From: Verrucomicrobiota bacterium
GTDB taxonomy: Bacteria > Verrucomicrobiota > Verrucomicrobiia > Limisphaerales > JACQFS01
Reading direction: 5' to 3'
NCBI GenBank assembly: GCA_016199935.1
Contig: JACQFS010000007.1
Location: forward strand, 1 to 34,297
Length of the DNA stretch: 34,297 nucleotides
Shown: positions 1-34,297 of the stretch, in pieces
How positions within the stretch are numbered: the first letter of the stretch is position 1
How the letters are laid out: every line of letters starts with the position of its first letter
Translations under genes and position numbers: made by a program
Notes under the pieces: model-generated
What the model saw: the letters and a program-made list of their open reading frames with translations, nothing else
Told to the model about the DNA's origin: nothing
The model's database searches: none

Positions 1-806
1 GCAGCACGATGGATTTCGCCGCGGCCTTGCCCGCCAGCTCGTCGAGCGTGCGTTGGGCGAGCGGCGCGAGCTCGAGCGGCTGCGCGTTCATCGCGAGCTG
101 GCCGGATTCCAGCCGCGAGATGGTCAGCAGATCCTCGATGAGATACGTGAGCCGGTCCGCGTGCTTCTCGATGGTCTGGAGAAAACGCGACGCCACCGCC
201 GGATCGTCCTTCGCGCCGTCAATCAACGTCTCGCAGTAGCCCTTGATGAGCGAGAGCGGCGTGCGCAACTCGTGGCTGACGTTGGCGACAAAATCCCGCC
301 GCGTGTTTTCCAACTCCTTCAGCCGCGTGAGATCGTGGAAGACGAGCAGCATCCCCTGCTGCCGGCCGTCGCGGTCGAGCATCACGGCGGCGTTGACCTG
401 GAGCGAGCGCGACTCCAGCCCGGGCAGTTCCAGTTCGTGGCCCTGCACCTGCCCCTCGACCTGCGCGCGGTTCACCAACTCCTGGAGCTCGTGCAGCCGG
501 AACGCCTCCATGATCGTCTGGCCGCGCAGGTCGTGCGCGGGATTGAAGAGCCGTTCGAGCGCCTGGTTCGCGAGGCGGATGCGGCCGGTGGCATCGAGCA
601 GAAGCACGCCCTCGATCATCGCGTTGAACAACGCGTGCTGTTGCGCCTGCTCGCGAGCGAGCGCCTCCGCGTGCGCGGCGCGCAACGTCTCGATCTCGCC
701 GCGGGCGCGCGCGAGTTCCGACTCCGCCGCCGCGGCCCGACGCCAAACCAGCCACCACGCCGCCAGCGCGGCGACGAGCAGGATGAAAAGAATGGCGGCC
801 AACATG
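1..806 (-). CDS. phoR: Phosphate-regulon sensor histidine kinase PhoR (3' end beyond window)
   Basis: Membrane-bound sensor kinase that would phosphorylate the PhoB-type regulator encoded just upstream. Translating the complement from the ATG at 806-804 gives 268 residues up to the window edge. One hydrophobic helix spans about residues 2-22, followed by a coiled-coil-like linker, a PAS-like domain (about 57-160, with NAMIEGVLLLD) and a HisKA domain with the phosphoacceptor motif NVSHELRTPL (His178). The ATPase domain lies off the left edge. An in-frame TAG at 819-821 fixes the start region. There is a single N-terminal membrane helix and no periplasmic sensor domain, as expected for a kinase that senses through the Pst/PhoU complex. 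It is the last visible gene of the porin-pst-phoU-phoB-phoR series. Confidence 0.93.
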
Positions 807-860
807 GCGGGGGCAAACTAGCCGACGGAAAAATGAAACTTCAAACTCCAAACGCGCTGT

Positions 861-917
861 TTGGTGTCCACGCCTCAGCGTGCCCCCGCACCCGGCACCC
901 TGAAGGGTGGACACCAA
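861..917. repeat. Palindromic element between phoB and phoR
   Basis: The ends TTGGTGTCCAC (861-871) and GTGGACACCAA (907-917) are a perfect 11-bp inverted repeat. Inside are two short hairpins, CACGC-CTCA-GCGTG (869-882) and CACCC-TGAA-GGGTG (896-909). The element fills about half of the 120-bp gap between phoB and phoR. It looks like a dispersed REP-type intergenic palindrome that could fold in the operon mRNA. No second copy of this exact type was seen in the window. Confidence 0.75.
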
Positions 918-926
918 GCTCGCGGC

Positions 927-1634
927 TCACTCCTCCACGAAGCGGTAGCCGACGCCGCGCACCGTATCGAGATACTTCGCGGCGCGGCCGAGCTTTTCGC
1001 GCAGCCGCCGCATGTGCGTGTCCACGGTGCGGGTGTCGATCATGCTGTCGTATTCCCACACGTCGCGCAGGAGTTGCTCGCGCGACTGCACGCGGCCGCG
1101 GCGTTGCGCCAGCGTGCTGACGAGCTTGAACTCCGTCGCCGTCAGCTCAACGCGCTTGTTGTTCACGGAAACGAGGTGGCGCGGAATATCAATCAGCAGC
1201 TCGCCGATCCGGATCTGCTCCGGCTTCGCCGAATCCGCGGCGGCCTGGCCGCGGCGCAACAGGCTCTTCACGCGCAGCACCAATTCGCGCGGGCTGAACG
1301 GCTTGGTCACGTAATCATCCGCGCCCAGCTCGAGCCCGAGCACGCGGTCAATTTCCGCCGCCTTCGCCGTGAGCATCACGATGGGCACGCCGGCGGTGGC
1401 CGGGTCGCGCCGCAAAATTTTGCAGACCTCCAGCCCGTCCACCTCGGGCATCATCACGTCGAGCACGATGAGCTGCGGGGAAAAAGTGCGCGCCTTCTTG
1501 ATCGCCTCCGCGCCATCGGCGGCGGTGACGACCTCGAAGCCGGCGTTCTTGAGGTTGAACTCGACGAGTTCCACCGCATCCGGCTCATCATCCACAACGA
1601 GAATTCTTTGACTCACGGATAGCTTCGATAACAT
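927..1634 (-). CDS. phoB: Phosphate-regulon response regulator PhoB (OmpR family)
   Basis: DNA-binding response regulator of 235 aa, normal length for the OmpR/PhoB family. The receiver domain (about 10-125) has the acidic pair D15/D16, the phosphoacceptor Asp59 in VLDVMMPEVDG, Thr89 in VMLTAK and Lys111 in TKPFSPREL. The C-terminal winged-helix domain (about 140-233) ends with DTRTVDTHMRRLREKL and VRGVGYRF, the typical recognition helix and wing. It would activate genes under phosphate limitation after phosphorylation by PhoR. The call over other OmpR-family regulators rests on the neighbouring phoU, pst and phoR genes. The start chosen is the ATG at 1634; a GTG at codon 7 is possible. An 11-bp-periodic direct repeat 31-58 bp upstream suggests autoregulation. 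Confidence 0.95.
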   Translation of the reverse strand: MLSKLSVSQRILVVDDEPDAVELVEFNLKNAGFEVVTAADGAEAIKKARTFSPQLIVLDVMMPEVDGLEVCKILRRDPATAGVPIVMLTAKAAEIDRVLGLELGADDYVTKPFSPRELVLRVKSLLRRGQAAADSAKPEQIRIGELLIDIPRHLVSVNNKRVELTATEFKLVSTLAQRRGRVQSREQLLRDVWEYDSMIDTRTVDTHMRRLREKLGRAAKYLDTVRGVGYRFVEE

Positions 1635-1664
1635 GGCTGGCCCACGCGCGACAATGGCGACAGG

Positions 1665-1692
1665 GTGAACACGGCGTGACGAACCGGTGACG
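1665..1692 (-). promoter_or_regulatory. Candidate Pho box upstream of phoB
   Basis: On the plus strand GTGAAC (1665), GTGACG (1676) and GTGACG (1687) recur at exactly 11-bp intervals. Read on the gene's strand these are CGTCAC-N5-CGTCAC-N5-GTTCAC, resembling the known PhoB target of direct repeats of CTGTCAC/T spaced 11 bp apart. It sits 31 bp upstream of the phoB start, in the phoU-phoB gap, so it could drive a secondary promoter for phoB-phoR. Assignment is inference from pattern and position; no convincing -10 was identified. Confidence 0.45.
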
Positions 1693-1719
1693 GCCGCGGG
1701 CGGATCGGAGCGCCGGGCG

Positions 1720-2388
1720 TCATGCCAGAGCCTTCCCCTTCAACTGGTGCCGGATGTCGCGCCCTTCAAAAAGAAAAACGACCTCCTCCGCCACGTTCGT
1801 CGCGTGATCGGCGATGCGCTCCAGGCTCTTGCTGATGACCATCAAGCTCAGGCAGCGGCTGATGTTGGCCGGGTTTTCGACCATAAAGCTCGCCAGCTCG
1901 CGGTGGAGTTGCTTGTTCAGTGCGTCCACCTCCGTGTCGCGTGGGATCACGGCCCGCGCCGCGGCGGAATCGCGCCGGACGAACGCGTCGAGCGCGCCCT
2001 TCAACATCTCCAGCGCCATCGTCGTCATGCGCGGAATGTCCACGTAGGGCTTGAGCTGCGGCTCGCGGCCGAGATCAATTGCACGGCGCGAAATTTTAGT
2101 GGCCTCGTCGCCCACGCGCTCGAGGTCGTGGGAAATTTTCATCGCCACCGTGATGAGCCGGAGGTCCGAGGCGAGCGGTGCCTTCGAGAGCAGTTGAATG
2201 GCGAGGTCGTCCACCTCCACCTCCAGCGCGTCGAGTTCGTCGTCGGCAGCCTGCACCTGGCGCGCGAGGTCGTCGTCGCGGTCCACGAGCGCCTTCACGG
2301 CGCGGGTCACGGCGCTCTCGGCGAGACTGCCCATCGTGAGGAGTTTTTCCTTCAGGGCGGCGAGTTCTTTTTCAAAGTGCGTTTGCAT
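1720..2388 (-). CDS. phoU: Phosphate transport system regulatory protein PhoU
   Basis: Peripheral cytoplasmic regulator (222 aa) that links the PstSCAB transporter to PhoR and dampens signalling when phosphate is plentiful. The protein is a tandem of two all-helical PhoU repeats. The first carries the conserved ISHDLERVGDEATKIS and the second ISKSLERIADHATNVAE, the ExxxD-type metal-binding helices of the family. The N-terminus MQTHFEKELAALKEKLL is typical, and the ATG at 2388 is well supported by it. It follows pstB after 82 bp filled by a heptamer array and precedes phoB by 85 bp. The length is normal and no defects are visible. Confidence 0.96.
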   Translation of the reverse strand: MQTHFEKELAALKEKLLTMGSLAESAVTRAVKALVDRDDDLARQVQAADDELDALEVEVDDLAIQLLSKAPLASDLRLITVAMKISHDLERVGDEATKISRRAIDLGREPQLKPYVDIPRMTTMALEMLKGALDAFVRRDSAAARAVIPRDTEVDALNKQLHRELASFMVENPANISRCLSLMVISKSLERIADHATNVAEEVVFLFEGRDIRHQLKGKALA

Positions 2389-2395
2389 GGGTGCT

Positions 2396-2470
2396 AATGA
2401 GTAACGAGTAATGAGTAATCCGTAAGGAGCAAATGATTACGCATTACTTCTTACTCCTTACTCCTTCCGT
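2396..2470. repeat. Heptanucleotide array, inverted, between pstB and phoU
   Basis: Degenerate 7-nt units fill nearly the whole gap. From 2396 they read AATGAGT, AACGAGT, AATGAGT, AATCCGT, AAGGAGC, AAATGAT. From 2436 they run in the opposite sense as ATTACGC, ATTACTT, CTTACTC, CTTACTC, CTTCCGT, ending at the base before the pstB stop codon. The two halves can pair as a long imperfect hairpin. Heptamer arrays of the same style recur at 16779, 30533, 33275 and 33798. Confidence 0.85.
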
Positions 2471-3289
2471 TCATCCAAACCTCCCCGTCACGTAATCCTC
2501 CGTCCGCTTGTTCGTCGGGTTGGTGAAAATTTTCTTCGTCGTGTCGAACTCGATCAGCTCGCCGAGGTAGAAGAACGCCGTGTGGTCCGAGATGCGCGCG
2601 GCCTGCTGCATGTTGTGCGTGACGATGACGATCGTGTAGTCGCGCTTCAAATCCAGAATCAGATCCTCGATGCGCGCCGTGGCGAGCGGGTCGAGCGCCG
2701 AGGCCGGCTCGTCCATCAGGATGATCTCCGGCTTGATGGCGATGGCTCGCGCGATGCAGAGGCGCTGCTGCTGGCCGCCGGAAAGGCCGAGTGCGCTGGC
2801 GTGCAGCCGGTCCTTCACCTCGTCCCAGAGCGCCGCGCCGCGCAGGCTGGTCTCGATCACGCCGTCCAGTTCGGACTTCGCCTTGAGGCCGTGGAGCCGC
2901 AGGCCGTAGGCGATGTTTTCGTAGATGCTTTTCGGAAACGGGTTCGACTTCTGGAACACCATCCCGACGCGTTTGCGCAACTCGATCACGTCCACGTCGT
3001 CGCCGTAGATGTCGTGACCGCCGATTTTCACAACGCCCTCGATGCGCACATTGTCAATCAGGTCGTTCATCCGGTTGAAGCAGCGGAGGAAGGTGGACTT
3101 GCCGCAGCCCGACGGACCGATGAACGCGGTGACCAACCGCTCCGGGAGCGTGATGGAAATTTCCTTCAACGCGCGCGTCGCGCCGTAGTGAAGCGAGAGC
3201 CGCTTGACCTCGATCAGCGCCGGCCCCGACGGCGGCGCGCTCTCGGTGCCGCCGGCGACGGAGATTTTTTGGAGAGTCACTTCAGGCAT
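2471..3289 (-). CDS. pstB: Phosphate ABC transporter ATP-binding protein PstB
   Basis: ATPase subunit of the high-affinity phosphate importer, working on the cytoplasmic face of PstC/PstA. It has a Walker A motif (GPSGCGKST), a Q-loop ([17 protein letters not shown]), the ABC signature [16 protein letters not shown], Walker B ([13 protein letters not shown]) and the switch His (VTHNMQQA). The C-terminal EDYVTGRFG is the characteristic PstB end. The frame stays open to 3352, but the extra 21 residues are encoded by the adjacent palindromic element. I chose the ATG at 3289 ([11 protein letters not shown]), which gives 272 aa, normal for the family. No strong ribosome binding site is visible. 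It lies downstream of pstA in the same operon. Confidence 0.95.
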
Positions 3290-3297
3290 GGCGAAAA

Positions 3298-3396
3298 TTT
3301 GGACTGCGGGGGCAGAGCGAAGCGGCGACCCCGCTTTCCGGACGTCGAGCAACGCCCCAAAGCGGCGTGGCGCTTCGCTTCCCGCCGCAGTCCAAA
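3298..3396. repeat. Fold-back repeat between pstA and pstB
   Basis: A 99-bp nested palindrome. The outer arms TTTGGACTGCGG (3298-3309) and CCGCAGTCCAAA (3385-3396) are perfectly inverted. Inside them AGCGAAGCG pairs with CGCTTCGCT, and further in CCGCTTT pairs with AAAGCGG. It lies within the 165-bp pstA-pstB gap and would form a long hairpin in the operon mRNA. It is distinct in sequence from the palindromes at 861, 4435 and 19571. Confidence 0.8.
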
Positions 3397-3454
3397 AGAC
3401 TGCCGGCGGCGTCCGCGACCTTGAGTTTGCGTGTGTTCATCCGTGGTTAAAAAA

Positions 3455-4396
3455 TCAGTGCAGCGCGCGCATCGCCCGGCGCATCCGCGCGCGGACCACG
3501 ATGGCGACGAGGTTCAACGAAAACGTCAGCAACAGCAACACCAACACCGTCGCGTAAAGGATCGGCCGCGTCTTCTCGATGTCCGGCGACTGCGTCGAGA
3601 GCACGTAGATGTGGTAGCCGAGGTCCATGAACTGGTCCGTCACTTTCTTGGGCAGGTCGGCCATGTAGTAGGCCGCACCGGTGAACATGATGGGCGCCAC
3701 CTCGCCCGCCGCGCGGCTGATGGCAAGGATGGCGCCGGTGAGGATGCCGGGCAGCGCGTTGGGCAGAACGATTTTGCAGATCGTCTCCAGCTTCGTCGCA
3801 CCGAGCGCCAAGCTTGCCTCACGCAGGCCCGGCGGGATGGCCTTGAGCGATTCCTCGGTGGCGACGATGACGACGGGCAGCGTCATCACCGCGAGCGTGA
3901 GCGAAGCCCAGAGCACCGCGGGTTGGCCGAACTGCGGGCCGGCCGTGTGCAGCGCCGCGTCGAGATTTTTTCCGATGAAGTTGATGAAGAAGCCGAGGCC
4001 GAACAATCCGAAGACGATGGACGGCACGCCGGCGAGGTTGTTGACCGCCGCGCGAATGACGCGCGTGTAGAGCGACGTGGTGCTCGCGTATTCGGTGAGG
4101 TAGATGGCCGTGATGACGCCGACGGGAATTACGAAGAGCGTCATCACGAACACGCGGATGGTGGTGCCGACAATCATCGGCAGCACGGCGGCGGAGCCGG
4201 CTTCAAAAAAATCCTTCTGCGGGATGGTGGAGACGAACCGCCACGAAAGACCGGACCAGCCGTTGAGGAAAACGTTCAGCAAAATGATGACGAGGATGGC
4301 GAGGATGAGCGCGGTGGCGAAGCCGGTGAGCGAGGTGAAGAACGCCGAACTGAAATCCAGACCCTTGGATCGGAAGTGCTGCCGGTGCGTGCTCAT
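3455..4396 (-). CDS. pstA: Phosphate ABC transporter permease PstA
   Basis: Inner-membrane permease (313 aa) that forms the phosphate channel together with PstC. The first membrane segment is at about residues 26-46, then a short periplasmic stretch (NGWSGLSWRFVSTIPQ), then a BPD-type permease core. The EAA loop for PstB contact is visible as VIVATEESLKAIPPGLREASLALGA. Further conserved stretches are NLAGVPSIVFGLFGLGFF and SRAAGEVAPIMFTGAAY. The start at the ATG 4396 (MSTHRQHFRSKG) is the only sensible one. It is flanked by palindromic repeats on both sides. The length is normal. Confidence 0.95.
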   Translation of the reverse strand: MSTHRQHFRSKGLDFSSAFFTSLTGFATALILAILVIILLNVFLNGWSGLSWRFVSTIPQKDFFEAGSAAVLPMIVGTTIRVFVMTLFVIPVGVITAIYLTEYASTTSLYTRVIRAAVNNLAGVPSIVFGLFGLGFFINFIGKNLDAALHTAGPQFGQPAVLWASLTLAVMTLPVVIVATEESLKAIPPGLREASLALGATKLETICKIVLPNALPGILTGAILAISRAAGEVAPIMFTGAAYYMADLPKKVTDQFMDLGYHIYVLSTQSPDIEKTRPILYATVLVLLLLTFSLNLVAIVVRARMRRAMRALH

Positions 4397-4434
4397 GGAT
4401 GCCTCACCTCATTTGCACCGTCCACCATTCCCAT

Positions 4435-4582
4435 CTCATTAGCACCCGGCTTTAGCCGGGTGACCGAGGGGCGCGAGGAGTTTTCAACCGCTTCAGCGGT
4501 TTTCCGTGGCCCGTGGAAGCCGTTAAAACGGCTGGAACCTCCGCTCCCATTCCACACCCGGCTAAAGCCGGGTGCTAATGAG
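4435..4582. repeat. 148-bp fold-back element, copy 1 (pstC-pstA gap)
   Basis: Perfect 28-bp terminal inverted repeats (4435-4462 and 4555-4582) run from CTCATTAGCACCCGGC to the mirror ending GGGTGCTAATGAG. Each arm itself contains the palindrome CCCGGCTTTAGCCGGG. Between the arms are two more hairpins, AACCGC-TTCA-GCGGTT and AGCCGTT-AA-AACGGCT. A second copy of the same design lies at 21206-21352. There is no coding capacity. It resembles a non-autonomous mobile REP/MITE-type element. Confidence 0.88.
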
Positions 4583-4637
4583 AGGGCGCTCCGGCCGACG
4601 CACGCCCCCGGCCGGGATGAGGAAAGCAAGAGACGTT

Positions 4638-5828
4638 TCACGCGCGCTTGCCCTCCAGTTGCGTTTTCAGCCGGTGAATCACGACGTCGCCGATGAGGTT
4701 GATGACGAACGTCACCGCAAACAGGAAGGCCCCGAGCAAAAACAAAATCCGGTAGTGATGCCCACCGGACACCGCCTCGGCCATTTCCGCCGCGATGGTG
4801 GTGGTGATGCTGCGGGCCGAATCGAAGATGCTCCACGACATCACGCTCGCCGAGCAGACCAGCAGCACGATCATCGTCTCGCCAATCGCGCGCCCGAAGC
4901 CGAGCACCACCGCCGCGAACACGCCCGGCAGCGCGGACGGCAGCACGACCTGATAAGCGGCCTGCCATTTCGAGGCACCCAGCGCGAGCGCGGCCTGCGT
5001 GTAGGCGCGCGGCACGCTGGTGAGCGCATCCTCGGCGATGGAGAACACGAGCGGGATCACCGCGAGTCCGAGCGCGATGCCGGCGACGAAAGCGTTCAGG
5101 CGCACCTCGTAGCCGAAAATTTTCTGGAAGAAGCTCGCCATCACGATCAGCGCGAACGTGCCCATGACGACCGACGGGATTCCAGAGAGAAGCTCGATGC
5201 CGGGCTTCACCCATTCCTTCACGCGCGGGCGCGCGAGCTGCGAGACGTAGATGGCCGCGCCCAGCGCGAGCGGCACGGCGAACGCGAGGCCGATGAGCGT
5301 GGTCTTGAGGCTGCCGACGATGAGCGGGACGAGGTTGTATTTGTGGATGTTGCCGACGGGCTGCCAGATGTATTCCGGCTTGTCGTAGCCACTCCACTGG
5401 TGCGGCAGGACGAGGTAACGCCACTCGGTCGTGTTGACGCGCGCGTCCTGGTCCTTGCGCACCTCCTCGGGGATTTCCTTGAGCGCCTCCTCGCGCACTT
5501 CCATCAGCGCCTTGAGCGTCTCTTTATCCATCGCGGCGAACTGCTCCGGCGTGAGGTCGAGGTAGGCGCGGAGTTTCGCCGGCGGAATTTTTTCTAGGTC
5601 CGCCGCCGGGATGACCTCGGTGAGGAGCGCGGAATTTTCCCGGCCGAGCAGCAGCGGCAGCGCCTCCTTGCCGACGAAGATGAAGATGAGGAAAACGACC
5701 GCGATGGTGGAAAAGGAAACGCCCACGATGAACCACTCGGCGAGCCGCTCGACGGGGCGCGCCTGGTGCCCGCGGTGGATGCCCATCCAGCCGGCGGTGC
5801 GTTTGCCTGTTGTGTGGCCGTGCGACAT
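4638..5828 (-). CDS. pstC: Phosphate ABC transporter permease PstC
   Basis: Inner-membrane permease partner of PstA, 396 aa. The first membrane helix (about 33-53, FIVGVSFSTIAVVFLIFIFVG) is followed by an expanded periplasmic segment of roughly 100 residues (LLTEVIPAADLEKIPPAKL to NIHKYNLVP), which makes this protein longer than the roughly 320-aa E. coli form. The permease core carries the EAA motif AIEDALTSVPRAYTQAALALGA-like sequence, the family stretch LLSGIPSVVMGTFALIVM and GFGRAIGETMIVLLV. The start is the ATG at 5828. It follows pstS after a strong hairpin and precedes pstA by 241 bp containing a fold-back element. Confidence 0.94.
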   Translation of the reverse strand: MSHGHTTGKRTAGWMGIHRGHQARPVERLAEWFIVGVSFSTIAVVFLIFIFVGKEALPLLLGRENSALLTEVIPAADLEKIPPAKLRAYLDLTPEQFAAMDKETLKALMEVREEALKEIPEEVRKDQDARVNTTEWRYLVLPHQWSGYDKPEYIWQPVGNIHKYNLVPLIVGSLKTTLIGLAFAVPLALGAAIYVSQLARPRVKEWVKPGIELLSGIPSVVMGTFALIVMASFFQKIFGYEVRLNAFVAGIALGLAVIPLVFSIAEDALTSVPRAYTQAALALGASKWQAAYQVVLPSALPGVFAAVVLGFGRAIGETMIVLLVCSASVMSWSIFDSARSITTTIAAEMAEAVSGGHHYRILFLLGAFLFAVTFVINLIGDVVIHRLKTQLEGKRA

Positions 5829-5850
5829 CGGGATGGGTTTGGAATCAGGA

Positions 5851-5888
5851 GGCGGAGGCGAGTGCCATGCACTGGCCTCGCCTCCGCC
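5851..5888. promoter_or_regulatory. Strong hairpin between pstS and pstC
   Basis: The arms GGCGGAGGCGAG (5851-5862) and CTCGCCTCCGCC (5877-5888) pair perfectly over 12 bp, with extra GCCA/TGGC pairing possible in the 14-nt loop. In the operon RNA no U-run follows the stem, so it looks like a 3'-end stabiliser or processing hairpin behind pstS rather than a terminator. Such an element would favour excess binding protein over permease (inference). On the plus strand it is followed by TTTTTT, but no plus-strand gene precedes it. Confidence 0.6.
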
Positions 5889-5926
5889 CGCAGTTTTTTA
5901 GTAAGAGGAACCGTTTTCCAAAAGCA

Positions 5927-6778
5927 TTATTTGTTGCGCAACGTGGCCGGCAGCGGGAAGTAGCCCACGTCCTTCACGACCTTCTGGCCGTCGTCGCTGC
6001 GAATCCAGTTCAGGTAGGCGGCCACCTCGCCCTTGTCGAGCGCCGGATTGACGTAGATGTAGAGGAAGCGCCAGATGGGATATTTTTTGCCGACGACATT
6101 CTCCTCGGTCGGGTCAACGCCCGGCGAGCCGTCGTCCGCTTTCACGAGCACGTGCTTCGCGCCCGCGCCGTAGGCCGCGCCGCCGTAGCCGATGCCGTGC
6201 TTGTCCTTCGCGACGGCTTGGAGCACCGCGGCCGTGCCGGGCATCGTCTGCGCGCTGGCCACGAAGTCCTTGCCCTTGAGCACGTGCTCCTTGAAGAATT
6301 CGTAGGTGCCCGAGCTGTTCTCGCGGCTGTAAATGGTGATGGGCGCGTCGGGCCCACCGACCTCCTTCCAGTTCTTCGCCTTGCCGGTGAAAATCTTCTC
6401 GAGCTGTTCGAGCGAGAGTTCCTTCACCGGATTGTCGGCGTTGACATAAACCGAGAGGCCGTCAATCGCGACCGCATATTCCGTCGGGCGCTTGCCGAAG
6501 GCCTTGATGCAGTTGCCGTTTTCCGCGGACTTGATCTTGCGCGAGGCGTTGCAGAGGTCGGTGGTCTTGTTCTGCAACGCGGCGAAGCCCGTGCCCGAGC
6601 CGCCGCCCGTGACCTGGAGCTTCACTTCGGAATGTTTGCCCATGTAAACCTCCGCCCACTTCTGCGCGAGGATGACCATGGTGTCGGAGCCTTTGACCGT
6701 GATGTTGCCGGCGTGCGCGGACGCGGCGAGCGCGAGCGTGACGGCGAGGGCGGGGAATTGTTTCAGCAATGTTTTCAT
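5927..6778 (-). CDS. pstS: Phosphate ABC transporter substrate-binding protein PstS
   Basis: Periplasmic phosphate-binding protein of 283 aa. The Sec signal peptide MKTLLKQFPALAVTLALAASAHA is cleaved after about residue 23. The mature part starts NITVKGSDTMVILAQKWAE. Binding-site elements are visible: GSDTM near the N-terminus, the glycine/serine-rich TGGGSGTGFAAL, and YSRENSSGTYEFFKE. It follows the porin after 33 bp and precedes pstC, so outer-membrane entry and periplasmic capture are encoded together. No lipobox is present, so it is predicted to be soluble in the periplasm. The length is normal for the short PstS form. Confidence 0.95.
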   Translation of the reverse strand: MKTLLKQFPALAVTLALAASAHAGNITVKGSDTMVILAQKWAEVYMGKHSEVKLQVTGGGSGTGFAALQNKTTDLCNASRKIKSAENGNCIKAFGKRPTEYAVAIDGLSVYVNADNPVKELSLEQLEKIFTGKAKNWKEVGGPDAPITIYSRENSSGTYEFFKEHVLKGKDFVASAQTMPGTAAVLQAVAKDKHGIGYGGAAYGAGAKHVLVKADDGSPGVDPTEENVVGKKYPIWRFLYIYVNPALDKGEVAAYLNWIRSDDGQKVVKDVGYFPLPATLRNK

Positions 6779-6811
6779 GTGCGGGTCGTTGATGGTTGAA
6801 ATGGGTTTCGC

Positions 6812-8134
6812 TCAGAATTTCCACATCAGATCGAGCATCCAGTGGCCGCTGGCGCTGACCGAGCCGACGGGCGACGGATGAATGAGGTCGGTGAGGTAGT
6901 AGGTGACGGCGAGGTTCATCGCGTCGGTGAAGTTGTAAACGAACTTCACCACGTGGCCCCGGACGTTCGTGCCGCCGCGATAGCCCGCGCCGTTGCCGGA
7001 GTTGGGCAAGCCCGCCTGATAGTAGGCGCCGAAGTCGTCATCGGGCAGTTCCTCATACCACGCGTCGGCCTCGAGGCGCTGATACTTCCACGAGATTTCC
7101 CAGAGTCCCTTGTGCCCGGCCTTGCCGAGCGTCGCGCCGACCCACCAGCCGCGGTTGTCCATCGGCGCGCCGGGGTTGTAGAGATACTCGCCGCCGAGCT
7201 TGATCGGGAACGCGTCCTTGTAGAGCGGGAAACTGTCCAGCTTGTAGGTGAACGATCCCCCGCCGATGATCGGGGTGAAATTGTAGAGCGGCGAACCGGC
7301 CGCCAGCCGCGTGTTGCCGTCGTTGACGTTCGGCGCGGAGCCGTTCAGGAGGTTCAGCTTGTTGCCCACGAGGAACGTCGCGCCGTAAAGCGACGACTCG
7401 ATCTTCGAGCTCCACTTCGCGTCCCACATCAACTGCGCCCCGATCAGGTAGGGATCGCGGCTCGCGCTCGCGCCCTGGTTGAACTCGTCGAGGACGAACC
7501 CGCCGCCGTTGAACTTCAGCGAGTGCTGGTCGTTGAGGTTGAAGACCGCGTTGATCGCCGCGCCTTCCAACTGGTAATCCGGATCAAAGATCATCGTCGA
7601 GAGCGCGAACGGATTGTCCATCTTCCCGATGGTCGCGCTCACGTTCCAATCGCCCGTGTGGATCGGCGTCCACTTCGCGTAGGCCGCGTCCACCCAGATG
7701 AACTTGCGCGACGCGCCGTCCGAGAGGTCCGTGTTCGCTGAGACGGGGTTGCCGCCGAACGCGCCGTTCGGATTGCCCGACGAGAGCCGCAGGCCGATCT
7801 CGAAATCGTCCACGAGCGATGCCGTGACGCCGAAGCGGATGCGGTAACGAAACCGGTCCCGGTCGCTGTGCGCGACGTTGTCCGACTGGTGCTGCTCGTA
7901 GCGCCCGCGGAAGTCGCCGTTGAACTTCATGCTCTGCACCCACTCGGGCATCCCGCTCTTGGCCGAGTAAGCCTTGGTGAAATCGGCGTCGGCCTGCTGC
8001 TTCAGGTCGTTCGCCTCCTTCACGGTGAGGATTCCCTTCTCGACCAGCTTGTCGAGGAGTGCGTCGGCGGATTGGGCTTGGAGGTTGGCGGCAGTGACGA
8101 GGGCGGCAACGGCGACGATGAGGAATTTCTTCAT
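6812..8134 (-). CDS. Putative outer-membrane porin, first gene of the pst operon
   Basis: Predicted outer-membrane beta-barrel of 440 aa that may let phosphate or anions through. The signal peptide MKKFLIVAVAALVTAANLQAQS starts at the ATG 8134; the frame is open to 8206 but the extra 24 residues would precede the signal peptide. A short helical segment (ALLDKLVEKGILTVKEANDL) follows, as in the putative-porin family. The rest is amphipathic beta strand rich in Trp/Tyr/Phe, ending in MWKF, whose terminal Phe is the usual barrel-assembly signal. Its place immediately upstream of pstS, with Pho-box-like repeats in front, argues for a phosphate-starvation porin functionally like OprP. That substrate is inferred from context and not readable from the sequence. 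Confidence 0.85.
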   Translation of the reverse strand: MKKFLIVAVAALVTAANLQAQSADALLDKLVEKGILTVKEANDLKQQADADFTKAYSAKSGMPEWVQSMKFNGDFRGRYEQHQSDNVAHSDRDRFRYRIRFGVTASLVDDFEIGLRLSSGNPNGAFGGNPVSANTDLSDGASRKFIWVDAAYAKWTPIHTGDWNVSATIGKMDNPFALSTMIFDPDYQLEGAAINAVFNLNDQHSLKFNGGGFVLDEFNQGASASRDPYLIGAQLMWDAKWSSKIESSLYGATFLVGNKLNLLNGSAPNVNDGNTRLAAGSPLYNFTPIIGGGSFTYKLDSFPLYKDAFPIKLGGEYLYNPGAPMDNRGWWVGATLGKAGHKGLWEISWKYQRLEADAWYEELPDDDFGAYYQAGLPNSGNGAGYRGGTNVRGHVVKFVYNFTDAMNLAVTYYLTDLIHPSPVGSVSASGHWMLDLMWKF

Positions 8135-8195
8135 GAGTTTGCTGTTGGTGGTTCGCGAGCTTTCGTTCATCACGCCGCCAGCATGGGAGCCTGTC

Positions 8196-8234
8196 GTTAC
8201 AGCCAAAGGGAGGAGTTGTTACAATTGCGTGACG
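8196..8234 (-). promoter_or_regulatory. Candidate Pho box upstream of the porin-pst operon
   Basis: On the plus strand GTTACA (8196), GTTACA (8218) and GTGACG (8229) lie on an exact 11-bp grid, with the 8207 position degenerate. On the operon strand they read CGTCAC, TGTAAC, (CCTCCC), TGTAAC. This matches the repeat length of the PhoB target and shares the pattern (C/T)GT(C/A)AC with the site upstream of phoB. It ends 62 bp upstream of the porin start. A weak -10-like CATGCT follows about 10 bp downstream. Regulation by PhoB is inferred. Confidence 0.5.
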
Positions 8235-8251
8235 TTGGTAGAAACAGCCCG

Positions 8252-9055
8252 ATGCGTGTCCTGCGAAACATCCTTTCGGCCAACTGCGGCCCTGCCCGTC
8301 AGGCTTTTCAACTGTCACTCCTGTTTGCCACCAGTGCGCTGCTCGTCTCCTGCGCGAGCAAGCGGCTCCTGCTCGAACCAGTCGGCCCTTCGCATTCGCT
8401 CAACCGGGCCACGGGCGGCGAAGGGCGGCTGATCGTTTTCACCTCGCGCGAAACTTACACCAGCGGCGAGGTGGATTATTTCCACCACAGCAGTTTCAGG
8501 ATCACCACGCCCGATGGGAAGCCCGTCCGTTACGTCCGCAACTACTCCGACGTGCGCGACAGCAATCCGGAACCGGTGGCCATCGCCGCCGGACTCTACA
8601 CCATCGTCGCCAGATCCGATTCCGCGGGCACCGTTTCAATTCCCGTCGTGGTGGAATCGCTCAAGACCACCGAGGTGCATCTGGTGCGCGACTGGAAACC
8701 CGACCTCGCCGGCCGCGACCGCTCCGACCTCGTGCTGCTGCCCAACGGCCAGCCCGTCGGCTGGCGCGCGTCCGTGAAGGGGCACGAGGAAATTGATGAA
8801 GCAAAGGCGAAGCGCGCCGACGCAGTGCTCAAGGTCAAGCTCATCAAGTCACCGGAAAGTTTCGGGACCGTGGCCTACTCGTTGGTGGAACCGGTCGCCG
8901 TGCTCCGCAACAAAACGGAGCGGACCTTCGCCGGACAGTTCACCGTCGGCTTCAAGGACATCGCCAAGGGAGTCCAGCCGGGCGTCTCCAACATTTACTT
9001 GAAACAGGTGACGACGGACGCCGGTTTGGTGGAATGGCGTTTGTTGGAAGATTGA
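8252..9055 (+). CDS. Lipoprotein of unknown function
   Basis: Not recognised. The 267-aa product starts at the ATG 8252 with an Arg-containing n-region and a hydrophobic segment QLSLLFATSALLVSC, whose LVSC is a lipobox, so it should be lipid-anchored at Cys35 or nearby. The mature part looks beta-rich (GRLIVFTSRETYTSGEVDY, FRITTPDGKPVRYVRNYSD, YTIVARSDSAGTVSIPVVV), compatible with one or two immunoglobulin-like or carboxypeptidase-regulatory-like folds. It is divergent from the porin operon and shares its 117-bp upstream region, so it may also be influenced by the Pho-box-like repeats. It converges on the TolC gene at 9082. No catalytic motif was seen. Confidence 0.82.
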   Translation: MRVLRNILSANCGPARQAFQLSLLFATSALLVSCASKRLLLEPVGPSHSLNRATGGEGRLIVFTSRETYTSGEVDYFHHSSFRITTPDGKPVRYVRNYSDVRDSNPEPVAIAAGLYTIVARSDSAGTVSIPVVVESLKTTEVHLVRDWKPDLAGRDRSDLVLLPNGQPVGWRASVKGHEEIDEAKAKRADAVLKVKLIKSPESFGTVAYSLVEPVAVLRNKTERTFAGQFTVGFKDIAKGVQPGVSNIYLKQVTTDAGLVEWRLLED

Positions 9056-9081
9056 GCGTTCGCGAAATCTTCCGACCTCGT

Positions 9082-10365
9082 TCAGCGCAACGCGCCAGTC
9101 TGGTAGTCGAGCAGTGAGCGGCGGAGGAGATACTCATAGCGCGCGCCGGTGTGGCCAAGCTCCGCGGAAATCTGGTTCAACTGCGCCTGCCCCAGTTCCA
9201 CGAAGGAACTTGACCCAGCCTTGTAGCGCGCATCCGCCAGCGCGTAGGACCTCCGCGCCTGCGCGAGGAGCCGTTCGGTGATGGTCACACGCTCGCGGGC
9301 GTTGCTCGCGTTGAGCAGGGCGATGCGCGTGTCGCGCACGGCGTTGTTCTCCTCGTCCAGCAGCATCGCCTCCGCAGCCTTTGCGCGCAGCGCGGCGGCG
9401 TCCTGCTTGGCAAACTCCGCGCCACCGGAGAATATGGGCCAGTTCAAAATAATGCCGGCTGCTGCGTAGTCCTGGTTCAAGCCGCGCTCGCGGTAGGGAA
9501 TCACGCCCGCCGTTGCCTGCACGCTGACGGTCGGATACCATAGGCTGTTTTCAGCCCTCGCGAGCCTCGCCGCGCTGTCGCGTTCCAGCCGCAGCCGTTG
9601 CAAATCGGGACGGTTACGCAGCGCGATGGCTATCACCTCTGTCGCGTCCGACGGCAGCGGCCCCGGCTCTACGCCTTCAGTCAAAGCAAAACGCTCCGCC
9701 CCCTGCGAGCCGAGCAGTGCGGCCAGCGTCGCGAACGCCGCCGCAATGTCATTGCTCGCACGGATCGCCAGCAACCGGCCTTCCTCCAGTGCGACCTCGG
9801 CGAAGCTCACGTCTAGTTCGGACTTCAACTGGTTGCTTGCCAGCGCGCTCACCTGACCACGGAGCTGTTGCCGCGTCTTCACCGTTTCCTCCGCCACGCG
9901 CAACAGCGCCTGTGCCTGCAACGCGCCGTAATAGGCCGCGTCCACTTGGAGGAGAATCTGCGCGCGCGTGGCCTCCACGTTGCGGCCCTCGGCCTCGGCG
10001 CGCAGCTTCGCGCCCGCGCGCAGATTCGAGGTGCGGCCAAAATCGGTGACCAGTTGCGTGATGGTCGCGCCCACTGAGGCGCGGTCGAACACGGACGAAA
10101 CTGTCAGCCCCGAGCCGACGATGCGCGTGTTGTCATCCTCCGCGCCGACGGCCCCGGCATTGAGCGAGAGGTTCGGCAAGTAAGCGGCCCGCGCTTCGCG
10201 CACGCCGGCTTTTGCGACAAGCGCCTTGAGTGCCGCGATGGAAATCTTCGGATGCTTCTGCAACGCCCGCGCGCGCGCATCGGCGAGCGTGAGTGGTTGC
10301 ATGTCCTCGGCGGCGAAACTGTTCGCTAGGAGAGTGCAGAGCAAAGCGAGGCTGAAAATTTTCAT
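9082..10365 (-). CDS. TolC-family outer-membrane efflux protein (system 2)
   Basis: Outer-membrane channel subunit of a tripartite RND pump. It has a signal peptide (MKIFSLALLCTLLANSFAAED) and two OEP repeats of long alpha-helical hairpins, for example LTLADARARALQKHPKISIAAL near the start of repeat 1 and VIAIALRNRPDLQRLRLERDSA in repeat 2, each followed by a beta-strand pair (YLPNLSLNAGAV, WYPTVSVQATAGV). The mature length of about 405 residues is normal. Two adjacent ATGs (10368, 10365) follow GAGGAAAG; I chose 10365 for spacing. It begins 10 bp after the RND gene stop, so it is the last gene of the seven-gene efflux array and converges on the lipoprotein gene. Confidence 0.92.
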   Translation of the reverse strand: MKIFSLALLCTLLANSFAAEDMQPLTLADARARALQKHPKISIAALKALVAKAGVREARAAYLPNLSLNAGAVGAEDDNTRIVGSGLTVSSVFDRASVGATITQLVTDFGRTSNLRAGAKLRAEAEGRNVEATRAQILLQVDAAYYGALQAQALLRVAEETVKTRQQLRGQVSALASNQLKSELDVSFAEVALEEGRLLAIRASNDIAAAFATLAALLGSQGAERFALTEGVEPGPLPSDATEVIAIALRNRPDLQRLRLERDSAARLARAENSLWYPTVSVQATAGVIPYRERGLNQDYAAAGIILNWPIFSGGAEFAKQDAAALRAKAAEAMLLDEENNAVRDTRIALLNASNARERVTITERLLAQARRSYALADARYKAGSSSFVELGQAQLNQISAELGHTGARYEYLLRRSLLDYQTGALR

Positions 10366-10375
10366 CATTCTTTCC

Positions 10376-13300
10376 TCATGCCGCATCCGGTTCCGTCGCC
10401 GGGGCGGTCGGTTCGGTCGGTGGTCGTGGCGGCTCCGGCTCGTCGCGTATGTCTTTGCGCCCATGAATCAGCAGATAGGCCGCCGGCACGATGAACAGCG
10501 TCAGCACCACGGACACCGCGAGGCCGCCGATGATTGCGCGGGCCAGCGGCGCGTAGGCTTCACTGCCGGTGCCAAGCGCGAGGGCCATTGGCAGCAAGCC
10601 GATGAGCGTGGCGAGCGAGGTCATCAACACGGGACGCAGGCGCACGCGGCAGGCGGTGACGACGGCTTCAAGCGCCGACTTGCCGTCCTCCTGCAACCGG
10701 CGTGCGAATTCCACGATGAGGATGCTGTTCGACACCACGATGCCGACCATCATCACGATGCCCATGAGCGACATGACGTTCAGCGTTGTGCCGGTGACCC
10801 AAAGCGTCAGGAGCACGCCGGTGAGTCCGGTCGGCACGGCGAGCAGAATCAGGAACGGATCGAGGAACGATTGGAACTGCGCGACGAGAATCAGATAGAC
10901 CAGCACGATGGCGAGGATCAGCCCGAGGCCGAAAGTCTTGAACGATGAGTTCATGCTCTCCACGCTGCCGCGCACGTCAATCTTCGCGCCCTCGGGCACC
11001 TTCGTCTCGGCGAGGATTTTGGCGATGCCCTTCATCACGCGGCCCACGTCCTCCTTCGCCGGTGCGACGAAGGTGTGGATGACGCGGCGCAATTGGTAGC
11101 GGCTGATTTCCGTCGGGCCGGTCATGTGGGTGATGTTCGCAACCGCGTCGAGGCGCGTGGGCCGGCTCATGCCGGGCGCGCGGATGGGAATGGCGCGCAG
11201 TTGGTTCAGGTCTTTGATGTAGCCCTCGGGATACTGGACGGTGAGGTAGTAATCATTGCCGCTCTTCGGGTCAGCCCAGAACGTCGGTGCGATGAGGCCG
11301 TTGCTCAGCAGCGCGGTGATGATGTTCTGCACGACCTCCTTCGCGGTGAGGCCGAGCTCGGCGATGCGCTTGCGGTCGAGTTCCAGCCGGAGCGCGGGAT
11401 AATCCATGTCCTGCGGAATGAGCACGTCGCTCACGCCCGGCAACATGCGGACCTTGCGCGCGATTTCCGACGCGGTGCGATGCGTGGCTTCGAGGTTCGA
11501 GCCGCTCACCTGAATGTCAATCGGCGCGGGCTGGCCGAGGTTCAACACCGCGTCCACGAGGCCGCCGGACTGGAAGTAGGCGCTCAACTGCGGCAACTCT
11601 GCCGCGATGCGCCGCCGCACGCGCGCCATGTATTCGTAGCTGCCGACGCGATGCTTTTCCTTGAGGCTCACCTGCACGATGGCCGTGTGCTGCGCGGTGT
11701 TGGCGTTGAAGATGGCGGAGAAATCCGGCGTGATGCCGATGTTCGACACGATGAGGTCGAGGTCTTCCGGCTTCACTTCCTCGCGGCAGATTTTTTCCAC
11801 CTGCTCGACGAACTTCTCGTTCACTTCCAGCCGCGTGCCTGATGGCGCCTTCACGTTGACGAAAAACTGGCCGGGGTCGGTGCGCGGAAAATACGCGACG
11901 CCAACGAACGGATACACCGCAAGGCTCAGGACGAAAATCATCGTCAGGCAGACGACCGTCGCGAGCGGACGGAGCAGCGCCCATTTCAGCAGGCCCTCGA
12001 AGCGGTCGAGCAGCGTGTTGAAACGACGGTTGAACCACGCGCTGTAACCCTTCTCCTCCGCGTGGCCCTCGCCGTGCCCATGCGGGCGCTTGATGAGCTT
12101 CGCGCAGAACAGCGGCACGACCGTGAGCGCGACGAAGTAGGACGCAACCAGCGACAGTACCACCGCGGTCGCGAGCGCCATGAACAGGTAGCGGCTCGCG
12201 CCGTAGAGGAAGATGACCGGGAAAAACACGACTGACGTCGTGAGCGTCGCCGCGAGCACGGGCAGCGCGACTTCGCGTCCGCCCTTTTCCGCCGCGACTT
12301 CAGGCGACTCGCCGAGTTCGAGGTGGCGGAAGATGTTTTCCAGCACGACGACGGAGTTATCAATGAGCCGCGAAAAGGCGAGCGCGAGGCCGCCGAGAAT
12401 CATGGTGTTGATGGTGCCGCCGCCAAACGCCAGCGCGATGAACGTGGCGAGCGCGGAGAGCGGAATGGAGAGAAACACCGCGCCCGTCGCGCGCAAGCTG
12501 CCGAGGAACACCAGAATCATCAACCCCGTGAGAATCAGGCCGAGGCCGCCCTCATGAACGAGGTTCTTGATGGCGTTCTTCACGAACAGCGACTGGTCGA
12601 AGACGACTTGTGTGACGAGTTCCTTCGGCACGTCCACGAGTTTCTTCAGCGCGTCCCGGATGCCGTCCACGACGGCGATGGTGTTCGCGTCGCCGCCCTG
12701 CTTGAGCACGGGCTGGTAGGCGGAGCGCTGGCCATCCACACGCACGATGTTGTATTGAATCTGCGAGGAGTCCTTCGACTCGGCCACGTCGCCGACCAGC
12801 ACGGACGATTGGCCGACGGTCTTGAGCGGAATTTTTCCGATGTCCTCCACGGTCTCGACCTGGCTGTTCGCGTAGATGTTGTAATTGAACGGCCCGATGC
12901 GCACGTCGCCGGCGGGGAGAATCAGATTTGCCTCGTTCACCGAACGCACCACGTCCATCACGCTCAACTGATGCGCTTCCAGTTTCAGCGGGTCCACATA
13001 GACCATGATCTGCCGGTAGCGCCCGCCGAACGGCTGCGGCAGCGCCGCGCCCGGCACGACGGCGACCTGCGTGCGCACCTTGTAGTGGCCGGTGTCGCGG
13101 AGCTGCGCCTCGTTCATGCCCTCGCCCTTGAGAGTGATGAGGCACACTGGCTGGCTCGACGCGTCGAACTTGAGCACGACCGGCGGGAGCGTGCCCGGCG
13201 GAAGCCGTCGCAACTCGGCCATCGCAAGATTGCCGATGGTGCTGATGGCCGCGTCCGGATTCACGCCGGGCTGGAAGTAAATCTTGATTAGGCTCGCGCT

Positions 13301-13552
13301 CGGCAGCGAACGCGACTCCATGTGGTCAATGCCCGGCGCGAGCGTGAGGAAACGTTCGAGGCGCGCGGTGAGGTCCTGCTCGATCTGCTCTGGCGGCATT
13401 CCCGTGTAAAACGTCGCGACGACGACGACGGGGATTTTGATTTCAGGAAACAAATCCACCGGCATCCGAAACAAACTCGTCACGCCCACCACGACCGTCA
13501 TCAGGCAGATGACGACGATGAGGTAGGGATAGCGGATGGAAAAGCGGGACAT
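10376..13552 (-). CDS. RND efflux transporter permease (HAE1-like, system 2)
   Basis: Inner-membrane proton-driven pump of 1058 aa, normal for RND permeases. There is an N-terminal membrane helix (about 11-28), a large periplasmic domain (about 30-330), a membrane block (about 335-540) and the second half of the internal duplication, ending with FIVPAAYLLIHGRKDIRDEP. The TM4 region reads LAFSRLIDNSVVVLENI, with D398 followed by N399 where AcrB has a second Asp; E405 is kept. The cytoplasmic loop after the TM6-equivalent is His-rich (HGHGEGHAEE, 491-500). The gene starts 15 bp after the RraA-like gene and is followed by its TolC partner. The substrate cannot be read from sequence. Confidence 0.93.
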   Translation of the reverse strand: MSRFSIRYPYLIVVICLMTVVVGVTSLFRMPVDLFPEIKIPVVVVATFYTGMPPEQIEQDLTARLERFLTLAPGIDHMESRSLPSASLIKIYFQPGVNPDAAISTIGNLAMAELRRLPPGTLPPVVLKFDASSQPVCLITLKGEGMNEAQLRDTGHYKVRTQVAVVPGAALPQPFGGRYRQIMVYVDPLKLEAHQLSVMDVVRSVNEANLILPAGDVRIGPFNYNIYANSQVETVEDIGKIPLKTVGQSSVLVGDVAESKDSSQIQYNIVRVDGQRSAYQPVLKQGGDANTIAVVDGIRDALKKLVDVPKELVTQVVFDQSLFVKNAIKNLVHEGGLGLILTGLMILVFLGSLRATGAVFLSIPLSALATFIALAFGGGTINTMILGGLALAFSRLIDNSVVVLENIFRHLELGESPEVAAEKGGREVALPVLAATLTTSVVFFPVIFLYGASRYLFMALATAVVLSLVASYFVALTVVPLFCAKLIKRPHGHGEGHAEEKGYSAWFNRRFNTLLDRFEGLLKWALLRPLATVVCLTMIFVLSLAVYPFVGVAYFPRTDPGQFFVNVKAPSGTRLEVNEKFVEQVEKICREEVKPEDLDLIVSNIGITPDFSAIFNANTAQHTAIVQVSLKEKHRVGSYEYMARVRRRIAAELPQLSAYFQSGGLVDAVLNLGQPAPIDIQVSGSNLEATHRTASEIARKVRMLPGVSDVLIPQDMDYPALRLELDRKRIAELGLTAKEVVQNIITALLSNGLIAPTFWADPKSGNDYYLTVQYPEGYIKDLNQLRAIPIRAPGMSRPTRLDAVANITHMTGPTEISRYQLRRVIHTFVAPAKEDVGRVMKGIAKILAETKVPEGAKIDVRGSVESMNSSFKTFGLGLILAIVLVYLILVAQFQSFLDPFLILLAVPTGLTGVLLTLWVTGTTLNVMSLMGIVMMVGIVVSNSILIVEFARRLQEDGKSALEAVVTACRVRLRPVLMTSLATLIGLLPMALALGTGSEAYAPLARAIIGGLAVSVVLTLFIVPAAYLLIHGRKDIRDEPEPPRPPTEPTAPATEPDAA

Positions 13553-13567
13553 GAAAATCGGTGCGCC

Positions 13568-14263
13568 CTATTTGAAAACGTCCTTCACCGCGGCGCGGAG
13601 TTTCTCCAGCGAGAAATCCTTCGCGCGGCACAACTCAATCACTCGGCGCTCGCGCTCCAGGGCCTGCGCTGCCACGGCGGGAATCTGCGCGGCGATTTCC
13701 AGCGGCACCGACAGCATGCCGTGCAGGTCCGCGTGCAGCAGGTCGCCGGGATTCACCGCGAGTCCGCCGATTTCCACCGGGCCGCCGAAGTCCACGATGT
13801 GCGAGTAAGCGTGCGACACCGCCACGCCGCCCGCGAAAAGCTGGAAGCCGGTCCGCTCGACCGCCGGCACATCGCGCACCGCCCCGTTGGTCACACCGCC
13901 GACGCAGCCGAGCGCCTTGAGAATGTTCGCGTGGACTTCGCCGAGGAACGTGCCGGTGCCCGGAGCTTCGTCCACATCCTGAATCACCACCACGCGCGGC
14001 GCGGGAATGGTGAGGATGTGATTCCACCAGTCCGTGCGGTCCACGTAATTGTGCCCGCGCATCGGCGGACTGGAGCAACGGATGCGCAGGGTCACCGCGT
14101 GGCCGACCATCGGGGCCGGGGCCGCGGTGAGGCGGCGGATGGTCTGGTTGGCGAAGCCCTCGTTGCGCAGGCGCAGGTCGAAGGTCTCGATGGCGTTGGC
14201 CACCGTGCAGGTATCGAGCGCCTGCAAGGCTTTCAATTGTTCGGCGGTCAGCGGCGCGCTCAT
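13568..14263 (-). CDS. RraA-like / HMG-aldolase-type protein embedded in efflux operon
   Basis: A 231-aa member of the RraA/demethylmenaquinone methyltransferase-like fold family, which includes the RNase E regulator RraA and class II HMG/CHA aldolases. The hallmark segment is GCVGGVTNGAVRDVPAV (about 119-135), with the Arg130-Asp131 pair conserved. The usual DG before it is NG, and the E/D two residues after RD, needed by the aldolases, is Pro-Ala here, so aldolase activity is doubtful. A further conserved patch is NPGDLLHADLHGMLSVP (171-187). It starts 3 bp after the adaptor gene stop and ends 15 bp before the RND permease, so it is certainly co-transcribed with them. What it does in an efflux operon is unknown. 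Confidence 0.85.
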   Translation of the reverse strand: MSAPLTAEQLKALQALDTCTVANAIETFDLRLRNEGFANQTIRRLTAAPAPMVGHAVTLRIRCSSPPMRGHNYVDRTDWWNHILTIPAPRVVVIQDVDEAPGTGTFLGEVHANILKALGCVGGVTNGAVRDVPAVERTGFQLFAGGVAVSHAYSHIVDFGGPVEIGGLAVNPGDLLHADLHGMLSVPLEIAAQIPAVAAQALERERRVIELCRAKDFSLEKLRAAVKDVFK

Positions 14264-14266
14264 GAT

Positions 14267-15415
14267 TCAATCCGTCTTGGAGGTTTCGATGAGTTTGACC
14301 TCGACCGTCTGGCCGGGTTTGATTTGCGTGCGGCTGCCAATCATCACGAGTTCGCCTTCCGCCACGCCCTTGACGATTTCGAGCTTTGCGGGCGTCTCGA
14401 CGCCGAGCGTCACCGCGCGCTCCTCGATTTTCTTGTCCGCCGTCACCACGAAAATGCTCGCGCCCTTCGCGTCGCGCGCCACAGCCTCGACCGGCACCAC
14501 GAGCGCGCTGTCCTTCTTGTCGAGCTTGAGCACCACGGTTGCATACACGCCGGGGATGAGCGCGAGGTCGGCATTCGCTAAATCCACCTCCGCCTCCATC
14601 GTGCGCGTGGCCGTCTCGACCTTGCGCGAAAAGCGCGCGACGCCGCCGGCCAAAGTCTTTCCCGCCGACGGAATGCGAATCTCCACCGCATCGCCCACCT
14701 TCACGCGCGCGACGAACGACAAAGAAATTGGGAATACCACGCGCAGCCTGTCGTTCTGCGACAGGCGCACCAGCGGCACCGCGCTCGAACTCGTCCCCGC
14801 TTGGATGAGCGCCCCGACATTCACGTAGCGCTTCGTCACCACGCCCGCGAACGGCGCGGTGATGCGCGTGTAGTCGAGCATCGTCCGGTATTTGCTCACG
14901 TTGGCCTTCGCCTCCGCGCGCGCCGCCTCAGCCGTGAGGTCGCGCGCCTGCGCGATGTCGAGGTCCTGCTGCGAGATGAGGCCGCGTTGCGAATCCGCCG
15001 CCGTCTTGAGCCGCGCGAAGGACTGATGCGCCTCTTCGGCAGCCGCCTGACTACGCCGCTCCGCGGCGAGCGCGTGGTCCAGCTCGGCCTTGAGTTCGGG
15101 AATCTCCAGCGTGCCGATGGCCTGCCCGGCCTCCACGCGGTCGCCCGCGTCCACGTTCAGCCTGTCGAGGAAGCCGGCGACCTTCGCGTGCAGGTCAATC
15201 TCCTGAAACGGCCGCAGCTCCGCGTCGAACGTGACCGACTGAGCCAGTTCGCCGCGCGCGACTTTGACCACGGCAACCGTTGGGGAACTTGCCAGCGTGT
15301 CGGCGGCGGAAGCGGCCGGGGAGAATTGCCCGTGGCTCAAGCCAAAAATGATTCCCGCGAAAAGCGGCGCAAACAATTTCACTCGCAGCCGTGGGCGTAA
15401 CATGGACGTAACCAT
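14267..15415 (-). CDS. RND efflux periplasmic adaptor (HlyD/MFP family, system 2)
   Basis: Periplasmic membrane-fusion protein of 382 aa that bridges the RND pump to TolC. A signal/anchor segment (LFAPLFAGIIFGLSHGQFSPAASA) comes first. The biotinyl-lipoyl halves follow (FDAELRPFQEIDLHAKVAGFL near 60-85 and ITAPFAGVVTKRYVNVGALI near 190-210), flanking a helical hairpin (about 110-185), then beta-barrel and membrane-proximal domains. AAGG-like GAAGG lies 7 nt before the ATG at 15415; an in-frame ATG at 15403 is possible. It follows the first TolC gene after 66 bp and immediately precedes the RraA-like gene. An unusual CGTAAC triplicate overlaps the start codons. Confidence 0.92.
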   Translation of the reverse strand: MVTSMLRPRLRVKLFAPLFAGIIFGLSHGQFSPAASAADTLASSPTVAVVKVARGELAQSVTFDAELRPFQEIDLHAKVAGFLDRLNVDAGDRVEAGQAIGTLEIPELKAELDHALAAERRSQAAAEEAHQSFARLKTAADSQRGLISQQDLDIAQARDLTAEAARAEAKANVSKYRTMLDYTRITAPFAGVVTKRYVNVGALIQAGTSSSAVPLVRLSQNDRLRVVFPISLSFVARVKVGDAVEIRIPSAGKTLAGGVARFSRKVETATRTMEAEVDLANADLALIPGVYATVVLKLDKKDSALVVPVEAVARDAKGASIFVVTADKKIEERAVTLGVETPAKLEIVKGVAEGELVMIGSRTQIKPGQTVEVKLIETSKTD

Positions 15416-15423
15416 TTCGTAAC
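15396..15423 (+). promoter_or_regulatory. CGTAAC x3 direct repeat with 11-bp period over adaptor start
   Basis: CGTAAC occurs at 15396, 15407 and 15418, an exact 11-bp period, on the plus strand. It spans both candidate start codons of the adaptor gene. It fits the pattern (C/T)GT(C/A)AC of the two Pho-box-like sites, but runs in the opposite orientation relative to the gene it touches. It could be an operator for PhoB or another OmpR-type regulator, or a translational or coding coincidence. The function is open. Confidence 0.4.
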
Positions 15424-15481
15424 CTTCGGAGGACAGGAAGGAGAAACTTTCGGTTACGGAAAAGCCCGGCGCGTTCCGTCC

Positions 15482-16813
15482 TCACTTGACCTCGCCGACC
15501 GCGCGTTGGAGCGCGTATTGCGCCTGGTTGTGCGCGGCGAGCACGTTGAGGTAGTCGAGCCGCGCGCGCGTGAGTTCCTGCTCGGCCTGGATCGTCTCCA
15601 GCACCGCGCCCACGCCGAACTCCTTGCGCTCGCGCGAAAGTTTCATCAGCTCCGTCGCCGACGCGAGCGCGCGCTTCGCCATCGCGAGCTGGTCGCCGAG
15701 CGAATGCACGCGCGTGTGCGCCTCCACCACCTGCCGCATAACGTCCTGCTGCGCCTTCTCCAGTTCCAGCAGGCTCGTCTGGTGCCGCGACTCCGCCGCG
15801 CGCTCGCGGCCGCGGTCGAAAAGTCCGCCCGCACCGATTTTCCAACTGAGTCCGAGGAAATAATCCTGCGTGTCGCCAAAATTTCCGGTGCTGCCGTTGC
15901 GCCCGCCGCCCAAGCCGCCGAAGTAGGCGCTCGCGCCGATGGTGGGAATGAGCGGCCCCTGCGTCGCGCCCTTGCGCGAAGCCTCGGCGGACTGCGCGAG
16001 GAAATCGCCCTGCCGCAACTCGGGCCGCGACGCGAGCGCGCGCGACACGAGCGAGTCGAGCGCGGCGTTCCTGTCCACGAGCGTCAACGGGGCGAGTTCG
16101 GTTTCCTGCGGCGCGAGATCGGTCGCGGGCTTCAGCCGCAGCGTCTGCGCGAGCCGCGCGGCGGCCACGCGGCGCTGCTCCTCCGCCTGGCGCAGCAGCA
16201 TCCGGTTTTTTTCCACCTGCACCTCGGCGCGGAAGGCGTCGCCCTTGAACGCGATGCCCGCATCCACGGCGCGCTTCACCTGCCCGCTGTAATCCTCCGA
16301 GATGCGCACCGCCTCCGCCGCCGCGCCCGCCGCACCCGCCGCGCGCGCGAGTTCGAAATATCCCGCCGCCGCCAAGAAGACCGTCTCCTGCCGCTTGGCC
16401 TCGGCGCCTTCCTCAGCGGCCTTGGCGAGCTGTTTTGCGGCGAGCGTCTTGTAAATGGTGTCGCCCAAGTCCACCTGCGCCGTCAGCGCCGCGCCGATGC
16501 CGTAGGACTGCTTGCTCTCGGTGGTGATGTTGCCCGGCGTGTCCTGGATGTTCCCGTCGTGCCGCCGGTAGCCAATGCCGGGCGTGATCCACGGGAAATA
16601 ATTCATGCGCGCCTGCTCGTGCTGGGCCTTCGCCTCCTTCACGCGCTCGCGCGCGATGGCCACGTCGAGATTTTGCGCGCCCGCGAGTCGCAGCGCGGTG
16701 GGCAGGTCAATGGGCGACGCCGACGGAGCCGGCTCGGCCGCGCCGCAGATTCCGACGGCGGCAATCAGCGCCACGGCGACTGAACACTGAACACTGAACA
16801 CTGAATACTTCAC
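15482..16813 (-). CDS. TolC-family outer-membrane efflux protein (system 1)
   Basis: Outer-membrane channel of the first tripartite pump, 443 aa. It starts at a GTG (16813-16811) that overlaps the adaptor stop as GTGA, so the two are translationally coupled. The signal peptide is unusual: its n-region MKYSVFSVQCSV is encoded entirely by five heptanucleotide repeats, followed by AVALIAAVGICGAAE. The body has two OEP repeats with long helices (IDLPTALRLAGAQNLDVAIAR; LDSLVSRALASRPELRQGDF) and beta strands (YFPWITPGIGYRR; LIPTIGASAYFGG). It ends ALQRAVGEVK. The length is normal. It is followed after 66 bp by the adaptor of system 2. Confidence 0.92.
   Translation of the reverse strand: MKYSVFSVQCSVAVALIAAVGICGAAEPAPSASPIDLPTALRLAGAQNLDVAIARERVKEAKAQHEQARMNYFPWITPGIGYRRHDGNIQDTPGNITTESKQSYGIGAALTAQVDLGDTIYKTLAAKQLAKAAEEGAEAKRQETVFLAAAGYFELARAAGAAGAAAEAVRISEDYSGQVKRAVDAGIAFKGDAFRAEVQVEKNRMLLRQAEEQRRVAAARLAQTLRLKPATDLAPQETELAPLTLVDRNAALDSLVSRALASRPELRQGDFLAQSAEASRKGATQGPLIPTIGASAYFGGLGGGRNGSTGNFGDTQDYFLGLSWKIGAGGLFDRGRERAAESRHQTSLLELEKAQQDVMRQVVEAHTRVHSLGDQLAMAKRALASATELMKLSRERKEFGVGAVLETIQAEQELTRARLDYLNVLAAHNQAQYALQRAVGEVK
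16779..16813. repeat. Heptamer array encoding the TolC signal-peptide n-region
   Basis: Five 7-nt units read ACTGAAC, ACTGAAC, ACTGAAC, ACTGAAT, ACTTCAC on the plus strand, ending exactly at the GTG start codon of the outer-membrane protein gene. Because 7 is not a multiple of 3, each unit is read in a different frame, producing MKYSVFSVQCSV. It belongs to the same repeat style as the arrays at 2396, 30533, 33275 and 33798. Confidence 0.88.
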
Positions 16814-17868
16814 TTCCCCTCCGTCGCGTTGATCGCCGCATCCGGGGCGAGCGTGAGTTTGCCGACGAGGATCACCGCCTCGCCGCCTTTGAGCCCATCG
16901 AGCACCTCCACCTTCGCGCCATCGTTGAAACCGATCTTGATCGCGATCTTCTTTGCCTTGCCCCCGTCGGCGATGAAGGCGAAGGCGTTCACCTTTTCCA
17001 TCACGAGCGCTTCGACGGGGATCGTCAGCGCGTCGGTGTGCTTCTCCACGCCGACTTTCACCGTGGCATACATGCCGGGGCGCAGCTCCAGCTTCGGGTT
17101 CGGCAGGTCGGCTTCCACGAGCATTGTCTTGGTTGCGTCGTCGAGCGCGTAGGCGAGGCGGGTTACACTGCCTTCAAAGGGAGGCCGGCCGGGCAGGCCT
17201 TCAACGCTCACTTTCACCGGCTGGCCCTTCGCGACGAGCGGCGCTTCGAGTTCCGTCACCGGCACCTGCACGCGCACGGTGTTGAAGTCGGCGATGGTGA
17301 CGACGGCTGCGTTCTGCGCCGCGCTGCCGCTGGTAGCGGCGGGGATGAACGCGCCCGCATCCACAAATCGCGCAGTCACCACGCCGGCGAAGGGCGCGGT
17401 GAGCTTCGCGTAACGCAGCAGCGTCTCAGTGCGCTCCAGATTCGCCTTCGCGATTTCCGATTTGCCCTTCGCGTCGTCAACCGACTGCGGCGTGACGAGA
17501 TCGGGTGCCTTCTTCTGCGCCGCGGTGATTCGTTTGTTGTCGGCGTCCGCGACCCTCGCCTCGGCCTTGAACTTCGCGAGGTCGGCGAGCAGCTCCGGCA
17601 CTTCGATTTCGCCAAGCGCCTGGCCGGCGGTGACGGTGTCGCCCTTGTCCACGGCGATGCTTTTCAAATAGCCCGGCACCTTCGCGTAGAGCGTCGCCTG
17701 CTGGTTGGCGCGGATGCTGCCGGGCAGCGTGACGTAGCGGATGATTTCGCCGCGCGCGGGGCGGGTGACTTTGACTTCCACGGGTGCGGCGGCAAACGAC
17801 AGGGTGACGATGCCGAACAGCAACGCGCCCGCCGTCTTCATCCCGATGAACCTGGTGCAACTTTTCAT
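16810..17868 (-). CDS. RND efflux periplasmic adaptor (HlyD/MFP family, system 1)
   Basis: Periplasmic adaptor of 352 aa. The signal peptide begins MKSCTRFIGMKTAGALLFG and ends near FAAAPVE. The lipoyl halves are LPGSIRANQQATLYAKVPGY and LTAPFAGVVTARFVDAGAFI, with a short helical hairpin between them (LADLAKFKAEARVADADN). Next come a beta-barrel (VRVQVPVTELEAPLVAKGQ) and the membrane-proximal domain. The frame is open to 18021, but those residues overlap the RND gene and look non-coding; the ATG at 17868 has AAAGG just upstream and lies 13 bp after the RND stop. Its stop overlaps the TolC GTG. The second in-frame ATG (codon 10) is an alternative start. Confidence 0.92.
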   Translation of the reverse strand: MKSCTRFIGMKTAGALLFGIVTLSFAAAPVEVKVTRPARGEIIRYVTLPGSIRANQQATLYAKVPGYLKSIAVDKGDTVTAGQALGEIEVPELLADLAKFKAEARVADADNKRITAAQKKAPDLVTPQSVDDAKGKSEIAKANLERTETLLRYAKLTAPFAGVVTARFVDAGAFIPAATSGSAAQNAAVVTIADFNTVRVQVPVTELEAPLVAKGQPVKVSVEGLPGRPPFEGSVTRLAYALDDATKTMLVEADLPNPKLELRPGMYATVKVGVEKHTDALTIPVEALVMEKVNAFAFIADGGKAKKIAIKIGFNDGAKVEVLDGLKGGEAVILVGKLTLAPDAAINATEGK

Positions 17869-17881
17869 AAAGCCTTTCTGA

Positions 17882-20800
17882 CTATTTTGCTTCACCGACG
17901 AAATACGTGCTCGCCGGGTCTTCCGGGTCGAGCGAGGGCGAGCGGACTTTGCGGCTCGCGAGCATTGCGAACACGGCGGGCAGCACGAACAACGTCGCCA
18001 CCGTCGCGAGCGCGAGGCCACCCACGACGGCGCGGCCGAGCGGTGCGGTCTGGTCGCCGCCTTCGCCGAGGCCGAGCGCGAGCGGCATCATGCCGGCGAT
18101 CATCGCGCAGCTCGTCATCAAGATTGGGCGCAGTCGCGAGCGCGCGCCTTCGATGGCGGCTGCTTTCACGTCCACGCCACCGGCGGGCGAGACGCCCGCG
18201 CTCCGCGCCTTCTCGGCGAAGGTCACCAACAGAATCGCGTTCGCCACGGCCACACCAACGGCCATGATGGCGCCCATTGCGGACTGAATGTTCAACGTCG
18301 TGTGCGTGAGCCAGAGCATCAGCACCACGCCGGCGAGCACGGCGGGCACGGTGGAGATGACGGCGAAGGCGAGCCGCAGTGATTGGAAATTCGCCGCGAG
18401 CATCAGGAAGATGACGATGACGGCGATGACGAGGCCGGAGCGGAAACCCTCGAGCAGTTGGTTCATCGTGGTGGCCTGGCCGCGCACATCCACGCGCGTC
18501 TTGGCGGGCCAGAGTTTGTTGTTGGAGATTTCCTCGATGGCCGCGATGTCGCGCAGCACTTCGCCGAGGCTCGCGCCGTGAATATTCGCGGTGATGCTCA
18601 CCACGCGCGCCATGTTGTAACGCTCGTATAACCCCACCGCGCTGCCGGGCGTGACGCTCGCCACGTTGCGGAGCAGAATATTTTTCCCGCCACTCGACGT
18701 GACGGGGACGTTCTTCACGTCGTCGAGCGACTTGGTCTGCGCCTGCGGAATTTGAATCTGCAAATTGTAGCTCACGCCGGACGCGGGGTCGGCCCAGTAG
18801 TTCGGCACGGTGAAGCGGCTCGACGTGGTGGCCGCGACGAGCGAGCGCGTCACGTCGCCCATCTTCACGCCGAGCAGGCCGGCGCGCTCGCGGTTCACGT
18901 TTACGTCCACGGTGGGGAAGTCGAGCGACTGCGCGAAGTGCACGTCGCGCAGCGCGGGAATTTTTTTCAACTGCTCGTAAATCTTGTCCGCGTGCTCCTT
19001 GTTCACCGCGAGCGCCGGGCCGCTGACGGCGACCTCGATGGGCGTGGGCGAGCCGAAGCTCATCACGCGGCTCACAATGTCGCTCGGCTCGAAGGACACG
19101 CGCACGTCGGGCAGCTCGGCGGCGAAGACGGCGCGGAGTTTTTCCTTGAGCGCGGAAACTTTCACCGGCGCGTGCGGCTTGAGTTGGATGGAAAGGTGCG
19201 CTTCCTCCGGCCCGCCGTTCCAGAGGTGGATGAGGTTGATGGGATAATTCGCCGCGTGGACGCCGACGAGGCCCATCGTGATGGCGATGTTGTCCGCGCC
19301 GGCCTCGCGCTTGATGAGGTTGAGGGCCTTGAGCGCGACTTCCTCAGTGTTCTCGACCTTCGTGCCGCTGGGCGCGCGCAGGCGCACGGCGAACTGGCCG
19401 GAGTCCACCGTCGGGAAAATCTCGGTGCCGAGTTTTTTGCCGAAGAACCAGACGACGCCGAGTGAGGCGACGAGATAGACCAGCACGAGCAGCCAGCGCG
19501 CGGCCACGACGCCGCGGAGCAGCGAGGCGTAGGCGGACTGAAGTGTGCCGATGAAGCCGGGGTCGTGGATGGGGAGCGCAGCCGCCCCGGCTGCATCCGT
19601 CGGCGCCTCGCCGACGGAACCACCCGATGCGTCCGGCGAGGGCGCCGGACGCTGCACGCGAGGCGCGTGCGCTCCCCGCAAAAACCACACGGAGAGTATC
19701 GGCACCAGCGTGCTCGACAGGATGAACGACGCGACCATCGAGAAGCCCACCGCCAGCGCGAGCGGGACGAACAGTGACTTGGCCGCGCCGACCATGAAGA
19801 ACGCCGGGATGAACACCGCCAGCACGCAGAGCATCGCGAGCAAGCGCGGCAGCGCCGTCTCGCGCGTGGCGTCGAGCGCGGCGCGGGCCAGCGAGGCGCC
19901 GCGCGCGAGGTGTGCGTGGATGTTCTCCACCGCCACCGTCGCCTCGTCCACGAGGATGCCGACGGCGAGGGCGAGGCCGCCAAGCGTCATGAGGTTGATG
20001 TTCTGTCCGCTCACCCACAGCGCGAACGTCGCGGCGAGCAGAGAGATGGGGATGTTGATGACGACGATGAACGCGCTGCGCCAGTCGCGCAGGAACAGCA
20101 GCACCATCAACCCCGTGAGCAACGCGCCGATGCCGCCCTCCTTCACGAGGTCGTTGATGGAGCGCGTGACGACGGGCGACTGGTCGAACTCGTAGGTGAT
20201 TTTGACGTCGCCCATGGTTGCCGGCACGGCGGTCATGAAGCGCGGCAGATTCTTCTTCACCAACTCCACGACCGTGAGCGTGCTCGCGTCGGCGCGCTTG
20301 GTGACGGGCATGTAAACGGTGCGGCGGCCGTTCACCAGCGCGTAGCTCGTCACGATGTCGCTGCCGTCGTCCACGGTCGCAACGTCGCGCACGAACACTG
20401 CGCCGTTGGCATTCACGCGCAGCGGCACGCCTTCGAGGTCCTTGATGTTCTTCACCACGGCGTTCACCGGCACGATGGGATACTTGTCGCCGAGGTTCAT
20501 GTTGCCCGACGGGCTGATGAGGTTCGCCTGCGAGATGGCGGCGACGATTTCATCCGGCGAAAAATTGTAGGCGCGCATCCGGTCGGACTTCACGTTGATG
20601 AGGATGGTGCGCGCGCCGCCGCCGAAGGGCGGCGGGGCCGAGACGCCGGGCAGCGTGGCGAAGAGCGGGCGGACCATGTTGAGCGCCACGTCCTGCATCT
20701 GCGCGACGGTCCGGTTCGTGTTCTCGCTGGAGAAAACGAGTTGGCCGACGGCGACGCTGCCGGCATCGAAGCGCATGATGAACGGCCCCGGCGTGCCCAG

Positions 20801-21160
20801 CGGCATGAAGGCGCGCGCGCGGTTCACGTAGGCCACGGTCTCGGCCATCGCGGCGCTCATGTCGGTGCCGGGATGGAACTGGAGCTTCATCAGGCTCGCG
20901 CCCTGGATGGACTTGGACTCCACGTGCTCGATGCCGGTGATGTAGAGGAAATGGTATTCGTAATAGTAGGTGAGGTAGCCCTCCATCTGCGCGGGGTCCA
21001 TGCCGCCGAAGGGTTGCGCGACGTAGATGGTCGGCACGTTGAGCGGCGGGAAAACGTCGCGCGTCATGCGCTGCAACGCGACCCACGCGCCGAGGCACAC
21101 GGCGAGCACGAGCACGACGACCGTCAGCGGACGGCGGAGGGAGGTGTTGAGGATGGTCAT
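17882..21160 (-). CDS. RND efflux transporter permease (HAE1-like, system 1) with repeat-derived insertions
   Basis: Inner-membrane RND pump of 1092 aa, the first gene of the seven-gene efflux array. The N-terminal helix is about 11-28; the periplasmic domain contains PFGGMDPAQMEGYLTYYYEY. TM4 reads AVGILVDEATVAVENIHAHL, with D405-E406 in place of the AcrB Asp-Asp pair. Two cytoplasmic loops hold foreign-looking sequence. Residues about 496-530 (Ala/Pro/Gly-rich, PAPSPDASGGSVGEAPTD) are encoded by a four-hairpin repeat. Residues about 981-990 (SAGVSPAGG) are encoded by a fragment of the same repeat type. Both keep the frame and fall between membrane helices, so the pump may stay functional. 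The start is the ATG at 21160. Confidence 0.92.
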   Translation of the reverse strand: MTILNTSLRRPLTVVVLVLAVCLGAWVALQRMTRDVFPPLNVPTIYVAQPFGGMDPAQMEGYLTYYYEYHFLYITGIEHVESKSIQGASLMKLQFHPGTDMSAAMAETVAYVNRARAFMPLGTPGPFIMRFDAGSVAVGQLVFSSENTNRTVAQMQDVALNMVRPLFATLPGVSAPPPFGGGARTILINVKSDRMRAYNFSPDEIVAAISQANLISPSGNMNLGDKYPIVPVNAVVKNIKDLEGVPLRVNANGAVFVRDVATVDDGSDIVTSYALVNGRRTVYMPVTKRADASTLTVVELVKKNLPRFMTAVPATMGDVKITYEFDQSPVVTRSINDLVKEGGIGALLTGLMVLLFLRDWRSAFIVVINIPISLLAATFALWVSGQNINLMTLGGLALAVGILVDEATVAVENIHAHLARGASLARAALDATRETALPRLLAMLCVLAVFIPAFFMVGAAKSLFVPLALAVGFSMVASFILSSTLVPILSVWFLRGAHAPRVQRPAPSPDASGGSVGEAPTDAAGAAALPIHDPGFIGTLQSAYASLLRGVVAARWLLVLVYLVASLGVVWFFGKKLGTEIFPTVDSGQFAVRLRAPSGTKVENTEEVALKALNLIKREAGADNIAITMGLVGVHAANYPINLIHLWNGGPEEAHLSIQLKPHAPVKVSALKEKLRAVFAAELPDVRVSFEPSDIVSRVMSFGSPTPIEVAVSGPALAVNKEHADKIYEQLKKIPALRDVHFAQSLDFPTVDVNVNRERAGLLGVKMGDVTRSLVAATTSSRFTVPNYWADPASGVSYNLQIQIPQAQTKSLDDVKNVPVTSSGGKNILLRNVASVTPGSAVGLYERYNMARVVSITANIHGASLGEVLRDIAAIEEISNNKLWPAKTRVDVRGQATTMNQLLEGFRSGLVIAVIVIFLMLAANFQSLRLAFAVISTVPAVLAGVVLMLWLTHTTLNIQSAMGAIMAVGVAVANAILLVTFAEKARSAGVSPAGGVDVKAAAIEGARSRLRPILMTSCAMIAGMMPLALGLGEGGDQTAPLGRAVVGGLALATVATLFVLPAVFAMLASRKVRSPSLDPEDPASTYFVGEAK
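18183..18204. repeat. Fragment of hairpin repeat inside RND permease gene
   Basis: On the coding strand GGAGC is followed by the stem GCGGGCG-TCT-CGCCCGC, the same layout as the left end of the four-hairpin element at 19571-19677 (GGAGC, then a 7-bp stem with a 3-nt loop). It encodes SAGVSPAG in the cytoplasmic TM10-TM11 loop, where relatives usually have a short charged linker. Confidence 0.6.
19571..19677. repeat. 107-bp four-hairpin repeat inside RND permease gene
   Basis: The terminal inverted repeats GGGGAGCGCA (19571-19580) and TGCGCTCCCC (19668-19677) enclose four consecutive perfect hairpins. Their stems are GCAGCCG (7 bp, loop CCC), CCGTCGGCG (9 bp, loop CCT), GCGTCCGGCG (10 bp, loop AGGG) and GCACGCG (7 bp, loop AGG). 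It is wholly within the coding frame of the pump, encoding about residues 496-530. This is a REP-like composite element, a different family from the other palindromes in the window. Confidence 0.88.
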
Positions 21161-21205
21161 CGGGTGCGCGGAGAATTAGCGGCGGCGGTCATGGATGCGA
21201 GGAAT

Positions 21206-21352
21206 TTCATTAGCACCCGGCTTCAGCCGGGTGGCCGCGCGGCCTCCGACGAGTTCAACCGCTTCAGCGGTTTGCCGGATGCGGGAAACCGCTGAAGCGG
21301 TTGCGGCTCACGTTCGGCGCTAACCACCCGGCTAAAGCCGGGTGTTAATGAG
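21206..21352. repeat. Fold-back element, copy 2 (upstream of RND system 1)
   Basis: Same design as the element at 4435-4582. The 26-nt arms 21208-21233 and 21325-21350 pair with two mismatches (CATTAGCACCCGGC on the left, GGGTGTTAATG on the right), each arm being itself a palindrome. Inside, AACCGCTTCAGCGGTTT is mirrored by AAACCGCTGAAGCGGTT. It occupies most of the 213-bp space between the RND permease start and the DUF1080-like gene, so any promoter for the efflux array must lie beside or within it. Confidence 0.87.
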
Positions 21353-21373
21353 AGCGGCCGGATGCGCCGTGGC

Positions 21374-21994
21374 CTACTTGCCGCCATAACTGAAATCATC
21401 GAACAGCGTCACGCTGTCCGCCTTGGTCCACACGCCGACCGCACCCGCCTGCTTGAACGTCTCGTCGTCCCATTCGAGCGCCGCTTTGCCGTCGAAGCTC
21501 ACCTTGAATTGGCTCGCCTGAAAATCCACCCGCAGCGTGTGCCATTCGTTCGGCGTCACCTTCACCTCCGCGCGCTTCGTCTCGGTGCGTCTGCCTTTGA
21601 TCGTATGGTAAATGCAGACGTTGTCCTCGAGTGCGTTCGCGCGGGCGACGTAGTAATTGTCGCCGTCCTGCCAGCGCCAGACGAGGCCGCCCGCGCGGTC
21701 CTCCTCGCCGGAGAGCGCCTTGAACTTCACCTCCACGAAGCCATCGGTGAGCGACGCGTCCTTTTTCACGCACCACGGATAGCGGCCCGCGCCGGACTGC
21801 TTGAGCGCGTTGGGCTGGCTCGGCGCGGTGGCGTCCTTCACCACCGCCCACCTGGGCGCGCCGCCGCCGGTGGAGCCGCCGGCCCAGCCGGATGGCAAAG
21901 CGCCCGGTTGGCTGGTGTCGAAGTTTTCGGTGTCGCCAAGAGCGGCGGTCGTGAGCAAGCCGGTGGTCATAAGGAACGCGATGAGTGGTTTCAT
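21374..21994 (-). CDS. Secreted DUF1080-like / LamG-type beta-sandwich protein
   Basis: Exported protein of 206 aa with a signal peptide (MKPLIAFLMTTGLLTTAALG). The body matches the concanavalin-like jelly-roll of the DUF1080 (3-keto-disaccharide hydrolase-like) group: FVEVKFKALSGEEDRAGGLVW, DNYYVARANALEDNVCIY, EWHTLRVDFQASQFKVSFDG and ADSVTLFDDFSYGG are typical strands. I see no clear catalytic residues, so a binding or structural role is as likely as hydrolysis. It starts 12 bp after the DUF1259 gene and is probably co-transcribed with it. The start is the ATG at 21994. Confidence 0.8.
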   Translation of the reverse strand: MKPLIAFLMTTGLLTTAALGDTENFDTSQPGALPSGWAGGSTGGGAPRWAVVKDATAPSQPNALKQSGAGRYPWCVKKDASLTDGFVEVKFKALSGEEDRAGGLVWRWQDGDNYYVARANALEDNVCIYHTIKGRRTETKRAEVKVTPNEWHTLRVDFQASQFKVSFDGKAALEWDDETFKQAGAVGVWTKADSVTLFDDFSYGGK

Positions 21995-22006
21995 GTTCTG
22001 CGCGGG

Positions 22007-22921
22007 TTACTTGGTTTGAGTGTCGAGTGCTGCTTTAAGCGACCGCGCAAGCTCCGCGGCCTTTCCTCTGCCCCAATAGTGAAGGAAAACATAGCGCGGG
22101 TTTTCCATCGTCATGTGATGGTGGATGGCCACGACATTGATGCCGCGCGTGCGCAGCGCCTTCAAGACGGCCTGCAACTCCTCCTCGCGCGCGGCGAAGT
22201 CGCCATCCACGACTGCATTGTCGTCGCCGCCGGCAAATGCCGCCCAAGTGTTCACGCCCATTTCCTTGCCCACTTCGCAGCCGCACGGCATCTGCGCCTT
22301 CCGGCCGATGACGGCCTTGAACATGCCGCTGTTCGTCTGGCCTTTGACACCCAGGATGTCCTCCAGCGCTTTGCCGGTGATGGAACTTTGGGCGGGGATG
22401 CCGGCACCGAAGGATTTTGCGGGCTGCGGATTTGCCGCGCGGATTTCTTTCACCCGGTCGAGCGCCTTGCGGACGCCAGCGGCCAGTTGCCCAAGGCTGC
22501 CTTCGCCGCCGATGTGCATGAAATAAACCTTCGGGTCGTCGAAGAAAAAGTGGTTGTGCAGCGCGGTGACGCTCAGTCCGTTGTCCAACGCGGCACTCAT
22601 CACCGGATTCACCTCGTCCTGGAACAGAACGAGGTCGCCCATCACCATCGCCTCCGCCGCCTTGCCCTGCGTGAACGCCGCCCACGAGGTCAGCCCCATG
22701 AACGGCGGCATCTTCCAGCCGTCCACCGAGACGGGCAGGTCATTGCGCGGCGCGGTGACTTTGAAGACGCCCTCAGCCTCGTTCCACGCCCCCTTCAAGC
22801 CGGTGGCCTGTTCGATCTTCGCCGTGTCGAGCGCAGCGCCGAGGAGGGGAGCGGTGAAGCCAGCCAACAACACCACCGCCGGGCCGACCAGATTTCGCAG
22901 CAAGGGAAGGATCGTTTTCAT
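22007..22921 (-). CDS. DUF1259 (LppY/LpqO-family) exported protein
   Basis: A 304-aa exported protein with an N-terminal signal (ILPLLRNLVGPAVVLLAGFTAPLLGAA). The mature part is a tandem of two related halves. Each has a Gly/Asn-x-Trp-x-Ala-Phe segment (GLTSWAAFTQGKAAEAMVMG; GVNTWAAFAGGDDNAVVDGD), then an Asp/Glu-rich helix, then a His motif (SVTALHNHFFFDDPKVYFMH; NVVAIHHHMTMENPRYVFLH). This duplication with HxH-containing motifs is characteristic of DUF1259; the biochemical function is unknown, and the histidines suggest metal binding. It is divergent from the chrB-type gene with a 67-bp shared promoter region and is followed by the DUF1080-like gene. Confidence 0.88.
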   Translation of the reverse strand: MKTILPLLRNLVGPAVVLLAGFTAPLLGAALDTAKIEQATGLKGAWNEAEGVFKVTAPRNDLPVSVDGWKMPPFMGLTSWAAFTQGKAAEAMVMGDLVLFQDEVNPVMSAALDNGLSVTALHNHFFFDDPKVYFMHIGGEGSLGQLAAGVRKALDRVKEIRAANPQPAKSFGAGIPAQSSITGKALEDILGVKGQTNSGMFKAVIGRKAQMPCGCEVGKEMGVNTWAAFAGGDDNAVVDGDFAAREEELQAVLKALRTRGINVVAIHHHMTMENPRYVFLHYWGRGKAAELARSLKAALDTQTK

Positions 22922-22948
22922 GATGGCAGCGCCGTTTTCGGAATGAGG

Positions 22949-22977
22949 TTGAAACAGCTATTACAGCCGTGTATCAG
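22949..22977 (+). promoter_or_regulatory. Promoter with operator-like palindrome between DUF1259 and chrB genes
   Basis: TTGAAA (22949-22954), a 17-bp spacer and TATCAG (22972-22977) form a plausible sigma-70-type promoter for chrB, whose ATG lies only 11 bp further on. Overlapping it is the imperfect palindrome CTATTACA-gccg-TGTATCAG (22958-22977) with a perfect TACA-N4-TGTA core. On the opposite strand TTGACA (22983-22978) could serve as a -35 for the DUF1259 gene. A repressor at the palindrome would control both directions (inference). Confidence 0.45.
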
Positions 22978-22988
22978 TGTCAACAATT

Positions 22989-23936
22989 ATGAAATCCGAA
23001 GCCTGGCTGCTCCTGCTCTACGGGTTGCCCACCAAGCACAGCACGCAGCGCGTGAGCCTCTGGCGCAAGCTCCGCAAGTTCGGCGCGCTCCAGCTCAAGA
23101 CTTCCGCCTACGTGCTGCCCGACCAGCCTGCGCACTTCGAGCGTTTCCAGTGGCTGGCCAAGCAGGTGCGTGATGACGGCGGCGACGCCACCCTGATTCG
23201 CGTGACGGAAATCGAGGGCCTGTCGAACGAGCAGCTCGCCCAGATGTTCAACGACGCGCGGGCGCGGGATTTCGCGGAGCTGGGCCGGGCGGTCGCGGCG
23301 TTCCTCAAACGCAAAAGGGGGAAGCGCGCGGACACCTCCGGCGACGCGCTGGAAAAGCTCCAGCAGCGCTTCCGGGAAATCCGCGAGATTGACTACTTCG
23401 ACAGCCCGGCCGCGCACGACGCGCAGATGCTCTTGAACCGCGCGGCGGGGTCGCAGCCCGCGGGCGCGCCCTCCGGCCCGAAACTCGACGCCAAGAAATT
23501 TGCCGGCAAAGCATGGCTCACCCGCCCGCGGCCCGAAATAGACCGCGTCGGCTCGGCGTGGCTGATTCGCAAGTTCATTGATCCGAAGGCGCGCTTCGTG
23601 TTCGGCGCCAGTCCGGCCGTCCACCGCGAGGCGATCCCCTACGACATGCACGACGTGGAGTTCACCCATCAGGGCGAGGACTGCACCTTTGAAACTTTGC
23701 TGCGGCGCTTCGGCCTCCGCGACCGCGCGGCGCAGCAGATGGGCGAGATGATTCACGACGCCGACCTGGAGGACGGAAAGTTTCAGCGCCCCGAAGCCTT
23801 CGGGCTGGACCGCGTGTTCAAGGGCTGGGCGCGGCTGGGTCTGGCCGACGCGGAGATTCTCGCCAAGGGCTTCGAGTGCTTCGATGCGCTCTACGCGGAA
23901 TGCCAGCGTCGCGCCGCTTCGACGGCAAAGGCATGA
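22989..23936 (+). CDS. chrB: ChrB-type chromate resistance/regulatory protein
   Basis: A 315-aa protein with both halves of ChrB. The N-terminal domain (about 1-140) begins WLLLLYGLPTKHSTQRVSLWRKL and contains KTSAYVLPDQ and FQWLAKQVRDDGGDATLIRV. The C-terminal domain (about 175-310) contains TRPRPEIDRVGSAWLIRKFID, DMHDVEFTHQGEDCTFETLL and MIHDADLEDGKFQRPEAFGLD. In known chr operons ChrB is described as a chromate-responsive regulator accompanying the ChrA exporter. No chrA is present here. The partner is instead the divergent DUF1259 gene. The start is the ATG 22989; a GTG at 22977 would overlap the -10. Whether it senses chromate or another metal here is unknown. Confidence 0.88.
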   Translation: MKSEAWLLLLYGLPTKHSTQRVSLWRKLRKFGALQLKTSAYVLPDQPAHFERFQWLAKQVRDDGGDATLIRVTEIEGLSNEQLAQMFNDARARDFAELGRAVAAFLKRKRGKRADTSGDALEKLQQRFREIREIDYFDSPAAHDAQMLLNRAAGSQPAGAPSGPKLDAKKFAGKAWLTRPRPEIDRVGSAWLIRKFIDPKARFVFGASPAVHREAIPYDMHDVEFTHQGEDCTFETLLRRFGLRDRAAQQMGEMIHDADLEDGKFQRPEAFGLDRVFKGWARLGLADAEILAKGFECFDALYAECQRRAASTAKA

Positions 23937-23994
23937 TCTAGCGAAAAGCGCCCTGCGAAATTCCATCAGCTGACTTGCGCCCGGAACGCAGCCC

Positions 23995-24402
23995 GTGCTA
24001 GTGCTTGCGCCCGTGCGCCGGTTCAATGTCATTCTCGCCCCGCTGCTTGCGGTCCTGTGGCTGCCGATGACCTCGCATTGCCTGCTCGAGGACGCGGGCC
24101 TGATCCATCACGACAAATGCTGCGAGCAAGGCGACGGCACGGATGAACATGATCACGACGCAGCCGATGGTGCCTGTCAGATCGAGAAGGCGGGCTTTCA
24201 ACTTCCAAAGTTTCAGCGGGTGCTTGCTGAGGCGCTGCCTGATTTCCACTCGCCCCAAATAGCGCTGGATGAGCTGCTCCGGGTAGAAACCATTCCGCCG
24301 GACATTCTCACCTGCGCCGGCCCGCCTCCAACGCTCCGCGCCACCTGGCAGTTTTCATCCCGCTCGGCACTCCCGCCGCGCGCTCCTTCATTCGTTTCGT
24401 AA
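23995..24402 (+). CDS. Small Cys/His-rich exported protein upstream of metal efflux genes
   Basis: Function not recognised. The product is 135 aa or less. An N-terminal hydrophobic stretch FNVILAPLLAVLWLPM is followed by SHCLLED and a Cys/His/Asp cluster (HHDKCCEQGDGTDEHDHD), the kind of sequence that binds metal ions. The C-terminal half is Pro/Leu-rich. It lies about 100 bp upstream of the CzcC/CzcA-type genes, so a periplasmic metal-handling role is plausible. I recall similar short exported proteins (TSHC followed by CC) ahead of Czc operons in Verrucomicrobia, but cannot verify this here. The start is uncertain: GTG codons at 23995, 24001 and 24013 are all possible, the last giving the neatest signal peptide. 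Confidence 0.62.
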   Translation: MLVLAPVRRFNVILAPLLAVLWLPMTSHCLLEDAGLIHHDKCCEQGDGTDEHDHDAADGACQIEKAGFQLPKFQRVLAEALPDFHSPQIALDELLRVETIPPDILTCAGPPPTLRATWQFSSRSALPPRAPSFVS

Positions 24403-24406
24403 GTGG

Positions 24407-24424
24407 CTTCCGCCTTCGCGGAAG
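24407..24424 (+). terminator. Hairpin after the small exported protein gene
   Basis: CTTCCGC-CTTC-GCGGAAG forms a perfect 7-bp stem 4 nt after the stop codon and is followed by TTTCCCCTTT. The interrupted T-run makes it a weak intrinsic terminator or an RNA-processing hairpin between this gene and the outer-membrane factor gene. Confidence 0.4.
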
Positions 24425-24503
24425 TTTCCCCTTTCGTCGGACGCCTGTCGCGCCCGCGTTTCCAACCTTAACCGGCGGTGTGTGCCGCCAAACTTTGATG
24501 CCC

Positions 24504-25775
24504 ATGAAAATTTTGTTTTGCCCGCTGCTTGTCGGTTCGTTGCTGGTGTCCGGCTTCTTCGCTGCCCCCGCGTGTGCGGCGGCGGAGCCGGAATTGTTGT
24601 CCCTCGCCGCGCTCGTCGAGGACACGCTCGCCAAAAATCCCGAGCTGAAATTCTACGAGGCGGAAATCGCCGCCGCCAAAGGCGAACGGCGCGGCGCGGG
24701 TGCCCTGCCCAATCCAGAACTGACCGTCGGCGGCGGCTACAAGGGCGTCCGCAGCAGCGCCGGCCAGTTGCTTGGCGAAGGCGCGGCGTGGTCGGTGTCG
24801 CTCGCGCAGCCCATCGAGTGGCCGGGCCGCCTCTCGTTGCGCAAGGCGATTGCGGACAAGCAGGTCGCGCTCGCCGAACTTGGCCTCGCGCAGTTTCGTT
24901 ACACGCTGAGGCAGCGCACGGGCGCGCTTGGCTACGCTGTGCTTGCGGCGCAGCAGAAGGCCGCCGCCGCAAATGAAATCGCCACGCGCTTCAACACGCT
25001 CCGCGACGTGCTCGTGCAGCGCGACCCCGCGGGCGTCACGCCGCAACTTGAGATCGGCATCCTGGAAGGCACCGCGCTCACGCAACAGCGACGCGCGAGC
25101 GATGCCGCCATTGAGGAACTCAAGGCGCTCGCTGCATTGAATCAACTGCGCGGCGTTCCGGCGCACACTCCGCTCAAGGTGGCCGGCGAACTTCCGCCGT
25201 TCCCCGCCGCGCGTCCGCTCGCGGAACTGCTCGACGCCGCGCGCACGAACAACTTTGACCTCCGCGCCCGCGCCGCCGAGTTGGAGAAGCAGGGCTTCAA
25301 GGTGGACCTCGCCCGCAACGAGCGGAAGCCCGCCATCACCGTCGCACCCTACTTCAGCCGCGAACACGCCGGCGACCGCGATACGCAGGCGGGCTTGAGC
25401 CTCACCATCCCGCTCGGATTCAACTCCGCCGCGAAGGGCCGCGCGGAGGCCGAGCGCGCGCGGCTCACCCAGGCCGAGGCGTCGCTGGGCACGGCGCAGC
25501 GCGAAGTGGAGCGCAAGGTCGTCGAGGCCGCGCTGCAATACGAGGTCAAGCGCGCCGAACTCGCGCGCTGGGACGGCGACCCCGCCGTGAAGTTCCGCGC
25601 CAACGCCGAACTGGCCGACCGCCATTACCGCCTCGGCGCGGTCCCCATCGCCACCTACCTCGAAGCGCAGAAGACATTTCTCGAAGTGCTCGAAACCCTC
25701 ACCGACACGCGCCGCGAGGCGTGGGAGGCGTGGCTGGAATTGGCAACGCTCACCGGCCTGAACTCCAAGGATTGA
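24504..25775 (+). CDS. CzcC/TolC-family outer-membrane factor of heavy-metal RND system
   Basis: Outer-membrane channel of 423 aa. The signal peptide is MKILFCPLLVGSLLVSGFF to PACAAAE. Two OEP repeats follow: LSLAALVEDTLAKNPELKFYEAEIAAAKG with GAGALPNPELTVGGGY, and LDAARTNNFDLRARAAELEKQ with KPAITVAPYFSREHAG and GLSLTIPLGF. The NPEL motif and the Cys at the end of the signal region resemble CzcC/CusC. It is placed directly before the CzcA-type pump (3 bp between stop and start), so the pair is co-translated. The start is the ATG 24504; ATG 24498 and GTG 24480 are in-frame alternatives. A small hairpin GGCGG-CCGCC lies just upstream. Confidence 0.9.
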   Translation: MKILFCPLLVGSLLVSGFFAAPACAAAEPELLSLAALVEDTLAKNPELKFYEAEIAAAKGERRGAGALPNPELTVGGGYKGVRSSAGQLLGEGAAWSVSLAQPIEWPGRLSLRKAIADKQVALAELGLAQFRYTLRQRTGALGYAVLAAQQKAAAANEIATRFNTLRDVLVQRDPAGVTPQLEIGILEGTALTQQRRASDAAIEELKALAALNQLRGVPAHTPLKVAGELPPFPAARPLAELLDAARTNNFDLRARAAELEKQGFKVDLARNERKPAITVAPYFSREHAGDRDTQAGLSLTIPLGFNSAAKGRAEAERARLTQAEASLGTAQREVERKVVEAALQYEVKRAELARWDGDPAVKFRANAELADRHYRLGAVPIATYLEAQKTFLEVLETLTDTRREAWEAWLELATLTGLNSKD

Positions 25776-25778
25776 GCC

Positions 25779-26408
25779 ATGATTTCCGCCATCCTCGAAT
25801 TCTCGCTGCGCCAGCGCGCCATTGTTTTGCTCGGCGCGGTTGCCTTGCTCGGCGTTGGTCTCTGGTCGGCCGTTCACCTTCCCATTGACGCGGTGCCGGA
25901 CATCACCGGCGTGCAGGTGCAGATCAACACCGAGGTCACCGCGCTGGCGGCGGAGGAATCGGAAAAGCTGATCACGCAAGTCATCGAGCGCGAGATGGCC
26001 GGACTGCCCGGCATGGAAGAAATGCGCTCGCTCACGAAGTTCGGCCTGTCGCAGGTGACGCTCAATTTCACGGAAGACACCGACATTTTTCGCGCGCGCC
26101 AGCTAGTCGCCGAGCGTTTGCAAGGCGTGCTGGAACAACTTCCGACCGGCGCGTTGCCGAAGCTCGCGCCGATCAGCACGGGCCTCGGCGAAATCTTCTA
26201 CTACAACGTCCAATACAAGCCCGACGCGCGGCACAAGCCGGCGAGCGAGCTGGATCAGCTCATCGAGTTGAGCGAGATCCAGGAATACACCATCAAGCCG
26301 CTGCTCCGCACGGTGCCAGGAATCGCGGAGGTCAACAGCACTGGTGGCTACGAGAAGCAATACGTCGAAGCCGGAGGCGCTCATGGCGGTGAACATGACG
26401 TTCAGTGA
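25779..26408 (+). CDS. czcA: CzcA-type heavy-metal RND pump, N-terminal part (frameshifted gene)
   Basis: The first 195 or so residues are a normal CzcA/CusA N-terminus: membrane helix IVLLGAVALLGVGLWSAVHL, then PIDAVPDITGVQVQINTEVTAL, GLSQVTLNFTEDTDIFRARQ and VPGIAEVNSTGGYEKQY. After GGYEKQYVEA the frame turns into unrelated sequence and stops at 26408. The homologous continuation is in another frame from about 26367. A 2-nt loss (or 1-nt gain) near 26363-26370 explains it. The gene starts 3 bp after the outer-membrane factor. Expressed alone, this fragment could not form a pump. Confidence 0.88.
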   Translation: MISAILEFSLRQRAIVLLGAVALLGVGLWSAVHLPIDAVPDITGVQVQINTEVTALAAEESEKLITQVIEREMAGLPGMEEMRSLTKFGLSQVTLNFTEDTDIFRARQLVAERLQGVLEQLPTGALPKLAPISTGLGEIFYYNVQYKPDARHKPASELDQLIELSEIQEYTIKPLLRTVPGIAEVNSTGGYEKQYVEAGGAHGGEHDVQ

Positions 26409-28914
26409 GCTGGCGGAACTCGTCGCGCAGAACGTCGAGAACGCCGGCGGCGGCATCATCAGCCGCGGCGGCCAGCAGCTCACCATTCGCGCCGTCAGCC
26501 GGGTCAACAACACGGAGGAAATTGGGAACCTGCCCTTGAAGTTTGGTTCGGGCGTGAAGCCGCTGCTCGTCAAGGACGTCGCGGAAGTGAAGCTCGGCAC
26601 GAAGTTCCGCACGGGCGCGGCCACGTTGAGCGGCAAGGAAACGGTCATCGGCACCACCATGATGCTCGCGGGACAGAACAGCCGCGAAGTCGGGCAGCGC
26701 GTCAAGGCGCGCATCAAGGAAATCCAGTCGAAACTCCCCGACGGCGTGGAACTCGTCATCCAATACGACCGCTCACTGCTGATTGATCGCACGATTCAAA
26801 CGGTGGGGAAAAATTTGTTTGAAGGCGCGATTCTGGTCGTGGTGATTTTGCTGTTGCTCCTCGGCAACTGGCGCGCGGCGCTGATTGTCGCGCTGGCCAT
26901 TCCGCTTTCATTTCTATTCGCGCTCGTGGGCATGCAGCGTTTCGGCATCTCCGGGAACTTGATGAGTCTGGGGGCGATTGATTTCGGCCTCATCATTGAT
27001 GGCGCGGTCGTCATCGTGGAAAATATCGTGCGGCAGATGGCCCAGCGTCAGCATCACCTTGGACGGGCGTTGACCGACGAGGAACGCGCGCAGGTCGTTC
27101 TCTCCGCGAGCAAACAGGTTGGTTCGCCGATGTTCTTCGGCGTGCTCATCATTACGGTGGTTTACATTCCCATCCTCGCGCTCACGGGCATCGAGGGGAA
27201 AATGTTTCACCCGATGGCGCTGGCCGTGATGCTCGCGCTGGCTGGCGCGCTGCTGTTGACCATCACCCTGATGCCGGTGCTCTGTTCGTTTCTGCTGCGC
27301 GGAAAAATCTCCGAGGAAGACAACTTCCTGATGCGCCTGGCCAAGAAACTTTACGCGCCGGCCCTCAACGTCTCGCTGCAGCATCGCTGGCCGGTCGTCC
27401 TTGGTGCCGTCGCGCTTTTGGCCGTGACGGTCTGGCCCGCCAGGCGGTTGGGCGCGGAGTTCATTCCGAAACTCGACGAAGGTTCCATCACCGCCATGCT
27501 CTACAAGCCCGTCGGCATGAGCATGGAGGAATCGCTCCGCACCGACATCGAGGTGGAGAACAAGCTGCTCAAGGAGTTCCCGGAATTGACGCGCATCTTC
27601 TCGCGCATCGGCACGAGTGAAATCGCCTCTGACCCCATGCCGCCGAACGAGAGCGACGTTTACATTTTCTACAAGCCGCTCGCCGACTGGCCGAAGACGC
27701 CGGGGCGTCCGACGAGCAAGGCCGCGTTGCGCGAGCAACTGGAGGCGTCGCTCAAGCAGGTCAACACCAACTACAGCATCCTCTTCGCGCAGCCCATCGA
27801 GATGCGCTTCAACGAAATGCTCGAAGGCACTAAAGCTGAGTTGTCGGTGAAGATTTTCGGCGACGACTACGACGTGCTCGAAAAACTCGCCGAACAAATC
27901 AAAGGCATCATCCAAAAAATGCCGGACACCGCGCAGGTGGAATACGAGACCGAAGGCCGCACGCCGCAATTGCAAATCAATGCGAAGCGCGACGTGCTCC
28001 AGAAATACGCGCTGCAAGCGGGCGAAGTGAACAAGGCCATCAACGCCGCGCTCGCCGGCCAGGCCGCGGGGAAAATCATCGAAGGCAACAAGCGGCGGTC
28101 CATCGTGGTTCGCATGCCCGAAGAGCTTCGCGCCGATGACGAACAGATTAAAAAACTGCCCGTGAGAGTGGGCGAGACCGGTCTCCTTCCGCTCGGACAA
28201 GTCGTCGAATTTCAAACGCTGAAAACCGTCGAGCCGATTCTGCGCGACGCCGGCCAGCGTCGGGCAGCCTTGATGGTGAATTTGAAAACGCGTGACATGG
28301 AAGGCTACGTCGGCCGGGCCGAGGCGCTAATCAACCAACAAGTGAAGCGGCCGGAAAATTACATCGTGGAATTCGGCGGCCAGTTCGAGCACTTGCAGGA
28401 GGCGCGCGCCCGGCTGTTTGTCGTCGTGCCGGCGACCCTGCTGCTGATTTTCGTTTTGGTTTTCATCTCGTTCGGCAGCGTGCGGCAGACGCTGATCATT
28501 TACACCGGCGTTCCACTGGCGGCGACCGGCGGCGTGTTTGGACTCTGGCTTTGCGGAATGCCCTTCAGCATTTCGGCGGCGGTCGGCTTCATCGCGTTGA
28601 GTGGCGTCGCCGTGCTCGATGGTCTCGTGATGCTCAGCTACTTCAATCAATTGCGCGAAGAGGGCAAGAGCGTCCGCGATGCGGTGGTCGAAGGTTCATT
28701 GACGAGATTGCGTCCCGTCCTGATGACCGCGCTCGTGGCGAGTTTTGGTTTCGTCCCGATGGCGCTCGCGACCGGCGCGGGCGCGGAAGTGCAAAAGCCG
28801 CTTGCCATCGTGGTGATCGGCGGCTTGATCAGTTCGATGTTTCTAAAACTGGTTTTGCTGCCGGTGCTTTACGAGTGGTTTGAAAAGAAACCCGCGCTGG
28901 CGCGCCCGACATGA
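26344..28914 (+). CDS. czcA: CzcA-type heavy-metal RND pump, C-terminal part (frameshifted gene)
   Basis: Continuation of the pump in a different frame; homology begins around KPEALMAVNMTFSELAELV. It keeps the HME-RND proton-relay signature GAIDFGLIIDGAVVIVEN (two Asp and one Glu), the segment GTSEIASDPMPPNESDVYIF, and the C-terminal block GFIALSGVAVLDGLVMLSYF and RLRPVLMTALVASFGFVPMALATG. These resemble Czc/Cnr-type (Zn/Co/Cd/Ni) rather than CusA-type pumps (family knowledge, moderate). Joined with the first part it would be about 1045 aa, normal. A Lys appears in the last membrane helix (SSMFLKLVLLP) where relatives usually have an uncharged residue. No adaptor (CzcB) gene is next to it. 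It is either a decaying gene, a frameshift-expressed one, or carries a sequencing error. Confidence 0.87.
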   Translation: MATRSNTSKPEALMAVNMTFSELAELVAQNVENAGGGIISRGGQQLTIRAVSRVNNTEEIGNLPLKFGSGVKPLLVKDVAEVKLGTKFRTGAATLSGKETVIGTTMMLAGQNSREVGQRVKARIKEIQSKLPDGVELVIQYDRSLLIDRTIQTVGKNLFEGAILVVVILLLLLGNWRAALIVALAIPLSFLFALVGMQRFGISGNLMSLGAIDFGLIIDGAVVIVENIVRQMAQRQHHLGRALTDEERAQVVLSASKQVGSPMFFGVLIITVVYIPILALTGIEGKMFHPMALAVMLALAGALLLTITLMPVLCSFLLRGKISEEDNFLMRLAKKLYAPALNVSLQHRWPVVLGAVALLAVTVWPARRLGAEFIPKLDEGSITAMLYKPVGMSMEESLRTDIEVENKLLKEFPELTRIFSRIGTSEIASDPMPPNESDVYIFYKPLADWPKTPGRPTSKAALREQLEASLKQVNTNYSILFAQPIEMRFNEMLEGTKAELSVKIFGDDYDVLEKLAEQIKGIIQKMPDTAQVEYETEGRTPQLQINAKRDVLQKYALQAGEVNKAINAALAGQAAGKIIEGNKRRSIVVRMPEELRADDEQIKKLPVRVGETGLLPLGQVVEFQTLKTVEPILRDAGQRRAALMVNLKTRDMEGYVGRAEALINQQVKRPENYIVEFGGQFEHLQEARARLFVVVPATLLLIFVLVFISFGSVRQTLIIYTGVPLAATGGVFGLWLCGMPFSISAAVGFIALSGVAVLDGLVMLSYFNQLREEGKSVRDAVVEGSLTRLRPVLMTALVASFGFVPMALATGAGAEVQKPLAIVVIGGLISSMFLKLVLLPVLYEWFEKKPALARPT

Positions 28915-28920
28915 CCCGCC

Positions 28921-29187
28921 ATGCCCGCGACATCGGCCAAGCAAGCACACGAATATGCGGAGCGCATCCGGGCGCGGTTGCCGCGCGCGTTTCAGGCGGC
29001 GCTGGAGGCGGTGCCCGTGACCAAATATGGGCTGGAGCAAAAGTGCGGCGTCTCGCGCGAGATGATGAAGTGCGTCGAGAGCGGCGAGTCGGTCCCCACG
29101 TTTCATGTGGGTGCGCGGCTGGCGCATGGGCTGGGCATGAAGCTGTGGCAGTTCGTTCGGAACTTGGAGGATGACGCGGAGTCGTGA
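28921..29187 (+). CDS. Small XRE-type helix-turn-helix regulator
   Basis: An 88-aa protein whose residues about 20-80 form a Cro/C1-type HTH: FQAALEAVPVTKYGLEQKCG, VSREMMKCVESGESVPTF (recognition region) and ARLAHGLGMKLWQFVRNLE. It has no sensor domain. It starts 6 bp after the end of the czcA-type gene, so it is probably in the same transcript, and would be a candidate regulator of that operon or of the repeat-ORF genes that follow. The start is the ATG 28921. It is similar in size to stand-alone XRE proteins found in many genomes; the target is unknown. Confidence 0.8.
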   Translation: MPATSAKQAHEYAERIRARLPRAFQAALEAVPVTKYGLEQKCGVSREMMKCVESGESVPTFHVGARLAHGLGMKLWQFVRNLEDDAES

Positions 29188-29272
29188 CGGTCCCGGACTC
29201 GTCAAAGATGTTCGACTAACGGGCCGGACGGGTTCCGTGCTGGAATCGCGGGCGTATCAACCACCGCCCGCG

Positions 29273-29728
29273 ATGACCGCAACAACCGCCAAAACCACCC
29301 GCTTCCCGATGCCGGGGATGCGCTTTTGCCCGGCGGGGGCCGCGTTCTGCGTCAAAACGGCGGCTTTCCACTTCAAAACGGTTCCCCCCTTGGTCGCGGG
29401 GGCCGCCCCGGACGTTCCGGGGGCAGCGTTGCGCCTTCCGGGGGCTCCGATGGACGGCGCGGGTGCGGAGTTCCGGCTCGCGGGGTCGGGCCTTTTGGTC
29501 GCGGGGGCGGCGCTGCGACCGGCGGGGGCGGAGTTCCGGGGCGCGGGGGCACCGCTGGCGCGTCCGGGGTCAGCCCCCATTTTCTCCGGCGAAGCCCCCG
29601 TGAGGCGGAACGCGGCCACCGTTTCGTCCGGCGGCACGCCTCTGACAACCAGCGGCGCCCCCGCGACGGGGAGCGATGCGCCAAAAACCACGGGCGATTC
29701 CGCCCGCGCAACCGCCGCCCCGCCATGA
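29273..29728 (+). CDS. ORF of heptapeptide (21-nt) repeats, possible protein
   Basis: Not recognised. From the ATG 29273 (or ATG 29171, overlapping the XRE gene) the product is 151 aa and almost wholly made of a 7-residue period: PGAALRL, PGAPMDG, AGAEFRL, AGSGLLV, AGAALRP, AGAEFRG, AGAPLAR. No signal peptide or membrane helix is obvious. Its stop overlaps the next start as ATGA (29725-29728), which suggests translational coupling and favours this strand. Caution: the opposite strand (29691-29257) is also open and 7-residue periodic, because the DNA repeat is 21 bp, so coding is not proven. A hairpin CGCGGGCG/CGCCCGCG (29247-29272) ends at the base before the ATG. Confidence 0.4.
   Translation: MTATTAKTTRFPMPGMRFCPAGAAFCVKTAAFHFKTVPPLVAGAAPDVPGAALRLPGAPMDGAGAEFRLAGSGLLVAGAALRPAGAEFRGAGAPLARPGSAPIFSGEAPVRRNAATVSSGGTPLTTSGAPATGSDAPKTTGDSARATAAPP
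29392..29580. repeat. Nine-unit 21-bp degenerate tandem repeat
   Basis: Units begin at 29392, 29413, 29434, 29455, 29476, 29497, 29518, 29539 and 29560. They share a core of nnTCGCGGGGGC or nnTCCGGGGGC followed by GCGTTGCG, GAGTTCCG or variants. Periodicity weakens but continues at the protein level on both sides (29310-29728). The unit length is a multiple of both 3 and 7. Confidence 0.75.
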
Positions 29729-30528
29729 ACTGGGACACCGGCACCTGGGACAGCGGCTTCTGGGATTCACCGCCGCCGCTCTCCGATTATTTTCTTCCCC
29801 AACACAAACCACACACACAGAGCAAACCTATGAAACGACAGGACTACTACCCCAGCCGCATCGGCGACCAGGTCAACTGGCTCGACAACTACTCGGACAA
29901 ACTCCCCATCCACGGCACCACGCTCGGCGTCCTCGCCGCCGATGTCACCGCCAGCGTGGCCGATGGCAAGTGGTGCAAATACGTGCTCGGCTCGTGGCTC
30001 ACCGCCGTGCGCGCCTTCTCGCCCTCGACCACCGACGCCGTGGATGACGTGCTCACCGGCGCGGGCGCGTCGGCCATCGTGCTGCCCACCTTCACCGGGC
30101 CGGCGCTGCCCGCGGGCGTGACTGCGCAGTTGCCCGGCGCGCTCGCGCGCATCTTCGCGCTCATCGCCAAGATGAAGCTCTCCGGCAATTACACCGAAGC
30201 CATCGGCACCGACCTCGGCATCGTGGGCCAGCAGGTGACGGAGAAAGCGACCCCGAAGTTCAACGCCACGCTGGAACAGGGCGCGGGCAGCCAGTCCGTG
30301 CGGCTGACCTTTTCCAAATACACGCACATGGGCGTGTATATCGAGGCGCGGCGCGGCACGGCGGCGTTCGACTTCCTCGCCATTGACACGGAGAGTCCCT
30401 ACCTCGACGACCGCCCGCTGCTCATCGCCGGCACGCCCGAAGTGCGCGAATACCGGATGCGCTTCTGGGACAAGGGCACGCCCAACGGCGACTGGACCGA
30501 CGTGGTGAAGGTGACGGTTTACCCGTAA
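29725..30528 (+). CDS. Hypothetical protein with WD-rich N-terminus and Ig/fn3-like C-terminus
   Basis: No certain family. From the ATG 29725 the product is 267 aa: a Trp/Asp-rich start MNWDTGTWDSGFWDSPPPL, a low-complexity linker, then MKRQDYYPSRIGDQVNWLDNYS (the alternative start, ATG 29830, gives 232 aa). The middle is helical (LGVLAADVTASVADGKWCKY; LARIFALIAKMKLSGNYTEAI). The C-terminal 90 residues look like a fibronectin-type beta domain (RLTFSKYTHMGVYIEARRG; EVREYRMRFWDKGTPNGDWTDVVKVTV). The ATGA overlap with the repeat ORF supports 29725, while the AT-richer leader before 29830 supports the shorter form. It is followed by the collagen-like gene and probably makes a structural or cell-surface-related product. 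Confidence 0.75.
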   Translation: MNWDTGTWDSGFWDSPPPLSDYFLPQHKPHTQSKPMKRQDYYPSRIGDQVNWLDNYSDKLPIHGTTLGVLAADVTASVADGKWCKYVLGSWLTAVRAFSPSTTDAVDDVLTGAGASAIVLPTFTGPALPAGVTAQLPGALARIFALIAKMKLSGNYTEAIGTDLGIVGQQVTEKATPKFNATLEQGAGSQSVRLTFSKYTHMGVYIEARRGTAAFDFLAIDTESPYLDDRPLLIAGTPEVREYRMRFWDKGTPNGDWTDVVKVTVYP

Positions 30529-30532
30529 GCCC

Positions 30533-30608
30533 GCAAAGCGGCAAGGGGTAAGAGGCAGGCGCGAAGCGCGCCGGACCTCTTGCCACTTGCCGCTTACCTC
30601 TTACCCCC
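30533..30608. repeat. Heptamer array in inverted arrangement before collagen-like gene
   Basis: Left side units are GCAAAGC, GGCAAGG, GGTAAGA, GGCAGGC; right side units are GGACCTC, TTGCCAC, TTGCCGC, TTACCTC, TTACCCC, the reverse complement style of the left. A short GCGAAGCGC joins them. The array fills the gap from just after the previous stop codon to the ATG at 30609, so any ribosome binding site for the next gene must be inside it. Confidence 0.8.
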
Positions 30609-30989
30609 ATGCCCTTCGATCCCTCCCTCCCCGCCGACGGCTCGCCGAATTCCTCGGCGGAAATGCGCGCGCAACTCATCGCGCTCCACGACGAAATCAC
30701 CACCATCCCCCAAGGCCCGCCCGGCAACGACGGTGCGCCCGGTCTGCCCGGTGACAAGGGCGACAAAGGCGACTCTGGTGACAAGGGTGACACCGGCGAC
30801 CAGGGCGTCCCCGGCCTCGCCGGCGAAGTGAGCACCGTGCAGTTGGACAACGCCATCGCCGGCGCGAGCAGCAACACCAACGCGGTGGCGACGCTGGACA
30901 CGAGCGGCTTCAGCGACCCGCCCACCCTTGCCGACCTGCTGGCCGTGGCGAACAAGCTCAACGAGTTCCTCACCACCGCGCGGCGGTGA
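30609..30989 (+). CDS. Collagen-like repeat protein
   Basis: A 126-aa protein. The N-terminal domain (MPFDPSLPADGSPNSSAEMR to LIALHDEITTI) resembles the short leader seen on phage-tail-fibre-associated and surface collagen-like proteins. A triple-helix-forming Gly-X-Y run follows (about 36-73: GPPGNDGAPGLPGDKG, then repeated GDKGD/GDTGD). The C-terminal helical part (STVQLDNAIAGASSNTNAVA; PPTLADLLAVANKLNEFL) probably trimerises it. There is no signal peptide. It follows the WD/fn3-like gene after 80 bp of heptamer repeats and probably belongs to the same cassette. The role is unknown; fibre or matrix component is a reasonable guess. Confidence 0.85.
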   Translation: MPFDPSLPADGSPNSSAEMRAQLIALHDEITTIPQGPPGNDGAPGLPGDKGDKGDSGDKGDTGDQGVPGLAGEVSTVQLDNAIAGASSNTNAVATLDTSGFSDPPTLADLLAVANKLNEFLTTARR

Positions 30990-31012
30990 ACGTCGAGCCG
31001 GCGGCCGGCACG

Positions 31013-31291
31013 TCAGGCGACGTAGCGCTCCAGCACCGTGAGGAAGGTGCGCAACTTGCGGCGGCTTTCCGCCGCGCTGGCCGCGTGCTCGATGCACTCG
31101 TGCAGGTGCGCGTGGATGAGCACATCGCCAAAGGACTTCAACGCGCTCCGCGCGGACACCACCTGCATCAGCACCTCGGGGCAGTCCACGTCGGATTCCA
31201 GCATCGTCTCGATGGCCTGGACCTGGCCGCGGATTTTGCGGAGCCGGGCGACCAGGGCGGTCTTCTCAGCGGGCGGATGGACGTGTTTCAT
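31013..31291 (-). CDS. CsoR/RcnR-family metal-sensing repressor
   Basis: A 92-aa all-helical repressor (DUF156 family) that releases DNA on metal binding. It starts at the ATG 31291 (MKHVHPPAEKTALVARLRKI), which trims 39 unlikely residues of open frame; RKIRGQVQAIETMLE is the family helix. The metal fingerprint is His3, Cys37, His62 and Cys66 (VDCPEV; HAHLHEC). RcnR has His at the last position, CsoR has Cys-His-Cys, and H-C-H-C is what I recall for nickel sensor InrS. Together with the divergent RcnA-type exporter this favours Ni or Co sensing, with Cu as the alternative. A G-tract operator lies between the two genes. Confidence 0.9.
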   Translation of the reverse strand: MKHVHPPAEKTALVARLRKIRGQVQAIETMLESDVDCPEVLMQVVSARSALKSFGDVLIHAHLHECIEHAASAAESRRKLRTFLTVLERYVA

Positions 31292-31337
31292 GGCGGAGTC
31301 ATAGCACGGGGAAGCGCCGCGCGCCAAGCGAATGCCG

Positions 31338-31367
31338 TTGACCCCTGAAGGGGGGTGGGGGTATATG
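31338..31367 (+). promoter_or_regulatory. Promoter with G-tract operator for the RcnA-type exporter
   Basis: TTGACC (31338-31343), an 18-bp spacer and TATATG (31362-31367) form a promoter. The spacer holds CCCTGAAGGGGGGTGGGGG, i.e. ACCCC/GGGGT arms and a long G-tract, matching the G-tract operator style of CsoR/RcnR repressors. The predicted transcription start coincides with the ATG at 31374, so the mRNA may be leaderless. Repression by the divergent regulator is inferred. Confidence 0.65.
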
Positions 31368-31373
31368 CCTCCG

Positions 31374-32579
31374 ATGACGAACTTCTCCGACCTGCTCGCG
31401 CAGGGCAACGCCTGGCTCTACCTCCCCGCCGCCGTCGCGCTCGGCGCGCTGCACGGATTGGAGCCGGGCCACAGCAAGACGATGATGGCCGCGTTCATCG
31501 TCGCCGTGCGCGGCACGGTGGGGCAGGCGGTGCTGCTCGGCGTGGCGGCGACACTCTCGCACACGGCGCTCATCTGGGCGCTGGCCTTCGTGGGGCTGCA
31601 TTACTCCGGCAAATTCGCCGCCGAGGATGTGGAGCCTTACTTGCAGGTGGCGACGGGCGTCATCGTCATCGGCCTCGCGCTGTGGATGCTCTGGCGCGTG
31701 CGGCGCGCGCAGGGCGGCGGCGGACACGGCCCGCACGGCGGGCCGTTGCTGCGGACGGCGGAGGGATTCGTCGAGGTGAGCGTGTTCGAGGACGGCGTGC
31801 CGCCGCGCTTCCGCCTTTATTTCTTCGACGAGGCCCGGCTGGCACAGGCGCCGCCCGTGGGTGCGGCGATCACCTGCGAAACGATTCGCGCAGGAGGGGA
31901 GGGAATGGGCGTGGAGCAGAACTTTCACTTCGAGGCCCACGGCGCGTATCTCGAAGCGACGGAGGAATTGCCGGAGCCGCACGAGTTCCACTTGGTGCTT
32001 CACCTGCGGCACGGCGGCGCGGTGGAGACTTGCGAGACGCGCTTTGTGGAGGAACACGACCACGCGCACGGCCACGATCATCACGGCGGGCACTCGCCCG
32101 ACCACGACGGGGGCCACGACCATCATGGCGGCCACTCACACGACCACGATGCCGGCCACGACCATGACGGCGGGCACACTCACTCGCACGATCTCGCCGA
32201 CGAGGACGCGCACTCGCGGGCACATGCGCGCGAGTGGCAGGAGCGCTTCGCGGGCCGCCCGGTGACGACGTGGCAGATTTTCCTCTTCGGTCTCACGGGC
32301 GGATTGATGCCGTGCCCGTCGGCGTTCGCGGTGCTGCTGGTGTGCTTGCAGTTGAAGCAATTCGCGCTCGGGTTCGCGCTGGTGCTGGCGTTCAGCGTGG
32401 GGCTGGCGCTGACGCTGGTGACAGTGGGCGCGCTGGCGGCGCTCTCGGTGAAGCACGCGACGCGGCGCTTCGCCGGGCTGCACAAGCTGGCGGCGCGGAT
32501 GCCCTACGCCAGCGCGGCGGTGATGCTCATCATCGGCGCGCTCGTGGCCATTCAGGGCGCACGCGCCATTTTGCACTGA
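31374..32579 (+). CDS. rcnA: RcnA-type nickel/cobalt exporter with inserted domain
   Basis: Inner-membrane Ni/Co efflux protein of 401 aa (E. coli RcnA is about 274). The start MTNFSDLLAQGNAWLYLP at the ATG 31374 matches RcnA and is preferred over ATGs at 31332 and 31365, which fall within the promoter. GALHGLEPGHSKTMMAAFIV (24-43) is the family signature. After the third helix (about 92-108) comes an extra soluble domain (about 130-225: EVSVFEDGVPPRFRLYFFD, EPHEFHLVLHLRHGG), which resembles an N-terminal domain I know from CzcB-type RND adaptors. A histidine-rich loop (228-273) has about 19 His in HDH/GGH repeats. The last helices begin TWQIFLFGLTGGLMPCPSAF. It is divergent from the CsoR/RcnR-type gene. 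Confidence 0.92.
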   Translation: MTNFSDLLAQGNAWLYLPAAVALGALHGLEPGHSKTMMAAFIVAVRGTVGQAVLLGVAATLSHTALIWALAFVGLHYSGKFAAEDVEPYLQVATGVIVIGLALWMLWRVRRAQGGGGHGPHGGPLLRTAEGFVEVSVFEDGVPPRFRLYFFDEARLAQAPPVGAAITCETIRAGGEGMGVEQNFHFEAHGAYLEATEELPEPHEFHLVLHLRHGGAVETCETRFVEEHDHAHGHDHHGGHSPDHDGGHDHHGGHSHDHDAGHDHDGGHTHSHDLADEDAHSRAHAREWQERFAGRPVTTWQIFLFGLTGGLMPCPSAFAVLLVCLQLKQFALGFALVLAFSVGLALTLVTVGALAALSVKHATRRFAGLHKLAARMPYASAAVMLIIGALVAIQGARAILH

Positions 32580-32638
32580 GCGCGGCGCGAGAAAAACTTT
32601 GCCGCCGCGCGCCCCGGCTTGGCATCGTGGCGCCGCCG

Positions 32639-33280
32639 ATGAAACGGCTCTATCACATTTCCTGGCTCGGGTTCCGCGGCGCGTTCGCGGTGTATTGCCG
32701 GTGGCGCGTGTTCAATCCCGAGCGCGTGCCGCTCACCGGCCCGGTCATCCTCGCGAGCAACCACGCGAGCATCATGGACCCGCCGCTCATCGGTTGCGGC
32801 ATCCGGCGCGGCATCAACTACCTCGCGCGCGAGTCGCTCTTTCGCATCCCCGTCTTCGGCTGGTGGGCGCATCGCGTGGACGCCGTGCCCGTGGACCGCG
32901 ACGGCGCGGGCGCGAAGGGTTTGCGCAACATTCTCGAGCGTCTCCTCGACGGCGGCGGCATCATTCTTTTTCCCGAGGGCACGCGCACGCCCGACGGCTC
33001 GCTCCAGCCCGCCCGGCCGGGCGTCGGGCTGGTGGTCGTCAAGTCCACCGCGCCCGTGGTGCCGGTGCGCGTCTTCGGCACGTTCGCGGCGCTCAATCGT
33101 TTCATGGTCTTCCCGCGCCCACGCCGCGTGATGGTGAAATACGGCAAGCCGATGGACTTCTCGGCCCTCCGCGCCGAGGCGCAGTCGTGCCCGAAGGCGC
33201 GGCTGAAGGAAATCTACCAGCAGGTGTCGGAGGAAATCATGGCGGCGGTGGCGAAGCTGGAGCCCAAGCGTGACGAGTAA
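32639..33280 (+). CDS. plsC: 1-acyl-sn-glycerol-3-phosphate acyltransferase (PlsC-like)
   Basis: Membrane-associated acyltransferase of 213 aa for phospholipid synthesis (lysophosphatidate to phosphatidate). The catalytic HX4D motif is NHASIMDPPL (His42, Asp47). The substrate-binding motif is FPEGTRTPDGSL (Glu113), and VVPVRVFGTF is the fourth block. The ATG at 32639 is chosen because upstream frame is shared with the rcnA-type gene. It lies 59 bp after that gene. Its last codons and stop (GACGAGTAA) run into the heptamer array, so the C-terminal end KRDE is partly repeat-encoded. It converges on pyrD. Confidence 0.92.
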   Translation: MKRLYHISWLGFRGAFAVYCRWRVFNPERVPLTGPVILASNHASIMDPPLIGCGIRRGINYLARESLFRIPVFGWWAHRVDAVPVDRDGAGAKGLRNILERLLDGGGIILFPEGTRTPDGSLQPARPGVGLVVVKSTAPVVPVRVFGTFAALNRFMVFPRPRRVMVKYGKPMDFSALRAEAQSCPKARLKEIYQQVSEEIMAAVAKLEPKRDE

Positions 33281-33358
33281 GGAGTAATTCGTAATCCTGT
33301 CGGGAAACGGATCGGCGCGCCCAAGTGGATTACGGATCACTCCTTACTCATTACTGCC
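33275..33358. repeat. Heptamer array shared by the ends of plsC and pyrD
   Basis: Units GAGTAAG, GAGTAAT, TCGTAAT start at 33275. Oppositely oriented units GATTACG, GATCACT, CCTTACT, CATTACT end near 33357. The stop codon of the plus-strand gene (33278-33280) and that of the minus-strand gene (33346-33344) are both supplied by GAGTAA within repeat units. The two halves could fold together and may act as a bidirectional terminator (inference). Confidence 0.82.
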
Positions 33359-34297
33359 CATGCCGACGGCCTCGCGCAAACTGGAAAGCCCCGCGCGTCG
33401 CAGCCGCCCCCGCAGCCCGCGCACCAGCTCGCGCACTACCCCGGGCCCTTCGTAAATCAAGCCGGTGTAAATCTGCACGAGGCTCGCGCCGGCGGTGATT
33501 TTCTCCCACGCATCGTCCGCGTTGAAGATGCCACCGACGCCGATGATGGGCAGCGCGCCGCGCGTCTGCCAGGCGAGGTGCCGGATGACCTCGGTGCTGC
33601 GCGCGGCCAGCGGGCGTCCGCTCAAGCCACCGGTTTCCGAATAGACTTTCTGCAAACTCTCATCGGTGGAGTCAGGCCGGGTGATGGTCGTGTTCGTCGC
33701 GACGAGGCCGGCGATCTGGCGCGGGCCGACGAGTTCCAGAATTTCGTCCAATGCCCCGAAGGAAAGGTCGGGCGCGACTTTTACCAAGATCGGTTTTGTC
33801 AGTTGTCCGTGGTCAGTTGTCCATGGTTTCGCTCGCTCGCTCCCCACGACTGACGACTGACGACTGACCTCTGACCTCTGACCTCCGACCTCTGACTTCT
33901 CTCCGTTCACCTTCTGCATCGCCGCGAGGATTTCATCGAGCGCCGCCTTGTCCTGAAGCTGGCGCAGGTTCGGCGTGTTGGGCGAGCTGACGTTCACCAC
34001 GAAGAAATCAGCGTGCGGGCGAAGCACGCGGAAGGAGTTGGCGTAATCCTCGGCGGCCTTTTCGAGCGGCGTGATTTTGGATTTGCCGAGGTTGATGCCG
34101 ACGGGATGCGCGGGCCAACGACCGCTCGCGCGCCACGCGGAGAGTTTTTCCGCCATTGCCTCGGCACCGGCGTTGTTGAAGCCCATGCGGTTGATGAGCG
34201 CGCCGTCGGCAGTCGCGCGGAACATTCGCGGCGCGGGATTGCCGGGCTGCGCGTGCCACGTCACGCCGCCGAGTTCGCTGAAGCCGAAACCGAGCGC
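33344..34297 (-). CDS. pyrD: Dihydroorotate dehydrogenase (quinone), class 2 (5' end beyond window)
   Basis: FMN enzyme oxidising dihydroorotate to orotate with quinone in pyrimidine synthesis. The visible 317 residues start inside the gene (ALGFGFSELGGVTWHAQPGN) and run to the stop at 33344. Class 2 landmarks: GNPAPRMFR, INRMGFNN, VNVSSPNTPNLRQLQ (catalytic Ser), KVAPDLS, TNTTI, GGLSGRPL and IIGVGGIFNADDAW. Between AAMQKVNGE and KPILVKVAPD is a Ser/Glu/Arg-rich insertion of about 35 residues (KSEVGGQRSEVSRQSSVVGS), encoded by heptanucleotide repeats. It lies in a surface loop, so activity may be intact. The C-terminus GSNE is also repeat-derived. Confidence 0.93.
   Translation of the reverse strand, partial: ALGFGFSELGGVTWHAQPGNPAPRMFRATADGALINRMGFNNAGAEAMAEKLSAWRASGRWPAHPVGINLGKSKITPLEKAAEDYANSFRVLRPHADFFVVNVSSPNTPNLRQLQDKAALDEILAAMQKVNGEKSEVGGQRSEVSRQSSVVGSERAKPWTTDHGQLTKPILVKVAPDLSFGALDEILELVGPRQIAGLVATNTTITRPDSTDESLQKVYSETGGLSGRPLAARSTEVIRHLAWQTRGALPIIGVGGIFNADDAWEKITAGASLVQIYTGLIYEGPGVVRELVRGLRGRLRRAGLSSLREAVGMGSNE
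33798..33901. repeat. Heptamer array inserted in frame in pyrD
   Basis: Two 14-bp units, GTCAGTTGTCCGTG and GTCAGTTGTCCATG (33798-33825), are followed after 20 bp by eight 7-bp units (33846-33901): ACGACTG x3, ACCTCTG x2, ACCTCCG, ACCTCTG, ACTTCTC. The whole tract stays open in the pyrD frame. It has the same style as the intergenic heptamer arrays. Confidence 0.88.

Follow-up and report, generated by a model that had tools for sequence, protein, structure and literature searches.

A combination of an RcnA-type exporter with a CzcB-like part is already known from MrdH in 2009: as relayed by a later paper (PMC3056050, citing Haritha 2009), MrdH of Pseudomonas putida is an RcnA/CzcB chimera that confers resistance to nickel, cadmium and zinc. 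The ncrABCY operons are induced by nickel and have as operator a GC-rich inverted repeat, to which the related regulator NcrB binds (PMC3046157). RcnA of Escherichia coli has six transmembrane helices (TMs) and a periplasmic C-terminal tail (PMC11589881). The exporter described here belongs to the known MrdH/NcrC kind. As in MrdH, a copy of which (L130, annotated mrdH, 100% identity) contains the same domain with 125 bits, a CzcB-like domain stands at the same place in RcnA, before the His-rich loop, and a CsoR/NreA-type regulator gene (mreA in the case of MrdH) adjoins. Unlike MrdH, the present copy falls in another clade of the domain (sister to LarC), has a longer His-rich loop, and is found near an outer-membrane efflux protein (OMF) and RND pump pair. 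NcrC is likewise a NicO exporter with the same insert (106 bits) and a CsoR-family regulator, NcrB, but it works with NcrA and NcrY and has a different gene neighbourhood. With E. coli RcnA our protein shares the transmembrane part, the GLEPGHSKTMMAAF motif, a His-rich cytoplasmic loop and RcnR-type regulation, whereas E. coli RcnA is without the insert: NF007454, the model of the E. coli type, spans 283 positions and the protein here 401 residues.

The window, namely the whole stretch of 34,297 nucleotides analysed from a contig of a Verrucomicrobiota bacterium, contains the following features relevant to this comparison; the last entry lies elsewhere in the same genome:

24480 to 25775, + strand: outer-membrane efflux protein (OMF) of the neighbouring RND system (PF02321, 2.1e-27)
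25779 to 28914, + strand: CusA/CzcA-family RND pump with a frameshift near 26.35 kb (26340-26410) and no adaptor beside it (TIGR00914 in two frames)
31013 to 31291, - strand: CsoR/RcnR-family metal-sensing repressor of 92 aa, divergent from rcnA (PF02583, 5e-23)
31341 to 31356, + strand: ACCCCTGAAGGGGGGT, candidate CsoR/RcnR-type operator between regulator and exporter (pattern match)
31374 to 32579, + strand: rcnA-type (MrdH-type) Ni/Co exporter gene, 401 aa (PF03824 and NF007454 above cut-off)
about 31725 to 32054, + strand: inserted beta-sandwich domain of ~105 residues, residues about 118-227, or 31731 to 32051 (residues about 120-226) when drawn more tightly (profile matches, fold prediction, full-length model)
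31974 to 31988, + strand: EPHEF motif with H203, the sole invariant His of the inserted domain (alignments)
32055 to 32190, + strand: His-rich loop, predicted disordered, with a 42-bp tandem repeat in three copies (full-length model, residues 228-278 with pLDDT below 50)
L082:1108-2904 (contig C215, own genome): domain-bearing LarC nickel insertase (PF01969, TIGR00299, NF052512)

The rcnA frame runs from the ATG at 31374 to the stop at 32577-32579, its start aligned with the MTxFxxLLQQG of relatives; a longer version starting at 31332 was rejected, as the proteins of relatives begin at that motif. The product matches NicO (PF03824, 6.6e-32, Pfam) and the NCBIfam RcnA model (NF007454, 349 bits, with the cut-off at 195), the latter in two stretches that skip the insert. 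A His-rich loop links its TM3 to TM4, and a Ni/Co-type CsoR/RcnR regulator is encoded nearby. By its sequence the protein is an exporter of Ni(II)/Co(II) belonging to the RcnA/MrdH type, presumably controlled by this CsoR/RcnR-type repressor. A CsoR/RcnR-type frame within 2.5 kb of rcnA recurs in 64 of 77 relatives. Between the repressor gene and rcnA stands ACCCCTGAAGGGG, the window's single match to the pattern ACCCCTNNAGGGG (0.01 expected); it resembles the GC-rich inverted repeat bound by NcrB (PMC3046157). Since operator-like G-tract repeats, sought with a loose pattern, precede only 18 of 73 other rcnA genes, we treat this element as a candidate operator only.

The inserted domain sits between TM3 and the His-rich loop. 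The sequence-only reading had proposed that a soluble beta-rich domain is added to RcnA before this loop, and the domain is real: the NF007454 match is split around it, and it is kept in all 80 of the 80 best relatives, mainly from Verrucomicrobiota and Pseudomonadota. The interval given for it (31761-32192) does overlap the domain, but it starts inside the domain and takes in the His-rich loop. Within RcnA, alignments show E139, P143, P144, R147, R172, E201-P202-H203 and F205 to be invariant or nearly so, and eight of these positions (E139, P144, R147, R172, E201, P202, H203 and F205, in window numbering) never vary across the copies in RcnA, LarC, DmeF and adaptors. Among them, Pro, Glu and Arg could be conserved for structural reasons. 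These eight residues, together with retention of the domain in two phyla and hundreds of plasmids, indicate that it is under constraint. Searched alone against Pfam, NCBIfam and the PDB sequences, the insert gave no match, so single-sequence look-ups would miss its link to CzcB. The profile search likewise placed no Pfam or NCBIfam model over the domain in the RcnA, LarC, DmeF, CDF or adaptor copies. A Pfam family for the CzcB N-terminus was discarded, having no match even with full adaptors.

That link, which had been proposed as a match to the N-terminal domain of CzcB-type adaptors, was borne out when the insert was compared with adaptor families by HMM, and similarity was found where its absence would have counted against the idea. 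An HMM built from RcnA copies only scores adaptors at 48-71 bits, LarC at 101-111, CDF transporters at 88-107 and DmeF at 95, against at most 13.3 bits for shuffled decoys (n=2860); conversely, an adaptor HMM scores the RcnA inserts at 41-78 bits, with decoys at most 10.5, and separate HMMs for each host class each detect all the other classes. In two relatives a domain-bearing CzcB-type adaptor, confirmed by HlyD_D23, lies about 5 kb from rcnA and is matched by the single window sequence (2.4e-12 and 6.8e-11). On this profile evidence the insert and the domain at the N-terminus of CzcB-type RND adaptors are homologues; both have the PHGG start and the E..PP.FR and EPHxF motifs. The adaptor copies differ in being periplasmic, in their fusion to lipoyl, hairpin and barrel domains, and in forming a separate clade (99/99); for those three HlyD domains, the window RcnA gave no HlyD family match in Pfam or NCBIfam.

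The suggestion of a portable module also fits the wider distribution, which covers RcnA/MrdH/NcrC, CDF, DmeF, RND adaptors and LarC. The proposed survey of RcnA proteins for the insertion found RcnA above cut-off in at least 17 of 398 Pseudomonadota genomes (prevalence counts here and below being lower bounds), with the match split around the domain in 8 of these 17 and continuous in 9. A further survey, centred on G632 (record titled Kuenenia), yielded these Pseudomonadota genomes again and contributed nothing more; the title Candidatus Kuenenia of CALQFM020000015.1 (L039), which likewise led to Pseudomonadota in a phylum search, looks mislabelled. A tblastn search with the domain returned 806 plasmid records, and the annotated plasmid matches among those listed are RcnA, NcrC, MrdH, DmeF or RND adaptors. 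CDF transporters of Pseudomonadota have one or two tandem N-terminal copies followed by a His-rich stretch (two copies in L165, L168, L169, L174 and L178; one in L164, L172, L177, L180, L183, L184, L186 and L188). In a DmeF, also from Pseudomonadota, the domain lies inside the His-rich loop; in RcnA, LarC and CDF it stands beside a His-rich stretch, and domain-bearing adaptors often have one too. The hosts seen are metal-handling families only (RcnA, NcrC, MrdH, DmeF, CDF, CzcB-type adaptors and LarC). Because the same uncatalogued domain thus recurs in metal pumps, pump adaptors and a nickel-inserting enzyme, it looks like a reusable metal-handling part.

LarC is the nickel insertase of the nickel-pincer cofactor, and the sole other copy of the domain in the window's own genome lies in a LarC, inside its His-rich stretch, in a gene adjoining larB. 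Relatives of this LarC occur in at least 213 of 245 genomes of the same order, at least 11 of them with the domain, across six families; those without it have the same His-rich stretch in the corresponding position. In a tree built from 111 copies of the domain (103 columns), whose deep branches are unsure, the adaptor copies form one clade, the CDF copies another (100/94) and the LarC copies a third (100/93). As its sister group the LarC clade has the RcnA copies from the window genome and L001 (100/90), not the other RcnA copies, and this well-supported fork suggests that exporter and insertase exchanged the domain within this bacterial group. For gain and loss of the domain in LarC, the core tree needs four changes, of which the starred branches force only one. 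Against the open papers covered by our literature search, the wider domain family appears to be new, most of all its occurrence in LarC together with the exporter–insertase exchange. The fullest form of this picture, in which one uncatalogued Ni/Co-handling domain is common to export (RcnA/MrdH/NcrC, DmeF, CDF, RND adaptors) and cofactor building (LarC), operates on either side of the inner membrane and has passed between exporter and insertase within one verrucomicrobial order, is one we put forward tentatively, as possible rather than probable.

AlphaFold2, run from 47 sequences, predicts the domain as a confident beta-sandwich (mean pLDDT 90.7), and the full-length model places it directly after the TM3 helix, with strands at residues 124-224 followed by disorder at residues 228-278. 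Among solved structures the predicted model is closest to CrdA (Z 11.0 and 10.9, CrdA Ag-bound; for Z 11.0, rmsd 2.8 over 100 residues at an identity of about 10%), a copper-binding part of the CzcBA-CrdB system of Helicobacter pylori (PMC9182242). The Cu-binding P19/FetP/FtrA proteins follow at Z 8.4-9.8, one structure with Ni, and most unrelated folds are below 8. The domain is predicted to share the beta-sandwich fold of the CrdA/P19 family. CrdA differs in taking copper through a Met-rich loop and no His, and this Met-rich copper site is absent from the window domain, which has a single Met. As to membrane side, the six TMs and periplasmic tail of E. coli RcnA imply that the TM3-TM4 loop, and with it the inserted domain, should by analogy be cytoplasmic. 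The WRVRR at the start of that loop in the window protein and the five positive charges of its TM5-TM6 loop agree with this.

We propose, as the most economical reading and one whose chances we judge to be evenly balanced, that the insert is an independently folding cytosolic metal-capture and loading domain of a widespread uncatalogued family, placed in a repressor-controlled Ni/Co exporter. The flexible His-rich segment would gather nickel or cobalt in the cytoplasm, and the domain, through the His of EPHxF and its conserved Glu and Arg, would bind or gate the ion and pass it to the membrane path; it might do the equivalent job on the cytosolic side in CDF and LarC and on the periplasmic side in CzcB-type adaptors. 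We infer metal binding by the domain, the direction of transfer and any coupling to an RND system; the loading role is drawn from the recurrence of the domain in metal proteins, its His-rich neighbours, its one invariant His and its CrdA/P19-like fold. The N-terminal region of CusB, which binds metal and hands it to the transporter (PMC4446572), offers an analogy in favour. Against this proposal stand the restriction to one invariant His, the absence of the Met ligands of CrdA, the fold identity of about 10%, and the fact that about half of the RcnAs (9 of 17), as well as E. coli RcnA, do without the domain.

Its main rival is that the domain is a docking or oligomerization module that holds a partner, either a cytosolic nickel chaperone or a second copy, near the transporter or LarC, with metal bound on the His-rich tail only. 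Many Ig-like folds are interaction modules, and the Ig-like fold of the domain, host proteins that already have His-rich tails, and conservation that peaks at E139, P144, R147, R172 and EPHxF and includes one invariant His only would all accord with such a role. Yet the hosts occupy two compartments and include an enzyme, so that no common partner is evident, and the proteins closest in fold, CrdA and P19, bind metal; we consider this rival unlikely, though it deserves weight. A third reading, in which the domain has no specific function and is a spacer or remnant that recombination among His-rich coding stretches has spread, is quite improbable. In its favour, every insertion site falls within or next to His-rich repeats, low-complexity DNA that recombines readily, and half of the RcnAs lack the domain; against it stand the eight residues invariant across the RcnA, LarC, DmeF and adaptor copies and the retention of the domain in two phyla and in hundreds of plasmids.

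If the picture of one Ni/Co-handling domain common to export and cofactor building is true, this would be a metal-binding unit that can be transferred between proteins, much as the HMA domain is among copper proteins. One small domain with a strict EPHxF recurs in at least four unrelated scaffolds, namely NicO exporters, CDF transporters, RND adaptors and a nickel-inserting enzyme. It would name, with a likely role, an unannotated part of many resistance proteins, including the plasmid-borne NcrC and RcnA, and it frames a testable question: whether the domain recognizes nickel or cobalt, and whether metal handling can be moved between proteins along with it.

The sequence-only reading had further pointed to an RND system without an adaptor gene 5 kb away. 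There is indeed no adaptor gene between or beside the OMF (24480-25775) and RND (25779-28914) genes of the window, but the end of the RND gene (28914) is 2.5 kb upstream of rcnA, and the gene is frameshifted, covering TIGR00914 profile positions 1-195 and 199-1039 in two frames; the frameshift may be a sequencing error or mark a true pseudogene. In L001 and L219 (genome G410) the OMF-RND pair is also adaptor-less, and the domain-bearing rcnA shares 4 bp with the end of the RND gene; L008 has a related adaptor-less pair near a domain-bearing rcnA. The RND proteins of these three loci are 74-82% identical to that of the window. A more distant RND (46%) with its own domain-bearing adaptor, followed by rcnA, is found in L003 and L006. 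The operon pairing supports a two-step export, in which RcnA would deliver nickel or cobalt to the periplasm and the OMF-RND system could finish its removal, and a functional link of RcnA to the adaptor-less pump is partly supported. A direct hand-over from the insert to the periplasmic pump, as had also been suggested, is unlikely, since the insert should face the cytoplasm and the CzcB-type domains are periplasmic. It is very improbable that the domain takes the place of the missing adaptor by linking RcnA with the adjacent OMF-RND system and handing metal over to it: the adaptor-less OMF-RND of one subfamily beside a domain-bearing rcnA in four genomes (window, L001, L219, L008), and a genome whose 13 HlyD_D23 adaptors, two of which the window encodes, all lack the domain and fall short of the CzcB/NccB cut-off, are outweighed by a loop that should be cytoplasmic and out of reach of the periplasmic part of the pump, by the want of adaptor hairpin, lipoyl and beta-barrel domains, by those 13 other adaptors themselves, and by the domain-bearing rcnA alongside a full adaptor in L003 and L006.

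Some further genes of this neighbourhood may be recorded. Three adaptor-less OMF-RND operons have, directly 5' of their OMF gene, a small frame with a hydrophobic N-terminus and a His/Asp-rich segment (window 23995-24402; L219:4365-4805; L001:2400-2855), the L219 copy matching that of the window at 37%. On the - strand of the window, 9082-21160 encodes two more RND systems together with HlyD-type adaptors and OMFs (RND genes 10376-13552 and 17882-21160). Between the RND gene and rcnA, 29254-30528 encodes a pentapeptide-like repetitive GAxFRxAGxxLxxAGAxL stretch, and the short frame at 30609-30989 encodes collagen-like Gly-X-Y repeats (GPPGNDGAPGLPGDKGDKGDSGDKGDTGDQGVPG).
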